Positions 1 to 64,000 of a stretch of 64,000 bases of DNA are shown in pieces. The notes below the pieces were generated by a model. The model was not told the DNA's origin and did no database searches. It was given only the letters and a program-made list of their open reading frames with translations. The stretch is from Flavobacterium branchiarum. GTDB lineage: Bacteria; Bacteroidota; Bacteroidia; Flavobacteriales; Flavobacteriaceae. The position numbers and the translations under genes were made by a program. The stretch lies in NCBI RefSeq assembly GCF_030409845.1, contig NZ_JAUFQQ010000005.1:1860001-1924000 (forward strand), written 5' to 3'. The first letter of the stretch is position 1, and every line of letters starts with the position of its first letter.

Positions 1-300
1 TCAAATTTAAAAGAAAACAACTTAAAAGATCTGCAATCCAAACTAATAGAAAATTATGCTGTCCGTATTAGTCCTTATTTAGTAACAGTAGATAAAACTG
101 CCAATAAAATTTTCACTAAATGGTCTGGGTTAATTTCAAGAAATAATAAAAACAGAAAGGTACTTCTTAAAGTATTTTACGTTTATTTATTCCTTGCAAT
201 TTGGTTAATATCACCAATAGTGTATATATTGCACGTTCTTACATATCCTATTAAAATCAATAAAATCAAAAAAGAAACTCAATATTACCAAGGAGTTTAG
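1..300 (+). CDS. darA: Probable dialkylresorcinol condensing enzyme DarA, 3' end only
   Basis: An open frame runs from base 1 to a TAG at 298-300 and gives the last 99 residues of a protein whose start lies outside the window. The visible part is a basic, soluble-looking stretch followed by one strongly hydrophobic segment at about visible residues 60-82 and a short lysine-rich tail, so the C-terminus probably touches the membrane. It ends 10 bases before darB. In flavobacterial flexirubin clusters the gene directly before darB is darA, whose product works with DarB to form the dialkylresorcinol ring. The assignment rests mainly on this position, because the conserved N-terminal part is not in the window. 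Confidence 0.6.
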   Translation, partial: SNLKENNLKDLQSKLIENYAVRISPYLVTVDKTANKIFTKWSGLISRNNKNRKVLLKVFYVYLFLAIWLISPIVYILHVLTYPIKINKIKKETQYYQGV

Positions 301-310
301 AAACCATATT

Positions 311-1444
311 ATGTCTGAAGTATATATTACAAAAGCCGCAAAATATTTGCCAAACGAAGCTGTTACAAATGATGAAATGGAAAGTTATTTGGGACTTATC
401 AATGATGCCGTTTCAAAAGCGAGAAGAATCATTTTACGCAATAACAAAATTGTAAGTCGTTATTACGCAATAGATAAAGAAGGAAAAAGCACGCATAACA
501 ATGCGGAGCTAACCAAAAATGCTATAACACAATTATTTGATAACGATTTCACTCCGCAAGACATGGAAGTTCTTTCATGCGGAACCTCGACACCAGATAT
601 ATTTTTACCATCTCATGCCGCAATGGTTCATGGATTGTTAAAAAACAAATCTGTTGAATTAAACTCCTCATCAGGAGTATGTTGTGCAGGAATGAATTCA
701 TTAAAATATGGTTTCCTTTCTATTCGTTCAGGGAATTCAAAAAATGCAGTTTGTACTGGATCTGAAAAGGTTTCATCATGGTTCCTGTCAGAAAAATACA
801 GTCCTGAAGTTTCTAATTTAAAAAACTTAGAAGAGCTACCTATAATTGCTTTCAAAAAAGATTTTTTAAGATGGATGTTATCTGATGGTTCTGGTGCTTT
901 TTTATTAGAAAATAAACCTAGAGGCCCTATCTCTTTAAAAATAGAATGGATGGAAGCTTTTTCATATGCGTATGAATTAGAAACTTGTATGTATGCTGGA
1001 GGAGAGAAATTAGAAACTGGTGAAATAAAACCTTGGAGCGATTATTCTCCCGAAGAATGGTTAAATCAATCTGTATTTTCTATCAAACAGGATGTGAAAT
1101 TACTAGATCAATTTATCCTAACAAAAGGAGCAGAAAGTATGGGTATTGCAATGAAAAAAAATAACATTACTGCTGATCAAGTTGATTATTTCATACCACA
1201 CGTTTCTTCTCACTTTTTTGTTGAAGGTTTAAAGAAAAGCCTTGAAGAAAATAATGTTGGAATGGCTGATGAAAAATGGTTCATGAATCTTGCTCGTGTT
1301 GGAAACGTAGGTTCTGCATCTATTTATCTTGCTGTTGAGGAATTAATGAATTCTGGAAAATTAAAAGTTGGTGATCGTATTCTTTTATCAGTTCCAGAAA
1401 GTGGAAGATTCTCTTTTGCCTATGCTTATTTAACCGTTTGTTAA
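311..1444 (+). CDS. darB: DarB-like beta-ketoacyl-ACP synthase III (dialkylresorcinol ketosynthase)
   Basis: This 377-residue protein has the thiolase fold of FabH-type ketosynthases. The nucleophile motif SGVCCAGM places the catalytic Cys at residue 125. A His in IPHVSSHF and an Asn in GNVGSAS complete the expected Cys-His-Asn triad. DarB enzymes condense two fatty-acyl-derived thioesters into a cyclohexanedione that is aromatised to a 2,5-dialkylresorcinol, the alcohol half of flexirubin. The gene follows probable darA by 10 bases, and its TAA overlaps the ATG of the next gene (TAATG), so it is translationally coupled. Ordinary FabH is less likely because the gene sits among aryl polyene genes and the protein is longer than housekeeping FabH (about 320 residues). 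Confidence 0.88.
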   Translation: MSEVYITKAAKYLPNEAVTNDEMESYLGLINDAVSKARRIILRNNKIVSRYYAIDKEGKSTHNNAELTKNAITQLFDNDFTPQDMEVLSCGTSTPDIFLPSHAAMVHGLLKNKSVELNSSSGVCCAGMNSLKYGFLSIRSGNSKNAVCTGSEKVSSWFLSEKYSPEVSNLKNLEELPIIAFKKDFLRWMLSDGSGAFLLENKPRGPISLKIEWMEAFSYAYELETCMYAGGEKLETGEIKPWSDYSPEEWLNQSVFSIKQDVKLLDQFILTKGAESMGIAMKKNNITADQVDYFIPHVSSHFFVEGLKKSLEENNVGMADEKWFMNLARVGNVGSASIYLAVEELMNSGKLKVGDRILLSVPESGRFSFAYAYLTVC

Positions 1445-1875
1445 TGGAAAGAACTTTACTCTTAGAAAAAAAAGCTGTCGAAAATTTATTACCACAAAAG
1501 TTCCCTTTTGTAATGGTAGATAAGATGTTGTCATTCAATGAAACATCTTTAGTCTCTGGCTTAAAAATTCAAAGTGAAAATATTTTTTCAGAAAACGGGA
1601 CTTTTCTAGAAGCTGGATTAATAGAACACATGGCACAATCTGTGGCTTTACATACTGGATATGTCTTTTTTTTAAAACAAGAAAAAGCACCTACAGGCTA
1701 TATTGGTTCTATCAAGCAAATTGATATAAAGAAGCTACCAAAAGTTGGCGATGAGATTCAATCGACAATAACAATTCTACAAGAATTTGCTGGAATAACA
1801 CTAGTAGATATTGTTACTACATTAAATAATGAAGAAATCGCAACCGGTCAGATGAAGACCGTTTTAGCCAAATAA
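1444..1875 (+). CDS. FabZ-like hotdog dehydratase subunit lacking the catalytic His
   Basis: This 143-residue single-hotdog protein resembles 3-hydroxyacyl-ACP dehydratases. The helix motif GLIEHMAQS keeps the Glu and the AQ that follow the FabZ active-site Glu. The usual GHFPxxPxxPGV segment is missing and is replaced by a short FSENGTFLEA stretch, so the catalytic His is not visible. I start it at the ATG at 1444, which overlaps the darB stop. A TTG two codons upstream is possible but less natural. The next gene, 8 bases on, is a paralog with the same change. Heterodimeric dehydratases are reported for aryl polyene type II PKS systems, so this is probably one half of such an enzyme. A purely structural role cannot be excluded. 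Confidence 0.75.
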   Translation: MERTLLLEKKAVENLLPQKFPFVMVDKMLSFNETSLVSGLKIQSENIFSENGTFLEAGLIEHMAQSVALHTGYVFFLKQEKAPTGYIGSIKQIDIKKLPKVGDEIQSTITILQEFAGITLVDIVTTLNNEEIATGQMKTVLAK

Positions 1876-1883
1876 TATAGTAA

Positions 1884-2345
1884 ATGGACACTTCAGTAGA
1901 CATACGAAATTATCTTCCACATCGTGAGCCTATGCTCATGGTCGATTTAATTCTTACAATAGATGCCCTAAGTGTAGAAACTGTTTTTTTAATAAAAGAA
2001 GATAATATTTTCGTTGATAAAAACACCTTCATCGAAGCTGGATTAATTGAAAATGTAGCACAAACCTGCTCCTCTATTGTTGCGCAAAAATATTTTGCCA
2101 AAACAGATGAAGAAGAAAATGTGAGTGTAATAGGATTTATCAGTACACTGAAAAATCTTAAAATATATCAATTACCAAAAGTGAATAATAGTATAATTAC
2201 ACGAGCATCCTTGGTTTCAAAATTTGTTGGAGATGATTATACATTATGTACCATGAATTGCGAAAGCTTTCATGGAGAAGTACAACTTATAGAATGCGAG
2301 ATCAATTTGTTTATTCAAAAAACAAATTCGTTAGTAAAAAATTAA
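1884..2345 (+). CDS. Second FabZ-like hotdog protein lacking the catalytic His
   Basis: This 153-residue protein is a paralog of the preceding one. It opens with YLPHREPMLMVD, similar to the KFPFVMVD of its neighbour and to the LPHRxPFLLVD start of FabZ. It carries GLIENVAQTCS where FabZ has its Glu-containing helix. The GHFPxxPxxPGV loop is replaced by FVDKNTFIEA, so the catalytic His is absent here too. It lies 8 bases after its paralog and 60 bases before the next gene. A role in dehydrating beta-hydroxyacyl-ACP during polyene or alkyl chain growth is likely, either as a partner of a His-bearing subunit (candidate: the gene at 13989) or as a non-catalytic scaffold. Substrate assignment is inference. 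Confidence 0.72.
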   Translation: MDTSVDIRNYLPHREPMLMVDLILTIDALSVETVFLIKEDNIFVDKNTFIEAGLIENVAQTCSSIVAQKYFAKTDEEENVSVIGFISTLKNLKIYQLPKVNNSIITRASLVSKFVGDDYTLCTMNCESFHGEVQLIECEINLFIQKTNSLVKN

Positions 2346-2405
2346 TTTTGAATTATTTTTTTGTTCTAACTATTGATGCTTTTAATTTACTCAATTAACT
2401 AATAC

Positions 2406-2810
2406 ATGGAAAAAGAAAAAGTACCACAAGACAATGGTAATCTAACCAAAAACAACATGAAAGAACTTGTATATGCAACCGATGAAAACGGCGATTATAC
2501 AACTGCTTTAAGTACTGGTTGGGAGCCTAAAACTATTGCTCTTTCAAATTCTATTGATGAGATAAATGAGCGTATTGCAGACGCAAAATCACAAGTAAGA
2601 AATGGAGAAGCAAGTCCGATTTGTTACTTTATGGAATTGAACCGAATGGATCTTCTTATTCTTTCCAATTATGTAGGCATGTGGAAATGGCGTATAAAAA
2701 GACATTTTAAACCTGCTATATTTGCAAAATTAAATGACCGTATTTTACAAAAATATGCTGATGCCTTTTCGATATCAGTATCCGAATTAAAAAATTTTAA
2801 AACAGATTAA
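2406..2810 (+). CDS. Small conserved-looking protein of the flexirubin cluster, function unknown
   Basis: I do not recognise a named family for this 134-residue protein. It is soluble-looking, with no signal peptide or membrane segment. The N-terminal 30 residues are polar. A central part (about 45-90) is acidic and probably helical, and the remainder is basic around a WKWRIKRHFK stretch before a helical tail that ends ISVSELKNF. The last segment resembles a DNA-binding or protein-docking helix, but nothing decisive is visible. The stop codon overlaps the start of the BtrH-like gene by one base (TAATG), so the two are probably made together and may interact. Confidence 0.7.
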   Translation: MEKEKVPQDNGNLTKNNMKELVYATDENGDYTTALSTGWEPKTIALSNSIDEINERIADAKSQVRNGEASPICYFMELNRMDLLILSNYVGMWKWRIKRHFKPAIFAKLNDRILQKYADAFSISVSELKNFKTD

Positions 2811-3808
2811 TGCAAACCACTTTTACACATCATCAATCGGCACATTGCGAAAATGGAGTAGCTTCAAATTTGCTGAAAAATAATGGTTTAAACTTAAGTG
2901 AACCTATGGTTTTTGGCATTGGTTCAGGACTCTTTTTCGTATACTTACCTTTTATAAAAGTTAATTATGCTCCTGCGATAAGCTATAGAACATTACCTGG
3001 TCAAATTTTTAGAAGAGTTGCTAATAGGTTGCATTTAAAAATAAAAAGACAAAAATTTTCATCAGTTTCTAAAGCAAACCAAGCTTTAGATGAAAATCTA
3101 AAAAATAATATCCCAACAGGATTACAAGTTGGCGTTTATAATTTAAGTTATTTTCCCGACGAATATCGCTTTCATTTCAATGCTCACAACTTAGTGGTTT
3201 ACGGAAAAACCGATACCGATTATCTTATAAGTGACCCAGTAATGGAAACCGTTACAACACTTACCCATGATGAATTAGACAAGGTTCGTTTTGCTAAAGG
3301 TGCTTTTGCTCCAAAAGGACAAATGTATTATCCTATTCATATTCCAGATAATATTGATTTAAAAAATGCAATCATCAAAGGAATAAAAAACACTTGCCGA
3401 GACATGCTTGCTCCTATGCCAATTATTGGTGTTAAAGGAATCAGATTAGTTTCAGGTAAGATCCGAAAATGGCCACTTCAACACGGAACCAAAAAAGCCA
3501 ATCATTACTTAGCACAAATAGTTCGTATGCAAGAGGAAATTGGAACTGGTGGTGGAGGATTTCGTTTTATATATGCTGCTTTTTTACAGGAAGCTGCTGT
3601 TGTGTTAAATAATGAAGAGTTGAAAGTCTTATCGAAAGAAATGACAAAAATTGGAGATTCATGGCGTGATTTCGCTGTAGAAGCTTCACGAATATACAAA
3701 AACCGAAGCGCCAAAAATGATGCTTATAATACTATTGCTGACCAACTTTTGGACATTGCAAATAGAGAAGAAGTATTTTTTAAGAAACTAAAAAAAGCCA
3801 TTAGCTAA
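2810..3808 (+). CDS. BtrH N-terminal-domain protein, candidate acyl-ACP transferase
   Basis: The N-terminus of this 332-residue protein, with HCENGVASNLL and a Cys at residue 13, matches the papain-like N-terminal domain of BtrH. In butirosin biosynthesis BtrH moves an acyl group from an acyl carrier protein to an aminoglycoside. A His in FNAHNLVVYG and an Asp in YLISDPVM are spaced as expected for a Cys-His-Asp type site. The C-terminal half (about 190-332) is helical and looks like the DUF4872-type region that often follows. It is coupled to the upstream unknown gene and lies 6 bases before an ABC ATPase gene. In this cluster a plausible job is moving an ACP-bound aryl polyene chain to an acceptor, possibly the resorcinol hydroxyl. 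That role is inference from the family. Confidence 0.72.
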   Translation: MQTTFTHHQSAHCENGVASNLLKNNGLNLSEPMVFGIGSGLFFVYLPFIKVNYAPAISYRTLPGQIFRRVANRLHLKIKRQKFSSVSKANQALDENLKNNIPTGLQVGVYNLSYFPDEYRFHFNAHNLVVYGKTDTDYLISDPVMETVTTLTHDELDKVRFAKGAFAPKGQMYYPIHIPDNIDLKNAIIKGIKNTCRDMLAPMPIIGVKGIRLVSGKIRKWPLQHGTKKANHYLAQIVRMQEEIGTGGGGFRFIYAAFLQEAAVVLNNEELKVLSKEMTKIGDSWRDFAVEASRIYKNRSAKNDAYNTIADQLLDIANREEVFFKKLKKAIS

Positions 3809-3814
3809 TATATT

Positions 3815-4567
3815 TTGCATCCTATTATACAAATAACATCGCTATCTAAAAAGTACAAAAATGCAGAAATGTATTCTTTGAACGACTTAACGCTTACCAT
3901 AAACGAAGGTCAAATTTTTGGTTTATTAGGTCCAAATGGAGCTGGAAAAACAACATTAATTTCGATGCTTTGTGGTTTGGTTAAACCTACTTCAGGCTCT
4001 TTTACAATTAATGGCATGGCGTATGCAAATAATGCTACCAAAATAAAACAATTCATAGGTGTTGTTCCTCAAGAATATGCCCTATATCCTACCCTAACAG
4101 CAAGAGAGAATTTACATTATTTCGGTAGCATGTATGGCCTAAAAGGACAGAATTTAAAAGACAAAGTAATCGAAACTTTGGATCTTTTGGGGTTACTTAA
4201 ATTTGCAGACAAACGCATCGAAACCTTTTCTGGAGGAATGAAAAGAAGAATTAATTTAATTGCTGGAATATTACACAATCCTAAAATTATATTTCTAGAT
4301 GAACCAACAGTTGGTGTTGATGTACAATCAAAAAATGCTATTATTGATTATCTAAAACACTTAAACAAAAACGGAACAACAATTATTTATACTTCACATC
4401 ATTTATCTGAAGCACAAGATTTTTGTACAGATATTGCTATTCTTGACCAAGGTAAAATCTATGCTCAAGGCACTCCTTCTGGATTAATTTCAAATACACA
4501 AAACGCACAAAATCTTGAAGACGTTTTTATTTCATTAACTGGTAAAGAACTAAGAGATGATATATAA
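3815..4567 (+). CDS. ABC transporter ATP-binding protein of the pigment cluster
   Basis: This is a 250-residue cytoplasmic ATPase. Walker A is GPNGAGKTT (residues 39-47), the signature is FSGGMKR (138-144), Walker B is IIFLDE (158-163), and the switch His lies in SHHLSEA. The start is a TTG (MHPII), since no ATG lies in frame before the Walker A region except one after conserved sequence. The permease gene overlaps its 3' end by 11 bases, so the two form one exporter of the ABC-2 class. The domain order and the CcmA/NatA-like sequence fit export of a lipid or pigment precursor across the inner membrane. The actual cargo is not shown by sequence. Confidence 0.9.
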   Translation: MHPIIQITSLSKKYKNAEMYSLNDLTLTINEGQIFGLLGPNGAGKTTLISMLCGLVKPTSGSFTINGMAYANNATKIKQFIGVVPQEYALYPTLTARENLHYFGSMYGLKGQNLKDKVIETLDLLGLLKFADKRIETFSGGMKRRINLIAGILHNPKIIFLDEPTVGVDVQSKNAIIDYLKHLNKNGTTIIYTSHHLSEAQDFCTDIAILDQGKIYAQGTPSGLISNTQNAQNLEDVFISLTGKELRDDI

Positions 4568-5840
4568 ATTATGGATGTCTGTAGTCAAAGAATTCCTATT
4601 GTTAAAAAGGGATTTAGGAGGATTAATTATTTTATTCGTAATGCCTCTTGTACTTGTTATTACGGTAACTTTAATTCAAGACAGTACATTTAAAACCGTA
4701 AGCGATTCTAAAATCGAAATCCTTTTAGTAAATAACGACAATGGCTCAGTAGCCAAAACAGTTTATGATAATTTACAAAAAAGCAATCTATTTACAGTAG
4801 TAACACAAATCAAAGATATTCCTTTAACAGAAGCTGTCGCTAAAGAAGCTGTTTATAAAGGAAAATACCAATTAGCAATTGTTATTCCTGAAAATCTAAG
4901 TAAAGATTTACAAGAAAAAATAGACCAAAATGTACAAAAAATAGTAAGTAGCATTGGTTTAACTGATACAATTGCTCAAACTGAAACTCCTAAAATAATC
5001 ACCCAAAAAGAAGTTAGATTATACTTTGACCCAGCGGTACAAATGAGTTTCAAAAATGCAGTCATGAACTCCATTGATAAAATGATTTCACAAATAGAAA
5101 CCCATTCTATTTACACTGCTTTTCAAAAACAATTGGGAGAAGGAAGCGCTAATTTTGAACAAAAAAGTTTCATTACTTTCAAGGAAATTATTCCTAGAGT
5201 AAACAATAAAGAAGTATTACCAAATTCAACTCAGCATAACGTTCCTGCATGGACCCTTTTTGCTATGTTTTTTATTGTTATTCCACTTTCGATCAATATT
5301 GTAAAAGAAAAAACACAAGGAACTTTTGTTCGCTTATTAACAAATCCGGTTTCAAATCGTATTGTTATGACAGGTAAAACTATTACATATTCTGTAATTT
5401 GTATGATTCAATTTTACATGATGGTTGGTGTTGCCGTTTTTATATTTCCAGAAATTGGTTTACCATCACTTAATATAGAAGGCCATTTATTTTTAATGAG
5501 CGTTGTTGCTTTATTCTCTGGATTTGCTGCTATTGGTTTCGGAATATTATTAGGAACCGTTGCCAAAACACAAGAGCAATCGGCTCCTTTTGGTGCAACA
5601 AGTGTTATTATTCTAGCTGCAATAGGAGGTGTTTGGGTACCCGTTTTTGCAATGCCAAAAATTATGCAGCTTATCGCCAAGTCTTCACCGATGAACTGGG
5701 GATTAAATGCCTTTTACGATGTATTATTACGTAACGCAACATTTTTAGAAATCATTCCAGAAATAGGTTTATTATTTCTGTTTTTTATAATTACAACAAC
5801 AATTGCCTTAGCATATGATAAGAAGAAAAGAGCAGTATAA
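4557..5840 (+). CDS. ABC-2 type transporter permease of the pigment cluster
   Basis: This 427-residue permease has the standard ABC-2 layout. There is one N-terminal membrane helix (about 22-42), a large extracytoplasmic domain (about 45-225), then five or six helices to the C-terminus (from about 230). The segment PVSNRIVMTGKTI is typical of the cytoplasmic coupling region. It overlaps the ATPase gene by 11 bases at its start and the thioesterase gene by 26 bases at its end, so it sits inside one tightly packed transcript. With the ATPase it probably forms an exporter for flexirubin or its halves. Export of another cluster product is equally open. Confidence 0.88.
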   Translation: MIYKLWMSVVKEFLLLKRDLGGLIILFVMPLVLVITVTLIQDSTFKTVSDSKIEILLVNNDNGSVAKTVYDNLQKSNLFTVVTQIKDIPLTEAVAKEAVYKGKYQLAIVIPENLSKDLQEKIDQNVQKIVSSIGLTDTIAQTETPKIITQKEVRLYFDPAVQMSFKNAVMNSIDKMISQIETHSIYTAFQKQLGEGSANFEQKSFITFKEIIPRVNNKEVLPNSTQHNVPAWTLFAMFFIVIPLSINIVKEKTQGTFVRLLTNPVSNRIVMTGKTITYSVICMIQFYMMVGVAVFIFPEIGLPSLNIEGHLFLMSVVALFSGFAAIGFGILLGTVAKTQEQSAPFGATSVIILAAIGGVWVPVFAMPKIMQLIAKSSPMNWGLNAFYDVLLRNATFLEIIPEIGLLFLFFIITTTIALAYDKKKRAV

Positions 5841-6264
5841 CGAAGCTATTGCATTAACAGTTACTGAAGAGGTTAGAATACGCTTTAACGAAACCGATGC
5901 CCTCGGAATTGTTTGGCATGGCTATTATATAACCTATTTTGAAGATGGTCGTGAAGCTTTCGGACGCAAACATGGGATTACCTACCTTGATGTCGCTGCT
6001 AGTGGATACACCACTCCAATCGTAAAATCAACTTGTGAGCATAAATTGTCTTTGCGCTATGGCGATGTCATTCGTGTAGAAACAAGTATTGTAGATACGC
6101 CCGCAGCAAAAATAATTTATAGATTTAAAATTTATAATACCAGTAATGAAATTGTCTGTACAGGCGAAACGGTACAGGTATTTTTAAATAAAGAAGGAAA
6201 TTTAATGCTTACTAATCCTCCATTTTACGAAGAATGGAAACGAAAAGTTGGTCTTTTAAAATAA
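5815..6264 (+). CDS. 4HBT-type acyl-CoA/ACP thioesterase
   Basis: This 149-residue hotdog thioesterase has the motif NETDALGIVWHGYY. The Asp at residue 28 is the catalytic Asp of the 4-hydroxybenzoyl-CoA thioesterase family, and the following W-H-G-Y-Y aligns with its substrate loop. Such enzymes in aryl polyene and flexirubin clusters probably free or proofread chains stalled on the carrier protein. The start codon lies inside the permease gene (26-base overlap), and the stop overlaps the next ATG as TAATG. A 4-hydroxycinnamoyl or polyene thioester is a reasonable substrate guess because of the cluster context, but specificity cannot be read from sequence. Confidence 0.85.
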   Translation: MIRRKEQYNEAIALTVTEEVRIRFNETDALGIVWHGYYITYFEDGREAFGRKHGITYLDVAASGYTTPIVKSTCEHKLSLRYGDVIRVETSIVDTPAAKIIYRFKIYNTSNEIVCTGETVQVFLNKEGNLMLTNPPFYEEWKRKVGLLK

Positions 6265-7403
6265 TGAGAAGAGCCGTTTATATAAACCAAACCAATTGTA
6301 TCACTCCCTTAGGATTTGATGTTCCGTCGAACATTGAGGCTATTGTTTGTGGTGAATCTGGCATTCAGTTGCATGAAGATGTATCTTTAATGCCTAATCC
6401 TTTTTATGCTTCGATTATAAATGAAGAAAAATTAAATGCTGCTTTCGCAAAGATTAGTTCTGAAACTAACTATTCGAGATTAGAAAAAATGATGATTTTG
6501 GCTTTAGAACCAATCATCAAAAATTCTGAAGTAGATTTAAATTCAAAAACTGCCTTTATACTTTCGACAACAAAAGGAAATGTAACTGCTTTAAAAAATG
6601 ATTCTCCCGAGAGTTTTCATAATGCTCATTTAAATGTCTTGGCACAAAATGTAGCAGCCTTTTTCGATTTTAAAACGCAACCTATCGTAGTTTCTAATGC
6701 TTGTGTATCAGGAATTTTGGCCGTTTCGGTTGCCAAAAGAATAATACAAAGTGAACTATATGACAACGTTTTTATCGTTGCTGGTGATGAAGTTTCAGAA
6801 TTTGTTTTGTCTGGTTTTAATGCATTTCAAGCAATGAGTAGTTTGCCTTGCAAGCCTTATTCCGCAAACAGAACTGGTGTAAGTCTGGGTGAAGCTACTG
6901 CAGCTGTTTTAGTTTCAGCAGAATTAAAAAATGCAAAAATAAAAATAGTCGGAGATAGTTCTATAAACGATGCGAATCATATATCGGGTCCTTCAAGAAC
7001 AGGCGAAGGTTTATTCAGAAGTATACAAAACGCCTTGAACGAAGCACAAATAAAACCGGAGCATATTGATTATATTTCGGCACACGGAACTGCAACTCCT
7101 TTTAATGACGAGATGGAAGCTATTGCTTTCAACCGATTAGAGATGGGAACGGTTCCTGTAAATAGTTTGAAAGGTTTTTACGGGCATACATTGGGTGCTT
7201 CAGGATTATTAGAAACAGTAATTTCAATTGAATCTGTCCTTCGTGATACACTTTTTATTTCCTTAGGTTTTGATGAAATGGGAGTAACCCAACCAATTAA
7301 TGTCATTGAAAAAAATGAAAAGAAAAACATTGATACTTTTCTAAAAACAGCCTCTGGTTTCGGAGGTTGCAATACAGCAGTGATTTTTGAAAAAGTAAAA
7401 TAA
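6264..7403 (+). CDS. Beta-ketoacyl-ACP synthase (KAS I/II type), catalytic
   Basis: This 379-residue ketosynthase carries the full Cys-His-His set: SNACVSG with Cys147, SAHGTATPFND, and a second His in FYGHTLGASG preceded by the conserved Lys of NSLKG. An in-frame ATG 30 bases upstream exists, but the start at 6264 overlaps the thioesterase stop (TAATG) and begins directly with the family N-terminus MRRAVYINQT. It extends an ACP-bound chain by decarboxylative condensation with malonyl-ACP. The next gene is a short ketosynthase-like protein, so the two may act as a ketosynthase and partner pair. This is one of two catalytic KAS enzymes in the cluster besides DarB. Confidence 0.9.
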   Translation: MRRAVYINQTNCITPLGFDVPSNIEAIVCGESGIQLHEDVSLMPNPFYASIINEEKLNAAFAKISSETNYSRLEKMMILALEPIIKNSEVDLNSKTAFILSTTKGNVTALKNDSPESFHNAHLNVLAQNVAAFFDFKTQPIVVSNACVSGILAVSVAKRIIQSELYDNVFIVAGDEVSEFVLSGFNAFQAMSSLPCKPYSANRTGVSLGEATAAVLVSAELKNAKIKIVGDSSINDANHISGPSRTGEGLFRSIQNALNEAQIKPEHIDYISAHGTATPFNDEMEAIAFNRLEMGTVPVNSLKGFYGHTLGASGLLETVISIESVLRDTLFISLGFDEMGVTQPINVIEKNEKKNIDTFLKTASGFGGCNTAVIFEKVK

Positions 7404-8035
7404 TGACTCCAAACAAAACATACATACAATCCTATTGCTCAATTGAAAACAACGAAATTGTTTTGAACGGAACTACTATTTTCAAAATAGAGCCAACCAA
7501 TTTTGCAGACTTTTCGAAACAAGCGTACCGCAATTTTGAAATAAGTTATCCTAAATTTTTCAAAATGGATTCTTTAAGTAAACTAGCCTTTTTAGGAGCC
7601 GAATTACTTTTGAGATCAAACCCAAGCGATAGCGAACTAGCAGATGAAATAGAAAACAATACAGCCTTGGTTTTAGCTAATAAATCCTCAAGTCTTGATA
7701 CTGATGTAAAATATCAGGAATCTATATCCGATAAGGAGGATTATTACCCAAGTCCAGCCGTTTTTGTTTATACTTTGCCAAATATTTGCTTAGGAGAAAT
7801 TAGTATCCGTCATCAACTAAAAAGTGAAAATTCTTTTTTTATATTTGACGCCTTCAATCCTGAATTTATAAGTAACTACGCCAATATACTTTTGCAGACT
7901 AATAAAGCAGAAACTGTACTTTGCGGATGGGTGGAGTTTTTCAATGAAGAATATAAAGCTTTTCTTTGTCTGGTTGGTAAAGAAGAGAATCAAAAATACC
8001 AAAACGAAACGATAGAAACATTATATAACAAATAA
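7403..8035 (+). CDS. Short ketosynthase-like protein without visible catalytic residues
   Basis: This 210-residue protein looks like the N-terminal half of a ketosynthase. Residues of about 60-150 contain segments such as FLGAELLLRS, TALVLANKSSSLDTD and PAVFVYTLPNICLGEISIRH, which fit the KAS core. Where the active Cys would lie it reads SENSFFIFDA, with no Cys, and the C-terminal His-bearing half is missing altogether. Its start overlaps the preceding KAS stop by one base (TAATG), and it ends 2 bases before the carrier protein gene. A maintained frame and tight coupling argue against decay. It may serve as a non-catalytic partner of the preceding KAS, like a reduced chain-length factor. The function is not established by sequence. 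Confidence 0.7.
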   Translation: MTPNKTYIQSYCSIENNEIVLNGTTIFKIEPTNFADFSKQAYRNFEISYPKFFKMDSLSKLAFLGAELLLRSNPSDSELADEIENNTALVLANKSSSLDTDVKYQESISDKEDYYPSPAVFVYTLPNICLGEISIRHQLKSENSFFIFDAFNPEFISNYANILLQTNKAETVLCGWVEFFNEEYKAFLCLVGKEENQKYQNETIETLYNK

Positions 8036-8037
8036 CC

Positions 8038-8295
8038 ATGGACGCATTAAAATTAGAATTAAAAAATAAAATTATTACTGTATTAAATCTTGAAGATATT
8101 ACTCTTGAAGACATTAACGATAATGACCCTCTGTTTGGAGATGGTTTAGGTTTGGACTCTATCGATGCTTTAGAATTAATCGTTATTCTAGACAAAGATT
8201 ACGGAATTAAATTAGTTGACCCGAAAGAAGGTAAAGTAATTTTCCAATCAATCGAATCAATGGCTGCTTATATCCAGGCAAACAGAACTAAATAA
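8038..8295 (+). CDS. Acyl carrier protein
   Basis: This is an 85-residue acidic four-helix carrier protein. The phosphopantetheine site is GLGLDSIDALEL, with Ser41 as the attachment residue, at the start of helix II as in all ACPs. It carries the growing polyene or starter chain as a thioester and is served by the ketosynthases, dehydratases and thioesterase in the same operon. It follows the short KAS-like gene by 2 bases. A 107-base gap, the longest in the operon, comes after it. A phosphopantetheinyl transferase is not seen in the window, so it must lie upstream or elsewhere in the genome. Confidence 0.93.
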   Translation: MDALKLELKNKIITVLNLEDITLEDINDNDPLFGDGLGLDSIDALELIVILDKDYGIKLVDPKEGKVIFQSIESMAAYIQANRTK

Positions 8296-8310
8296 ACTTC
8301 TTAGACTTAG

Positions 8311-8364
8311 TTAGACTGCTTAGATAAGAGTATGGACTAAAATTTAATAATCTAGGCAGTCTAA
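8311..8364 (+). repeat. Imperfect 14-bp inverted repeat in the longest operon gap
   Basis: The arms TTAGACTGCTTAGA (8311-8324) and TCTAGGCAGTCTAA (8351-8364) pair with one mismatch around a 26-base loop, between the ACP gene and the next ketosynthase. The gap is also full of short TTAGAC and AGTCTAA words. No T-run follows, so it is not a plain terminator. It could set mRNA processing or stability between ACP and downstream genes, or it may be a degenerate intergenic repeat typical of flavobacteria. Confidence 0.6.
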
Positions 8365-8402
8365 TCAAGTTAAATAATCTAAAAATAAAAGTAGTCTAAA
8401 AA

Positions 8403-9605
8403 ATGGCAAAAGGAGTAGCTATAACTGGTATGGGAATAATATCTTCAATCGGAAATTCGGTCGAAGAAAATTATTTTTCATTAATAAATAACAAGGTTGC
8501 AATTACGACTATCGAGAATATTTCGACAATTCATGCCGATCTTATTAAAGTTGGTGAAATAAAGAAAACCAATGCTGAGTTAATCGCTCAATTACAACTC
8601 GACGAAGAAAATAACTTTTCAAGAACTGCTTTACTTGGTGCAATAGCGGCCAAAGAAGCTGTTGCAAATGCGAAAATTACATCAATTAACGAATATAAAA
8701 CAGGATTAATTTCGGCAACTAGTGTTGGTGGAATGGATATGACTGAGAGATATTATTATGATTATTTAGAAAATCCCGAAGTAAGAAAATATATTATTAG
8801 TCATAGTTGTGGAGATGTAGCTCAAAAAATTGCTGACGAAATTGGATTAAAAGGCATGGTAACTACAATAAGTACAGCTTGTTCTTCGGCAGCAAATGCA
8901 ATTATGCTTGGCGCAAGATTAATCAAATCTGGAAAACTAGACCGAGTTATTGTTGGTGGAACCGATGCTTTGGCAAAATTTACGATCAATGGTTTTAAAA
9001 CTTTAATGATCTTATCTGATGGTTATAATAAACCTTTTGATGACGAACGTAAAGGATTAAATCTGGGTGAAGCTGCTGCATTCTTAGTTTTGGAATCTGA
9101 TGAAATTATAAAAAAAGAAAACAAAAATGTACTTGCTCGCGTTTCAGGTTACGGTAACGCTAATGATGCTTTTCATCAAACTGCTTCCTCCGAAAATGGT
9201 GACGGTGCTTACCTTGCTATGAAAAAAGCATTTGATGTTGCTGCTTTAGATCCAAGTAAAATCGATTATATCAATGTTCATGGAACAGCAACTCCTAATA
9301 ATGATTTATCCGAAGGAAGAGCAATTCTTAGAGTTTATAAAGAAAACCCTGTTCCAGATTTTAGTTCTACTAAACCTTTTACAGGTCATACTCTTGCTGC
9401 CGCTGCTGCTATTGAAGCGGTTTATAGTGTCCTTGCAATTCAGAACAATGTTGTTTTTCCAAGTTTAAATTTTGAGACTCCAATGCAGGAGTTTAGTATA
9501 ACACCACAAACAACTTTAAAACATAAAAATATCGAACACGTATTATCAAATTCTTTTGGTTTTGGTGGTAACTGTTCTACACTTATATTTTCTAAAAACG
9601 AATGA
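8403..9605 (+). CDS. Beta-ketoacyl-ACP synthase (FabF-like), catalytic half of a KS/CLF pair
   Basis: This 400-residue FabF-type ketosynthase is complete: STACSSA with Cys160, NVHGTATPNND and FTGHTLAAAAA supply the Cys-His-His residues, and the SFGFGGNCS loop near the C-terminus is typical. The following gene overlaps by 4 bases and encodes a ketosynthase relative without the Cys. The two therefore look like the KS-alpha and chain-length-factor arrangement of type II polyketide synthases. In aryl polyene systems such a pair builds the conjugated chain on an aromatic starter. The 107-base gap before it contains an inverted repeat, so its expression may be adjusted separately from the genes upstream. 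Confidence 0.92.
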   Translation: MAKGVAITGMGIISSIGNSVEENYFSLINNKVAITTIENISTIHADLIKVGEIKKTNAELIAQLQLDEENNFSRTALLGAIAAKEAVANAKITSINEYKTGLISATSVGGMDMTERYYYDYLENPEVRKYIISHSCGDVAQKIADEIGLKGMVTTISTACSSAANAIMLGARLIKSGKLDRVIVGGTDALAKFTINGFKTLMILSDGYNKPFDDERKGLNLGEAAAFLVLESDEIIKKENKNVLARVSGYGNANDAFHQTASSENGDGAYLAMKKAFDVAALDPSKIDYINVHGTATPNNDLSEGRAILRVYKENPVPDFSSTKPFTGHTLAAAAAIEAVYSVLAIQNNVVFPSLNFETPMQEFSITPQTTLKHKNIEHVLSNSFGFGGNCSTLIFSKNE

Positions 9606-10672
9606 GAAAAACATATATAAATGGTACAGGTTGTCTTTCAGCTCAAAAAACATTTGATACTGTTTTTTTGGAAGAAGCTGAATGGAATAATAATGACAAT
9701 GTCTTATTTTTAAAGAAACCTAATTACAAAGATTTTATTTCTCCTATTGCAAGCCGAAGAATGGCTAATGGGATCAAAAACGGAATTGTAGCTTCGGCAT
9801 ATGCCCTAAAAGAAGCAAACATTGACAATATTGATGCTATTATTACAGGAACAGGAATGGGTTGCATTGAAGATTCTGAGAAATTCTTAAAAGCAATCAT
9901 CGATAATAACGAGGAGTTCTTAACCCCTACCGCTTTTATTCAATCAACACACAATACAGTTGGAGCACAGATTGCGCTTACATTACAATGCAAAGGATAT
10001 AATTTTACTTATGTAAATGGCGCTATTTCTTTTGAGTCGGCACTTTTAGATGCCAAAATGCAAATTGATGAAGACGAAGCCAATTCAGTATTAGTGGGTG
10101 GCGTTGATGAAAATGGTGATTATACTATATCTCTTTTTAAATTAGCAGGATATATAAAAGAAAATAGAAATGAACCTTATCACCTTTTAGAAGAAACCAC
10201 AAAAGGATATATCTATGGCGAAGGAGCTTGTTTTTTTGTTCTAGAAAATGAAAAAAAAGACTCAACTTATGCTCAACTTATAGACGTAGAAATTAAAAAC
10301 ATCCTAAAAGAAGATGAAGTTGAAGCTGAGATTAAGAAATTTTTAAAATTAAATAAATTAGAAATTTCAGATATAGACGCTGTTGTTTTGGGTTATAATG
10401 GTGATATCCAATTTGACTCTTATTATAAAAATTTGGCAGATAATGCTTTCGCAAATACGCCACAGGTTTATTACAAACATTTATCTGGAGAATACAATAC
10501 AGTATCTGCTTTTGGATTATGGGTTGGTTCTAAAATCATTAAAACACAAACAATCCCAGAACTTATTAAAGCTAATTCATTACAAAGGCCAGCCTACAAT
10601 ACAATTTTGCTATACAATCAGTTTAACGGAAAAGACCATAGTTTTACATTAATTTCAAATGATAACGCATAA
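9602..10672 (+). CDS. Chain-length-factor-like ketosynthase, active Cys replaced by Ile
   Basis: This 356-residue member of the ketosynthase fold has no condensing nucleophile. The segment that should hold the Cys reads VNGAISFESAL, with Ile142 at the expected place. The C-terminal part also lacks the HGT and GHT histidine motifs in recognisable form. It starts 4 bases before the end of the catalytic FabF-like gene, which is the classical KS-CLF gene order. It probably forms a heterodimer that sets chain length or primes the chain, as in type II polyketide and aryl polyene synthases. It is not a pseudogene, since the frame is intact and the fold motifs at both ends persist. Confidence 0.82.
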   Translation: MRKTYINGTGCLSAQKTFDTVFLEEAEWNNNDNVLFLKKPNYKDFISPIASRRMANGIKNGIVASAYALKEANIDNIDAIITGTGMGCIEDSEKFLKAIIDNNEEFLTPTAFIQSTHNTVGAQIALTLQCKGYNFTYVNGAISFESALLDAKMQIDEDEANSVLVGGVDENGDYTISLFKLAGYIKENRNEPYHLLEETTKGYIYGEGACFFVLENEKKDSTYAQLIDVEIKNILKEDEVEAEIKKFLKLNKLEISDIDAVVLGYNGDIQFDSYYKNLADNAFANTPQVYYKHLSGEYNTVSAFGLWVGSKIIKTQTIPELIKANSLQRPAYNTILLYNQFNGKDHSFTLISNDNA

Positions 10673-11435
10673 AAAAACTTGTTTGTTTTTTATCATCATA
10701 TTGCTTTTATTGCTTCTTACGAAACTTTATATAGCAATCAATTTTTTGTGGTTTATCGCAATTGGAATAATCTGGTTAAGCATTGTAGCAATAAATTCGT
10801 CACGAATAAAATCGAACTATCATGTAAAGGCATATTGTAATAATCCATCATTAACTGAAAATAAAATCGCATTAACTTTTGATGATGGTCCAAGCGAAAT
10901 CACTTTAGAGGTCCTAGATGTCTTAAAAAATTACGATGTAAAAGCAACCTTTTTTTGCATTGGAAAAAACATAGAGAAACATCCAGAAATTATCGAGCGT
11001 ATTTTATCAGAAGGTCATCAAGTTGGAAATCATTCTTACAGTCATTCTCATTTTTTTGATTTATACAATACTAAAAAAATATTTGAAGAACTAAAAAGAA
11101 CAGATCTGCTTCTTGAAAAATTTACTTCAAGAAAAATACAATTCTTCAGGCCTCCGTATGGCGTAACAACCCCATCAATTCGTAGGGCTTTAAAGTTAAG
11201 CGGACATAAAGTAATTGGCTGGAATATTCGATCACTTGATGGAGGCATTAAAGATCAAGAAGTCATTTACAATCGAATTATAAAACGTGTTTCTCCTGGC
11301 GGAATTGTACTTTTGCATGACACGGCTAAACATTCAGTATTAGTCTTGGAACAGTTTTTGCAATTTTTACAGCAAAACAATTATACCGTAATTTCGGTTG
11401 AAAAACTATTGAATCTTAAAGCATATGAAGACTAA
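10659..11435 (+). CDS. Membrane-anchored polysaccharide deacetylase family protein
   Basis: This 258-residue protein starts with two hydrophobic segments (about 8-48) that anchor it in the inner membrane. A NodB-type domain follows, with TFDDGP (Asp75 and Asp76), NHSYSH (His125 and His129, metal ligands), RPPYG and a late LLHD motif, so all five family motifs are present and it should be catalytically active. Family members remove N- or O-acetyl groups from polysaccharides or small glycosides. Its role in pigment formation is unclear, and it could deacylate an envelope acceptor or the pigment itself. It overlaps the CLF gene by 14 bases and the next gene by 11 bases. Confidence 0.88.
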   Translation: MITHKKTCLFFIIILLLLLLTKLYIAINFLWFIAIGIIWLSIVAINSSRIKSNYHVKAYCNNPSLTENKIALTFDDGPSEITLEVLDVLKNYDVKATFFCIGKNIEKHPEIIERILSEGHQVGNHSYSHSHFFDLYNTKKIFEELKRTDLLLEKFTSRKIQFFRPPYGVTTPSIRRALKLSGHKVIGWNIRSLDGGIKDQEVIYNRIIKRVSPGGIVLLHDTAKHSVLVLEQFLQFLQQNNYTVISVEKLLNLKAYED

Positions 11436-12060
11436 AATTTATTTATTCGCAATACTCTTGAATCTGTTTACCTTGAGTTTGTTTGCTCAGGAGCAAAAAA
11501 TGTCTGATACAGAAATTGCTACTTTTAAACAATCGGTTAATCTGGTTTCCAAAAAAATCAAAACATTAAGTACCGATTTTGTACAATACAAGCATTTAGA
11601 CTTCTTATCAAAAGATATTGAAACATCTGGAAAGATGATTTTTAAAGAACCAAGTCTATTACAATGGCAATACAAAAAACCATATAATTATACTATTGTC
11701 TTTAAAAATGGTAAAATTTTAATTAATGACGAAGGCAAGAAAAGTGTTGTAGATATTGGAAATAGCAAAATCTTTGGTCGAATCAATAAACTTATTGTTG
11801 GTAGTGTAAGTGGCGATATGTTTGATGATAAAGAATTTAGCATTAGTTATTTTAAATCAAAAAACCAGAACATTGCAAAATTCATCCCTAAAGATGCAAC
11901 TTTAAAAAAATACATTAAACAAATAGAACTGACTTTCGATAAAGAAGACGCAACTGTTGTTCAAGTAAAATTACTTGAATCATCTGAAGATTATACCCGA
12001 ATTGTACTTAAAAACAAAGTGATAAATGCAAAAATCGACGACTCCGTTTTTACTAATTAA
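11425..12060 (+). CDS. LolA-like outer-membrane lipoprotein carrier protein
   Basis: This 211-residue periplasmic protein has a clear signal peptide (residues 1-21, ending LFAQ). The body matches LolA-type carriers: LSTDFVQYKHLDFLSKDIETSG, then KEPSLLQWQYKKPYNYTIVFKNGK, the half-barrel that binds acyl chains. LolA normally ferries lipoproteins from the LolCDE complex to the outer membrane. A dedicated copy inside aryl polyene and flexirubin clusters suggests transport of a lipidic pigment through the periplasm. It overlaps the deacetylase-family gene by 11 bases and the lipoprotein gene by 35 bases. Confidence 0.85.
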   Translation: MKTKIYLFAILLNLFTLSLFAQEQKMSDTEIATFKQSVNLVSKKIKTLSTDFVQYKHLDFLSKDIETSGKMIFKEPSLLQWQYKKPYNYTIVFKNGKILINDEGKKSVVDIGNSKIFGRINKLIVGSVSGDMFDDKEFSISYFKSKNQNIAKFIPKDATLKKYIKQIELTFDKEDATVVQVKLLESSEDYTRIVLKNKVINAKIDDSVFTN

Positions 12061-12664
12061 TTGCTTTTTAGTTTTTTTTCTGTTTTCTTGTGGTCAAAAA
12101 ATTACAAAAAATTTCACACCAAAACCATTAGAAAAAACATCTTATGAAGCACCGTATTTTTCTAATCCCGAAATTGATTATGTCTATAAAGCAAACATAA
12201 CAGTTTATGGTCATGAATTATCTGGAATATTTATTGCAAAAAAAATAAATGATACTACCCATCGCGTTGTATTTACTACTGAATTTGGTAATAAATTATT
12301 AGACTTTGAAATTTCGGAAACTAACTTTAAAGTTAATTCCATTGTATCTGAATTGGACCGAAAAATACTTATTTCGACCTTGAAAAAGGATTTTCGAATA
12401 CTTCTAAAAAAGAACTATTTGATTAATGAACAATTTGAAAATCAAACAAATACAATCTACCAATCAAAAGATGGTAAACAGTATAATTTTATATTTTTAT
12501 CAAAAGAGAATCAAAAATTAGAAAAACTAGTATATGCTTCGCAAACAAAAGAAAAAATAACTATTAGTTTTAGTTCAGAAAACAATATTTTTGCAGAGAA
12601 AATTGAGATTTTACATCAAAATATAAAGTTAAAAATAGAATTGAATTATTTTAAACCTGAATAA
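12026..12664 (+). CDS. Predicted lipoprotein of the pigment cluster
   Basis: This 212-residue protein has a lipoprotein signal peptide. The hydrophobic stretch ends FLFSC, so Cys22 would be lipidated. The mature part is beta-rich with alternating charged and hydrophobic residues and no membrane helix, and I recognise no catalytic motif. The gene overlaps the LolA-like gene by 35 bases, which suggests that carrier and lipoprotein act together, much as LolA hands cargo to the outer-membrane lipoprotein LolB. A LolB-like acceptor role is therefore a reasonable but unproven idea. Confidence 0.72.
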   Translation: MQKSTTPFLLINCFLVFFLFSCGQKITKNFTPKPLEKTSYEAPYFSNPEIDYVYKANITVYGHELSGIFIAKKINDTTHRVVFTTEFGNKLLDFEISETNFKVNSIVSELDRKILISTLKKDFRILLKKNYLINEQFENQTNTIYQSKDGKQYNFIFLSKENQKLEKLVYASQTKEKITISFSSENNIFAEKIEILHQNIKLKIELNYFKPE

Positions 12665-12696
12665 GGAAATCCAATTATTACCAACAAAAAAATAAA

Positions 12697-13305
12697 ATGA
12701 ATTATAAGCACTTATTATTTTCAATACTTGCCTGTGTAACCATTATTCAAGTACAAGCGCAAGTAACTTTTAAACCCGGTTTAAGAGCAGGTTTGAATTT
12801 TTCAACTTTTACAGAAACACATTCTTCTTATAAAACTGGTTTTTATGTGGGAGGTTTTGGTGAGATAAAATTAGCCAAAAGATACACTTTACAACCCGAA
12901 ATCACCTATACTGAACAAGGTTCAAACAATGTAACTGAAACGTATTATGATTATTTTACTAATACTGAAAAAATAGAACGTAAAGATCTAAAGTTAAATT
13001 ACTTGTCAACTGCTGTAATGAATAAATTTACTTTTGGAAATGGTTTTCAATTACAAGTTGGCCCTACATTAGATTTTGTTTTAAATGATAATTTGAAACG
13101 AAGATTTTCTGATGTCGATTTAGCAATTGTTGCTGGAATTGGATATAAATTACCTTCTGGTTTAACATTAGAAGCTCGTGTTAAAAAGGGTATTATTGAT
13201 GTACTTGACGACAACTATTCTGCAAATAATAATGACAATTTATTTGGCGATTATAATACAAATTTTTTGTTTCAGCTTGGAGCTTCATACTCTTTTGGAA
13301 AATAA
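12697..13305 (+). CDS. Outer-membrane beta-barrel protein (PorT-type fold), first paralog
   Basis: This 202-residue exported protein has a signal peptide (1-21, ending VQAQ) followed by alternating amphipathic strands and ends in SYSFGK. The start of the mature part, TFKPGLRAGLNFST, is the signature of small Bacteroidota outer-membrane beta-barrels. The next gene encodes a paralog with the same layout, 27 bases downstream. Eight strands are likely from length. In the cluster it may be a pore or anchor for the pigment in the outer membrane, but such barrels are abundant in this phylum and have varied roles. Confidence 0.8.
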   Translation: MNYKHLLFSILACVTIIQVQAQVTFKPGLRAGLNFSTFTETHSSYKTGFYVGGFGEIKLAKRYTLQPEITYTEQGSNNVTETYYDYFTNTEKIERKDLKLNYLSTAVMNKFTFGNGFQLQVGPTLDFVLNDNLKRRFSDVDLAIVAGIGYKLPSGLTLEARVKKGIIDVLDDNYSANNNDNLFGDYNTNFLFQLGASYSFGK

Positions 13306-13332
13306 TCCTTTTAATACTATTTTAAATAAATT

Positions 13333-13977
13333 ATGAGTAAAAAAATATCTTTAATTCTCGTTTTCGTTCTTATAACAGTAATAAAAACGCAAGCTCAAGT
13401 CACTTTTAAACCAGGAATACAAGCTGGAATTAACATTTCTAAATTGACTAATTCAAATCTTGGAAACAAAACCGATTTTTATATTGGGGGATTTGGAGCT
13501 TTAAAGTTTTCAAAGTTCTACACACTTCAACCTGAATTAACGTATTCAAGACAAGGAGCCAAAGGAAATGAAAAAATGGGTAGTACCAGTTATTATGACG
13601 CTACAACAAATAATTACATTACAATTTACAATCAAGGCAACGTAGATGTATCTTTGCACTATATTTCGGCTATTACGATTAATAAGCTGAATTTTAATGA
13701 TAACTTTTATGTCGTAGCAGGTCCTTTTTTCGATATACTTGTTGCTGATAGTTTTAAAGTAGAACCAAAAGGAAACGAAAGAAGTTTTACCAAAGGTGGG
13801 GATATCGATTTAGGGATTATTGGAGGATTAGGATACAGCTTGAAAAATGGAGTTTCATTTGAAGCTAGAGTCAAAAAAGGCTTAACAAATTCATATAGCA
13901 ATGATTATTCATATGGAAACGATAATACAAATTTAGTATTCCAATTTGGTGCAACTTATACATTTAAGACAAAATAA
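13333..13977 (+). CDS. Outer-membrane beta-barrel protein, second paralog
   Basis: This 214-residue exported barrel protein has a signal peptide of about 22 residues ending TQAQ, then TFKPGIQAGINISK, nearly the same as in the preceding gene. Both contain GGFG near residue 50 and a YTLQPE(I/L)TY strand, and both end in a strand with F-Q-(L/F)-G-A-(S/T)-Y. The pair thus comes from a tandem duplication with substantial divergence in the loops. The gene ends 11 bases before the hotdog gene at 13989. Specific function is not visible. Confidence 0.8.
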   Translation: MSKKISLILVFVLITVIKTQAQVTFKPGIQAGINISKLTNSNLGNKTDFYIGGFGALKFSKFYTLQPELTYSRQGAKGNEKMGSTSYYDATTNNYITIYNQGNVDVSLHYISAITINKLNFNDNFYVVAGPFFDILVADSFKVEPKGNERSFTKGGDIDLGIIGGLGYSLKNGVSFEARVKKGLTNSYSNDYSYGNDNTNLVFQFGATYTFKTK

Positions 13978-13988
13978 AAAATACAATT

Positions 13989-14360
13989 ATGGTTTTAAAA
14001 GACTTTTATAAAGTACTTTCATTAGAAAACCCAAGTGGTTCAAAATACGAAGCTGTTATCATGGTGAATGACAAACATGATGTTTTCAAAGGTCATTTTC
14101 CAGATAATCCAATAATGCCCGGAGTATGTATGATACAGATTATAAAAGAAATTTCGGAAACAATTACCAAAAGTAGCTTAATGATGCAAACGCTTAGTAA
14201 TGTTAAATTCATGGCTTTAATTAACCCTGAAGTTACTCCTGAATTACGTTTAGAATTGGATATTACCACAACCGAAGATGATTTAATAAAGGTAAAAAAC
14301 ACAACTTATTTTAACGAAACTGTTGCTTTAAAATTAAGTAACGTTTATAAAAAAGCTTAA
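13989..14360 (+). CDS. FabZ-like hotdog protein with catalytic His but Glu replaced by Gln
   Basis: This 123-residue protein is the most FabZ-like hotdog protein in the window. It has the loop FKGHFPDNPIMPGVCM with the catalytic His. The residue that in FabZ is the catalytic Glu of the following helix reads Gln here (MIQIIKEI). The two hotdog proteins at 1444 and 1884 show the reverse pattern, with the Glu kept and the His lost. FabZ active sites are built across a dimer interface with His from one chain and Glu from the other, so this protein may complete an active site with one of them. The gene lies 2 bases before the next one. The dehydratase role is likely, and the partner choice is inference. 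Confidence 0.8.
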   Translation: MVLKDFYKVLSLENPSGSKYEAVIMVNDKHDVFKGHFPDNPIMPGVCMIQIIKEISETITKSSLMMQTLSNVKFMALINPEVTPELRLELDITTTEDDLIKVKNTTYFNETVALKLSNVYKKA

Positions 14361-14362
14361 TT

Positions 14363-14848
14363 ATGAAACTATTTATCTCATTGTTTTTATTAGTGAATTT
14401 AGTAAGTACTCCAGATCTTGCTACAATTAGAAAAATATACCCAACAGCTTCAGATTCTGAAACTAGTGCTAAAAGTTTTACCGCTAAGTTATCAAGCATT
14501 TCTGATACCGACGAAAATATTCTAGTTGCTTATAAAGCTGCTTCTATCCTATTGGATTCTAAGTATGAGAAGAAAATATCTGCAAAGATGAGTCGTTTCA
14601 AAGAAGGGGCGCTATTATTAGAAAGCACTATTGCCAAAGAACCTAAGTCTATAGAAATACGAATGATTCGTTTAAGCATTCAGGAAAATGTTCCTGGAAT
14701 TACAGGTTATAAGAAAAACATCAAAGAAGATAAAAAATTTATTCTAGCACATTATAATGAACAAAATACTGCGCTAAAAGAATACTTAAAAAACTTTATT
14801 CTACAATCTAAAAGTTTCTCTGCTACAGAAAAACAAACGATACAGTAG
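14363..14848 (+). CDS. Small predicted secreted protein, function unknown
   Basis: This 161-residue protein has a short signal peptide (about 1-17, MKLFISLFLLVNLVS) and a helical, lysine-rich mature part. A repeat-like helical pattern (residues 45-120, with AYKAASILLDSKY and GALLLESTIAKEPKSIEIRMIRLSIQ) is reminiscent of a TPR-type solenoid but is too short to call. It starts 2 bases after the hotdog gene and precedes the GT2 gene by 17 bases, so it is part of the operon. Small periplasmic proteins at this position are usual in flexirubin clusters, and no biochemical role can be given. Confidence 0.65.
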   Translation: MKLFISLFLLVNLVSTPDLATIRKIYPTASDSETSAKSFTAKLSSISDTDENILVAYKAASILLDSKYEKKISAKMSRFKEGALLLESTIAKEPKSIEIRMIRLSIQENVPGITGYKKNIKEDKKFILAHYNEQNTALKEYLKNFILQSKSFSATEKQTIQ

Positions 14849-14865
14849 TTAAAGAACACCATAAA

Positions 14866-16047
14866 ATGAAACCTATTTTATCTCAAGAGGAACAACTTAG
14901 TCAAACTAATTTTTGTGTTATTGTACCTACATACAACAACAACAAAACATTAGAAAAAGTTCTTAATTCTATTTTGGTCTACACCAAAGATATTATTGTA
15001 GTCAATGATGGATCAACAGATAAAACAAGTGAAATTTTAGACAGTTTTTCTGAACTTATTCAAATTCATCATCCAAAAAATCAAGGAAAAGGAATTGCAT
15101 TACAAAATGGATTTAACAAAGCAATTGCATTAAATTATGAATATGCGATAACTATTGATTCTGATGGACAACATTACGCTTCGGATATTCCTTCCTTTAT
15201 TAATTTTATTCAAAACGAACCGAATAGTTTACTTATTGGAAGTCGTAATATGACTCAAGAAAATGTGCCTAAAAAAAGTAGTTTTGGAAACAAGTTTTCA
15301 AACTTCTGGTTTTGGTTTGAAACAGGAATTCGTCTTGAAGATACACAATCCGGATTTCGTTTGTACCCATTGCAACTAATTCCTAAAAGATATTACACGC
15401 CAAAATTTGAATTCGAAATTGAGGTAATTGTACGCGCTGCATGGAAAGGAATTCCAGTTAAAAACATTCCAGTTAAAGTTCTTTATGATCCGTTGGAAAG
15501 AGTTTCCCATTTTCGACCGTTCAAAGATTTTACCCGAATTAGTATTTTAAATACAGTCCTGGTTATTATTGCACTTGTCTACATCAAACCAAGAGATTTG
15601 GTTAGAAAAATAAAAAAAAAAGGCCTTAAAAAATTCCTTCTTGAAGATATTCTAGAAAGTGATGAATCTAATTTCAAAAAATCATCTGCAATTGCATTAG
15701 GAGTATTTATTGGAATTTCTCCATTTTGGGGATTTCAAACAGTATTACTTCTTTTCTTTGCCACAGTATTCAAACTCAATAAAGTCATTGCTTTTTTAGC
15801 TTCAAATGTTAGTTTACCTCCTTTAATTCCATTAGTAATATATGGGTCGTTAAAAACAGGAAGCCTTTTTATATCTAGCAATTCCTCTTTGATACAAAAT
15901 GATTCAATGGTACTTTCTGATGTTTCCAACAACATAACACAATATATTGTCGGAAGTCTTATTTTAGCAACCTTAATGGCATCATTACTGGGATTAACGT
16001 CCTATTTGATTTTGACAATATTTAATACAAAAAAAATTAAAAAATAA
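14866..16047 (+). CDS. GT2 glycosyltransferase fused to a DUF2062 membrane domain
   Basis: This is a 393-residue two-part protein. Residues of about 15-235 form a family 2 glycosyltransferase with VPTYNNNKTL, VVNDGSTD and the metal-binding TIDSDGQHY. Residues of about 260-390 form a DUF2062 domain with membrane helices (ALGVFIGISPFWGFQTVLLLF, then SNVSLPPLIPLVIYGSLK). DPM-like GT2 enzymes transfer sugars to lipid carriers. The fused membrane part suggests that the acceptor is in the inner membrane. Such fusions recur in aryl polyene and flexirubin clusters, although the reported pigments are not glycosylated, so the acceptor is an open question. The MMPL fusion gene follows after 2 bases. Confidence 0.87.
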   Translation: MKPILSQEEQLSQTNFCVIVPTYNNNKTLEKVLNSILVYTKDIIVVNDGSTDKTSEILDSFSELIQIHHPKNQGKGIALQNGFNKAIALNYEYAITIDSDGQHYASDIPSFINFIQNEPNSLLIGSRNMTQENVPKKSSFGNKFSNFWFWFETGIRLEDTQSGFRLYPLQLIPKRYYTPKFEFEIEVIVRAAWKGIPVKNIPVKVLYDPLERVSHFRPFKDFTRISILNTVLVIIALVYIKPRDLVRKIKKKGLKKFLLEDILESDESNFKKSSAIALGVFIGISPFWGFQTVLLLFFATVFKLNKVIAFLASNVSLPPLIPLVIYGSLKTGSLFISSNSSLIQNDSMVLSDVSNNITQYIVGSLILATLMASLLGLTSYLILTIFNTKKIKK

Positions 16048-16049
16048 GC

Positions 16050-19000
16050 ATGCATCATTATTTCTACGCCATACATTTATTTGTAAACCGAAGAAAATCG
16101 CTATCGGTTTTTTTGGCAATCGCATTGCTCTTTATATTTGGATTCTTTGCTTCAAAAATTAAATTTGAAGAAGATATTACCAAACTTATCCCAACAAACG
16201 ATAAGGCCGATGTTACTGCCAAAGTACTGAAACAACTTAACTTTGCAGATAAGATCACTGTAATTTTTCAACTTGAAAAAGAGGGAACTGATGATGAATT
16301 AAAAGAAATGGCAGCTATTTTTACTGATAGTATTGCCAAAACTTGCAAACCGTATATAACAGCTGTACAAGGAAAAATCGACGAAGAAAACATTCAAGAA
16401 ACAATTGATTTTGTTTACAACAATGTGCCACTTTTTCTAGAAGATAAAGACTATGCAACCATTCAATCCAAACTACAACAAGACAGTATTGCTGCAACTG
16501 TACAAGGAAATTACAAATCAATAATTTCTCCTTCGGGATTTATTACCAAAGATTTTATATTACAAGATCCATTAGGAATTTCATTTATAGCCTTAAAAAA
16601 GCTACAACAATTAAATGTTGGTGATGATTTTACTCTCGATAATGGTTTTGTGATGACCAAAGACAAAAAGAAATTGCTACTTTTTATTACTTCTAATTTG
16701 CCTTCTAGCGAAACAGAAAAGAACTCCCTTTTTGCAGCAAAGCTAAATACTATAAAAGACAATTTAAACAAGCAATTTAAAACAAAAGCTTCTGTAAGCT
16801 ATTTTGGTTCTGCACTTATTGCAGTTGCAAATGCCAACCAGATTAAAAGCGATATTGTACTTACTACAACTATTGCAATGATTACGTTAATGCTTATTTT
16901 GATTTTATTTTATCGAAAAGTCTTCATACCGTTAATCATCTTTCTTCCTACCGTATTTGGTGCTTTATTTGCCGTTGCATTTTTATATTTTGTAAAAGAA
17001 CAAATTTCGGCAATTTCACTAGGAATCGGATCTATACTATTAGGTATTACAATAGATTATTCCATCCATATTCTAACGCATTACAAGCACAACAGCGATG
17101 TAAAAACACTATACAAAGACATTACAATGCCTGTTATTATGAGTAGTTCTACAACTGCTGTTGCTTTCTTGTGCTTGCTCTTTGTAAAATCAGATGCATT
17201 AAATGACCTAGGGATTTTTGCAGCAGTAATCGTAATGGCATCTGCAATTTTCTCGCTTCTTATTGTTCCTCATTTATACAAACCAAAAGAAAATAATTTT
17301 GAACACAAGAAGAATGCGATTGATAAACTCGCTCATTTTTCATTTCATAACAATAAAATCTTAATAGGTTTTTGCGTTCTAATCACAATCGTTTGTTGTT
17401 TCACCTATAATGATGTTGGTTTTAATAATGATTTATCACAGCTAAATTTTGTTCCTAAAGAAATTAAGGCTGCCGAAAAAAAATTAGAAGAAAGTACAAC
17501 CAGCTTAACTTCTAAAACTATTTATCTAGCTTCTTACGGAAATAGTATGGAGGAAGTTTTGCAAAACAACAGCCTCCTTTTTAATACTTTAGCAAAAGAC
17601 AAACAGCAAAATAAAATACTAAATTACAGTTCCGTAGGAGGGATTATGCTTTCGCAAAAAGAGCAAAAGCAAAAAGTTGATAAATGGAATTCATTTTGGG
17701 ATGCTAATAAAAAACAACTTTTAAAATCCCAATTGATTACTGAAGGAGCTAAACTTGGTTTTAAACCTACAACATATTCCGCTTTCTTTGACCATCTTGA
17801 TGCTAACTTTAAACCCATTTCGTATCAAGATTATTTAAAAATTAGCGCCTTACAATTACAAGAATTTATAAGTGAAAAAAATGGCTTTTTCACAATCTCA
17901 ACATTAGTAAAAGTTACGCCTCAACAGCGTGATAACTTTGTAAAAACGGCTTCATCCAAAGACAATTTACTGGCAATTGATCGCCAACAAATGAATGAAA
18001 CTTTTTTTAGTACCCTAAATAGTGATTTCAATTCCCTTGTAAATTATTCTTTTGTTGCTGTAATACTTATTCTCTTTTTCTTTTTCCGAAGAATTGAGTT
18101 GGTTATCATAAGTTGCATTCCAATTGCATTAACAGGAATTGTAACTGCCGGAATAATGGGGCTTTTTGGGATCCAACTGAACATTTTCAGTATGATTGTA
18201 TGTACATTAATTTTTGGGCATGGAGTTGATTTCAGTATTTTCATGACAAGTGCATTACAGAAAGAATATACAACTGGAAAGAATGAAATTGCAATCTATA
18301 GAACATCTATAATTCTTGCCGTAATAACAACTATTCTAGGAATTGGCGCATTAATATTTGCCAAACATCCTGCATTACAATCTATTTCGTCAATCTCATT
18401 AATTGGAGTATTTGCAGCACTAATAATTACATTTATTTTTTACCCAATTTTATTCAAGTTATTCTTGTCCAATCGTCCTAAAAATGGAAAAGCTCCTTTC
18501 CAGCTACGTACATTCATACAAGGTGTAATATCTTTTTTCTATTATGGTTCAGGAGGCGTTTTAATGTCAATATTTAGTTTGACGATTATGAAAATAATAC
18601 CATTAAAAGAAAAGACAAAAATAAAAGCATTCCGATATTTCATTTCAAAATTCATGAAATCCGTTTTATATTCCAATCCCTTTATGCATAAAAAAGTGAT
18701 TAATATAAATAATGAAAAATTTGAAAAACCAGCAGTACTTATTGCCAATCATTCTTCTTTTTTAGATATTCTAGCAGTTGGAATGCTTAGTCCCAAAATT
18801 ATTTACCTAGTTAGCGATTGGGTTTATAATTCCCCTATATTCGGTGCTACAGTAAGAAAAGCAGGTTTTTATCCCGTTTCCGAGGGACTTGAAGGTGGTA
18901 TAGAACATTTGCAACAAAAAATAGAAGAAGGATATTCATTAATGGTATTTCCAGAAGGAACCCGCTCTGAGAGCAATCAAATTAAACGATTCCATAAAGG

Positions 19001-19733
19001 TGCCTTTTATCTTGCAGAACATTTTAATCTAGACATTATTCCTATTGTAATTCACGGCGCTTCAGAAGCTTTACCAAAAGGAGACTTCATTATATACGAT
19101 AGCGCTATAACTATTTCTATCCTTGACCGAATTACTCCTGAGAATCTTTCTTTTGGAAAAAATTATACCGAAAGAACAAAACTGATAAGTGCTTTCTTTA
19201 AAACCGAATTCAAGAAAATTCGTGAGAAACTTGAAGGTCCCGATTATTTCAAGAAAATGGTTATTAATAGTTTTGACTACAAAGAATTAGAAATAATAAA
19301 CAGTGTAAAAAAGAATATAAACACCAATTTAGAAACCTATTATCTGTTAAACAAATACATAAGCCCTAAAGCTAAGATTTTGCATTTAACCAACGATTAT
19401 GGTGAACTAGATTTACTACTAACATTACAAGAACCACAACGAAAGGTAGATTCTTATACAACCGATGAAGAAAAATATGCCGTTGCACAAACCAATTATA
19501 TCGTTAAAAAAAGAACGATACACTATCTAGAAAATCTTGAGCCTGCATTGCAGAAACAATATGATGTGATTTTAATTTCTGATGAACATCATAGTACTTT
19601 AATCGAAAAAATAATTCCCATTACCTCTAGCATTATTTTAATTAATAGCACAAGTTTAAAAAACACAATACTTAATTTTGGCTACCATTGTACAAATGAA
19701 GATGACAAAATTATAGTCTTAAAAAAAGAATAG
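16050..19733 (+). CDS. Giant MMPL/RND exporter fused to a PlsC acyltransferase
   Basis: This 1227-residue protein is the largest in the window. Residues of about 1-815 form an MMPL/RND transporter with two halves: a helix near the N-terminus, an extracytoplasmic loop, five helices (about 265-410), a second loop, and helices again from about 660. Residues of about 870-1080 are a PlsC-type glycerolipid acyltransferase with NHSSFLD (HX4D, His901) and FPEGTRS (from 967). The last 120 residues start AKILHLTNDYGELDLLL, which resembles a worn SAM-methyltransferase core. One protein thus links acyl transfer to export. It could esterify the aryl polyene acid to the dialkylresorcinol and pass the product on, an inference from domain order. 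It sits 2 bases after the GT2 gene and 1 base before the oxidoreductase. Confidence 0.88.
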   Translation: MHHYFYAIHLFVNRRKSLSVFLAIALLFIFGFFASKIKFEEDITKLIPTNDKADVTAKVLKQLNFADKITVIFQLEKEGTDDELKEMAAIFTDSIAKTCKPYITAVQGKIDEENIQETIDFVYNNVPLFLEDKDYATIQSKLQQDSIAATVQGNYKSIISPSGFITKDFILQDPLGISFIALKKLQQLNVGDDFTLDNGFVMTKDKKKLLLFITSNLPSSETEKNSLFAAKLNTIKDNLNKQFKTKASVSYFGSALIAVANANQIKSDIVLTTTIAMITLMLILILFYRKVFIPLIIFLPTVFGALFAVAFLYFVKEQISAISLGIGSILLGITIDYSIHILTHYKHNSDVKTLYKDITMPVIMSSSTTAVAFLCLLFVKSDALNDLGIFAAVIVMASAIFSLLIVPHLYKPKENNFEHKKNAIDKLAHFSFHNNKILIGFCVLITIVCCFTYNDVGFNNDLSQLNFVPKEIKAAEKKLEESTTSLTSKTIYLASYGNSMEEVLQNNSLLFNTLAKDKQQNKILNYSSVGGIMLSQKEQKQKVDKWNSFWDANKKQLLKSQLITEGAKLGFKPTTYSAFFDHLDANFKPISYQDYLKISALQLQEFISEKNGFFTISTLVKVTPQQRDNFVKTASSKDNLLAIDRQQMNETFFSTLNSDFNSLVNYSFVAVILILFFFFRRIELVIISCIPIALTGIVTAGIMGLFGIQLNIFSMIVCTLIFGHGVDFSIFMTSALQKEYTTGKNEIAIYRTSIILAVITTILGIGALIFAKHPALQSISSISLIGVFAALIITFIFYPILFKLFLSNRPKNGKAPFQLRTFIQGVISFFYYGSGGVLMSIFSLTIMKIIPLKEKTKIKAFRYFISKFMKSVLYSNPFMHKKVININNEKFEKPAVLIANHSSFLDILAVGMLSPKIIYLVSDWVYNSPIFGATVRKAGFYPVSEGLEGGIEHLQQKIEEGYSLMVFPEGTRSESNQIKRFHKGAFYLAEHFNLDIIPIVIHGASEALPKGDFIIYDSAITISILDRITPENLSFGKNYTERTKLISAFFKTEFKKIREKLEGPDYFKKMVINSFDYKELEIINSVKKNINTNLETYYLLNKYISPKAKILHLTNDYGELDLLLTLQEPQRKVDSYTTDEEKYAVAQTNYIVKKRTIHYLENLEPALQKQYDVILISDEHHSTLIEKIIPITSSIILINSTSLKNTILNFGYHCTNEDDKIIVLKKE

Positions 19734-19734
19734 C

Positions 19735-21252
19735 ATGAAAGAGCGTTATGATGTTGTTATCGTAGGAAGCGGCTTAGGCGGTCTAGTTTCGGCTATTATT
19801 CTTGCCAAAGAAGGATATAGCGTTTGTGTCCTCGAAAAAAATAATCAGTTTGGAGGCAACCTTCAAACATTTGTAAGAGACAAAACCATTTTTGATACTG
19901 GAATCCATTACATTGGAGGATTAAGCGAAGGTCAAAATTTGTATAAATATTTCAAATATCTAGGTATAATGGATAATTTGAAACTAAAAAAAATGGATGA
20001 AGATGGTTTTGATATCATCTCATTTGAAGATGAGAACAAAGAATATCCACATGCACAAGGATATGAAAACTTTGCGAATCAATTATTAAAACACTTTCCA
20101 GAAGAAAAAGAAGCAATAGAAAATTATTGTGAAAAAGTAAGAACTACTTGTGATTCATTCCCTTTGTACAATTTACAATGGGAAGGGAAATATGATAGTG
20201 ATGTTTTGACTTTAAATGCAAAACAAACCATTGATTCTGTAACTGATAATAAGCAATTAAGAGCTGTACTTGCTGGTTCTAATTTTTTATATGCAGGTAT
20301 AGAAGATAAATCCCCATTTTACGTCCACGCGCTATCTGTAAACTCATACATACAAAGCTCATGGCGTTGCGTAAATGGAGGTAGTCAAATTACAAAACAA
20401 CTCATCAAACAATTAAAAAAGTATAACGGAGAAGTTTATAAATACAAAGAAGTAGTTCGTTTTAATACTGAAAATAATGATGTAACTTCTGTTACAATGA
20501 AAGATGGAACCGAAGTTTCTGGTACTTATTTTATTTCAAATATTGAACCAAAAACAACATTAAAAATGGTTGGCGAAGAAAACTTCCGAAAATCATTTTA
20601 CAGTCGAATCCAAAGTCTCGAAGGAGTAATCTCGGCATTTAGTTTGTACATCGTTTTTAAACCAAATACTTTTAAATACCTCAATCATAATTACTATCAT
20701 TTTAAAAATAGTAATGAAGTTTGGACCGCACATGAATACGATGATAATACTTGGCCTAAAGCCTATATGGCATCAATGAATGCATCCAAAAAAGAGGAAG
20801 AATGGGCTGATGGTATGACCTTTATTACTTACATGAAATTCGAAGATTTATCCCCTTGGGCAGATACATTTAATACTACTGCCGAAAAAAATGATCGCGG
20901 CGAAAGTTATGAAGAATTTAAAACACGAAAAGCTACAAAATTCTTAAACGAGATTGAAATAAAATTTCCAGGAATAAAAGACTGTATTCAATCAATACAT
21001 ACTTCTACTCCACTTTCTTATCGTGATTATATTGGTGGTCACAATGGAAATATGTATGGTTACATCAAAGATTCAAATAATCCGATGAAATCATTTATTG
21101 CTTCCAAAACTAAACTAAATAATTTGTACTTAACAGGACAAAGTATTAATATGCATGGTGTTTTGGGCGTAACTATTGGTGCCGTTGTTACTTGTTCAGA
21201 AATAGTTGGAAAAGAATATCTAGTAACTAAAATTAATCAAGCCTCTGAATAA
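19735..21252 (+). CDS. Phytoene-desaturase-like FAD-dependent oxidoreductase
   Basis: This 505-residue flavoprotein begins with a Rossmann motif VVIVGSGLGGLVSAIILAK (residues 6-24), followed by LEKNNQFGGN, as in CrtI/CrtD and the retinol saturase family. A C-terminal FAD segment, NLYLTGQSINMHGVLGVTIG, closes the cofactor site. Family members desaturate, saturate or isomerise conjugated chains, which suits a polyene pigment cluster. In this context it may act on the polyene or on aromatisation of the resorcinol precursor. It is separated from the MMPL fusion by one base and from the C45 hydrolase by 9 bases. It is not a carotenoid gene by context, as no other crt gene is present in the window. 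Confidence 0.88.
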   Translation: MKERYDVVIVGSGLGGLVSAIILAKEGYSVCVLEKNNQFGGNLQTFVRDKTIFDTGIHYIGGLSEGQNLYKYFKYLGIMDNLKLKKMDEDGFDIISFEDENKEYPHAQGYENFANQLLKHFPEEKEAIENYCEKVRTTCDSFPLYNLQWEGKYDSDVLTLNAKQTIDSVTDNKQLRAVLAGSNFLYAGIEDKSPFYVHALSVNSYIQSSWRCVNGGSQITKQLIKQLKKYNGEVYKYKEVVRFNTENNDVTSVTMKDGTEVSGTYFISNIEPKTTLKMVGEENFRKSFYSRIQSLEGVISAFSLYIVFKPNTFKYLNHNYYHFKNSNEVWTAHEYDDNTWPKAYMASMNASKKEEEWADGMTFITYMKFEDLSPWADTFNTTAEKNDRGESYEEFKTRKATKFLNEIEIKFPGIKDCIQSIHTSTPLSYRDYIGGHNGNMYGYIKDSNNPMKSFIASKTKLNNLYLTGQSINMHGVLGVTIGAVVTCSEIVGKEYLVTKINQASE

Positions 21253-21261
21253 TTTTTAATT

Positions 21262-22929
21262 ATGAAAAAGCAAATTCAGATCGCCTCATTAATCATTTTC
21301 TTGTTGCTGTTTCTATCCTGTGGCACTTCAAAATCAATGCATCATCAGCCCATTACGGCCAATTATGATACAACTTTACCAATTGTAAAAAAGCATTCTG
21401 ATTCGGTATTTTCATCTGGAAGCAACTTCTTCTTAAAAAATAAGCAAGGACTATGGGAGCTTTATCTAGAAGGTGATGCTTACCAGATTGGCCTCAATTC
21501 AGGAGCACTAACTGATTCTCTTTTAAAGAAACAAGAACGCATTTTTTTCTCTAAAATTCAGGATATAGTCCATTCAAAATTCAAGCAAAAAATGCTTCGT
21601 AATTTTTTAAAATGGTACAATCGTAAATTATATCTCAATGTTCCCGAAGAATATCAAACCGAAATTTACGGTGTTTCAAAATATACATCTCATGATTACG
21701 ACGCAATTGCATCACAATATTTACGCAGTTTATATTTACATGCCGCTCATGATATTGGACATGCACTTCAAGATTTAGCAATGGTAGGTTGTTCCTCTTT
21801 TGCTACTTGGGGAGAAAAATCTGAAGATGAAAATTTAATTCTTGGTCGCAATTTCGATTTTTATGTAAATGATGCTTTCGCAAAAGACAAAATAGTAGCC
21901 TTTATAAAACCAAAAACAGGACATCCATTTATGATGGTTACTTGGCCAGGAATGATCGGGGCAGTTTCAGGAATGAATCAAGAAGGATTAACAGTGACTA
22001 TCAATGCCGGAAAATCAAAAATACCACTAATTGCAAAAACGCCTATTTCTATTCTTACTCGTGAAATTTTACAGTACGCAACCAACATAGATGAAGCTAT
22101 TGCTATTGCAAAAAAAACAACTGTTTTTGTTTCTGAATCAATTATGGTCGGAAGTTCTAATGATAATAAAGCTGTTTTAATAGAAGTTTCTCCAGATAAA
22201 TTTGGGGTGTATGAAGTACCAAATAATGACCAACTTATTTGTTCCAATCATTTCCAAAGCGATGCTTTAAAAGACGACAAGCGAAATAAAAATCAAATTC
22301 TGAATAGTCATTCAAAATACAGATATGACAGAATGATCGAACTTTTTGAAGAAACTCCAAAAGTAAATCCAAAGAAAGCAGCCGAGATACTTAGAAACAA
22401 AGATGGGTTAGAAAACATAAAACTTGGCTATGGCAACGAAAAGGCGCTAAACCAGTTAATGGCACATCATGGTGTGATTTTTAAACCCAAAGAAAAATTA
22501 GTATGGGTTTCTGCCAATCCATATCAATTAGGAGAGTTTGTTTGTTATGACCTGAATAAAATATTTAAAAGCCGAGAACAAACTGATACAATTGTATCTT
22601 TGTCTCGAAGTGAATTGAATATTTCTAAAGATCCCTTTTTAGCTACAACCGAATTTAAAAAGTATCAAAAATTCAGGATTGAAGATCAAAAAATTGATTC
22701 CTATTTAAAAAATAAAGATAAAATTACAACTGAATTTATTCAGGAGTATCAATCCTTAAATCCAGATTACTGGGTAGTTTTTTATAAAGTTGGATTGTAT
22801 TATTATCAAACAAAAGAATATGCTTTGGCAAAAAACCACTTTGAAAAAGCATTAACAAAAGAAATTACTACACTTCCTGAAAAACAGAAAGTTGAAAAAT
22901 ATATTAAAAAAATCAAAAGCAAGTTATAA
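21262..22929 (+). CDS. Lipoprotein of the C45 autoproteolytic acyltransferase/hydrolase family
   Basis: This 555-residue protein has a lipoprotein signal (Cys20 in LLFLSC). The central domain (about 60-400) resembles the acyl-CoA:6-aminopenicillanic acid acyltransferase (C45, Ntn-hydrolase) family. GCSSFATWG places the candidate nucleophile at Cys177, preceded by Gly as needed for self-cleavage, and LGRNFDF and GAVSGMNQEGLTVTIN follow as in that family. The last 60 residues contain a TPR-like pair of helices. As a lipoprotein in the envelope it could form or break amide or ester bonds. In this cluster it is one of several candidates for joining or trimming the pigment. The stop codon overlaps the next start by one base (TAATG). 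Confidence 0.8.
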   Translation: MKKQIQIASLIIFLLLFLSCGTSKSMHHQPITANYDTTLPIVKKHSDSVFSSGSNFFLKNKQGLWELYLEGDAYQIGLNSGALTDSLLKKQERIFFSKIQDIVHSKFKQKMLRNFLKWYNRKLYLNVPEEYQTEIYGVSKYTSHDYDAIASQYLRSLYLHAAHDIGHALQDLAMVGCSSFATWGEKSEDENLILGRNFDFYVNDAFAKDKIVAFIKPKTGHPFMMVTWPGMIGAVSGMNQEGLTVTINAGKSKIPLIAKTPISILTREILQYATNIDEAIAIAKKTTVFVSESIMVGSSNDNKAVLIEVSPDKFGVYEVPNNDQLICSNHFQSDALKDDKRNKNQILNSHSKYRYDRMIELFEETPKVNPKKAAEILRNKDGLENIKLGYGNEKALNQLMAHHGVIFKPKEKLVWVSANPYQLGEFVCYDLNKIFKSREQTDTIVSLSRSELNISKDPFLATTEFKKYQKFRIEDQKIDSYLKNKDKITTEFIQEYQSLNPDYWVVFYKVGLYYYQTKEYALAKNHFEKALTKEITTLPEKQKVEKYIKKIKSKL

Positions 22930-24221
22930 TGATTCCAGAAATAGAAAAAGGTTCTTTAGAAGAAATTAAAAATTTTCAAGAGCAAAAATTAGTGGAGTTT
23001 TTGGCATATATAAGTCAGAAATCCCCTTTTTATAAAAACCTTTTTGAGAAAAATAAAATTGATGTTTCTAAGATTAAAACACTAGAAGATCTACAACTTT
23101 TACCTGTAACCACCAAAGAAGATCTTCAGACTAATAATGATGATTTTTTATGTGTTCCAATTACAAAAATTATTGATTTCGCAACTACCTCTGGAACTTT
23201 AGGAGATCCGGTAACTTTTGGTTTAACTGATTCTGATTTGGATAGATTAGCTTATAATGAAGCTATTTCTTTTGATTGTGCAGGAATTAAAGAAGGCGAT
23301 ATTGTACAACTTATGACCACAATTGATCGTAAGTTTATGGCTGGATTGGCTTATTTTTTAGGATTGCGAAAATTAAAAGTAGGTGTAATTCGTGTTGGCG
23401 CAGGAATACCCGAACTACAATGGGATTCTATCTTAAAATACAACCCTTCCTATTTAATAACGGTTCCTTCATTTTTATTAAAGTTGATTGAATATGCCGA
23501 AAACCATAATATCGATTATAACAATTCGAGCATAAAAGGTGCAATTTGTATTGGAGAGCCACTTAGAAACCAAGATTTTTCGATGAATATTTTGTCTAAA
23601 AAAATAACTGACAAATGGAACATTAAATTATATTCTACTTATGCTTCTACCGAAATGAGCACTGCTTTTACGGAATGTGAACATGAAAATGGAGGACATC
23701 ATCATCCTGAATTAATAATTGTAGAAGTACTTGATGAAGATAACAATCCTGTAAAAAATGGTGAAGTTGGTGAACTAACATTTACTACTTTAGGTATCGA
23801 AGCCATGCCTCTATTGCGTTTTAAAACAGGAGATATCGTTCAGTTACACGACACTCCATGTGCCTGTGGAAGAAATACATTACGTGTAGGTCCCGTTGTT
23901 GGACGCAAAAAGCAAATGATAAAATATAAAGGAACAACCCTTTATCCCCCTGCAATGAATGATGTTTTAAGTGATTTTGATGCTATCGAAAATCATATCA
24001 TCGAGATATTTACCAATGATTTAGGAACGGATGAAATTTTGATTAAAATTGCAGTGAAGAATCCAACGGATGAATTATTACATGAAATAAAAGATCATTT
24101 TAGAGCCAAATTAAGAGTAACTCCAAAAATAGAATTCACCTCAAAAGAAATATTAAATCCATTAGTTTTTAACCCGATGAGTCGTAAACCAATTCGGTTT
24201 TTTGATAATCGAGTTAGCTAA
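22929..24221 (+). CDS. Phenylacetate-CoA ligase-like adenylate-forming enzyme
   Basis: This 430-residue member of the PaaK branch of adenylating enzymes has the phosphate-binding loop TTSGTLGDPVTFG, the acyl-AMP motif STYASTEMSTAF, and the hinge and ribose-binding segment RFKTGDIVQLHD. Cysteines in CACGR recall the structural Cys cluster of some PaaK proteins. It activates an aromatic or acyl acid as an adenylate and then a thioester. In flexirubin formation the obvious acid is 4-hydroxycinnamate made by a tyrosine ammonia-lyase, a gene not in this window. It is the last gene of the + strand operon, coupled to the C45 gene by a one-base overlap and followed by a 228-base gap. Confidence 0.83.
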   Translation: MIPEIEKGSLEEIKNFQEQKLVEFLAYISQKSPFYKNLFEKNKIDVSKIKTLEDLQLLPVTTKEDLQTNNDDFLCVPITKIIDFATTSGTLGDPVTFGLTDSDLDRLAYNEAISFDCAGIKEGDIVQLMTTIDRKFMAGLAYFLGLRKLKVGVIRVGAGIPELQWDSILKYNPSYLITVPSFLLKLIEYAENHNIDYNNSSIKGAICIGEPLRNQDFSMNILSKKITDKWNIKLYSTYASTEMSTAFTECEHENGGHHHPELIIVEVLDEDNNPVKNGEVGELTFTTLGIEAMPLLRFKTGDIVQLHDTPCACGRNTLRVGPVVGRKKQMIKYKGTTLYPPAMNDVLSDFDAIENHIIEIFTNDLGTDEILIKIAVKNPTDELLHEIKDHFRAKLRVTPKIEFTSKEILNPLVFNPMSRKPIRFFDNRVS

Positions 24222-24259
24222 GGTTCAAAGGGACAAAAGCTCAAAGTAATAAAGGTTTA

Positions 24260-24305
24260 CACAAAGTTCGCAAAGCTTAATAACATAGCTTCTGCGAACT
24301 TTGTG
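24260..24305. repeat. 13-bp inverted repeat in the operon's 3' flank
   Basis: CACAAAGTTCGCA (24260-24272) pairs perfectly with TGCGAACTTTGTG (24293-24305). The 20-base centre contains AAGCT and AGCTT words that extend the pairing after a small gap. It lies 38 bases after the last gene of the flexirubin operon. There is no clean T-run, so it could still slow or process the long transcript but is not a textbook terminator. Flanking words such as GGTTCAAAGG (near 24222) and TGAACCTTTG (near 24395) form a looser outer pair. A related string is at 33984-34024. Confidence 0.65.
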
Positions 24306-24401
24306 TTTGTGTATATAAAACTATAACATAAAAATCTTAGCGTCCTTTGCAGTTAAATAATTTGACGAATACCTTCTTTGTTCCTATGCACCTCTGAACC
24401 T

Positions 24402-24435
24402 TTGTACCTTATAAAGAAAAAAGTTGTAATTTTGC
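24402..24435 (+). promoter_or_regulatory. Bacteroidota-type promoter of the dus gene
   Basis: The -7 element TAATTTTGC (24427-24435) matches TAnnTTTG exactly. A TTG at 24402-24404 lies 22 bases upstream as a possible -33 element, slightly far. The ATG of dus is 14 bases after the -7 element, so the predicted leader is only a few bases long. This supports starting dus at 24450 instead of at upstream in-frame codons. Confidence 0.6.
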
Positions 24436-24449
24436 AAAAAATATTGAAG

Positions 24450-25442
24450 ATGGTCAAGATTGGCAACATAGAATTACCTGAATTTCCTTTACTACTCGCT
24501 CCTATGGAAGATGTGAGTGATCCACCATTCCGTAGATTGTGCAAAACACATGGAGCTGATTTAATGTATTCGGAATTTATTTCTTCGGAAGGATTAATTC
24601 GTGATGCAATTAAAAGCCGAATGAAATTAGACATTTTTGATTACGAACGTCCTGTTGGAATTCAGATCTTTGGTGGAGATGAAGAAGCAATGGCAATGTC
24701 TTCAAAAATTGTTACTACCGTAAACCCAGATTTGATTGATATCAATTTTGGTTGTCCTGTAAAAAAAGTAGTTTGTAAAGGTGCTGGTGCAGGAGTTTTA
24801 AAAGATGTTGACTTAATGGTACGTTTAACCAAAGCGGTTATCGAGAGTACTAATTTACCTGTTACTGTAAAAACTCGTTTGGGTTGGGATGATAACTCCA
24901 TAAACATTGATGAAGTTGCCGAACGCTTACAAGATATTGGAGTGCAAGCTTTAACGATTCATGCCAGAACCCGCGCACAAATGTACAAAGGACATTCAGA
25001 CTGGTCTCATATTGCTCGTGTAAAAAACAACCCAAGAATTACAATGCCTATTTTTGGAAATGGAGATATCGATAGCCCAGAGAAAGCATTGAAGTTTAAA
25101 AATGAATACGGCATCGACGGTATTATGATTGGTCGTGCTGCAATAGGGTATCCATGGATTTTTAACGAAATAAAGCACTTTTTTGAAACAGGTGAGCATT
25201 TGCCTGCGCCAACAGTTAGTGATCGTGTAGAAGCCGCTAGAAACCATCTCACATGGTCGATGGAATGGAAAGGAGAACGCTTAGGAATTGTAGAAATGCG
25301 TCGTCATTATACCAATTACTTTAAAGGAATTCATTCGTTTAAAGAATACAAACAAAAACTAGTTACAATTGATGATCCTCAAGGATTATTTAATGTAATG
25401 AATGAAATCCAGGAAGTATATGCTGGTTATGAATTTGTTTAG
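24450..25442 (+). CDS. dus: tRNA-dihydrouridine synthase
   Basis: This 330-residue TIM-barrel flavoenzyme reduces uridines in tRNA to dihydrouridine. APMEDVSDPPFR near the start, NFGCPVKKVVCKGAGAGVL with the catalytic Cys, TVKTRLGW, HARTRAQMYKG and GNGDIDSPEKA are the family motifs in order, closest to the DusB group. I chose the ATG at 24450, because an upstream in-frame start at 24378 would add 24 residues with no family similarity and would cover the promoter. A strong hairpin terminator follows 8 bases after the stop. The gene is a single-gene transcription unit separating the pigment operon from the MATE gene. Confidence 0.93.
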   Translation: MVKIGNIELPEFPLLLAPMEDVSDPPFRRLCKTHGADLMYSEFISSEGLIRDAIKSRMKLDIFDYERPVGIQIFGGDEEAMAMSSKIVTTVNPDLIDINFGCPVKKVVCKGAGAGVLKDVDLMVRLTKAVIESTNLPVTVKTRLGWDDNSINIDEVAERLQDIGVQALTIHARTRAQMYKGHSDWSHIARVKNNPRITMPIFGNGDIDSPEKALKFKNEYGIDGIMIGRAAIGYPWIFNEIKHFFETGEHLPAPTVSDRVEAARNHLTWSMEWKGERLGIVEMRRHYTNYFKGIHSFKEYKQKLVTIDDPQGLFNVMNEIQEVYAGYEFV

Positions 25443-25450
25443 AAAAATAT

Positions 25451-25486
25451 AAAAAGAAAGACCGTCAATTGACGGTCTTTCTTTTT
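25451..25486. terminator. Bidirectional intrinsic terminator after dus
   Basis: AAAGACCGTC and GACGGTCTTT form a perfect stem around an AATT loop (core 25457-25480), flanked by AAAAAG and CTTTTT so that both strands end in a T-run. It is placed 8 bases after dus on the + strand and about 100 bases after the MATE gene on the - strand. Confidence 0.93.
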
Positions 25487-25530
25487 ATAATCATAAATTG
25501 ATTCTTCGTTTTCCTATTCTTGTATAATTA

Positions 25531-25548
25531 CCACGAATTAATTTGTGG
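25531..25548. repeat. Short inverted repeat between dus and the MATE gene
   Basis: CCACGAATT and AATTTGTGG pair with one mismatch and no loop. The following bases, CAATTTGTGCAATTCATG, carry on the same word pattern. I believe CACGAATT-rich strings of this kind recur in flavobacterial intergenic regions, but copy number cannot be seen from one window. No function is evident. Confidence 0.45.
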
Positions 25549-25584
25549 CAATTTGTGCAATTCATGTTAGCTTCTTAAAAATGG

Positions 25585-27012
25585 TTACACTTGAATACGT
25601 TTCCATTTTCCTTTTCTGTATAATACGATACTTGCCAAAGTAATAGCCGTTTCTGCAACAGGAATTGCTATAAAAACTCCCGTTGGTCCCATCTTGAAAT
25701 GTTTTGCTAGAACATAGGCTAATGGAATCTGCAATAACCAGAATCCAACGAAATTAACCATTGTAGGTGTCCAAGTATCTCCAGCGCCATTGAAGGTATT
25801 AATTAGTACCATTCCGATTCCGTAGAAAATATATCCAGAACTCATAATCTGCAATGCTTCGACAGCTATTTCCTGAATTACTATATCATAGGTGAAAAAT
25901 GAAACTATGTATTTTGCAAAAAAGAATGTAATGAGCATTATTGTTGCCATAAAAATGACATTGTATTTTGCAGTAGTAAAAACTGATTTTTCTGCACGGT
26001 CAATGTGTTTGGCACCTAAATTCTGTCCAACCAAAGTAGCGGCAGCATTACTTAATCCCCAAGCAGGAAGAATAAAAAACATCATAATACGCAATGCCGT
26101 TTGATATCCTGCTGAACCATGATCTCCTCCTGTTGTAGCTACCAGTTGTGCAAGAAATATCCAACTACAAGAGGCTATAACAAATTGCAATACTCCAGGA
26201 GCTGCTATTTTTACCAAAGCTTTGATTTGCTTAAAATCTGGGATAAAGTAAGATGAAACGATTTTTAAAACACCTCTTCCATTAAAAAGGTGATACAATT
26301 GGTATAATACACCTATGCTTCTTCCCGAAGTTGTTGCTATCGCAGCTCCAACTAATCCAAAGGCTGGAATTGGTCCAAATCCATTAATTAAAATAGGACA
26401 CAAGATAATGTTACAAATATTAGCAATCCAAAGGCTTTTCATGGCTATAGCTGCATTTCCTGCACCACGGAAAATTCCATTGATAAGAAATAAAAGCATG
26501 ACACATAAACTTCCACCAATCATAATTTGGGTGAATTTATAACCGTATTCAGCAGCTTCTGCTGATGCTCCCATGAGTAATAAAATTTCTTTGGCATAAA
26601 TAAATCCCAGAATGCTTATTACACTATTAATTGCAAAGGCTATTAAAATGGCTTGCATCCCTGCTTTTGCGGCGGCAACAGGATCTTTTTCTCCTATACG
26701 ACGAGCGACAACTGCTGTTGCAGCCATACTAATACCAATTGCAATAGAATAAACAATTGTAATAACCGACTCTGTAAGTCCAACTGCCTGAATAGCAAAA
26801 CTACTGTGTTCTAGATGGCCCACAAAATATAAATCTACTAATGCAAAAACAGATTCCATAAGCATTTCCAATACCATTGGAATAGCTAGCAGAATTACAG
26901 CTTTTTTTATGCTACCTGAAGTATAATCAAAAGATTCATCTCCTTTGATTGCTTGTTTTATTGTTGAGAAAATTCGAGAAAATAAACTTTTCTGTATTGT
27001 TGTTTCTGTCAT
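25585..27012 (-). CDS. MATE family multidrug/sodium efflux transporter
   Basis: This 475-residue integral membrane protein has about twelve hydrophobic segments from residue 30 to 460, in the two similar halves expected for MATE transporters. Recognisable family stretches are AIPMVLEMLMESVFALVDLYFVGHL in the first helix, VARRIGEKDP in the first cytoplasmic loop and NAAATLVGQNLGAKHIDRAE in the equivalent place of the second half. It exports cationic compounds in exchange for Na+ or H+, and substrates cannot be predicted. It is transcribed alone, with the terminator at 25451-25486 downstream. The 174-base gap upstream shows no clear -7 element. Confidence 0.93.
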   Translation of the reverse strand: MTETTIQKSLFSRIFSTIKQAIKGDESFDYTSGSIKKAVILLAIPMVLEMLMESVFALVDLYFVGHLEHSSFAIQAVGLTESVITIVYSIAIGISMAATAVVARRIGEKDPVAAAKAGMQAILIAFAINSVISILGFIYAKEILLLMGASAEAAEYGYKFTQIMIGGSLCVMLLFLINGIFRGAGNAAIAMKSLWIANICNIILCPILINGFGPIPAFGLVGAAIATTSGRSIGVLYQLYHLFNGRGVLKIVSSYFIPDFKQIKALVKIAAPGVLQFVIASCSWIFLAQLVATTGGDHGSAGYQTALRIMMFFILPAWGLSNAAATLVGQNLGAKHIDRAEKSVFTTAKYNVIFMATIMLITFFFAKYIVSFFTYDIVIQEIAVEALQIMSSGYIFYGIGMVLINTFNGAGDTWTPTMVNFVGFWLLQIPLAYVLAKHFKMGPTGVFIAIPVAETAITLASIVLYRKGKWKRIQV

Positions 27013-27186
27013 GATAATTTAGAATATAAGATAAAATTGTCCAGGACCATTTATTGGTTGGACTTAAAAATTTAAAGACATCCTAATTATTCTAATAATA
27101 AAATAGGATTAGGCAGAAACTATCATAGCATTACGTTTTTTGAGACTATAAATATAAGTATTATTATTATTTAATTAGAATAAAAT

Positions 27187-28386
27187 CTAATCTAGCAATT
27201 TTGCACTTACGCGTGTACTTGCTATCAAGGAAGCTATAAATCCAAGTGAAAGAATCGTTCCTAAAACAATAAATACGTTTTCAAGACTGAAAACAACAGG
27301 AAAAGCGAGTGTCGGGGTAATCATAATAAGCTCATATTGTTGCTGTAACATAACTAAGATAATCCCTAAAAGAAGACCTAACAAACCACCAAACAAACTT
27401 AATAATGTTCCTTGTAGCAAAAATATTTTTCGCAAATCTTTAATTTCTGTTCCTAGATTAAAAAGCGTTTTCAAATTACTTTTTTTATCCAGAATCATCA
27501 TAATTAATGCTCCAATCAAATTAAACAGCGCTACAATAATGACCAATGTAAATATTAAATAGACTGCAATATTCTCCGTATTAAGCATTTTATACAAAGA
27601 CGCATTAAGTTGTGCTCTGTTCTTTGTAGTTACTTTATTACTGAAAATAGCTTGCAATTGAGAATCAACTTTTGATTCGTTGACATTTGGTTTTAGCTTA
27701 AATTCAATTCCAGAAATCTGATTGGGTTTGTACTCAAGAAGTTCTTGTACTAAGCCTAAATCAGCAAAAACATATTTAGAATCCAAATCCTCACTTATTG
27801 AATATATACCTACAGGCAATACATCTGTTTTACTAAATGCTTCTTCTGGATTTTCGATTGTTCCTTTTCCAGGTTTAGGTGCAAATACCTGCAATGGATT
27901 CTCAAAATCCAATATCCCCATCGAAAAGTTTTTGGAAATTCCATAACCAACAACAACCTGATATGTACCTGGTTTTAACCATTGCCCGTTAAAGAGTTTT
28001 TTTCTAATATCATTGACAACTGGATAATTACTATCCACACCTTTTAAGTAGGTAACTTGTTGTTTTCCATTAAAAATAAACAAAACGCGCTCTTCGATTA
28101 TTTTAGTGTACGAAGCAATCCCATCAATTTTTTTGATTTGAGTATCCTGACTTGGAGTAACCAAAAATGATTTCCCATAAGTACTTTCAATTTTTAAATC
28201 AGGATCTATTTCATTTGTAAAAGAAAGACTGAATACTTTTAGCCCACTAAAAACAGACAAAACCACAAACAAAGCCATTGTACCAACAATTATTCCAAGG
28301 CTGGCAATACGATTAATGATATTGATAGCATTGTTCTTACTCTTGCTAAAAATATATCGTTTGGCTATGTAAAGGGGAAAGTTCAA
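27187..28386 (-). CDS. LolC/LolE-like ABC transporter permease (FtsX/MacB fold)
   Basis: This 399-residue inner-membrane protein has four membrane helices. One is at residues 25-50 (GIIVGTMALFVVLSVFSGL), before a periplasmic domain of about 210 residues, and three follow it from about residue 270. The N-terminal FPLYIAKRYIFSKSKNNAINIINRIASLGI and the layout match lipoprotein-releasing permeases. These take mature lipoproteins from the inner membrane and give them to LolA. The gene lies one base after rbfA and is probably co-transcribed. The matching ATPase is not adjacent, so it must be encoded elsewhere. Confidence 0.87.
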   Translation of the reverse strand: MNFPLYIAKRYIFSKSKNNAINIINRIASLGIIVGTMALFVVLSVFSGLKVFSLSFTNEIDPDLKIESTYGKSFLVTPSQDTQIKKIDGIASYTKIIEERVLFIFNGKQQVTYLKGVDSNYPVVNDIRKKLFNGQWLKPGTYQVVVGYGISKNFSMGILDFENPLQVFAPKPGKGTIENPEEAFSKTDVLPVGIYSISEDLDSKYVFADLGLVQELLEYKPNQISGIEFKLKPNVNESKVDSQLQAIFSNKVTTKNRAQLNASLYKMLNTENIAVYLIFTLVIIVALFNLIGALIMMILDKKSNLKTLFNLGTEIKDLRKIFLLQGTLLSLFGGLLGLLLGIILVMLQQQYELIMITPTLAFPVVFSLENVFIVLGTILSLGFIASLIASTRVSAKLLD

Positions 28387-28387
28387 A

Positions 28388-28780
28388 CTATGATTTTCTT
28401 CTTTTTTCTAAAAGATCACGGTTTTCAATTGGGTTATCTCTGTTTGCCAAAGCATTGTCTATTTTTTCAATATAGTCTAATGAGTCATCAATAAAGAATA
28501 CCAAGTTTGGTACACGACGCAATTGTAAACGTACACGTTGCGCTAAATCATGTTTGATTAAAGTTGAATTCGATTTAATTCCTTCTAAAGTTTCTTTTGC
28601 TTTCTCCTGAGGAAAAATACTTAAATATACTGTAGCCACCGATAAATCAGAAGTGACCATAACTTTGGATACTGAAATTACTAAATTATTAATTCCGTTT
28701 TTTCTCACTTCACCTTGCAAAATATCAACCAAATCCTTTTGGATGACACCGCCTATTTTTTTCTGTCTATTTGTTTCCAT
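28388..28780 (-). CDS. rbfA: Ribosome-binding factor A
   Basis: This 130-residue single-KH protein starts with METNRQKKIGGVIQKDLVDILQ and continues with VISVSKVMVTSDLSVATVYLSIF and LRRVPNLVFFIDDSLDYIEKIDNAL, the standard RbfA pattern including the hDxS-like DDSLDY near the end. It helps mature the 16S rRNA 5' end in the 30S subunit and is needed for cold growth in other bacteria. The downstream permease gene begins one base after its stop. A perfect -7-like string (TATTTTTGC, - strand, 28792-28784) sits so close to the ATG that, if used, the mRNA would lack a leader. Confidence 0.93.
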   Translation of the reverse strand: METNRQKKIGGVIQKDLVDILQGEVRKNGINNLVISVSKVMVTSDLSVATVYLSIFPQEKAKETLEGIKSNSTLIKHDLAQRVRLQLRRVPNLVFFIDDSLDYIEKIDNALANRDNPIENRDLLEKRRKS

Positions 28781-29010
28781 AATGCAAAAATACTATTTTA
28801 AATGTCAATCGATACATTTTCAAATGAACAATAAGAGCATTTTTATACTCTTATTTTCTTTAGCGCAAATTTCGGTACTCTTTTTTAATAAAAAACCAAA
28901 ATTGAGATAATTATTCATTCCTTATTTCAATTTACAAAGCTGATAAAAATCATATTTTTTATCAGAAATATTCTACAACTTTAATGAAGATATAACAAAA
29001 AAACTTTATT

Positions 29011-29430
29011 ATGAAAAAGAGAGAACCAATAAGTCATATAATGACAAAAACTGTAGTAACGGCAAACGAAAATGATAGCCTTAGAGATGTAGTCGAAAAG
29101 CTAAGAAAAAATACTATTAGACACCTACCGATTGTTAAAGGAAAAGAAGTTGTTGGTATTATAAGCCGCACAGATATTAACCGATTAACCTTTGGTGCTC
29201 TATTTGAAGGACAGGAAGGAGCCGACGAAGCAATCCTTGATATGCTCACCATCCCACAAGTTATGACTTCAAAACCAAAAACAGTATCATCGGATATGAT
29301 TATAAGAAACTTAGCTGAATTTTTTGTAAAAGAAGAATTTCATGCATTACCTGTAGTCGATAATGGAGAACTTAAAGGTATTGTTACAACAACCGATGTG
29401 GTAAGGTACTTTTTAGAACAATATGATTAA
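29011..29430 (+). CDS. Two-CBS-domain protein
   Basis: This 139-residue protein consists of two CBS motifs (about 8-63 and 78-137). MTKTVVTANENDSLRDVV with HLPIVKGKEVVGIISRTDI is the first, and VMTSKPKTVSSDMIIRNLAEF with HALPVVDNGELKGIVTTTDV is the second. Such paired CBS units bind adenine nucleotides (AMP, ATP, SAM) and act as energy or ion-strength sensors, often for another protein. No partner domain is fused. The gene stands alone, divergent from rbfA, and converges on the EnvC-like gene with a terminator between them. Confidence 0.9.
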   Translation: MKKREPISHIMTKTVVTANENDSLRDVVEKLRKNTIRHLPIVKGKEVVGIISRTDINRLTFGALFEGQEGADEAILDMLTIPQVMTSKPKTVSSDMIIRNLAEFFVKEEFHALPVVDNGELKGIVTTTDVVRYFLEQYD

Positions 29431-29466
29431 ATCTAAACCCGTTGTGTATAATTCAAAAATGGCTAT

Positions 29467-29492
29467 AAAAAAACGGGACATAAGTCCCGTTT
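29467..29492 (-). terminator. Intrinsic terminator of the EnvC gene run
   Basis: AAACGGGAC (29471-29479) and GTCCCGTTT (29484-29492) pair perfectly around ATAA. On the - strand the stem is followed by a run of seven T, so it ends the transcript of the envelope genes 5 bases after the EnvC-like stop. On the + strand only TTT follows, so it may also partly stop the CBS gene. Confidence 0.9.
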
Positions 29493-29496
29493 GATA

Positions 29497-30744
29497 TTAC
29501 ATATTATACAACCAGCTCTGCGGATTGTTATAAGTTGTATTTTGAAGTATTGAGAATTTAATAGTTGTTTTTCCAGTTTCACCACTAGTTCTAATCTTAC
29601 CTATACTTTGTTTGACACTTACTTTATCTCCTTTACTTACTGATACAGAACTTAAGTTTTGATATACTGTAAAATAATCTCCGTGCTGAATCATTACTGC
29701 TTTGTTTATCGGAGTTAATACCATAACACTAAATACAACACCTTCAAAAACGGCTCTTGCATTTGAACCTGACTCTGTCGTGATTTCGACACCACTATTA
29801 TGAATTACCAGTGAATTATAAATAGGGTGCGGTTGATCTCCGTAACCTAATGATACAAATCCTTTTTCTACGGGCCAAGGTAATTTTCCTCGATTGGCTT
29901 TAAAATCGGCGGCAAGTAATTTTGCTTCAGCTGTTAATGCAATTTTTGTATCAGATACTACAGCAACAGATTTCGTTCCAGTAGCTTTTTCCTTTTCAGC
30001 TGCTGCTTTACGGTTGGCTGCGGCAATAGCTTCACGAATTAAACGATCAATTTGTCTGTCAATTCTTTTCGATTCTTGTTGTTTGTTTCTTGTGTCCGCA
30101 ATAATTTTATTCTTATCTTTTTTAATCGAGTTAACGAGTTTTTGTTGTTCTTTCTTCTCTTGCTCTAAAGATATTTTTTCCTTTTCATTTTCGGCAATGA
30201 TCTTTTTCTTTATTTGTCTTTGCCCATCAAGTTTCGCGTTGTAATCCCCTAGTTGAAGTGATTTTGATTTAATTTCTTCTCCCTGATTTTTTCTGAAATT
30301 TGTATATTGTTTCATATACTGTGCTCGCTTATAAGCTTGCAAAAAACTTTCTGAAGACAACAAGAACATGGCTCTACTTTGTTCCGAACGACTTTTGTAT
30401 GACTTAAGAATCATTTTGGCATAATCTTCTTTTAGTACCTCTAACTCTTTCTTAAGTTTATTAATTTTTACTTGATTAATATACATATCATTACTCAAAA
30501 GCTTCGTTTGCTTTTCGGTAGTATTGATTAATTTTTCTTTAAGTTTAATTTTATTAGACTGTACTATGTATTCATTTACTGCAGATTTTTCTTTCTTCTT
30601 TACAGATTGTAACATTTTCTCATTGTCTCTAATTTCTTGTTGAATCTGAGCTTTACGTTGTTCCAGTTTTTCTTGTTGCGAATCTTGTGCCCACATCAAT
30701 GAAGTGGTGCAAATAAAAATTAGGCTTAGGAGAAATTTTGGCAT
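29497..30744 (-). CDS. EnvC-like murein hydrolase activator with degenerate LytM domain
   Basis: This is a 415-residue periplasmic protein with a signal peptide ending SLMWAQ. A long coiled coil occupies about residues 22-245 and is rich in Lys, Glu and Gln. A LytM/M23 domain (about 290-415) closes it. Its metal-binding motifs are altered: HNSGVEI stands where HxGxDI is usual, and YQNL replaces the YxHL that carries the catalytic His. It should therefore not cut peptidoglycan itself but activate an amidase, as EnvC does in cell division. I start at the ATG at 30744, which is preceded by a -7 element at 30770-30762. A TTG seven codons upstream is in frame but less likely. Confidence 0.88.
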   Translation of the reverse strand: MPKFLLSLIFICTTSLMWAQDSQQEKLEQRKAQIQQEIRDNEKMLQSVKKKEKSAVNEYIVQSNKIKLKEKLINTTEKQTKLLSNDMYINQVKINKLKKELEVLKEDYAKMILKSYKSRSEQSRAMFLLSSESFLQAYKRAQYMKQYTNFRKNQGEEIKSKSLQLGDYNAKLDGQRQIKKKIIAENEKEKISLEQEKKEQQKLVNSIKKDKNKIIADTRNKQQESKRIDRQIDRLIREAIAAANRKAAAEKEKATGTKSVAVVSDTKIALTAEAKLLAADFKANRGKLPWPVEKGFVSLGYGDQPHPIYNSLVIHNSGVEITTESGSNARAVFEGVVFSVMVLTPINKAVMIQHGDYFTVYQNLSSVSVSKGDKVSVKQSIGKIRTSGETGKTTIKFSILQNTTYNNPQSWLYNM

Positions 30745-30761
30745 CTTTAAAATATATTTTT

Positions 30762-30770
30762 GCAAACTTA
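30762..30770 (-). promoter_or_regulatory. -7 element in front of the EnvC-like gene
   Basis: TAAGTTTGC on the - strand fits TAnnTTTG and is followed by an A-rich stretch, the same layout as before dus and the ferredoxin-type reductase gene. It overlaps the stop codon of the DUF4292 gene, so EnvC can be transcribed from the upstream run and from its own promoter. No TTG is seen at the usual -33 distance. Confidence 0.45.
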
Positions 30771-31550
30771 CTTAATTATAATTTTTTTATATCCATTTGG
30801 AACACTATAAGGAAAAGAAAGTTCCTCATTAAAAGTAATTGTGTTGTAATTTAAATTGATTTCTGTCTTTCCTTTTGGCTGAATAGCTTCTATAGCAATA
30901 GCTCTAGGAAGTATTCCTTGGTCAAAAGTTTTGGCATCACCGTATGCTATTTGCATCATGATATTTTTTGACGTTTGTGAAATCTGTTCTTTTTCTAACA
31001 AGAATTTATCCGCTTCAAAGAAAAATGATTTTTTAATGTCCTGCTCCTTTGCTTCATCTAATCGATATACTCTATCAATTAATGTTTCGGTATATTTTCC
31101 TTTCTTTAAATCATCGATTGCTTGACCCAATAAAAGGTTTTGAACTTTATCATAATCTAAATCTGTACCCAACCATTTACTCAAGCTACTAAAATCGCCT
31201 TCATAATAAGTACCTCCTATTTTTTCATAATAGCTTACTGAATCTGGTGTAATCAAAGCCTTTGCCATTGTAATACCCAGAAAACGAATACTCACTAGAA
31301 TCTGTTCGTCTTTTTTAATTTTTATCTCAGCAGTAACATTCTGACTTTGTTTATCATCTGAATATTTTGCACTTGCTTTAATATATAAAGTCGAAAACTG
31401 TAATTTATTGTTGTAATGTCCGTCGATAATTTTCTTTGCAGAAATAAGATTAACTTCTTCTTTAGTATTGTTTCCTTGTACTGCACCCGATTTCGATTTA
31501 CACGAAACGATAAAAACGAGTAACAATATCATTAGATACTTCTTCATCAA
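30768..31550 (-). CDS. DUF4292 lipoprotein
   Basis: This 260-residue predicted lipoprotein has the lipobox FIVSC (Cys17). The mature part is beta-rich and resembles LolA/LolB half-barrels, for example YIKASAKYSDDKQSQNVTAEIKIKKDEQILVSIRFLG followed by ITPDSVSYYEK. That pattern fits the DUF4292 family of Bacteroidota, which may take the place of LolB. The gene lies between a TPR protein and EnvC, 3 bases after the former, in an envelope-related run. Function in lipoprotein insertion is inference from fold. Confidence 0.8.
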   Translation of the reverse strand: MMKKYLMILLLVFIVSCKSKSGAVQGNNTKEEVNLISAKKIIDGHYNNKLQFSTLYIKASAKYSDDKQSQNVTAEIKIKKDEQILVSIRFLGITMAKALITPDSVSYYEKIGGTYYEGDFSSLSKWLGTDLDYDKVQNLLLGQAIDDLKKGKYTETLIDRVYRLDEAKEQDIKKSFFFEADKFLLEKEQISQTSKNIMMQIAYGDAKTFDQGILPRAIAIEAIQPKGKTEINLNYNTITFNEELSFPYSVPNGYKKIIIK

Positions 31551-31553
31551 AAT

Positions 31554-32903
31554 TTACTTTTTTTGTCTTAATAATTGATTTGCCTTCGCAAAATACGTTT
31601 CTTTTTTCTTCATATCCCCTAAACCATTATAAGCTTCTCCTAACTGAATGTTAAAATTTGCTTCTAACGTTAAATCATCTACAACATAATCAAGTCCCAT
31701 TTCTAGAACGTCTTTTGCCTTTTTAAATTGTTGCAATTGATTATTAGCCAAACCGGAATAAAAATAAAACTGTGGTTGCGTTGGAAATGTCTCTATCATT
31801 ACCACTGAACGTTTTGCCATCGGATCGTATTGTTTCGTTTCGGTGTATGCTTGAAGCAAAAGTAAATTCGTTTCAATATCTACTTCTGAAACGGAATTTA
31901 CCGACAACTCATAATATTTAACCGCTTGATCAAATTGATTTTTACTATTAAAAAACTTTCCAATTTCTTTTGCGACATCTACATCTGGATCATTCTTAAA
32001 ATAAGTAATTGCTTTATCTAAATCTGGTACAAATTGAGGATTCTTACTCACGAAGATTAAAAATTCATTTAAAATTCGGTGTTTTATTTTAGAATCAATT
32101 TTAGAATTTGCGAGAACAACATTCATTGCCTGAATTGCTTTTTCTGGCTGATTTTGATCTAAATAACTTTTGAAAGAACTTACTTGTGCCCACTCCGATG
32201 TTGGAATTGCTTTTTCTAATTGTTGCGTAATTTCTAATACTCTATCCGCATCATTATTCTTTGCATACAAAGCAATTAAAGCAATGTAATTAATTTCTTC
32301 TTTTGGATTTTTCTTAATCAGATCTAAAAGACTTTGTATTTCTACGTCTTGATATTTACCTTGTGACAAAATCTGTGCCTTATATAGATCTCTTTCATTA
32401 GATTTTCCAAACTTATCATTCATTTCATTAATTAATGAAAGTGCTTTGTCTAATTGATTTGTAATCATGTACAAAGAAATTAAATCATCTTTATACTCTT
32501 CATCAAACGGAATAATCTTCTGAATCGTTTCTATTGCCAAAGGATAGTTCTTGGTCTGATAACAAACATCATAAATGCCAAGCCAAAACCATTTGTTATT
32601 AGGATTTAACTGAGTTGCTTTTTCAAACGAAATTTGAGCATTCCTATAATCCTTTAAAAAAAGATAGTTTTTACCTAATTCAAAATGAACTGTTGCATTA
32701 TTAGGCTGAAGTTTCTCGCATTTTTGTAAAGCGGAAATTGCTTTATCATAATTTTCGATACCTTTTTGCAATAACGATTCATAAAAAGAGTCTTGAAATT
32801 CATTGGCAGCCATAGCAATATCTTCTGGTTCTGTTTGAGCCATTATCGAAGCTTGATTGCCAAGCAAAGCCATAAATACTATTATTAAAACTCTTTTTTT
32901 CAT
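31554..32903 (-). CDS. Tetratricopeptide-repeat periplasmic protein
   Basis: This 449-residue protein has a signal peptide (1-23, ending SIMAQ) and many TPR units. Clear ones are NATVHFELGKNYLFLKDYRNAQ, KWFWLGIYDVCYQTKNYPLA and a late pair, QPQFYFYSGLANNQLQQFKKA and EANFNIQLGEAYNGLGDM. TPR proteins are scaffolds. Its place before the DUF4292 lipoprotein (3 bases) and EnvC suggests work on the envelope or cell division. A 47-base gap separates it from the nucleotidyltransferase gene upstream. Confidence 0.88.
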   Translation of the reverse strand: MKKRVLIIVFMALLGNQASIMAQTEPEDIAMAANEFQDSFYESLLQKGIENYDKAISALQKCEKLQPNNATVHFELGKNYLFLKDYRNAQISFEKATQLNPNNKWFWLGIYDVCYQTKNYPLAIETIQKIIPFDEEYKDDLISLYMITNQLDKALSLINEMNDKFGKSNERDLYKAQILSQGKYQDVEIQSLLDLIKKNPKEEINYIALIALYAKNNDADRVLEITQQLEKAIPTSEWAQVSSFKSYLDQNQPEKAIQAMNVVLANSKIDSKIKHRILNEFLIFVSKNPQFVPDLDKAITYFKNDPDVDVAKEIGKFFNSKNQFDQAVKYYELSVNSVSEVDIETNLLLLQAYTETKQYDPMAKRSVVMIETFPTQPQFYFYSGLANNQLQQFKKAKDVLEMGLDYVVDDLTLEANFNIQLGEAYNGLGDMKKKETYFAKANQLLRQKK

Positions 32904-32950
32904 TTTATTACTACTGTTTTAAGTAAAAACGAACACCTTGACCTTTTTGG

Positions 32951-33967
32951 TTATTCTAAAACAGAATAGTCACCAATGCTAATACTTGTAAACTTACCGT
33001 CATAACTAACGTGGTTTCCTATCATTGCATTATCTAAATTGGCGTTTTTTATTTGTGAATACGTTTGTACCAAACTATTCTTAATTGAGCTATCAATTAC
33101 GTGACATCCTTTTCCTAAAGATACATTTGGACCTACAGTTGCGTTTTTCAACACTACATTTTCACCAATATAACACGGTGGAATAATTGTAGAATTTTCC
33201 AATTTCACGTCATAATCAACAAGATGTTCACCATCATTATGTAAAAACCCTAACATTCTTGAGTTGGTTTCAACCGTAACATCTTTATTACCACAATCCA
33301 TCCATTCATCTACGCTACCAGTTTTAAAAACTTTTCCGTTAGCCATCATCGCTTTAATACCATCATTAATTTGGTATTCACCACCATTTTGAATGTTATT
33401 ATCCAAAACCGTTTGAAGCTCATTTTTAAGAATCTCTATTTCTTTAAAGTAGTATATTCCTATAACTGCTAAATCGCTAACAAACTCTTTTGGTTTTTCA
33501 ACCAATTCAATGATTTCATTATTAGCGTTTAACTTAACCACTCCAAATGCTTCTGGTTGCTCAACTTGTTTTACCCAAATTACAGCATCAGCTGCAGGAT
33601 CTAACTCAAAATCAGCTCTAATTAAAGTATCTGCATAAGCAATTACTGCTGGTCCTGATAAAGATTCTTTGGCACACATAATCGCATGTCCTGTACCTAA
33701 AGGCATGTCTTGACGATAAATAGATGCTTTTGCACCCAAACTTTGTGCCAACTCTTGCAAGCTTAACACAACTTCTTCTCCAAAAAAGGCTTCATCTCCT
33801 AATATAAAAGCAACCTCTTCAATAGGTTCTTTAAGTATTTTCGCTATGTCTTCAACCAAACGATGCACAATTGATTTTCCTGCAACTGGAATTAATGGTT
33901 TAGGAACAGTTAAAGTATGTGGTCTTAGTCTAGATCCGCGACCAGCCATTGGAACAATTATTTTCAT
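32951..33967 (-). CDS. Sugar-1-phosphate nucleotidyltransferase
   Basis: This 338-residue enzyme has an N-terminal pyrophosphorylase domain whose nucleotide loop is GRGSRLRPHTLTVPKPL (residues 9-25) and which contains the catalytic-site stretch DTLIRADFEL. The C-terminal third (from about 250) has hexapeptide-like repeats (IIPPCYIGENVVLKNATVGPNVSLGKGC) that form a left-handed beta helix. It makes an NDP-sugar from NTP and a sugar phosphate. The base and sugar (dTTP-glucose or GDP-mannose type) cannot be fixed from sequence. It sits in the same - strand run as dut and a flippase. Confidence 0.87.
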   Translation of the reverse strand: MKIIVPMAGRGSRLRPHTLTVPKPLIPVAGKSIVHRLVEDIAKILKEPIEEVAFILGDEAFFGEEVVLSLQELAQSLGAKASIYRQDMPLGTGHAIMCAKESLSGPAVIAYADTLIRADFELDPAADAVIWVKQVEQPEAFGVVKLNANNEIIELVEKPKEFVSDLAVIGIYYFKEIEILKNELQTVLDNNIQNGGEYQINDGIKAMMANGKVFKTGSVDEWMDCGNKDVTVETNSRMLGFLHNDGEHLVDYDVKLENSTIIPPCYIGENVVLKNATVGPNVSLGKGCHVIDSSIKNSLVQTYSQIKNANLDNAMIGNHVSYDGKFTSISIGDYSVLE

Positions 33968-34110
33968 ATTTTATTTTTTATTTACCGCAAAGTTCACAAA
34001 AGTTTTATGCAAAGTTTGCTAAGCTATATTCATTTAATTTTAAGAGTGTAAAGTAAATTGCATTGGTTATTCAATTCCACTGTATATAAACTGATTACTG
34101 TAACTGAAAA

Positions 34111-34545
34111 CTACTTCACTCCTGTACTTCCAAAACCGCCTTCTCCTCTTGATGTTTCAGAAAGTTCATTTACTTCAACCCATTCTGCTCGTTCATGTTT
34201 AGCAATGATTAGTTGTGCAATTCTTTCTCCATTTTCAATCACAAAAGGTTCATTCGATAAATTTACTAAAATAACTCCTATCTCACCTCTATAATCTGCA
34301 TCAACGGTTCCTGGAGAATTTAATACCGTTACCCCCTTTTTAGCAGCCAATCCGCTTCTTGGTCTTACTTGTGCTTCGTAACCAATAGGTAATTCAATAA
34401 AAAGTCCCGTTTTAACTATTGTTCTTTCTAAAGGATTTAATGTTATTGATTCAGATAAGTTAGCACGTAAATCCATCCCTGCCGAAGCTATTGTTTCGTA
34501 GTTAGGTAAAGCGTGTTGTGATTTGTTGATAATATTAATTGTCAT
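34111..34545 (-). CDS. dut: dUTP diphosphatase
   Basis: This 144-residue trimeric dUTPase has all five motifs in order: [35 protein letters not shown] and [10 protein letters not shown]. It hydrolyses dUTP to dUMP and pyrophosphate, keeping uracil out of DNA and feeding dTMP synthesis. It lies 38 bases after the flippase gene and 143 bases before the nucleotidyltransferase gene. That gap has CGCAAAGTT-like repeat words. Confidence 0.96.
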
Positions 34546-34583
34546 TATTATATTTTTAAAGCTAAATGTAAATTTTAAAATTG

Positions 34584-36044
34584 TTATTTTTTACTAAGTA
34601 TTCCTTTGATAGTTTCCTTTTCGTTGTGGTAAACAAAATAAACGAACACAAGTAATAATGGAATCCCAACAAAATAGTTCTCTCTGAATCCGTAAAAAGA
34701 AACAATCGAGAACAGAATCGAAATGCCTAAATAGGATCCGATTTTCTTCATATCGTAAGGTATTGGATAATATTTGTTCCCTAAAACATATGAAATAAGC
34801 ATCATGCTTCCGTAAGCAGAAATTGTTGCAATTGCAGATCCGTAGTAACTGTATTTTGGAATCAATAAATAGTTTAACACTAAAGTCAATATTGCTCCAA
34901 CTATCGATATGTAAGCACCAATTTTTGTTTTATCTGTTAGTTTATACCAAACCGATAAGTTATTGTAAATACCTAAGAAAAAGTTGGCTAGAATGATTAA
35001 TGGAACCACTTTCATAGCTTCCCAATATGATTTATTATCTAATAGAAGTATTTTTAAAATATCTGCAAAAACAATTACACCTAACAAAATCAAAGATCCA
35101 AGAATCACAAAATACTTTGTAATTACAGCATAGGTTTGTGGAGCATTTTCATTTTTGGCGTGACTAAAAAAGAACGGTTCTATTCCTAATCTAAATGCTG
35201 TTGCAAATAACACCATGAACAATCCAAGTTTGTAACAGGCTGAGTAAGCTCCAACCTCTGACTTAGCAATGTTCTCCGGCAATAAATAACCTAATAAGAT
35301 TTTATCGAAATGCTCATTGACTGCAAAAGCAAGTCCAGCAACCAAAATTGGCAGACCATATTTCATCATTTTTTTCCATAAAACAGGATCAAATTTTCGT
35401 CCAAGCGAAAGATAATTAGGAGAAAGTACAATGAAAGTAGCTAAGCTCGCTAGCAAGTTAGCAATGAAGATATAAGCAATTTGGAAATTTTCAACATATA
35501 AATTATCCCAAACTGAGTTAGGATGCTCAGCTGCAAGAGTTGGTAAGTACATCAAGAAGAAAATATTCAGAACAAGATTTACTACTACGTTTCCAATTTT
35601 TATTGCAGCATAAACCATTGGTCGCTGATTGGCACGAAGTTTAGAAAACGGCACTAACACGAGTGCATCTAAAACTAAAATCCAAACCGAATAAGTAATA
35701 TATTGTACATCAACTTCCGCTAGAGTTGCCAATGTATTTCTAAAAATCAATGCTGCAAAAAGGAAAATAATCGATGACCAAAAAATAGAAATTGTAGAAG
35801 TTGCAATTACATTTTTCTTATCAGGTTCAGAATTATAAAACCTAAAAAAGGCAGTTTCCATACCGTAAGATAGAACTACGTTAAAAAATACCATCCAAGA
35901 TAGTACAATAGAAACTTCTCCGTATTCTGCAGTTGGCAAAATACCCGTGTATAAACGTACTAATAAAAAACTCAGCATTCGTGGCAATACAGTTGCAAGC
36001 CCGTAAATAGCTGTTTGTTTAAAAAGATTTTTATATAATCCCAA
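34584..36044 (-). CDS. Wzx-type oligosaccharide flippase
   Basis: This 486-residue integral membrane protein has about fourteen hydrophobic segments spread from residue 8 to 475 and belongs to the MATE/MOP superfamily's polysaccharide-export branch. [32 protein letters not shown] at the N-terminus and [27 protein letters not shown] in the middle are typical. It would flip a lipid-linked sugar across the inner membrane. The nucleotidyltransferase gene two genes downstream supports a polysaccharide role. A TATTTTTG string on the - strand at 36080-36073 may be its promoter. Confidence 0.9.
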
Positions 36045-36143
36045 AATAATTGTAGTGATAAAATTTATAAAACAAAAATAACCAATTCTTTGGTTTAATA
36101 CCGCTTTTGTTGATTCAATAAGAAAATGTTATGTCATTTTGTA

Positions 36144-36587
36144 TTATGTCAGCTTGTTTTCATCAAGGATTTTCACAAAATGAAACCCCTTTGGCCCATA
36201 TCCTTGATTGTAATAGAAACGGTGGGCTGCAAAGTTAGATGTAAAAGCATCTAAAACAATATTTGAACAGCCTAAATCAAGTGCTTTTTTTTCAATATAA
36301 TCTGTCAATAATTTCCCAATTCCTTTTGAACGATGATCAGGATGCACAACAAAATTATCAATCTCAAGGTATTTCCCTGACCAAAGTTTTGTAGACGACC
36401 AACAACCAGAAATTCCGAGACAAACATCATTTTCAAAAACTGCAATTTGAGTATAATTATGAGGAACCATTTCCGAAATGTATTCTTCATATTTTTCCAA
36501 ACTCAAATTGGGATATAAATACTGCATGGTAGCAATTTGAGCAACCATTTCTGCTATTGTTGATAGTTCTTTAATTATAAATTGCAT
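36144..36587 (-). CDS. GNAT family N-acetyltransferase
   Basis: This 147-residue acetyltransferase has an acetyl-CoA loop HRSKGIGKLLTDYIEKKALDLG (about residues 84-105) preceded by LEIDNFVVHPDHR, the standard motif A. It ends with HRFYYNQGYGPKGFHFVK. It transfers acetyl to an amine on an unknown small molecule or protein. It is 99 bases upstream of the flippase and divergent from the following + strand gene. Confidence 0.9.
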   Translation of the reverse strand: MQFIIKELSTIAEMVAQIATMQYLYPNLSLEKYEEYISEMVPHNYTQIAVFENDVCLGISGCWSSTKLWSGKYLEIDNFVVHPDHRSKGIGKLLTDYIEKKALDLGCSNIVLDAFTSNFAAHRFYYNQGYGPKGFHFVKILDENKLT

Positions 36588-36873
36588 GTAAGTGTAATAT
36601 ATATATCAAAAATAATTAAAAAAACTGATTATAACATTACAACAAATAATGGCTATTTGAATTAAAAGTCTTTCATGATTAAAAAAGAGAATATCATACT
36701 ATCTTGAAAAGGTATTATAACTATTTGATAACTGAATAGTAATTAGGTTTATAATCTTAAAAAAATAATAAACAGCAACTCTAATATTCTTAAAAACAGT
36801 ATTTTTAGAAACTAAAATAGCTTTAAACTAACCAAAATTTAAAAGTGATATTATTTAAGATTAAAAATAAAAT
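36588..36873. other. Divergent AT-rich intergenic region, nothing recognised
   Basis: These 286 bases separate the GNAT gene (- strand) from the membrane protein gene (+ strand). I see no open frame with support, no TAnnTTTG element in a good position for either gene, and no strong inverted repeat. Promoters for both genes should be here, but the sequence does not show them clearly. Confidence 0.5.
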
Positions 36874-37776
36874 ATGATCAAAATAGTAAAGTATTTAATC
36901 TTAATACGATTCAGGAGAATATTACCAAAAGATGATTATCTGGCAATTACTTTATTTCTAGCATTTTATGTAGTTGTAATTTATTTTCTAAATCAGTTAT
37001 TTCCTAGATATAGCTATTACTTCCTAATAAGCGTCTTAGAACTCGTCTTTTATCATCAAAGCAGAAAAGATATAGATTTATTAAAAACAAACAAAAACTA
37101 CCGCCTTATTCTCTTTACAGAATATATGGTGTATAGTGCACCGTATTTAATTATCTACATCATAAATCAAAGATGGGATATTCTTGTACTTCATTTTATC
37201 ATTCTAAGTTTATTAATTCAGATAAGTAAATTTGGATACAAAATAATCAAATATCCATTCAAATTATTAGATCCCTTTTGGCATATAAGCTTCAGAAAGA
37301 ACAAGCTTATTCTTGCAATGCCATTAGTTGTTTTTCTAAATTACATAGGGAACGAATCTCAAAACGAAAATTTAAATCTTGCTAGTTTATTTGTAGTCTC
37401 CTTAATCGGCTGTATTCCTTCTTTCAAACGGGAGCATTTAATTCATATTAAAATGAGTGCTTTCGATTCTAAAAATTATCTCTTAAAACAGATTCAAGCT
37501 ACATTATATAACACTTTACTAATAAGTATTGCTCTTATAATATGTTTAATGATATTCAAAAAATGGGATTTACTTTTATATATACCGCTTGTTTTTGTGT
37601 TTCCTGTAATAAATGTGCTATTTAAATATTCGTTTTTTTCTAACGAAATAGTGCATCAGCTATTTTTGGCTTTATTTATTATAAATATTCCAATTGGCCT
37701 ACCTTTTTTAATCTTACCTTATTTATACTATAGAGCTATAAAAACAATAAACAACTTGAAATATGTTACAGATTAA
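36874..37776 (+). CDS. Integral membrane protein, probable ABC-2-like permease
   Basis: This 300-residue protein has about eight hydrophobic segments, starting at residues 27-45 and ending near 270-292, with positively charged loops. No family motif is clear. The next gene overlaps by 14 bases and encodes an ABC ATPase, so this is most probably the membrane half of a two-gene exporter. The architecture recalls permeases that go with small ATPases in peptide or lantibiotic export and immunity. Codon usage is very AT-rich, even compared with the neighbours. Confidence 0.75.
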   Translation: MIKIVKYLILIRFRRILPKDDYLAITLFLAFYVVVIYFLNQLFPRYSYYFLISVLELVFYHQSRKDIDLLKTNKNYRLILFTEYMVYSAPYLIIYIINQRWDILVLHFIILSLLIQISKFGYKIIKYPFKLLDPFWHISFRKNKLILAMPLVVFLNYIGNESQNENLNLASLFVVSLIGCIPSFKREHLIHIKMSAFDSKNYLLKQIQATLYNTLLISIALIICLMIFKKWDLLLYIPLVFVFPVINVLFKYSFFSNEIVHQLFLALFIINIPIGLPFLILPYLYYRAIKTINNLKYVTD

Positions 37777-38398
37777 TATAAAGAAGAAAGCATTTGGAAA
37801 CAAAATAGTATTACAAGATATTAATCTATCTATTACGGGTAATGGAATTTATGGTGTTGTAGGCAAGAATGGGGAAGGAAAAACTACTTTTTTTAAAATA
37901 ATCTCAACGCTTTTAGACTTTCAAGGAACTATATCTTATGATAATAAGCCAGTAAAGCACAATGAAATAGCCTTTTTTCCTACTGAAGTTCCTATATATG
38001 ATGAACTAACAGTCGATGAGTTTTCAAGTTTTTACAAAGAATTACTAAATCTAAAAGCTGAAAATAAACAAAACTTATTTGATGTCCCGCAAGATAAACT
38101 CATCAAGACATTTTCAACTGGAATGAAAAAGAAGGCTTATATGAATGCCGTATTCCAGAAAGAATATTCAATATATATTTTTGACGAACCCTTTAATGGG
38201 CTAGATCTAGAGTCTAATTATCTACTAATGAATTATATTCGGGAGTTATCAAAAAATAGTATCATCCTTATTTCTTCACATATACTGGAAATTCTATATA
38301 AAGATTGTGATAAAATTATTCTAATAAAAAACACTGCTATTAAAGAATTTGAAAAACAAGAGTTTTTAAAAATTGAAAATGAGCTTTTTATGAAATAA
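37763..38398 (+). CDS. ABC transporter ATP-binding protein
   Basis: This 211-residue ATPase has Walker A GKNGEGKTT (34-42), in which Glu replaces the usual Ala or Ser, signature FSTGMKKKAY, Walker B IYIFDEPFNG and a switch His in ISSHILEIL. It is short for the family (often 230-300 residues) because the C-terminal part is missing. It overlaps the membrane protein gene by 14 bases, and a terminator follows 53 bases after its stop. The substrate is unknown. The unit looks self-contained, between housekeeping genes. Confidence 0.88.
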   Translation: MLQINIKKKAFGNKIVLQDINLSITGNGIYGVVGKNGEGKTTFFKIISTLLDFQGTISYDNKPVKHNEIAFFPTEVPIYDELTVDEFSSFYKELLNLKAENKQNLFDVPQDKLIKTFSTGMKKKAYMNAVFQKEYSIYIFDEPFNGLDLESNYLLMNYIRELSKNSIILISSHILEILYKDCDKIILIKNTAIKEFEKQEFLKIENELFMK

Positions 38399-38848
38399 AC
38401 TGGCTTTAAGTAAGAAATAAACTCTTTTAGAAGTAACAAAATTAAAGACAAAAAAAAGAGCCGACATTGTCGGCTCTTTTTTATATACTAATCCCTTAAA
38501 ATAAATTACAATTTTGAAGGTAAATTTTTCTTATCCTTTCAAAGCCTTGCATTTTGAAGATTTGAAAAATTAAAAAATTTTTCTTATCCTTTCAAAGCCT
38601 TGCATTTTGAAGATTTGAAAAATTAAAAAATTTTTCTTATCCTTTCAAAGCCTTGCATTTTGAAGATTTGAAAAATTAAAAAATTTTTCTTATCCTTTCA
38701 AAGCCTTGCATTTTGAAGATTTGAAAAATTAAAAAATTTTTCTTATCCTTTCAAAGCCTTGCATTTTGAAGATTTGAAAAATTAAAAAATTTTTCTTATC
38801 CTTTCAAAGCCTTGCATTTTGAAGATTTGAAAAATTAAAAAATTTTTC
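38399..38848. other. 450-base gene-free stretch between the ABC module and atpG
   Basis: This stretch holds the bidirectional terminator (38452-38482) and the 53-bp array (from 38530), and otherwise nothing. The short remaining parts (38399-38451 and 38483-38529) have no gene or motif. Each array unit contains a possible 11-codon reading frame on the - strand, starting ATGCAAGGC, without any sign that it is translated. Confidence 0.85.
38452..38482. terminator. Bidirectional intrinsic terminator between the ABC unit and atpG
   Basis: GAGCCGA and TCGGCTC form a GC-rich stem (38458-38476) around CATTG, flanked by an A-run before and a T-run after, so it can work on both strands. It ends the ABC module on the + strand and probably also the atp operon on the - strand, since it is the first clear terminator after atpG and its repeat array. 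Confidence 0.92.
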
Positions 38849-38865
38849 TTATCCTTTCAAAGCCT
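38530..38865 (-). repeat. 53-bp tandem array made from the atpG 3' end
   Basis: Six identical 53-bp units start at 38530, 38583, 38636, 38689, 38742 and 38795. A seventh partial unit of 18 bases (38848-38865) is the real 3' end of atpG. On the - strand every unit repeats the last codons and the stop of atpG (GCTTTGAAAGGATAA) followed by 38 bases. Within and across units, AATTTTTC pairs with GAAAAATT and TTCAAA with TTTGAA, so each repeat can fold into a hairpin in the mRNA. A shortened copy is visible at about 38512-38529. Perfect identity means that it is recent or kept uniform. Confidence 0.95.
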
Positions 38866-39709
38866 CAGCTCCACCAACGATTTCTAAGATTTCGTTTGTA
38901 ATAGCAGCTTGACGTGCTTTGTTATAAGTTAATTTTAATTGATTTCTCAATTCAGTAGCATTATCAGTTGCTTTGTGCATTGCAGTCATACGAGCACCAT
39001 GCTCTGAAGCAAATGAATCACGGATACCTTTGTATAATTGTGTTTTTAATGATTTAGGAATCAAAGTCAACACAATTTCTTCTTTAGAAGGTTCAAAGAT
39101 ATAATCTCCTGTTGAAACAGCTACATCTGATTTAATTGGAGCTAATGGTAAAAACTGTTCTACTTGAACAATTTGAGTAGCAGCATTTTTAAATTGATTG
39201 TAAATCAATTCAATTCTATCATACTCTCCTGACAAGAATTTTTCAGTTAAATTATCAGCAATTGCAGCAACATTATCAAAAGTTAAATGGTCAAAAATTG
39301 CATTATGATGACCGTGAACTTTATGAGTTTTAGCTAAAACGTCGTTTCCTTTTTTACCTATTGGAAAAATATCAACTTGTTTTCCAGCGTAGAATTCTGT
39401 GCGTGCTTTTGCTTCTTTTATTACATTGGTATTAAATGCACCACATAAACCTCTATTTGAAGTTATTGCTACAAGTAATACTTTTTTTACTTCACGTTGT
39501 GTAGTAAAATCTCCTCCAACATCACCATCAAGTGTTGCTGAAAGATTTTGTAATAATTCCGTTAACTTCTCGGCATAAGGGCGCATTGCTGTGATTGCAT
39601 CTTGTGCTTTCTTAAGCTTTGCAGCAGAAACCATTTTCATTGCCGATGTAATCTGCATCGTAGATGAAACGGAAGTAATTCTATTACGGATTTCCTTTAA
39701 ATTTGCCAT
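38849..39709 (-). CDS. atpG: ATP synthase gamma subunit
   Basis: This 286-residue central-stalk subunit of F1 has the N-terminal MANLKEIRNRITSVSSTMQITSAMKMVSAAKLKKAQDA and the C-terminal MTAMHKATDNATELRNQLKLTYNKARQAAITNEILEIVGGAEAL helices that make the rotating coiled coil. It is the last gene of the atp operon. Its final codons and stop are copied six more times directly downstream in the 53-bp array, which leaves the protein itself unaffected. A 91-base gap with small inverted repeats separates it from atpA. Confidence 0.97.
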   Translation of the reverse strand: MANLKEIRNRITSVSSTMQITSAMKMVSAAKLKKAQDAITAMRPYAEKLTELLQNLSATLDGDVGGDFTTQREVKKVLLVAITSNRGLCGAFNTNVIKEAKARTEFYAGKQVDIFPIGKKGNDVLAKTHKVHGHHNAIFDHLTFDNVAAIADNLTEKFLSGEYDRIELIYNQFKNAATQIVQVEQFLPLAPIKSDVAVSTGDYIFEPSKEEIVLTLIPKSLKTQLYKGIRDSFASEHGARMTAMHKATDNATELRNQLKLTYNKARQAAITNEILEIVGGAEALKG

Positions 39710-39740
39710 TTTTTCTAATTAGAAAATTTGAAAATCAGCC

Positions 39741-39786
39741 AACTAGATAATTAAAAAAACACTTTGATTCTTCTAATTATCTAATT
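39741..39786 (-). repeat. Imperfect inverted repeat between atpA and atpG
   Basis: AACTAGATAATTA (39741-39753) and TAATTATCTAATT (39774-39786) pair with one mismatch around 20 bases. They are followed by short TCTAATTG tandem words up to about 39800. It sits in the 91-base atpA-atpG gap. It may be a processing or stability signal, or simply one of the AT-rich intergenic repeats of this genome. Confidence 0.5.
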
Positions 39787-39800
39787 GTCTAATTGTCTTA

Positions 39801-41378
39801 TTAGTTATATTTTGCTGAAATTTCTTTTGCTACTTTTTCGATAACATCTGTAATGTTGTCATCTAACTTACCAGCTTTAAGTGCATTAAGAGTGTCTTTA
39901 TGCTTAGTGTTAAGGTATGCTAAGAAATCTGCTTCAAATTCTTTTACTTTATTTACAGGAACGCTTCTTAATAAGTTTTTAGAACCTGCATAAATAATAG
40001 CTACTTGGTTTTCAACTGTATAAGGATCATTTAAACCTTGTTTCAAGATTTCAACGTTTCTCTTTCCTTTTTCAATTACGTTTAAAGTAACAGAATCAAG
40101 ATCAGAACCAAATTTAGCAAACGCTTCCAATTCACGGAATTGCGCTTGATCTAATTTTAAAGTACCTGATACTTTTTTCATTGATTTAATTTGTGCATTA
40201 CCTCCAACACGAGATACAGAGATACCTACGTTAATAGCAGGACGTACTCCAGAGTTGAACAAATCTCCATCAAGGAAAATTTGACCATCTGTAATCGAGA
40301 TTACGTTTGTTGGGATATATGCAGAAACGTCACCAGCTTGAGTTTCGATAATTGGTAAAGCAGTTAATGAACCACCACCTTTTACGATTGGTTTGATAGA
40401 CTCTGGTAAATCGTTCATGTTTTTAGCAATTCCATTATCTGCAATTACTTTACAAGCACGCTCTAATAATCTACTGTGTAAGTAGAAAACGTCTCCAGGG
40501 TAAGCCTCACGTCCCGGTGGTCTTCTTAATAAAAGAGAAACCTCACGGTAAGCAACAGCTTGTTTAGATAAATCATCATACACGATAAGTGCTGGACGAC
40601 CTGAATCTCTAAAATACTCTCCAATTGCAGCACCTGCGAAAGGAGCATAAACTTGCATTGGAGCTGGATCAGAAGCATTAGCTGCAACAATAACTGTATA
40701 AGCCATTGCCCCTTTTTCTTCTAACATTTTAGCAATTCCTGCTACAGTTGAAGCTTTTTGCCCAATTGCAACATATATACAAAATACAGGTTTTCCTGCA
40801 TCGTAAAATTCTTTTTGGTTTAGGATAGTATCCAAACAAACAGTAGATTTTCCTGTTTGACGGTCACCAATTACAAGCTCACGTTGTCCACGTCCAACTG
40901 GAATCATAGCATCAACAGCTTTAATACCTGTTTGTAATGGTTCTGTTACTGGCTGACGGAAGATAACTCCTGGTGCTTTTCTTTCTAAAGGCATTTCGTA
41001 TAAAGTTCCACCAATTGGTCCTTTTCCATCAATTGGAAAACCAAGAGTGTTTACTACACGTCCTACCATTTGCTCACCTACTTTAAGAGAAGCAATACGT
41101 TGTGTTCTTTTTGCAGTCGATCCTTCTTTGATTCCTGTTGATGGTCCTAAAAGTACCACACCAACATTATCTTCTTCAAGGTTCAATACAATAGCTTCAA
41201 GTCCGTTTTCAAATTCAACTAACTCACCATATTGTACATTTGATAGCCCGTAAATACGAGCAATACCATCTCCTACTTGAAGTACTGTTCCTACTTCTTC
41301 TAGAGTAGCACCAGATTCAAAACCTTCTACTTGCTTTCTTAATATTGCTGAAATTTCAGCAGGTTTGATTTCCGCCAT
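39801..41378 (-). CDS. atpA: ATP synthase alpha subunit
   Basis: This 525-residue F1 subunit has the P-loop GDRQTGKST (about residues 170-178), the beta-barrel start at about 27-95, and the segment that places the Arg finger, [13 protein letters not shown]. It binds nucleotide at the non-catalytic sites and forms the alpha3beta3 head with AtpD, whose gene is not in the window. It lies 28 bases after the unknown 509-residue gene and 91 bases before atpG. Confidence 0.97.
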
Positions 41379-41406
41379 AATTATTTTTTTTACCTACTTT
41401 TATTTT

Positions 41407-42936
41407 TTATTTAAAATTAGAATATAAATCACTAAGATTTTTTAAGCCTTCTAAATTACTGTAATCAATTTTTTCTAATTCATTACTATCTATAGAAGCT
41501 CCTACATATTCTTTTAACTTACTTAAGAATTTATCTTCTTTACCCTTTTTTACCAAAACTTGAAATCCTTTTTCCTGTGTTGGAATTTTAATTACATAAC
41601 TGTTTGAAGGCAAATCTTGATAAATACTCATCTTATCTGTTGACTCTACTTCTTTGAAATATTTCCAAGAAGCTGAAGCTAAAGACATTCCAGCTAATGC
41701 TCCTAAATCAAGAGCACTATTATCTTTTGGTGCAATATTTTCAATTTTAACCAAAAGTGCTTTAAATTTTGTTTCTGTATTATCATCATTAATAATACTA
41801 AACATTACATTTTCTTTTGCTTTGTAATTATAAATTCTAAAATTACCTTTTTCATTTTTAGCAGTAACCTTTAAACCTTTTCCGTCACCGGCAGCATCTA
41901 AATCAATCATACCACTACTACTTGATTTTGGAGTGATATTTTCGAAATCAATAGAAAGTGTACCTTCTAACTTTACACCTTTATTATCAATTACATATCC
42001 TCTTTGATCATAAATGTTAGACGAGTTTAATTTTGCTTCATTTGTTTTAGCAATTTTATCATCGCGTCTAGCACTTAAAAGTACTTCTGCTTCACTTAAT
42101 GTCATGTACTTTTGACCGTTTAAATAGGTCTTATCAACTAGCTCTTTAATAAAGCTTTTAGTCGAATTTACATCATTAGCAACAAATTTTACAGATGGTA
42201 CATAAGTAAATGTAGTATTTGATTCAGTTAAAGCAACTACAAATTTCCCACCTCTTTCTACCCCTTTTACAAGAACTCTTCCACTCAAAGATGATATCTC
42301 AACATTCAAGACAGCCATTGGAGAATTGTTTTGCTTCATAGAGATGTCATATTTAGCAACAACTTTAGACATAAATTCTTTACGCTCTGCATCATTATAC
42401 TTTGATGTAAAAGCATCCTCTGGAACTAATCCTGAAAAAATTAATTTTTCAGTTGAGTGAACTTGATAATTAAGAGCTGAAAGTTGTTTTTCATCAACTT
42501 TACCTGCTTCTTTCAATTTATCTATTTCTGCGGTGATACTTGGGCGCTCTTCAGCAAAAAAAGTATCAAGATTCTCTAATCCATTTGCAGTAAATACATT
42601 GTATTTTTTAGCAAGGAGTTCAGCAATTGCCTTTTTATAATTTAACGTAAATGATAATAATTCAAAATTTACTTCTGTTTTTTTAGAACCATCTAAATTT
42701 GTTACAACAAGCCAACTTTTAGAATTTTGAGCGTCAATTTTATGTGTTTTCAAATTAGCAATAATACCATTTGAATCGTTTAACGAAGTATACGTAAATT
42801 GTGTCCCTGATTTGTCTTTTTCAACTTTTGCAATAGCAGTACCGTCGAAAAATATTTGATTTTTATCTTCTTTGATTTTTTGACCGAAAGAAATAAAAGA
42901 TGTACAGAAAACAAATAAAATTATAAAATTCTTCAT
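41407..42936 (-). CDS. Unknown exported protein inserted in the atp operon
   Basis: This 509-residue protein has a signal peptide (1-19, ending SFGQ) and no later membrane helix, so it is periplasmic or surface-bound. The mature part is Lys- and Asn-rich with an acidic helical section (about 105-150) and beta-rich stretches. I recognise no family. It starts 9 bases after atpH and ends 28 bases before atpA, on the same strand, so it must be transcribed with the F1 genes even though it is exported. This is not part of the usual atpBEFHAG order. Whether it matters to ATP synthase or just uses the transcript is open. Confidence 0.85.
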   Translation of the reverse strand: MKNFIILFVFCTSFISFGQKIKEDKNQIFFDGTAIAKVEKDKSGTQFTYTSLNDSNGIIANLKTHKIDAQNSKSWLVVTNLDGSKKTEVNFELLSFTLNYKKAIAELLAKKYNVFTANGLENLDTFFAEERPSITAEIDKLKEAGKVDEKQLSALNYQVHSTEKLIFSGLVPEDAFTSKYNDAERKEFMSKVVAKYDISMKQNNSPMAVLNVEISSLSGRVLVKGVERGGKFVVALTESNTTFTYVPSVKFVANDVNSTKSFIKELVDKTYLNGQKYMTLSEAEVLLSARRDDKIAKTNEAKLNSSNIYDQRGYVIDNKGVKLEGTLSIDFENITPKSSSSGMIDLDAAGDGKGLKVTAKNEKGNFRIYNYKAKENVMFSIINDDNTETKFKALLVKIENIAPKDNSALDLGALAGMSLASASWKYFKEVESTDKMSIYQDLPSNSYVIKIPTQEKGFQVLVKKGKEDKFLSKLKEYVGASIDSNELEKIDYSNLEGLKNLSDLYSNFK

Positions 42937-42945
42937 GAATAAAAT

Positions 42946-43482
42946 TTAATTTTGGGCCAACTCTCTTTTTAAAACTTGTAATCTGTTTGCAACAGAAGCA
43001 TTATATTGCTTGTCACCTATTCTTAAAATAAATCCTCCAATAATTGAAGCATCTACATTATTTATAATCGTAATTTTTTTATCTGAGAATGTTGCAATTT
43101 TAGCTAAAACTTTAGCTTCTAAAGCAGCATCCATAGGAATTGCTGTAGTAACCGTAGCTACTTCAACACCATTGTTTTCATCAAATAATTTAACATATTC
43201 TAGTGCTATTGCTTCTAGAATTTCGAATCTTTTATTTTCAAACAATAAATGAAACAACCCTTTGGTTACACCATTTACAGCTGCGAAAACTTCTAAAAGA
43301 GCACTTTCTTTAACTTCAACTTTTATAGTTGGGCTTTGAATAAATGTACTCAATTCATCGTTTGCTTCAATAGTTGAAGCAATTGATTTCATATCGTTAT
43401 TAACAGCTTCGGCAACACTTTTAGAATTTGCTAAGTCTAGAATTGCTTTTGCATAACGAATTGCTGCTCTTGTACTTGCCAT
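42946..43482 (-). CDS. atpH: ATP synthase delta subunit
   Basis: This 178-residue OSCP/delta protein begins with ASTRAAIRYAKAILDLANSK and ends with the conserved IIGGFILRIGDKQYNASVANRLQVLKREL. It joins the stator b subunits to the top of the alpha3beta3 head. It lies 4 bases after atpF, and the unknown exported protein follows after 9 bases. Confidence 0.95.
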   Translation of the reverse strand: MASTRAAIRYAKAILDLANSKSVAEAVNNDMKSIASTIEANDELSTFIQSPTIKVEVKESALLEVFAAVNGVTKGLFHLLFENKRFEILEAIALEYVKLFDENNGVEVATVTTAIPMDAALEAKVLAKIATFSDKKITIINNVDASIIGGFILRIGDKQYNASVANRLQVLKRELAQN

Positions 43483-43486
43483 AATA

Positions 43487-43978
43487 TTAGTTTAGCTTTA
43501 CGTCACCTAACATTTTCTCAACTAATTTAGTTTGAGATTCTTTGTTAGATAATTCATCCTTCAATAATTTTTCAGCAATGTTTAATGATAAAGTTGAAAC
43601 TTGAGATTTCAATTCAGCCATAGCTGCATTCTTTTCATTTTCAATAGCTGCTTTAGCTTGGGCAATTAATTTTTGTCCTTGCTCTTGCGCTTCATTTTTA
43701 GATTCAGCTATAATTTGCTCTTTCATTTCGCGAGCTTCTTTTAACATTGCGTCACGTTCAGCACGAGCTTCTTTTAAGATACGCTCATTATCAGCAGTTA
43801 AATTTTGCATTTCTCTACGAGCTGCTTCTGCTGCTGCTAATGCATTGTTTATAGATTCTTCACGGCTTTTTACTGCACCTAATATAGGTTTCCAAGCAAA
43901 TTTCGCCATAAGAATGAAGAAAATGATAAAGATAGTTGTTGTCCAAAAAATTAAACTTTCTGGTGAAGTTAATTGCAT
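43487..43978 (-). CDS. atpF: ATP synthase b subunit
   Basis: This 163-residue stator subunit has one N-terminal membrane helix (about 8-27) and a long charged coiled coil (30-140, rich in Ala, Glu and Lys) that reaches to the delta subunit. WKPILGAVKSREESINNALAAAE is the typical start of the soluble part. It is preceded by an 82-base gap after atpE that contains a terminator-like hairpin, so its level is probably lower than that of atpE. Confidence 0.95.
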   Translation of the reverse strand: MQLTSPESLIFWTTTIFIIFFILMAKFAWKPILGAVKSREESINNALAAAEAARREMQNLTADNERILKEARAERDAMLKEAREMKEQIIAESKNEAQEQGQKLIAQAKAAIENEKNAAMAELKSQVSTLSLNIAEKLLKDELSNKESQTKLVEKMLGDVKLN

Positions 43979-44013
43979 AACATTATATATTTAAAATTTG
44001 TTTGTCTTTTTTT

Positions 44014-44051
44014 AAAAAAACTTCCTGAAGCCAACCGCTACAGGAAGTTTT
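44014..44051 (-). terminator. Attenuator-like hairpin just after atpE
   Basis: On the - strand, AAAACTTCCTG and CAGGAAGTTTT form an 11-bp stem around 13 bases and run into seven T. This is a complete intrinsic-terminator layout, 9 bases after the atpE stop but before atpF. Since atpF-H-A-G must be expressed, it probably stops only part of the transcripts, which would yield extra c-subunit mRNA. Confidence 0.88.
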
Positions 44052-44060
44052 AGATTTTAA

Positions 44061-44282
<222 letters not shown>

Positions 44283-44304
44283 TTAATAATTAATAAAACT
44301 CTGA

Positions 44305-45435
44305 TTAATGATGATCGTGCTCTTCAACAGCCTGACCAATAAATAATGCTGAAAGCAAAGTAAATACATACGCTTGCAAAGCAGCAACCAACATTTCTAA
44401 TACAGTCATGAACAATACGAATGCTCCAGCAACTGGTCCGATAGCAACAGTTTTGAAAATGAAAATCAAAGAAACTAAACTTAAAATGATAATGTGACCA
44501 GCAGTGATGTTTGCGAACAAACGAATCATCAATGCAAATGGTTTAGTAAGCATTCCTATAATCTCTACAGGAATCATAATTGGAGCCAACCACACAGGAA
44601 CTCCTGGCGTGTTGAAAATGTGTCCCCAATAATTTTTGTTTGCACTTAAAGTTGTAATGATAAAAGTAATAAATGCCATTACAAATGTAAAATAGATATT
44701 ACCTGTTAAGTTAGAACTAAAAGGAAAGAATGGAATCAATCCGATAAGGTTATTTATCCAGATAAAGAAAAATATAGTTAAAAGATATGGCATGTATTTA
44801 CCAGATTTTTTTTCTCCAATATTTGGAATTGCAATTTCATCTCTAACATAAGTAACTAGTGGCTCTAAAAATCCAGCTAATCCTTTTGGTGCATTTGGAT
44901 TCTTTTTATATGATCTCGCAACAGAGAAGAATAATAAAAACAAAATTATTACTGACATAAACATTGAAAATACATTCTTTGTTATAGAAAAGTCTAAAGG
45001 TCTTGCATCAAAAGCAAAAGCTCCGTTATCTTTTTCTTCTTTTGTCATTTGCTCAAATTTGTCAGCATAAAAAATTATTTCTTTATAACGAACAACTTTT
45101 TGACCATTGATATCTACAACATGTTCTCCTGCATTGTCATGGTGAAATTTTTCAGATGAAAAAATCTCTAATCCGTTATTTGTCCATAAAATAACAGGCA
45201 AATTAAAAGAAATAGCATGACCATTCCAGTCAGCAATATGAAAATCATGAGCGTCACCAATGTGTGAATTAATTAATTCACTAGCATTAAATTCTCTTTC
45301 TATCTCGTGACCAACACTTTCTCCGTGACCGCTTACTTCTGCTGTATCAACATTAGTTGACGCATAATTTATTGACGAAGTAAATGCTAATAAAGTAACT
45401 AATAAGTACTGAACTGGTTTATTTGAAAATATCAT
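44305..45435 (-). CDS. atpB: ATP synthase a subunit with a His-rich N-terminal extension
   Basis: This 376-residue protein is about 100 longer than the usual AtpB. The core (about 150-376) has the membrane helices and the essential Arg in MIRLFANITAGH. The first 145 residues form an extension. It begins with a signal-like hydrophobic segment (about 8-26) and then a His- and Asp-rich region (HGESVGHEIE, IGDAHDFHIADWNGHAI, EKFHHDNAGEH), probably in the periplasm. This long form is typical of Bacteroidota. The C-terminus also ends EEHDHH. A -7 element lies 40 bases upstream. Confidence 0.95.
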   Translation of the reverse strand: MIFSNKPVQYLLVTLLAFTSSINYASTNVDTAEVSGHGESVGHEIEREFNASELINSHIGDAHDFHIADWNGHAISFNLPVILWTNNGLEIFSSEKFHHDNAGEHVVDINGQKVVRYKEIIFYADKFEQMTKEEKDNGAFAFDARPLDFSITKNVFSMFMSVIILFLLFFSVARSYKKNPNAPKGLAGFLEPLVTYVRDEIAIPNIGEKKSGKYMPYLLTIFFFIWINNLIGLIPFFPFSSNLTGNIYFTFVMAFITFIITTLSANKNYWGHIFNTPGVPVWLAPIMIPVEIIGMLTKPFALMIRLFANITAGHIIILSLVSLIFIFKTVAIGPVAGAFVLFMTVLEMLVAALQAYVFTLLSALFIGQAVEEHDHH

Positions 45436-45475
45436 TATTAAATCTTTATCTAATTTTAGGTTCCAAAAATTTTTT

Positions 45476-45484
45476 GCAAAGGTA
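45476..45484 (-). promoter_or_regulatory. -7 element upstream of atpB
   Basis: TACCTTTGC on the - strand matches TAnnTTTG exactly and lies 40 bases before the atpB start, in the 133-base gap after the AtpI-like gene. No TTG is found at the usual -33 distance. This would be the main promoter of atpB-E-F-H-X-A-G. Confidence 0.5.
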
Positions 45485-45568
45485 CATTTTAAATTGAAAA
45501 TTGAAAATTTATATATATAATTTTTAAAATTACATTTTATTTCATCAATTCCTCTAATAATGAAGTTG

Positions 45569-45952
45569 TTAGCTTTTATTTATTAGACGTACTGTAAAAT
45601 AGGTTTCAAATAGTAAAAATAAAAAATAAGGTATAAAAAAAGCTCCAAGATCAATTATTGGATCTTTTACATGCGCTTTTATTAGCGGAATCAAGAAAAC
45701 AATAGCCGCCATCATTCTTAAAAAACTTGCTCCAAGAAAAGCAAACCCTGTATAAGTTGGGAAAATTTTATGTACATATATTAAAAATAAGTACACTAAA
45801 AAGGTGGCTACAATATTAAATGTATAAATACTCCACGTGGCGTAAAAAAAAATTAATTTATCTGATAATGATTGCATTATAAAATATTGTACAACAAACA
45901 ATACAATCGAAAAAGGAACAAAATACTTCAGGAAATCTACAACTCTATTCAT
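45569..45952 (-). CDS. AtpI-like membrane protein next to ATP synthase
   Basis: This 127-residue protein has four membrane helices (about 10-28, 33-57, 66-90 and 98-122), the layout of AtpI-type proteins, which assist c-ring assembly. Sequence similarity to AtpI is weak to the eye, so the call relies on size, topology and position, 133 bases before atpB. Its start overlaps the stop of the AtpZ-like gene by one base. Confidence 0.7.
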   Translation of the reverse strand: MNRVVDFLKYFVPFSIVLFVVQYFIMQSLSDKLIFFYATWSIYTFNIVATFLVYLFLIYVHKIFPTYTGFAFLGASFLRMMAAIVFLIPLIKAHVKDPIIDLGAFFIPYFLFLLFETYFTVRLINKS

Positions 45953-46179
45953 TATTTATTTAAATTTTTAACTTGTCGGATGACATTATAAAGGGCTAGG
46001 AAAACAGAAAACAAAGACAATATAATTGTCCATAACGAACCTCCATTTGAATACTTTTCATCTAGCCACATACCCAGATAAGAGAATAAAAATATAATTA
46101 CTCCCATCTGTATTGGAATGTTAATAAAAACTAACCATTTATTATTATTTTGGTTTTTATTTGGCTCCTTGTCCGTCAT
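45952..46179 (-). CDS. AtpZ/AtpI family protein
   Basis: This 75-residue protein has a short polar N-terminus and two membrane helices (about 15-38 and 50-68) separated by WLDEKYSNGG, the AtpZ pattern of a two-helix hairpin. AtpZ proteins are thought to aid Mg2+ handling or assembly of F-type ATP synthase. Its start lies inside the bactofilin gene (23-base overlap), and its stop overlaps the next start by one base. Confidence 0.82.
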   Translation of the reverse strand: MTDKEPNKNQNNNKWLVFINIPIQMGVIIFLFSYLGMWLDEKYSNGGSLWTIILSLFSVFLALYNVIRQVKNLNK

Positions 46180-46549
46180 TTATTACATTTTTTAAGTCTG
46201 TTGCCATTATACATGTCGCTGTAAAATCGGCACCTGGCTCTACTGATAATTTGCTTGTCGTTACTTCTCCATTAATTTTTGCGGTTGCTTTTACATTTAA
46301 AAGCTCTGCAACTTTAATTTTCCCTGTGAATTCTCCTTCAATATCGGCATTTTGACAAATGATGTCTCCTTTAACTTTACTTGCTGGACCAAGTACAATT
46401 TTTCCTTTTGAAGTAAAATTGCCTATTAATTCGCCATCTAATCTAAAATCAGCTAGCGATGTAATATCTCCTGTTATGACAGTTCCTTCAACTATTCTAT
46501 TCGTTTTTCCTAAGTGTTCTGTGGTAAATTTGGGTGCTTTATTAAACAT
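46157..46549 (-). CDS. Bactofilin
   Basis: This is a 130-residue bactofilin (polymer-forming cytoskeletal protein). A short N-terminal tail leads into repeated strands of the beta helix: RIVEGTVITGDITSLADFRLDGELIGN, GKIVLGPASKVKGDIICQNADIEGEFTGKI and KVEL-like turns. Bactofilins form filaments without nucleotide and affect cell shape and envelope organisation. The gene is 2 bases after sprE and overlaps the AtpZ-like gene by 23 bases, tying gliding, cytoskeleton and ATP synthase genes into one run. Confidence 0.9.
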   Translation of the reverse strand: MFNKAPKFTTEHLGKTNRIVEGTVITGDITSLADFRLDGELIGNFTSKGKIVLGPASKVKGDIICQNADIEGEFTGKIKVAELLNVKATAKINGEVTTSKLSVEPGADFTATCIMATDLKNVINDGQGAK

Positions 46550-46551
46550 GT

Positions 46552-49167
46552 TTAAGGTGTTTTAGGAGCTAAATACGCTTCTAAATTTTTATTAATTTGT
46601 ACTATACTATAATTGTCACTTGATATTATTACTGCTGGATATTCTACTAAATTATACTTTTTATTTTCCTTTAATACTTTGGCAACATCATTTGCATATG
46701 TTTCTGATTTTATACCGTGGATGGTTACAAATCCAGAATCCAAATCATATTTATCAAATGAATAAGTTAGCTTTTGGAAATTCTCATCAACTAAGAATTT
46801 TTTGATAATATCCTCAATTGTTTTTCTTGCTTTCTCATCTTGAATCCCAATTTTATACAATATTTTCCAATTCTTGTTATCTGTCGTTGTAAAAACTCGT
46901 TTCTCTAAATAAGGAATCTGATTAACTAAAACATCTTGTGCTTTTTTTCCTTCTTCACTATTAGGATAGTTTTCTGCAACATTTTCGATAGCTTTTTTAT
47001 ACGCGACCAATCCTTTTGCCTTTCCTAACGTATTGGCTTTTAGTAATTCAAATTTAGATACAATTTCATCTCCCGAGTACTGATTAATTAGTTCATCAAT
47101 ATTATTTAGAACTTCGGCATATTTTTCTTCTTGGAATAATTTGTACCACTTTTGATATTCCCTCTCCGGTGCTTTAACTCCTGCTCCCTCGTCTAAACCA
47201 TTATTATTTATGATTTGAGCATAACGCGAATTTGGATAACGTGAAGTTATATCCAGTTTCATCACAACTGCTTTTGCTGGATTTATTATCTCATATATTT
47301 TATACAAATTATACATCGATGGCAAAATCAGTTTCTCTTCAGGATTATTCTTCAATAATTGCTCTAACTTATTACTAGCCAATTCATATTCTTTGAATTT
47401 CTCTTTATAAATAAGACCCAATTGATAGTAAGAAAAATTGCGTTCCTGAACAATGCTGTCTATCACTTTTTTGTCTTTGGGAAGTTGTTTCAAATAAAAA
47501 TCTGTAGTATATTTTTCAACTATTACATCTGTTTTAATTGAGTCATTTTCAACAACAGTTGTTGATTTATCATCAGAGTTTGTATTTGACTTACTCGCTG
47601 GTAACCTCCAGTTGCTGTTTAGCTCTCTATTTCCCCAGAGTTTTTTAAACTGTAATTTTCCATAAGCCACTGTTGATGGGTTATAAAAATAAAAAACACT
47701 TGCAACTGCATTTCCTGTTGGTGGACTTGGAATTCCACTTTTTTCAGGATTACCTGGTAAAGCTCCTTTTGCAGTTATTGTTTCTAAGCCACCTCCGTTT
47801 GTGTTACGTTCGATATTGGCAATCTTCTCTTTTTGTTTTTCTTCGAGGATACGTTTTGCTTCATCAGCAGTTTTTAGCTTAGCAATATATGCACCAAAAT
47901 AGTTTACTCTAGCGGAGTCCGAAAGTCCTACAATATGTATAATACTATCATTACGTTGTGCAATACCTTCATATTTTATAACATCGTCTAAATTTTTTCG
48001 AGTTTTCTGGATGTAAACATACTCTCTAGTTTTAGGATCCATTTTTACCAAAGTACTATCATAATACTTTGCTGCCAATGTATAACTTGCTTTTTTAAAG
48101 TACATATTCCCAATATTTCGGTAAGCAGAAGCAACCAAATAAGGATCTTTAGATTTTCTTTTTAAAGAAGAATTATAAAACTCTAATGCTGCTTTTTCGT
48201 CTTTATTTTTATCAAAAAAGACTCCCATCTCATAAAAAATTACGTCTAAAAATGGTCTGTTTTCTCTGTCTTTAACTAATTTATTATATGTTTTGATGAA
48301 AAGCTCATTATCTCCATATTCATAATCAAATAACTGAGCCTTTTTCGCGTAAGCGTGAATTACATACTTTCGCTCTGCTCTTCTGTTCATATCAATAACT
48401 GATTGATAAAAATAAAGTGCACTATCTCTCTTATTTGTTTCCTGATACAACTGGCCTAAAATAAAACGGTATCTAGATCTTTCGGGATTTCTTTTCGTAA
48501 ACTCTTCTGCAATTTTAAGTTTTGTAATTGCACTATCTTTTTGCTCCAAATTAATAAAAGCTTCTGCTAACAAAGCGTTTGCATTTGAATAAACTTGCTC
48601 TTTTAATGCAACGCCTTTGATTAATTTATGGATGTTTTTAATAACCAACTCATCATTACCTAAACGCATATTGGTTTTTTCACGCCAAATTCTTGCGGTA
48701 TTGATGTTGCTACTTGTTGGGTATTTATATAATATGTAATTGAATGCTTCTAAAGCCGGTAAGAATCTCTGATCGTAATATCGAGCCTGACCAAGCATTA
48801 AATATGCTTCGTCAATCTGACTATTTTTTTCTCGTCCCCCAATGTTCATCGAGTGTTTTTGGATGGCTTTTGTTGCTTTTGTCTCTGCAAGTTGAAAATC
48901 TGGATTCTTAGTTTTCGCTTCATCCGAATTACCTTCATCAATTTGCATTCTTTCGACAGGCAATAATTTCCAGAAATTATCGGTATAATTAGCTTCTATC
49001 GCTTTCATACCTTTATCAAAACCTAATTGTCCGTTATACAAAATATTATACTTTGTACTCAAAGCATGAGAATTTCTTGCCAAAAATGTATCTCTTTTTG
49101 TAGAACAAGCTATCAAAAGGGAGATAAATGAGAACAGAAAAATGTATTTAAATAGATTGTTTTTCAA
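46552..49167 (-). CDS. sprE: Type IX secretion/gliding lipoprotein SprE (PorW)
   Basis: This 871-residue lipoprotein (Cys21 in SLLIAC) has many TPR units between about residues 100 and 400, such as IDEAYLMLGQARYYDQRFLPALEAF and ASAYRNIGNMYFKKASYTLAA, then a less ordered middle and further helices. Length, lipobox and the opening STKRDTFLARNSHALSTKYNILYNG fit SprE of Flavobacterium and PorW of Porphyromonas, a part of the type IX secretion machine and of gliding. The start is a TTG, as no ATG is available before the signal peptide. Bactofilin follows after 2 bases. Confidence 0.88.
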   Translation of the reverse strand: MKNNLFKYIFLFSFISLLIACSTKRDTFLARNSHALSTKYNILYNGQLGFDKGMKAIEANYTDNFWKLLPVERMQIDEGNSDEAKTKNPDFQLAETKATKAIQKHSMNIGGREKNSQIDEAYLMLGQARYYDQRFLPALEAFNYILYKYPTSSNINTARIWREKTNMRLGNDELVIKNIHKLIKGVALKEQVYSNANALLAEAFINLEQKDSAITKLKIAEEFTKRNPERSRYRFILGQLYQETNKRDSALYFYQSVIDMNRRAERKYVIHAYAKKAQLFDYEYGDNELFIKTYNKLVKDRENRPFLDVIFYEMGVFFDKNKDEKAALEFYNSSLKRKSKDPYLVASAYRNIGNMYFKKASYTLAAKYYDSTLVKMDPKTREYVYIQKTRKNLDDVIKYEGIAQRNDSIIHIVGLSDSARVNYFGAYIAKLKTADEAKRILEEKQKEKIANIERNTNGGGLETITAKGALPGNPEKSGIPSPPTGNAVASVFYFYNPSTVAYGKLQFKKLWGNRELNSNWRLPASKSNTNSDDKSTTVVENDSIKTDVIVEKYTTDFYLKQLPKDKKVIDSIVQERNFSYYQLGLIYKEKFKEYELASNKLEQLLKNNPEEKLILPSMYNLYKIYEIINPAKAVVMKLDITSRYPNSRYAQIINNNGLDEGAGVKAPEREYQKWYKLFQEEKYAEVLNNIDELINQYSGDEIVSKFELLKANTLGKAKGLVAYKKAIENVAENYPNSEEGKKAQDVLVNQIPYLEKRVFTTTDNKNWKILYKIGIQDEKARKTIEDIIKKFLVDENFQKLTYSFDKYDLDSGFVTIHGIKSETYANDVAKVLKENKKYNLVEYPAVIISSDNYSIVQINKNLEAYLAPKTP

Positions 49168-49254
49168 TGGGAAACACTTTTAACATTTAACATCTAAAAA
49201 AGTTTTTTAGTATAATGACTGGTAAAAATACGCTTCTTTTTGACATAATTATAT

Positions 49255-49950
49255 TTAAACGGCAAAAAACGCCTCGAGTTCTTGAAGTGTTTCTCTTGAA
49301 GTTTGAATGTCTTTTACAATTTCACCTTTATTTAAGGCAACTATTCTATCGCAAACTTCAACTGTATGTTGTAAATCATGGCTGGAAACTAAAACGGTAA
49401 CATTCGGATTATCAGCAAGTTCTTTGATTATTTTTTTTAATCTACTTACTGTTGTTGGATCTAAATTGGCAAAAGGCTCGTCTAAAACAACTACTTCAGG
49501 ATCACCAATAAGTGTAGCTATAATTCCTACTTTTTTTTGATTTCCCTTTGACAAATCACGTAGGTATTTTTTATTATTTAGAATTTCGCCATTAAAAAAT
49601 TCTGCATGTTTTGAAAGCAACGCATCAACATCGGCTTTATTTTGACCACGTAAATCTCCTACAAAATAAAAATATTCTTCAGGGGTTAAATAGCCTATCA
49701 AGAAATTCTCATCTAAGAAAGAACCGGTAAAAGATTTCCATGCCTCATCATTGTTTACTTGTATGCCATTATTAATTATATTTCCTGTAGATGGCTGAAT
49801 CAAATCTAATAGTAAACTAAAAAAAGTAGTCTTTCCTGCTCCATTATTTCCTACCAATCCAAAACTTTGTCCTTTAGGTATTTCAAGAGATTCTATTTTT
49901 AAAACTGTAGTCTCTTTATATATTTTTGAAAGTTGATTTACTTGTATCAT
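49255..49950 (-). CDS. ABC transporter ATP-binding protein (DUF5687 partner)
   Basis: This 231-residue ATPase has Walker A GNNGAGKTT (34-42), signature LSKGNQKKVG, Walker B VVVLDEPFANLDP and switch His in SSHDLQH. It lies 72 bases after the DUF5687 permease-like gene on the same strand. The two probably form one ABC exporter. The gene ends 87 bases before sprE, whose upstream region shows no clear promoter, so part of the sprE transcripts might come from here. Confidence 0.92.
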   Translation of the reverse strand: MIQVNQLSKIYKETTVLKIESLEIPKGQSFGLVGNNGAGKTTFFSLLLDLIQPSTGNIINNGIQVNNDEAWKSFTGSFLDENFLIGYLTPEEYFYFVGDLRGQNKADVDALLSKHAEFFNGEILNNKKYLRDLSKGNQKKVGIIATLIGDPEVVVLDEPFANLDPTTVSRLKKIIKELADNPNVTVLVSSHDLQHTVEVCDRIVALNKGEIVKDIQTSRETLQELEAFFAV

Positions 49951-50022
49951 AATAATTTTAAATATTTGAATTTCGATTTAAGTTAAAAATCTACCGTTCG
50001 TTTTTTGATTATTGTTAGTTAG

Positions 50023-51492
50023 TTATCCTTTTTGTTTATAAGCACTTATGGTTTTATACTTTTCGATTTTGTATCTTTTTTCGATTAATAAAAAAACCTT
50101 GTCTTTAAATACAAAACCTATTATCCCTGCCAAAGCAACCAATGCTAACCCGATATTAGGATTTCCGAGAGAAAAACCAATCCAATACAATCCTAATGGT
50201 AATAGTAATTTAGGCAAGGTAAGTAGCATAGCATTAACATTAAACGCTTTTTTATCTCCAAAAGCACCGCTGGTAGAAGTTAAATCTATTGGAGTCTTGG
50301 TAAATGCGCCCCCTAGAAGGACTAGGTGAGAATTGACTCCGATGTTATAAATTGCTCCAACTACAATTGTAAGATACACTTGCCAACCAAAATAAAGATA
50401 AAATGAAGCTAGTATCGTCGAAACTATAGTTGCGATAACTATCAACCACCATTTGGATGTGATATATCCTTTATATGGAATATTTTGTGTCATCATAAAT
50501 TGGTAATATGAACTATCCCAGCTTGGTACAAACTGTCCGAAAGTAAAAAGAAAACCACCTGAAACAAAAATACCTGCAAAAATGTGCATTACAGGACTGT
50601 TATAGGATTCAACCCCGCCTGAGAAAAATAATAAACCATAGAACAAGAAAAGAACGCTCATCATAATGGTCATCTTTGATCTTTTATTTCTCTTGATAAG
50701 TTTAATATCATTTTTAAGAAAAGTTCCTAATGTACCAAATTGATTTAACCACGTTAAATCTTCAGTTTTAGCAATATCATGTTTACTAGATAGTCCTGCA
50801 TCAAGATATAAATTGCTCTTAAAATAATTGAAAGTCATATAGTATAGCCCTATCAAAAACAAAACTGGTACAAGAAAAAGTCCTTTAATTGTATATAATC
50901 CATCAAAAAATAAAGCACTATAATTTGTAATATCAAAAAAACCATAATATTGTAATCCTCCTAAAAGAGCAATTAAACCAAGGAATACAATAAATAATTT
51001 ATCAATATTACTCAGTAAAATATTCAAGAAGTTATTGATATAAATTAATGCTATAATCGCTAAATGCCAAAAGAGTACGCCTAAAATATCATATCCCTCT
51101 ACTAGTAATACTACTGTAAAAGGAAGGAAGAAGAAAGCATGGATAATATTAAAAAATGATAAGGCCGTTTTACCTAGTGAAAAATGAACTATCGTTTTCT
51201 TTTGGATTTTTAGTGTTAATAAGGGTCTTATGTTAAGTACTGGAATAGCTTGCATTATTAGTCTAATAGCCAAATCGAACAAAAAGTAATAAACTAAGAA
51301 CTTATTAATACTTAGTAAAGGATCTAGATTCATTTTTTTAAGAATATAAAATGCTCCAGCTCCAGCTACTATAAAAACAAGTGAAAAATAAACTACCAGA
51401 AAGCCTATTAAAATTTTCAATGCTACATTAGTACCAAAAGAAGCCGACCTAGAAAAAGCTTTCCATTCGAGATAAATAAATTTTTTAATCAT
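50023..51492 (-). CDS. DUF5687 membrane protein, probable ABC permease
   Basis: This 489-residue protein starts MIKKFIYLEWKAFSRSASFGTN and has about eleven membrane helices in two blocks, split by a cytoplasmic part around residues 235-275 (DIAKTEDLTWLNQFGTLGTFLKNDIKLIKRNKRSKM). This fits DUF5687, a Bacteroidota family found with an ABC ATPase. The partner ATPase gene follows. Substrate unknown. It is divergent from the reductase gene at 51619. Confidence 0.83.
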   Translation of the reverse strand: MIKKFIYLEWKAFSRSASFGTNVALKILIGFLVVYFSLVFIVAGAGAFYILKKMNLDPLLSINKFLVYYFLFDLAIRLIMQAIPVLNIRPLLTLKIQKKTIVHFSLGKTALSFFNIIHAFFFLPFTVVLLVEGYDILGVLFWHLAIIALIYINNFLNILLSNIDKLFIVFLGLIALLGGLQYYGFFDITNYSALFFDGLYTIKGLFLVPVLFLIGLYYMTFNYFKSNLYLDAGLSSKHDIAKTEDLTWLNQFGTLGTFLKNDIKLIKRNKRSKMTIMMSVLFLFYGLLFFSGGVESYNSPVMHIFAGIFVSGGFLFTFGQFVPSWDSSYYQFMMTQNIPYKGYITSKWWLIVIATIVSTILASFYLYFGWQVYLTIVVGAIYNIGVNSHLVLLGGAFTKTPIDLTSTSGAFGDKKAFNVNAMLLTLPKLLLPLGLYWIGFSLGNPNIGLALVALAGIIGFVFKDKVFLLIEKRYKIEKYKTISAYKQKG

Positions 51493-51595
51493 TTTTTGTT
51501 TGGTTTAGTCAGTCAATAAGTTTGTAAATGTAAGAAAACGTTACATACAAAATAAAATATTGCTTTTAAATACCAATCATTTAATAGCGGTTTGC

Positions 51596-51604
51596 TATTT
51601 TTGC
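51596..51604 (+). promoter_or_regulatory. -7 element of the ferredoxin-type reductase gene
   Basis: TATTTTTGC fits TAnnTTTG and is followed by seven A, the same layout as before dus. The ATG at 51619 is 14 bases further on, so an upstream in-frame start at 51592 would overlap the promoter and is unlikely. No good -33 TTG is seen. Confidence 0.5.
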
Positions 51605-51618
51605 AAAAAAATAATATC

Positions 51619-52671
51619 ATGCCTTCATTCCTAAAACTAATAATAAAAGAAGTAAAACGTGAAACTGCTTCGGCTGTTTCAATACTTTTTAATGTTCCTG
51701 AAGAACTAAAGTCGAACTATACTTTTGTTGCAGGACAATATATCAATTTACGATTAACTCTAGATAATAAAGAACTTCGTCGTGCTTATTCTATTTGTTC
51801 TTCACCTGAAAGTGGTGAGTTACGTATTGCTGTAAAAGCAGTAAAAAATGGTGTCTTTTCACAATTTGCAACTACAAAACTAAAAGCTGGAGATGTTCTT
51901 GAAGTAGGTAAACCAGAAGGTAAATTTACATTTGAACCTGATCCTGAAAGACAAAAAAACTATGCAGCGTTTGTTGCTGGAAGCGGAATAACTCCTGTTC
52001 TTTCTATCTTAAAATCAGTTTTAAAAAGTGAACCAAAAAGCTCATTTGTATTGGTTTATGGAAACAAAACTCCTGAGGATACCATTTTTTATCAAGAATT
52101 ACACGATCTACAATTACAATATGTTGGACGTTTATTTGTTCATTATGTTTTTAGTCAAGCTAAAGTAGAAAATGCTCTATTTGGTCGAATAGATAAATCG
52201 GCAGTAAATTATGTATTGAATAACAAACACAAAGAATTACAATTTGATAAATTCTATTTGTGTGGTCCTGAAGAAATGATTAATACCGTTTCAGATATTT
52301 TAAAAGAGAAAAATGTAAAAGAATCTGCTATAAAATTTGAGCTTTTTACTTCTTCTACTCAAGAAAATAAAATCGATACTTCATTAGAAGGACATTCTAA
52401 AATTACTGTTCTTGTTGATGATGAGGAAGTTTCTTTTGAAATGTCACAAAAACAAACTATTCTAGATGCAGCACTAAAACAAGGAATTGATGCTCCTTAT
52501 TCTTGCCAAGGCGGAATCTGTAGCAGCTGTCTTGCGCGTGTAACTTCTGGTTCTGCTGAGATGAAAAAGAACTCAATTTTAACTGATAAAGAGATTGCAG
52601 ACGGATTAATTCTTACTTGTCAAGCACATCCAACATCTGAGTCTATTTATGTAGATTACGATGATGTTTAG
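51619..52671 (+). CDS. PaaE-type NAD(P)H oxidoreductase with 2Fe-2S domain
   Basis: This 350-residue electron-transfer protein has three domains: an FAD-binding barrel (about 1-100) with RRAYSICSSP, an NAD(P) domain (about 105-230) with GSGITPVLSILK and a late YLCGPEEMI, and a C-terminal plant-type ferredoxin domain (about 260-350) with Cys in SCQGGICSSCLA and a fourth in LTCQAHP. The order equals PaaE and related reductases that feed electrons to oxygenases. The partner oxygenase is not in the neighbourhood. The gene ends at a strong hairpin (52703-52735). Confidence 0.92.
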   Translation: MPSFLKLIIKEVKRETASAVSILFNVPEELKSNYTFVAGQYINLRLTLDNKELRRAYSICSSPESGELRIAVKAVKNGVFSQFATTKLKAGDVLEVGKPEGKFTFEPDPERQKNYAAFVAGSGITPVLSILKSVLKSEPKSSFVLVYGNKTPEDTIFYQELHDLQLQYVGRLFVHYVFSQAKVENALFGRIDKSAVNYVLNNKHKELQFDKFYLCGPEEMINTVSDILKEKNVKESAIKFELFTSSTQENKIDTSLEGHSKITVLVDDEEVSFEMSQKQTILDAALKQGIDAPYSCQGGICSSCLARVTSGSAEMKKNSILTDKEIADGLILTCQAHPTSESIYVDYDDV

Positions 52672-52702
52672 TCGCAGTATTCAGTTTTAAGTTAACAGTT
52701 AT

Positions 52703-52735
52703 AAAAAAAGATTTTGCAAAGCAAAATCTTTTTTT
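52703..52735. terminator. Bidirectional terminator after the reductase gene
   Basis: AAAAAAAGATTTTGC and GCAAAATCTTTTTTT form a perfect 15-bp stem around AAA. The A- and T-runs at the ends of the stem make it work on both strands, so it can also end the GT9 transcript after it crosses the 7-bp array. Confidence 0.92.
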
Positions 52736-52744
52736 ATATAAGAC

Positions 52745-52889
52745 AAACTGTAAACTGTAAACTGTAAACTGTAAACTGTAAACTGTAAACTGTAAACTGT
52801 AAACTGTAAACTGTAAACTGTAAACTGTAAACTGTAAACTGTAAACTGTAAACTGTAAACTGTAAACTGTAAACTGTAAACTGTAAACT
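52745..52889. repeat. Perfect 7-bp tandem repeat (AAACTGT), about 20.7 copies
   Basis: AAACTGT is repeated without a mismatch over 145 bases and stops exactly at the TAA of the GT9 gene (52889-52891, - strand). The array lies between two convergent genes, after the terminator of the reductase gene. On the - strand it would be the 3' untranslated part of the GT9 mRNA. One frame of it has a stop in every unit. Copy number probably varies between strains by slippage. Confidence 0.97.
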
Positions 52890-53935
52890 TACAACTGCGC
52901 CTGAATCTTAGCTACTACTTCATCAGGTGAAATTGTTCGCATGGCATCTTCATAACCAGGAACTATTTTATTTCCGTATACAGAGGTTGGTAACAACGGG
53001 AATTTTGTTCTATCCGAAACTAATGCGTTTTCAAGCTTTTGATTAAAAGGTAAAAATCCTGCATACGGATGTGTTGCACCCCAAAGTGAAATCACATTAA
53101 CTCCTAACATAGCAGCAATATGCGCATTTCCGGAGTCCATAGAAAGCATTACATCAAGATTACTAATCAACTTTAATTCTTGTTGAAACTTGATTTTTCC
53201 AGCTACATTTATCACATTAGAATAAGGTTTTGAAAAGGACTCTAAAATTTCAATTTCTTTCTTCCCACCACCGAAAAGTAAAATTGTATGCTCTTTATTT
53301 TCAGCCAATTTAGCAATTACTTCCTGCATTAAATCTAAAGGATAAACTTTAGAATCATACTGTGCAAAAGGGGCAATTCCGATAAGTTTTTGATAACTTT
53401 CTCCTACCAAGTTTGTAATTTCGGCACTTAAAGTTGCTTTTTTAGGAAACTCAGGATTCGATAAATCTAATGAAAATCCAAGCTCTTCAAACACTTTAGC
53501 ATGTCGTTCAAACATGGTTGGTAATTGCTTAAAGATTTTATTTTCAGCACGCATTAATGCCTTTTTAGCATCTCTTGCTTTATCAACAAATGCTGTTTTT
53601 TTTCCGCTTAAAGCGAATAAATTACGAACAATTGTAGAGCGCAAAACATTATGCAAATCAGCAAAAGCATCAATATCAAGCTTTTTTAAATCTTTATATA
53701 AACGCACTAATCCCAAAAACCCTTTATGACGCTCTTTATCATCAAAAGCGAAAAAAGTTAAGTTAGGGATTCCATCAAAAAAAGGTTTAAAAAACGGACG
53801 TGAAATCACCGTTAAATGAACCTCTGGATACTGTTTTACAAAAGCGCGTAAAACAGGAACCGTCATGGCGACATCTCCCATTGCGGAAAGTCTCATGACG
53901 GCTATATGCTTGATTGTATTGGACAATACTGCCAA
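52889..53935 (-). CDS. GT9 family glycosyltransferase (heptosyltransferase-like)
   Basis: This 348-residue GT-B enzyme has the N-terminal MRLSAMGDVAMTVPVLRAF and the C-terminal nucleotide-sugar site SMDSGNAHIAAMLGVNVISLWGATHPYAGFLPF, as in ADP-heptose:LPS heptosyltransferases. It adds a sugar to LPS core or a similar lipid-linked acceptor in the cytoplasm. The DUF4254 gene is 1 base upstream. The stop codon forms the edge of the 7-bp array. Confidence 0.92.
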   Translation of the reverse strand: MAVLSNTIKHIAVMRLSAMGDVAMTVPVLRAFVKQYPEVHLTVISRPFFKPFFDGIPNLTFFAFDDKERHKGFLGLVRLYKDLKKLDIDAFADLHNVLRSTIVRNLFALSGKKTAFVDKARDAKKALMRAENKIFKQLPTMFERHAKVFEELGFSLDLSNPEFPKKATLSAEITNLVGESYQKLIGIAPFAQYDSKVYPLDLMQEVIAKLAENKEHTILLFGGGKKEIEILESFSKPYSNVINVAGKIKFQQELKLISNLDVMLSMDSGNAHIAAMLGVNVISLWGATHPYAGFLPFNQKLENALVSDRTKFPLLPTSVYGNKIVPGYEDAMRTISPDEVVAKIQAQL

Positions 53936-53936
53936 A

Positions 53937-54542
53937 TTATTTTTTATTTTGGTATAAAACAGGATTCAAATCATCGTCGTTGTACATTTTCATTTGCTTG
54001 TACACTTTCATGAATTTATCTCCATTTTCAATATCTGTTAATAAGTCATCAATTGCAGTCGACAAATCACTTCTTTGCTCCAAAAGTACGTTTAATTTTT
54101 CCTGACATTTATCTCTATGTTCTTGTGAAGCTTCTGCACGAGTCGCCTCTTCGTTCATATGATAAATTTTTAAAGCCAAGATAGATAGTCTGTCAAATGC
54201 CCATGCTGGACTTTCAGAATTGATTTTAGCCCCATCTTTTACTTTAACATGGCTGTATTTTTGTAAAAAGTAACTATCGATATATTCTACCATATCAGTA
54301 CGCTCTTGATTAGAAGCATCAATTCTTCTTTTAAGAGTAAGTGCCGCTACAGGATCAATATTTGGATCACGAATAATATCTTCAAAATGCCATTGTACGG
54401 TATCTATCCAGTTTTTTAAATATAATAAATGTTCAAATTTATCTTTAGGATATGGATTGTTTATTGGCTGATCAACATTATCGTATTTATGATAATCTTT
54501 GATGCTTTGTTCGAATACAGAATATGCTAATTTTGAAAACAT
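53937..54542 (-). CDS. DUF4254 domain protein
   Basis: This 201-residue helical protein without signal or membrane segment matches DUF4254 in size and in motifs such as FEHLLYLKNWIDTVQWHFEDIIRDPNIDP and KRRIDASNQERTDMVEYID. Function is unknown. Coupling with the GT9 gene (1 base) points to LPS or envelope sugar metabolism. A TATCTTTG element 20 bases upstream is a likely promoter. Confidence 0.87.
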   Translation of the reverse strand: MFSKLAYSVFEQSIKDYHKYDNVDQPINNPYPKDKFEHLLYLKNWIDTVQWHFEDIIRDPNIDPVAALTLKRRIDASNQERTDMVEYIDSYFLQKYSHVKVKDGAKINSESPAWAFDRLSILALKIYHMNEEATRAEASQEHRDKCQEKLNVLLEQRSDLSTAIDDLLTDIENGDKFMKVYKQMKMYNDDDLNPVLYQNKK

Positions 54543-54562
54543 GTCTTTAAATTTTATAGATA

Positions 54563-54570
54563 CAAAGATA
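54563..54570 (-). promoter_or_regulatory. -7 element of the DUF4254-GT9 pair
   Basis: TATCTTTG on the - strand fits TAnnTTTG and lies 20 bases before the DUF4254 start codon, giving a leader of about 13 bases. The -33 part is not evident. Confidence 0.45.
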
Positions 54571-54655
54571 CTTTTTATACTTTTATAAAAAAATATCCAA
54601 TCATAAATCTATTTCTCACAAATTTAGATTTAAAAATAAATTAAAAAACACCAAC

Positions 54656-55309
54656 ATGCAGATTCATTATTTATCCGAAAACAACAGTGTATTAAACCAT
54701 TTTTTAGGTCAGATACGAAATATAAAAGTTCAAAACGATAGTATGCGTTTTCGAAGAAATATTGAGCGTATCGGTGAGATTATGGCGTACGAGATAAGTA
54801 AAGATCTCTCTTATAAAAATGTTGAAATTGAAACTCCTCTAGGCACGAAAAGCACTACTGAAATTGATGATAAACTTATTTTATGCTCCATTTTACGTGC
54901 TGGATTGCCCTTACATATAGGTTTCTTAAATTACTTTGATGAAGCCGAAAATGGCTTTGTTTCTGCAAGCAGACATCACCCAAACAACGATGATGAATTT
55001 GTAATTTTAGTTGAATATCAAGCGTTATCTAGTATCAATAACAAAACTGTTTTATTAATCGATCCAATGCTTGCAACTGGACAATCTATTGTTGCTGTAT
55101 ATGAGAAATTAATACAAAATGGTGCTCCAAAAGAAATGCATCTTGCTGTTGTGATTGCTGCTCCAGAAGGTGTTGCTTATCTAGAAAAACATCTTCCTGA
55201 CTCCTGTCATTTATGGATTGCTGCTTTGGATAGTAACTTAAACGAGAAAAATTACATTGTTCCTGGATTAGGAGATGCTGGTGATTTAGCCTACGGAAAT
55301 AAGTTATAA
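54656..55309 (+). CDS. upp: Uracil phosphoribosyltransferase
   Basis: This 217-residue phosphoribosyltransferase has the PRPP loop LLIDPMLATGQS (about residues 134-145) and ends with the uracil-binding YIVPGLGDAGDLAYG, both diagnostic for UPRT. It makes UMP from uracil and PRPP (pyrimidine salvage). Its last 6 bases overlap the end of the convergent DUF6427 gene, leaving no room for a separate terminator. Confidence 0.96.
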   Translation: MQIHYLSENNSVLNHFLGQIRNIKVQNDSMRFRRNIERIGEIMAYEISKDLSYKNVEIETPLGTKSTTEIDDKLILCSILRAGLPLHIGFLNYFDEAENGFVSASRHHPNNDDEFVILVEYQALSSINNKTVLLIDPMLATGQSIVAVYEKLIQNGAPKEMHLAVVIAAPEGVAYLEKHLPDSCHLWIAALDSNLNEKNYIVPGLGDAGDLAYGNKL

Positions 55310-56233
55310 TTGTGAGAAAAAAGTAAAAAGACTACACAAAATTAAGACTCCAAAAACAATTTCATTACTGAGTTTGTTTTGTGAAAACTCTATATGACTT
55401 GACCCCATAATAGCCAAAGGGGCAACTGTAAACAATAATAAATCATTGCTTTTGTTAGGAGATATTAAAAACACAAGAACTCCAATAAAGAAATAAGCTA
55501 CGATTTTTTTATACGAAGAATGTAGTAATAATGGTCTATTTGATAAAGTCATTAACAATGAAACAACAAAGAATAATGCAACTGCAACGTATATAGATAA
55601 AGCTCCATTTTGATAACTATTAGTGAAGTAGTTAATCCTAAAATCAACTATTACACGGTTCTGAAAAAATGCAATTATATCGATATTAAATAATACAGCC
55701 ACTAATGAAAAAAGTGTTGCAATGGTAAAGAGTGCTATAAATGGTAAAATCCAGTTTCTATAATCTCCTGCAACGTGAAAAATAATTGATATAAATACCA
55801 ATACCATAAATAAAATACTCCAAAATTGGAACAACGAAGCTAATAAAATCCATAATGAAGCATCAAATATTTTTTCTTTTGATGCTTTCAGGGATTGTAA
55901 TGATAACAGTCTACGGAGCGCCAATAAAACAAAGAAATTAGCTAGTAAAATGTTTGGATTATTAAATGCAGAAGGAAAAAACAGGCTTAACAATAAATAA
56001 AAAAATATCGTGTAACCATTGTCTTTACTAAGTCCGTTCTTCTTAACAACAAAACTTGTTATCAACATCGATCCTAAAACAACTATCAATAAACTTATTT
56101 TTTCAGAAATTGAAATAGCCGATTTGGTCCAAGAAATATCTTGAAATTGAAAGATGAAAAAGAAAACCAGCATCAAAATTACAACCAAAGAATAATTTAA
56201 TGGTGTAGATTTTTTAAAAACACTTGTTATCAT
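55304..56233 (-). CDS. DUF6427 membrane protein
   Basis: This 309-residue protein has about nine membrane helices from residue 12 to 305 and short loops. It fits DUF6427 of flavobacteria by size and by its place next to DUF6341 and purD. No function is known. It is convergent with upp (6-base overlap). The + strand promoter for the DUF6341 gene lies partly inside its first codons. Confidence 0.8.
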   Translation of the reverse strand: MITSVFKKSTPLNYSLVVILMLVFFFIFQFQDISWTKSAISISEKISLLIVVLGSMLITSFVVKKNGLSKDNGYTIFFYLLLSLFFPSAFNNPNILLANFFVLLALRRLLSLQSLKASKEKIFDASLWILLASLFQFWSILFMVLVFISIIFHVAGDYRNWILPFIALFTIATLFSLVAVLFNIDIIAFFQNRVIVDFRINYFTNSYQNGALSIYVAVALFFVVSLLMTLSNRPLLLHSSYKKIVAYFFIGVLVFLISPNKSNDLLLFTVAPLAIMGSSHIEFSQNKLSNEIVFGVLILCSLFTFFSQL

Positions 56234-56253
56234 AAGGATATTTTATACTTTTG
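56224..56253 (+). promoter_or_regulatory. Complete Bacteroidota-type promoter upstream of DUF6341
   Basis: TTG (56224-56226), a 19-base spacer and TACTTTTG (56246-56253) match the consensus at both boxes. It is the best-formed promoter I found in the window. It would give a leader of about 115 bases before the ATG at 56377 and starts inside the divergent DUF6427 gene. Confidence 0.65.
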
Positions 56254-56376
56254 TGACTGTAAATATAATACTTGTTTAAAAAGGAAACCAACAACTTGAA
56301 ATAAAGATTCTGAATATCGGGATTTATAACTTCAATGTGTTACAAAACAATAAATAACAAAATAATTTTATAAATT

Positions 56377-56607
56377 ATGACAACTTTTTTTGAAGGAATA
56401 CAGTACTTATTCGTAAACATTTTATTTGCTCCACTTGATTTTTTACGTTCATTAGAACTTGTATCATGGTTTGGCGCTAATACAATTAACTGGATTTTCA
56501 TGATCATTTGTGCTGCTGCAATGGTATATTGGATCAAACAATTACGCATTTTTGATGCTCAAGGAACAGAAAATCAAGATACAACGGCTCACTCTTTCTT
56601 AAAGTAA
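56377..56607 (+). CDS. DUF6341 small membrane protein
   Basis: This 76-residue protein has one or two hydrophobic segments (about 8-24 and 36-55) and a polar tail. It fits DUF6341 by size and context. The unusual long leader (about 115 bases) might hold control elements, but I see no recognised riboswitch. Its end overlaps the convergent purD gene by 9 bases. Confidence 0.78.
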   Translation: MTTFFEGIQYLFVNILFAPLDFLRSLELVSWFGANTINWIFMIICAAAMVYWIKQLRIFDAQGTENQDTTAHSFLK

Positions 56608-57873
56608 GTCAAAGCCGATATCTTTTCTAAAATACATCTTATCAAAATTTAGCTTGTCTATGTTTTGATAAGATTTTTTTATGGCCTCTTGAAAATTATC
56701 TCCATACGAAGTTACAGCAAGAACTCTACCTCCATTACTTAAGACAGCACCATTATCTAATTTTGTTCCTGCATGGAAAACAATAGAGTCAGAAATATTC
56801 TCTAATCCTGAAATTACTTTTCCTTTTTCAAAATCTTCTGGATATCCACCTGAAACAACCATAATTGTTGTAGCACTTCTTGGATCAACCTCTAAAGAAA
56901 TTGTATCTAGTTTTTCATTGGCAACAGCCAAAAACAATTCTACTAAGTCTGTTTTTAATCTTGGAACTACAACTTCAGTTTCTGGATCTCCCATTCTTAC
57001 ATTGTATTCTATTACAATCGGTTCATTATTTACATTTATTAAACCAATAAATACAAAACCTTTGTACTCAATTCCGTCTTTTTGAAAACCTTCTATAGTT
57101 GGTTTTACAATGCGTGTTTCGATTTTTTCCATTAAAACAGCATCAACATAAGGAACTGGAGAAACTGCTCCCATACCACCTGTATTTAAGCCTGTGTCGC
57201 CTTCTCCAATACGTTTGTAATCTTTAGCAGTTGGAAGTATTTTATAACTTTTGCCATCTGTTAATACAAAACAGCTTAATTCGATTCCGTCTAAGAATTC
57301 TTCGATAACAACTTTTGAACTTGCTGCACCAAATTTTTCATGAACCAACATGTTTCTTAGTTCAGTTTTAGCTTCTTCTAAATCTTGAATAATCAAAACT
57401 CCTTTTCCTGCTGCCAAACCATCTGCTTTTAAAACAAATGGAGGTTGTAATGTTTCTAAAAACGCACATCCTTTTTCTACTGTTTCTGCAGTAAAACTAT
57501 CGTAAGCAGCTGTTGGGATATTATGTTTCATCAAAAATTCTTTAGCAAACTCTTTACTTCCTTCAAGTTGAGCGCCTATTTTTGATGGTCCGATAACCGG
57601 AATATCCTTTAAACTTTCGTCATTTTTAAAATAATCGTAAATCCCTTTTACCAATGGATCTTCGGGTCCAACGACAACCATACCTATATTTTCCTGAAGA
57701 ACTAAAGCTTTTATTGCTTCAAAATCAGTTGGACTAATATTTATATTGTGAGCAATAGCAGCTGTTCCAGCATTTCCTGGTGCTACAAAAAGTTTGTCGC
57801 ATAGCGGACTTTGAATCATTTTCCATGCAAATGCATGCTCTCTTCCTCCTGAACCCAATAGTAAAATTGTCAT
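56599..57873 (-). CDS. purD: Phosphoribosylamine-glycine ligase
   Basis: This 424-residue ATP-grasp enzyme makes GAR from phosphoribosylamine, glycine and ATP, the second step of purine synthesis. GSGGREHAFAWKM at the start, VVGPEDPLVKGI, VLKADGLAAGKGVLI and NTGGMGAVSPVPY are the family motifs. It is transcribed alone from a TATTTTTGC element 23 bases upstream and overlaps DUF6341 at its 3' end. Confidence 0.97.
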   Translation of the reverse strand: MTILLLGSGGREHAFAWKMIQSPLCDKLFVAPGNAGTAAIAHNINISPTDFEAIKALVLQENIGMVVVGPEDPLVKGIYDYFKNDESLKDIPVIGPSKIGAQLEGSKEFAKEFLMKHNIPTAAYDSFTAETVEKGCAFLETLQPPFVLKADGLAAGKGVLIIQDLEEAKTELRNMLVHEKFGAASSKVVIEEFLDGIELSCFVLTDGKSYKILPTAKDYKRIGEGDTGLNTGGMGAVSPVPYVDAVLMEKIETRIVKPTIEGFQKDGIEYKGFVFIGLINVNNEPIVIEYNVRMGDPETEVVVPRLKTDLVELFLAVANEKLDTISLEVDPRSATTIMVVSGGYPEDFEKGKVISGLENISDSIVFHAGTKLDNGAVLSNGGRVLAVTSYGDNFQEAIKKSYQNIDKLNFDKMYFRKDIGFDLL

Positions 57874-57896
57874 TGTATAGTTGTATTAGTTGTGGT

Positions 57897-57905
57897 GCAA
57901 AAATA
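57897..57905 (-). promoter_or_regulatory. -7 element of purD
   Basis: TATTTTTGC on the - strand fits TAnnTTTG and lies 23 bases before the purD start. No -33 TTG at the normal spacing. No PurR-box-like palindrome or guanine riboswitch was seen in this 111-base divergent region. Confidence 0.5.
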
Positions 57906-57996
57906 ATTGCTTTTAACCTTAAAACAGAATTAATTTTTAAAAAGTTGTTGGTTCTTCATTTTTAGTTGTTAGTAAGTATTATTTTTGATTAAATAT

Positions 57997-59349
57997 ATGC
58001 TCCAAATGCTTCGACTTTTTGATCTTAGTCTTTTCATAAACGGCTTTCCTATTCAGGAAGCTAAAGCTGAATTGCATAAAATAATTCAATTTTCTGAAGA
58101 AGATCATGCTCAATTTATTAAGTATAAAAAAGAAGAAATCGTTGCTTTTCATTTGCATAATAATCCTTTTTATGCCGAATTAGTTGGTTCAATAAATGCC
58201 AATAACTGGGATGATTTACCGATTTTAAATAAACAAAATTTACAAATACCTCTTTCAGCGCGACTTTCAAAAGGATACAATACTAAAAACATTTATTGCA
58301 ACAAAACATCGGGATCAAGCGGAACTCCTTTTGTTTTTGCAAAAGATAAATATTGTCACGCTTTAACTTGGGCTTCAAACAGTATGCGTTTTGGTTGGTA
58401 CGGAATCGATTTTAATACTTCATATCAAGCTCGTTTTTATGGTATTCCGATGGATTTTATTGGAAATAAAAAAGAACGGTTTAAAGACTTTTTAAGTAAC
58501 CGCTTACGTTTTCCTGTATTTAATTTGTCTGATGCTGTTTTAGAAAAGTTTTTACAGAAATTCAGAACCAAAAAATTCGATTACCTCAATGGTTATACAA
58601 CTTCAATTGTTGTATTTGCTAAGTTTTTAGAAAAAAGAGATATCGTTTTAAAAGTTATCTGTCCCTCATTAAAAGCTTGTTTTGTCACTTCCGAAATGCT
58701 TTTTGAGTCTGATAAAAAGTGCTTAGAAAAACAATTGGGTATTCCAATTATTAATGAATACGGAGCATCTGAACTTGATTTAATAGCTTTCGAAAACCCA
58801 AAAGGCGAATGGCAAATTAATTCAGAAACTCTTTTTGTAGAAATTTTAAATGAAGATAATCAGCCTGTGCCTAATGGAACTGAAGGTAGAATTGTAATTA
58901 CATCGCTATTCAACAAAGCACATCCGTTTATTCGATACGACGTTGGTGATATTGGAGTTCTCGATAAAAAAAGCACTTTACAAAAACCAATTCTTAAAAA
59001 GCTTATTGGAAGAACAAATGATGTCGCAATTTTACCAAGTGGTAAAAAATCGCCTGGTTTAACGTTTTATTACATAACTAAAAGTATAATTGAAGACGAT
59101 GGAAATGTAAAAGAATTTGTCATCAAACAGACCTTATTAGATACTTTTGAAATTGAATATGTAAGTGAAAAAGAACTAGATAGTAAACAAATACAAAATA
59201 TTGAAAAAGCAATTTCTTTATATTTAGAGCCTAACTTAAACTTTCTATTCATTAGAAAAAATAATCTGGAACGAACCAATCGTGGAAAATTAAAACAGTT
59301 CAAATCATTTTATATTATAAGTAAAATCTTATATTTGTTTTTTAATTAA
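57997..59349 (+). CDS. PaaK-like adenylate-forming enzyme of the polysaccharide locus
   Basis: This 450-residue enzyme has the adenylation loop KTSGSSGTPFVFAKD, the segment NEYGASELDLIAF and the GDIG hinge of the PaaK family. I start at the ATG at 57997. A TTG at 57985 is in frame, and another ATG at 58006 is possible because a TATTTTTG element ends at 57987. Members of this group next to sugar genes (CapK-like) are thought to activate acids for decorating polysaccharides. The following glycan genes support that, though they are on the other strand. It differs clearly from the ligase at 22929. Confidence 0.82.
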   Translation: MLQMLRLFDLSLFINGFPIQEAKAELHKIIQFSEEDHAQFIKYKKEEIVAFHLHNNPFYAELVGSINANNWDDLPILNKQNLQIPLSARLSKGYNTKNIYCNKTSGSSGTPFVFAKDKYCHALTWASNSMRFGWYGIDFNTSYQARFYGIPMDFIGNKKERFKDFLSNRLRFPVFNLSDAVLEKFLQKFRTKKFDYLNGYTTSIVVFAKFLEKRDIVLKVICPSLKACFVTSEMLFESDKKCLEKQLGIPIINEYGASELDLIAFENPKGEWQINSETLFVEILNEDNQPVPNGTEGRIVITSLFNKAHPFIRYDVGDIGVLDKKSTLQKPILKKLIGRTNDVAILPSGKKSPGLTFYYITKSIIEDDGNVKEFVIKQTLLDTFEIEYVSEKELDSKQIQNIEKAISLYLEPNLNFLFIRKNNLERTNRGKLKQFKSFYIISKILYLFFN

Positions 59350-59355
59350 AAACTT

Positions 59356-59883
59356 ATGTCAGATCAATCCATACTCTCAGAAGAAACTATTTCAAACAAA
59401 ATATACTTGATTCGCAATCAAAAAATAATGCTAGATCGTGATTTGGCGCTACTTTATGGTATCGAAACTAAGGCTTTAAAACAAGCAGTAAAAAGGAATA
59501 TCTCAAGATTTCCAGATGACTTCATGTTTGAACTTACCAAAATAGAGTTTGAGAATTGGAGGTCACAATTTGTGACCTCCAATTCTGATAAGATGGGTTT
59601 ACGCCATAGCCCAATGGCATTTACAGAACATGGTGTTCTTATGCTGTCAAGCGTCCTCAAAAGTGATAAAGCAATTCAGACAAACATTCAAATCATGCGT
59701 ATTTTCACCAAAGTGCGACAAATGCTTTTGGATACTACAGAAATTAAGATAGATATACTTCAAATACAAAAAAAGTTAGAAAATCATGATAAAAATATCG
59801 AATTGGTTTTTTCCTATTTGGATGAATTAACTGAGAAAAAAGAAACTGATACGGAAAGAATAAAAATTGGGTACAAAAAATAA
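59356..59883 (+). CDS. ORF6N domain protein
   Basis: This 175-residue protein has an ORF6N domain at residues of about 10-95: IYLIRNQKIMLDRDLALLYGIETKALKQAVKRN followed by RFPDDFMFEL and AFTEHGVLMLSSVLKSDKA. A coiled coil closes it (120-165). ORF6N is found in phage and mobile-element regulators (KilA-N type neighbours) and is common in Bacteroidota chromosomes. It probably binds DNA. The coding sequence contains a perfect 35-base palindrome at 59552-59586. It starts 6 bases after the PaaK-like gene. Confidence 0.87.
   Translation: MSDQSILSEETISNKIYLIRNQKIMLDRDLALLYGIETKALKQAVKRNISRFPDDFMFELTKIEFENWRSQFVTSNSDKMGLRHSPMAFTEHGVLMLSSVLKSDKAIQTNIQIMRIFTKVRQMLLDTTEIKIDILQIQKKLENHDKNIELVFSYLDELTEKKETDTERIKIGYKK
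59552..59586. repeat. Perfect 35-nt palindrome inside the ORF6N gene
   Basis: The arms AGAATTGGAGGTCACAA and TTGTGACCTCCAATTCT (17 bases each) surround a single T and encode WRSQFVTSNS in frame. Such a long perfect palindrome is very unlikely by chance in coding DNA. It could be an operator for the protein itself or a target of another DNA-binding protein, or it may reflect RNA structure. Confidence 0.9.
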
Positions 59884-59921
59884 ACTCTTAATGATTTAAA
59901 TTCTGAATTGTAACTAAAAGA

Positions 59922-60686
59922 TTATTTGGATTTTATATAACGAGGTTTAACAGCCAATTGTGTAAATAAAAATCGAGTCATCAATAAAATAGAAAACACA
60001 AGATTATAACCATGAAATTCTCTGTAAACACAGAAGTTGTGCCTAATTAATTTAAATTTTGACGATGACATAGAATCTTTTCTAATTCTATAGAAGGCTA
60101 AAGATTCAGGAATAGGTTTTGTTGTTTTGACTTGCTTTAAAATCGTAAGCCACAGTCGCCAATCTTGTCTTTTTTGAGTGGCTTCAATTTTAATTTTTCC
60201 AAAAAAATCTGTATCGTAGATTGCAGTTAAATTACCCACATAATTACAATAAAATAGTTGATTGTAGTTTAAATTTAATGGTGCTTCTACCCTTCTATTA
60301 AGGTTATTTCCTTCTTCGTCTATACAATCATAAAAACTAAAGGTAAAGGGTAATTGATGTGTTTTAAGAAATCCTATTTGCTTTTCTAATTTTAAAGAAC
60401 TCCATAAATCATCAGCGTCAAGAAATGCTATGTATCTTCCACTTGCATTATGCAAAGCCACATTTCTAGCAAAACCATTGCCTGAATTTTTATCTAATTG
60501 ATTAATTTTTATACGATTATCGTTTTCAGAAAACTGTGTAATAATAGCAAATGTATTATCAGTCGAAGCATCATCAACCAAAATAATTTCCCAATTCCGA
60601 TAAGTCTGATTCTGCACAGACTCAATTGCTTCACCAATGAATTTTTCACAATTATAGGTCGGAATTATAATAGAAACTAAATCCAT
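59922..60686 (-). CDS. Family 2 glycosyltransferase
   Basis: This 254-residue GT-A enzyme has SIIIPTYNCEKFIGEAIESVQNQTY, ILVDDASTDNT and the metal site FLDADDLW. It adds a sugar to a lipid-linked glycan. It is the last gene of a three-gene - strand run, with one base of overlap with the polyprenyl glycosylphosphotransferase. The end is only 38 bases from the convergent ORF6N gene, and no terminator hairpin is seen between them. Confidence 0.92.
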   Translation of the reverse strand: MDLVSIIIPTYNCEKFIGEAIESVQNQTYRNWEIILVDDASTDNTFAIITQFSENDNRIKINQLDKNSGNGFARNVALHNASGRYIAFLDADDLWSSLKLEKQIGFLKTHQLPFTFSFYDCIDEEGNNLNRRVEAPLNLNYNQLFYCNYVGNLTAIYDTDFFGKIKIEATQKRQDWRLWLTILKQVKTTKPIPESLAFYRIRKDSMSSSKFKLIRHNFCVYREFHGYNLVFSILLMTRFLFTQLAVKPRYIKSK

Positions 60687-62038
60687 TAATATGCTTTTTC
60701 GTCGCCTTTTAGCGTATTACTGATTGTATCAAAAATGATTTTTATATCTAGTAAAATAGACCAGTTTTCCATATAAAAAATATCATATTTAACTCGGTTA
60801 ATAATATCTTTATCGGATTCTACTTCACCACGAAAACCACTCGTTTGTGCTAATCCTGTAATACCAGGTTTAACAAAATGCCGTACCATAAATTTGTTAA
60901 TTTTAAGCGCATAAACCTCTGTTACGCTTAACATATGAGGTCTAGGTCCAACAACCGACATATTCCCCATTAAAACGTTGAAAAACTGAGGTAATTCATC
61001 AATACTGGTCTTACGGATAAACTTACCAATTTTAGTGATTCTTTCATCGTTTTTGGAAGCCAAATTTAAATGTGCTTCATCATTTAGTCTCATGGAGCGA
61101 AACTTATAACAATAGAACACTTTATTATTCAATCCGTTTCTCTTTTGTTTGAAAAAAATAGGCCCTTTTGTTTCCGATTTTATCAAAATCCCTATGATTG
61201 GTGTTAGCCATGAAAGTATTCCAACTATGACCATCGTAGAGAAAATTATATCAAAAACACGTTTGACAACTTTATTAAAATTTTCATCTAAACGAATATT
61301 TCTTAACTTAAGAACTGGAATATAATCATAATATTCGAACATAAAATTTCTAAAAAACACTTGTTTATCGTCAGGAATAAATTTTATAGTCTTCAAATTA
61401 TTATCAGCAAAATGAATAAGATCACTCATTTGCTGTTGTGATAAATCAACCATAGAGCAATACATTTCGTCAATTTTATTTAGTAAAACAAAATCTAGCA
61501 TTTGATCGATTTGACATTCTTTATCACTGTCGATATCAAATACATGTATCAGCTTATAACCATAATCTAAATTATCAGTAAAAAAATTATATAGTGGAGC
61601 AACACTCTCACTATTCCCTAATAAAACTACTCTTCTAGAGTTGCCTCCATATAGTACTCTAAATCTTTTTAAGAAAAAATAAATAGAAAATTTAATCGTT
61701 AATATCACCAAAAATGATAAACTATTAAATATAATTATTGCCGGTAAACTTATCCTTTTTGAATAGAAAAAAACCAATGCAAAAACGACTAAACTAAATA
61801 ATATATATTGCTTAAGCGCACAGTTTAAAATAGCTATTACTTTGGTATATCGATATACCTCATAAAAGCCTAAATATGCAGCAATATACACCCAAGAAAA
61901 ACTCAGTATTATAGGAAATAGTATATTGTTAACAGGAAAATCAATTATATAAACCGCAAATACATTGATGATAATTAAATCTATCAAATAGGAGAAAGGC
62001 CGAATATATCCTGAATATCTTCCTGTTTTTGTTCGCAT
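60686..62038 (-). CDS. Polyprenyl glycosylphosphotransferase (WcaJ/WbaP type)
   Basis: This 450-residue membrane enzyme starts polysaccharide synthesis by linking a sugar phosphate to undecaprenyl phosphate. It has four membrane helices in the first 125 residues, a Rossmann-like middle domain (about 140-245), a membrane re-entrant helix (about 268-290), and the catalytic domain with FKQKRNGLNNKVFYCYKFRSM and VGPRPHM. The gene is directly adjacent to the SDR gene and overlaps GT2 by one base. Confidence 0.93.
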   Translation of the reverse strand: MRTKTGRYSGYIRPFSYLIDLIIINVFAVYIIDFPVNNILFPIILSFSWVYIAAYLGFYEVYRYTKVIAILNCALKQYILFSLVVFALVFFYSKRISLPAIIIFNSLSFLVILTIKFSIYFFLKRFRVLYGGNSRRVVLLGNSESVAPLYNFFTDNLDYGYKLIHVFDIDSDKECQIDQMLDFVLLNKIDEMYCSMVDLSQQQMSDLIHFADNNLKTIKFIPDDKQVFFRNFMFEYYDYIPVLKLRNIRLDENFNKVVKRVFDIIFSTMVIVGILSWLTPIIGILIKSETKGPIFFKQKRNGLNNKVFYCYKFRSMRLNDEAHLNLASKNDERITKIGKFIRKTSIDELPQFFNVLMGNMSVVGPRPHMLSVTEVYALKINKFMVRHFVKPGITGLAQTSGFRGEVESDKDIINRVKYDIFYMENWSILLDIKIIFDTISNTLKGDEKAY

Positions 62039-63022
62039 CTACCTTATATAATTAGAAAAATCTTTATGTTCTTCTTTCGAGAGCTCCTCTTTAGAAAGAG
62101 ACTTAAAATAATCGTACGTTATTTTCATTCCTTCTGCACGATTAACTTTTGCTTCCCAGCCAAGCAATTCTTTTGCTTTTGTAGTGTCTGGTTGGCGCTG
62201 TAATGGATCATTAATCGGTAATGGATGATAAACTACTTTTTGATTTGTTCCTGTAAGTTTTATAATTTCTTCAGCAAAATCTTTAATAGTAATTTCATCT
62301 GGATTACCAATATTAACAGGATAAACATAATCTGAATGCAACAATCTGAAGATTCCTTCTACTTGGTCATCAACGTAACAAAATGAGCGGGTTTGCATTC
62401 CATCTCCAAAAATAGTTAAATCCTCTCCTCGAAGTGCCTGACCTATAAAAGCAGGAATTACACGACCATCATTCAATCGCATTCTCGGACCATATGTATT
62501 AAAAATACGTACTATTCTAGTTTCTACACCGTGAAAAGTATGATATGCCATTGTTATAGATTCTTGAAAACGTTTTGCTTCATCATAAACTCCACGTGGT
62601 CCAATAGTATTTACATTTCCATAATATTCTTCTGTTTGTGGGTGTACCAAAGGATCGCCATAAACTTCAGATGTTGAAGCTATTAGAATTCTTGCTTGTT
62701 TTACGCGTGCTAAACCTAATAAATTATGAGTCCCCAATGATCCAACTTTTAATGTTTGAATCGGAATTTTTAAATAATCAATTGGACTTGCTGGTGAAGC
62801 AAAATGCAAAATATAATCTAATTCTCCTGGAACATGCACAAACTTGGTGATATCATGATGATAAAACTCAAAATTCTCTAGTTTAAATAAATGTTCTAAA
62901 TTTTTTAGATCTCCTGTAATCAGATTATCCATTCCTATAACATAGTAACCTTCCTTTATAAAACGGTCACAAAGATGTGATCCTAAAAATCCTGCGGCTC
63001 CTGTAATAAGTATTCTTTTCAT
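62039..63022 (-). CDS. NAD-dependent nucleotide-sugar SDR (UDP-glucuronate decarboxylase type)
   Basis: This 327-residue extended SDR has the NAD loop [16 protein letters not shown], the catalytic YDEAK and [30 protein letters not shown] and [15 protein letters not shown] fit UDP-glucuronate decarboxylase (UXS) best. That would make UDP-xylose for the polysaccharide. The start is placed at the ATG at 63022, because a start at 63118 would add 32 residues with no family match. It is directly adjacent to the polyprenyl transferase gene. Confidence 0.9.
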
Positions 63023-63104
63023 TGTGCTTTTTCTATGTGATAAATGTAAAAAATTATATAAATCACATTGTTTAAAAATTATAATCTGTTTTTTTTTTTG
63101 TGTG

Positions 63105-63143
63105 CTCTCATTAATCATAAACTTGAATTATGATTAATGAGAG
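63105..63143. repeat. 16-bp perfect inverted repeat between SDR and DUF6909 genes
   Basis: CTCTCATTAATCATAA and TTATGATTAATGAGAG pair perfectly around ACTTGAA, 15 bases after the DUF6909 stop on the - strand. A T-rich run is on the + side (after 63143), while the - strand has A on its exit side. So it is terminator-like in the wrong orientation for the gene it follows. It may be an mRNA 3' stabiliser. Confidence 0.7.
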
Positions 63144-63157
63144 TGTTTTTTGTGTTT

Positions 63158-64000
63158 TTATTTTACATTAAAAATCTGTTCTAGAATTTTAATTGTAATC
63201 AAATAAGTTGGCTTTACCCCTGTTGTTCCTAATCCACCTGAAGCTAATGTACTTCCTGTTTCTAAAGGGTTATCTGAGGCGTAATAAGCGTATCTTACTT
63301 TTATATCATGCGGTACACTTTTTCTAATTTTTGAAGCCGATTGAATTGCTTTTTGGTAATAAGAGCCTTCCATTTCAAGCCCAATAACTCCCCAAGTAGA
63401 TTCATGGAAGAATTTTAATAGATCACGGTTCTGTAATGAAGTTCCTAATACGGTAACCATTGCTCCTTCAAAAACTGCAATATCATTACCTTCAAACATT
63501 GCTCCTGTTAATTCATTTTCGAAATAGTAATTATCAGCAGTTCCTTCATTTATATGAGCTGTTGGAATCATGATATCTCCTTTACCTCCTTCAAGAATTC
63601 CCGCTTTACCCATAATCGAAACCGATTTTACGTTAAGCAGTGTTTCTTTTTTGAATGGTTTTAGTAACTCATCGATGGTTTCATAAGCTTGCTCACCAAA
63701 CGCATAATCCATAACAATAATTACGGGTTTCTTTGCGTCTAAATCAGCCTTAGGAAATGCCGTTTTAGCCCAATCAATCTTAGCTGTATCAAAAATTTGA
63801 ACATCAATGTTGGTACCTGAAGCATCTGGTAACGATATCATTCCGTTTTTCAATGCAAGTGCTTCAACGTCTTTACGTATTGTTGCTCCTGATTTACTTA
63901 ACTCTTCATAAATAAAGAAATCAGATTTGTCTTTGAACTTAGTTTTCAACAAAGGTGTTGCAAAGATAGAATTCATCACACTGTGCATATTAGCACTTAT
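63158..64000 (-). CDS. DUF6909 family protein, 3' part
   Basis: The frame is open from the stop at 63158 to the window edge. An in-frame ATG at 63988 would give 276 residues, but the sequence before it stays open, so the gene probably continues outside the window. The visible part resembles nucleoside phosphorylase or AMP nucleosidase: GLEMEGSYY (the EMEG motif of the PNP/UDP family) and VIIVMDYAFGEQAYETIDELL. Flavobacterial relatives are annotated DUF6909. A role in nucleoside or AMP breakdown is inference. Confidence 0.75.
   Translation of the reverse strand: MSANMHSVMNSIFATPLLKTKFKDKSDFFIYEELSKSGATIRKDVEALALKNGMISLPDASGTNIDVQIFDTAKIDWAKTAFPKADLDAKKPVIIVMDYAFGEQAYETIDELLKPFKKETLLNVKSVSIMGKAGILEGGKGDIMIPTAHINEGTADNYYFENELTGAMFEGNDIAVFEGAMVTVLGTSLQNRDLLKFFHESTWGVIGLEMEGSYYQKAIQSASKIRKSVPHDIKVRYAYYASDNPLETGSTLASGGLGTTGVKPTYLITIKILEQIFNVK

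Follow-up and report, generated by a model that had tools for sequence, protein, structure and literature searches.

One His-type and two Glu-type hotdog chains as a probable split-site polyene dehydratase in a flexirubin gene cluster of Flavobacterium branchiarum

The window, which is the whole analysed stretch of 64,000 nucleotides, contains a gene cluster that is identified as a flexirubin cluster by FlxA, FlxB, DarB, DarG, DarH and FlxY, all of which score over their NCBIfam cut-offs. The features considered here are listed below. The acyl carrier protein and chain-length-factor-like labels in the polyene synthase block come from reading the sequence and from weak family matches.

311..1444, + strand: darB, dialkylresorcinol ketosynthase (NCBIfam NF053539, 664.5 bits, cut-off 550)
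1444..1875, + strand: GluA (P0001), ApeP-like hotdog chain with the catalytic Glu61 and without the His loop
1884..2345, + strand: GluB (P0002), second ApeP-like hotdog chain and paralogue of GluA, with Glu56 and without the His loop
2406..2810, + strand: darG (NCBIfam NF053545 flexirubin_DarG, over cut-off)
2810..3808, + strand: darH, BtrH-related acyltransferase (NCBIfam NF053550, over cut-off)
6234..10672, + strand: polyene synthase, with ketosynthase/chain-length-factor-like proteins and an acyl carrier protein (open reading frames 6234-7403, 7403-8035, 8038-8295, 8403-9605 and 9602-10672)
13989..14360, + strand: His chain (P0003), ApeI-like hotdog with the GHFP His36 and with Gln50 at the acid position
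22929..24221, + strand: flxY, putative acyl-CoA ligase (NCBIfam NF053551, 747.5 bits, cut-off 520)

The gene for GluA lies directly downstream of darB, and its start codon overlaps the final base of the darB stop codon. The Glu helices of P0001 and P0002 are found in the segments IFSENGTFLEAGLIEHMAQ and IFVDKNTFIEAGLIENVAQ, respectively, and the GHFP His of P0003 in the segment VFKGHFPDNPIMPGVCMIQIIKE. Aligned with the canonical FabZ domain of the same genome, GluA and GluB lack the GHFP segment and have a shortened loop, while the His chain has Gln in the Glu column. The first-pass annotation had described the first two proteins as retaining the Glu without the GHFP His loop and the third as having the His with Gln at the place of the Glu, and both descriptions are borne out in coordinates and residues. 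Homodimeric FabZ has the His and the Glu on every chain, whereas each of the three window proteins carries only one of the two residues, and this complementary loss of the dyad in three chains is far beyond chance.

Among close relatives, the Glu is kept in 121/121 sequences of the P0001 set and 120/120 of the P0002 set, and His36 together with Gln50 in 120/120 of the P0003 set (each set being the query with its best 119 or 120 matches, out of 1233, 2332 and 2667). The first-pass annotation had named conservation of the pattern across flexirubin clusters as a check on its reading, and in an alignment of loci sampled across a class of bacteria the pattern holds throughout: the Glu is present in 113/113 unique Glu-type chains and the His in 75/75 unique His-type chains, after dropping open reading frames longer than 300 amino acids and scores below 35 bits. 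The acid column of the 75 His-type chains contains Q in 65, E in 5, R in 3 and K in 2, and Asp in none; judged by their sequence, the five with Glu could be active on their own.

The two chain types also occur together. The class sample of 295 genomes comprises 53 with both types, 4 with the Glu type only, 5 with the His type only and 233 with neither (Fisher p 1.3e-47, kinship ignored), and eight of the nine unpaired genomes are less than 90% complete. One near-complete genome (G054, 98%) has a Glu chain and no detected His chain, and another (G317, 96%) has a His chain without a Glu chain. In a sample of the order, a Glu chain is present in 37/196 genomes, all 37 of which have a His chain; GluA and GluB are both present in 34 of these 37 (34/196 overall), with one His chain each, and both are found in 80/80 Flavobacterium-group loci (the best 80 of 193 from a DarB search). 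The commonest layout is nevertheless a single Glu chain, the GluA/GluB pair being found in two families of the order.

Another enzyme might be considered for the dehydration step. The genome encodes a housekeeping LpxC-FabZ with an intact dyad, which could dehydrate while the three hotdogs carry out isomerisation, polyene protection or chain release; AmcE, a hotdog first assigned as a dehydratase, is a decarboxylase according to the accessible part of PMC10698177. Against this stand the invariance of each dyad half in the sampled chains, the co-occurrence of the two halves and the use of ApeH/ApeP, in which ApeI is fused to ApeH, as a dehydratase in vitro, as described in the portion of PMC8041823 available to us. 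We regard this alternative as very improbable. PF07977 matches in the genome only LpxC-FabZ, a FabZ-like protein of another cluster and the His chain. From FlxA to FlxY, where a canonical dehydratase would have spoken against the first-pass reading, none was found, nor was any dehydratase-type hotdog besides the three, on reading the open reading frames and running the profiles on loci L004 and L005.

The closest solved heterocomplex is PDB 6QSR, titled 'The Dehydratase Heterocomplex ApeI:P from Xenorhabdus doucetiae', reportedly the subject of Grammbitter et al. 2019. It shares with the window proteins the combination of two hotdog families, one with the His loop and the other with the Glu and without the His loop, and it likewise belongs to a type II synthase that makes a polyene. 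Both chain types match it by profile: 6qsr_A is the best PDB match of the His-chain profile (E 3.2e-11), and the Glu-chain profile matches 6qsr_B (E 9.7e-8), although FabZ entries outrank it. The Glu chains match by fold as well, and the FabZ homodimer and ApeP are equally near to the predicted monomer structures of GluA and GluB. In E. coli, ApeP retains the Glu (ALELMAQ) but lacks the GHF, which ApeI possesses. The parallel with ApeI is inexact because the acid column contains Asp in ApeI of E. coli and Xenorhabdus and Gln in the His chain described here. Furthermore, the E. coli cluster contains one ApeP, as far as the accessible text of PMC8253772 goes, whereas two Glu chains are present here. 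In terms of families, PF22817.2 (ApeP-like) does not match P0001 or P0002 and matches 7/49 members of alignment A1 weakly, while the entries for P0002 and for P0001 orthologues carry PF22817.3; P0003 reaches 22.1 bits with PF22818.2 (ApeI), vs a cut-off of 28.5, and PF22818.3 is listed for it.

The first-pass annotation had proposed that the active dehydratase consists of a His chain and a Glu chain, and the complementary dyad, the co-occurrence of the two types and the solved heterocomplex 6QSR support that proposal. We consider it probable that the polyene dehydratase is an ApeI:ApeP-like heterodimer, with one His chain most likely serving both GluA and GluB. The three proteins would thus be the polyene dehydratase subunits of flexirubin synthesis, with the catalytic His coming from the His chain (13989-14360) and the catalytic Glu from a Glu chain. 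With one His half and one Glu half, each dimer would have one working site, located at the interface, and no chain would be active as a homodimer. From the evidence above we infer the formation of dimers here, the partnership of the His chain with both Glu chains and any division of labour between these.

A split-site heterodimer is already known from related pigments (ApeI:ApeP), and the dehydration chemistry is not new. A 2021 paper, in the part open to us, ascribes a single active site to Acinetobacter ApeI/ApeP from sequence comparison (PMC8041823). Our results widen the range of this split dehydratase beyond the aryl polyenes of Proteobacteria to include flexirubins from a different class, with a division of His and Glu that is exceptionless in the sampled chains. 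PMC3992019 assigns FlxF and FlxS of Chitinophaga pinensis to the flexirubin polyene pathway as dehydratases, and its accessible sections do not mention a split active site for them; they may be the counterparts of a single Glu chain and of the His chain. Our literature search found no flexirubin dehydratase heterodimer in titles and abstract openings, most subscription papers lying outside its reach, and no report of a set with two Glu chains and one His chain.

The first-pass annotation had also assigned one Glu chain to the polyene branch and the other to the alkylresorcinol branch. The position of GluA and GluB between darB and darG favours such a division, as does the proximity of the single Glu gene to darB, at most 2.5 kb away in 27 of the 39 placed single-Glu DarB genomes (the 40th, G050, has only a fragment and was left unplaced). 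However, of the 47 genomes that carry DarB together with a Glu chain, 40 have just one such chain, so a second one is not needed for making both halves of the pigment, and this rules out the assignment as a general explanation. In 23 of the 27 darB-adjoining cases, moreover, no His gene lies within 25 kb of the Glu gene: the two genes share a contig at a great distance in 2 and lie on different contigs in 19, where the assemblies are broken and the true Glu-His distance may differ, and no His chain was found in 2.

To see whether a further Glu chain had been overlooked around the His gene, we scanned 18 stretches of about 10 kb on either side of the His gene, picked from 28 eligible DarB genomes whose Glu gene is not within 25 kb and including 14 from the 23 genomes above, using both profiles with filters off and a threshold of more than 12 bits and leaving thioesterase-type hotdogs uncounted. 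No Glu chain was found, and the His chain was the only dehydratase-type hotdog in 18/18; the ketosynthase KS2 is present in 10/18, the clusters lying partly outside some stretches. Among the 10 Glu-chain genomes without DarB, no more than 25 kb separates the Glu gene from the His gene in 8, where one Glu chain is paired with one His chain, and no His chain was found in the other 2. In addition, the resorcinol is formed from fatty-acid intermediates, according to the part of PMC3992019 at hand. The assignment of one Glu chain to each branch is therefore very improbable.

The two Glu chains differ in sequence. GluA has two further His residues: H62, which adjoins the Glu, and H70. Each occurs in 31/32 unique GluA and 0/32 unique GluB sequences; both are present in all 80 Flavobacterium-group loci (again the best 80 of 193). 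This constancy could suggest that GluA needs no partner, H62 or H70 taking over from the missing His. In the predicted monomer structure of GluA, however, both residues belong to the Glu helix (56-77); the catalytic His of FabZ, by contrast, comes from the loop preceding that helix and is contributed by the other chain. GluB and most single Glu chains (His at E+1 in 9/47 and at E+9 in 5/47) lack these residues and nevertheless co-occur with the His chain. We give self-sufficiency of GluA hardly any credence, although H62 and H70 might serve some function.

A less radical alternative is that only His:GluA, or only His:GluB, is catalytic, and that the other Glu chain is non-catalytic or regulatory, for example in a GluA:GluB dimer or as a ketosynthase scaffold. 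It is consistent with the 40 of 47 DarB genomes that manage with one Glu chain, with the absence of the GluA His residues from GluB and with the divergence of GluB, whose stem in the tree is long (1.27 changes per column) and whose dN exceeds that of GluA in 7/7 comparisons. Nevertheless, GluB does not look degenerate, because it keeps all four positions that are invariant in a 49-sequence alignment (P16, E56, A59 and Q60) and the Asn directly after the Glu that it shares with 37/47 single Glu chains. It is also under purifying selection, with synonymous sites near saturation in most comparisons. We judge a single catalytic pair to be unlikely, though less so than the other alternatives.

In the tree, GluA (100/99) and GluB (98/100) each form one clade. 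A common clade of the two is not rejected (p-AU 0.088, and 0.46 with the two chains of G024), so that both a tandem duplication in the lineage and an older origin are compatible with the data. Partial correlations of divergence across 26 genomes are 0.52 for His-GluA, 0.45 for His-GluB and 0.00 for GluA-GluB given His. They do not single out the His chain as the partner, and this covariation is uninformative because control genes reach equally high values (GluB-GT2 0.55 and His-GT2 0.71, 25 genomes).

Returning to a His chain that serves both Glu chains, we suggest that GluA and GluB may be an old pair, and that His:GluA and His:GluB dimers would both work in one and the same polyene pathway, where they might handle short and long chains. 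A real possibility, offered tentatively, is that the His chain alternates between GluA and GluB on one polyene assembly line, giving two dehydratases that share the His half-site and differ in the Glu half-site. They could, for instance, be suited to early and to late chain lengths, or both Glu chains could be united in a mixed hexamer. As the acid is lost from the shared His chain, neither Glu chain could be bypassed under such alternation. A natural 2:1 set of half-site donors would be a tool for studying the timing of dehydration in a type II polyketide synthase.

The first-pass annotation had regarded a three-way exchange as new, a view that does not hold for dehydratase partner exchange as such, which is known from HadAB/HadBC of Mycobacterium tuberculosis: HadB is common to two partners with differing condensing-enzyme preferences, as reported in the part of PMC3245277 that we could consult. 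In the same part, the catalytic centre is presumed to reside in HadB. No window chain has both residues in the manner of such a shared subunit; in the present system the two dyad residues sit on separate chains, and it would be the His chain that is shared.

The gene cluster under study is a flexirubin cluster. The tyrosine ammonia-lyase FlxA and the reductase FlxB are encoded upstream of the window (stretch L004), and DarB, DarG, DarH and FlxY inside it, on contig C5 of the 5.0 Mb genome; each scores over its NCBIfam cut-off, and the nearest named relatives are Flavobacterium. The genes in the window run darB, GluA, GluB, darG, darH, ABC transporter, thioesterase, ketosynthases/ACP, LolA and others, the His chain, a glycosyltransferase, MMPL and, further on, FlxY, where labels lacking a family match were assigned by reading the sequence. 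The three hotdog proteins of interest are:

1444-1875, GluA, ApeP-like chain with the Glu and without the GHFP His loop
1884-2345, GluB, ApeP-like chain with the Glu and without the GHFP His loop
13989-14360, His chain, ApeI-like, with GHFP (His36) and Gln50 in the acid column

Two adjacent, mutually similar proteins (12697-13305 and 13333-13977), which read like small outer-membrane barrels, separate the His chain from the lipoprotein gene; several relatives, stretches L052 and L053 for example, have the His chain directly after that gene.

FabZ dehydration uses a His from one chain and a Glu from the other. The first-pass annotation had located the three proteins correctly and described this dyad as divided among them, which alignment to the genome's own FabZ domain bears out: GluA and GluB carry the Glu that starts the central helix and lack the GHFP loop, while the His chain has GHFP and a Gln at the Glu position. 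The dyad-position residues are invariant in 121 (GluA), 120 (GluB) and 120 (His chain) close orthologues, these sets being the query plus the best 119 or 120 listed matches of 1233, 2332 and 2667. Among the genomes of the order and class, the Glu is present in 113/113 unique Glu-type chains (32 GluA, 32 GluB, 47 from one-Glu genomes and two of G024, a two-Glu genome outside the order) and the His in 75/75 unique His-type chains, with Q (65), E (5), R (3) or K (2) in the acid column. The five His chains with a complete dyad (Glu in the acid column; L078, L095, L102, L106 and L131) come from genomes that also have a Glu chain.

Both chain types tend to occur together. Among the matches listed for the 295 genomes of the class (one of the lists reaching down to E ~3e-5, LpxC-FabZ fusions excluded), a Glu chain was found in 57, a His chain in 58 and both in 53, a co-occurrence whose p value of 1.3e-47 is too strong because the sampled genomes share descent. 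Eight of the nine unpaired genomes are less than 90% complete, the exception being G054 (98%). The 196 genomes of the order include 34 with two Glu chains and three with one, all 37 having a His chain; G317 (96% complete) has a His chain without a Glu chain.

The dyad pattern is thus real and well conserved, and the known heterodimer mostly accounts for it. Earlier work covers ApeI:ApeP; FlxF and FlxS, which PMC3992019 names as the flexirubin dehydratases; and HadAB and HadBC, in which one subunit swaps partners (PMC3245277). The heterodimer proposed from the sequence therefore extends a known design, but the design itself is not new. We consider a putative split His:Glu heterodimer dehydratase very probable. 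The His chain and a Glu chain would pair in the manner of 6QSR, the ApeI:P heterocomplex of Xenorhabdus doucetiae; 3-hydroxyacyl-ACP made by a ketosynthase and FlxB would enter the dimer interface, where His and Glu, supplied by opposite chains, would remove water as is established for FabZ, and retention of the double bond through repeated cycles would give the polyene.

In the literature searched on flexirubin and aryl polyene dehydratases, we found no report of a conserved second Glu chain. All 30 two-Glu loci compared with the window, G024 not among them, have the order darB, GluA, GluB, with darG next in 27 and without a darG match in the remaining three stretches. Both chains are also present in 80/80 Flavobacterium-group loci (the best 80 of 193 from a DarB search), stretches whose bounds leave the His gene outside. 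GluA and GluB each form one clade with members from both families, so each predates the family split. GluB is under purifying selection, with dN/dS of 0.07-0.14 in six of seven comparisons (dS was saturated in the seventh), ratios that are rough since dS exceeds 1 in most of them. H62 and H70 on GluA's Glu helix are conserved, and are missing from GluB and most single Glu chains. The label "ABC transporter permease" that many public records give to GluB orthologues is apparently a misnomer. Since a single His gene accompanies two Glu chains, they are most simply read as forming two alternative dimers; given a split heterodimer, both Glu chains likely take part, and the combined reading, a putative split dehydratase using both, is somewhat favored overall.

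The suggestion that one Glu chain serves the polyene and the other the alkylresorcinol branch is not supported by the class-wide comparison. DarB occurs in 48 genomes of the class (not counting four further ones matching only in open frames >600 aa), 47 of which have a Glu chain: two chains in 7 and a single one in 40. We placed 48 single-Glu genomes by hand, 39 with DarB, omitting fragments in G050 and G216. The Glu gene lies within 2.5 kb of darB in 27 of the 39, four of these also having the His gene no more than 25 kb away; in the other 12 it is near the His gene (7) or near neither (5). In the remaining 23 of these 27, which lack a His gene in the 25 kb around Glu, the His gene is far off on the same contig (2) or on another (19), or no His chain was detected (2), most of these Glu-to-His distances being uncertain because contigs are broken. 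Ten genomes have a Glu chain but no DarB, and in 8 of them the Glu and His genes lie within 25 kb of each other. We scanned 20 stretches: 18 around His genes of DarB genomes (14 of the 23 above and four of the five with Glu near neither), where no dehydratase-type hotdog besides the His chain was found, and the clusters of G379 and G400, which have one Glu and one His chain each and no darB match within the stretch. Resorcinol makers and darB-less polyene clusters alike can thus have just one Glu chain, and position by darB alone does not tie that chain to the resorcinol.

The genome also holds a second, small polyketide cluster on contig C3 (L007:8639-12244). Judged by reading the sequence, it encodes a ketosynthase, a FabZ-like hotdog that has both GHF and Glu, and proteins resembling type III PKSs and phosphopantetheinyl transferases, one of each.
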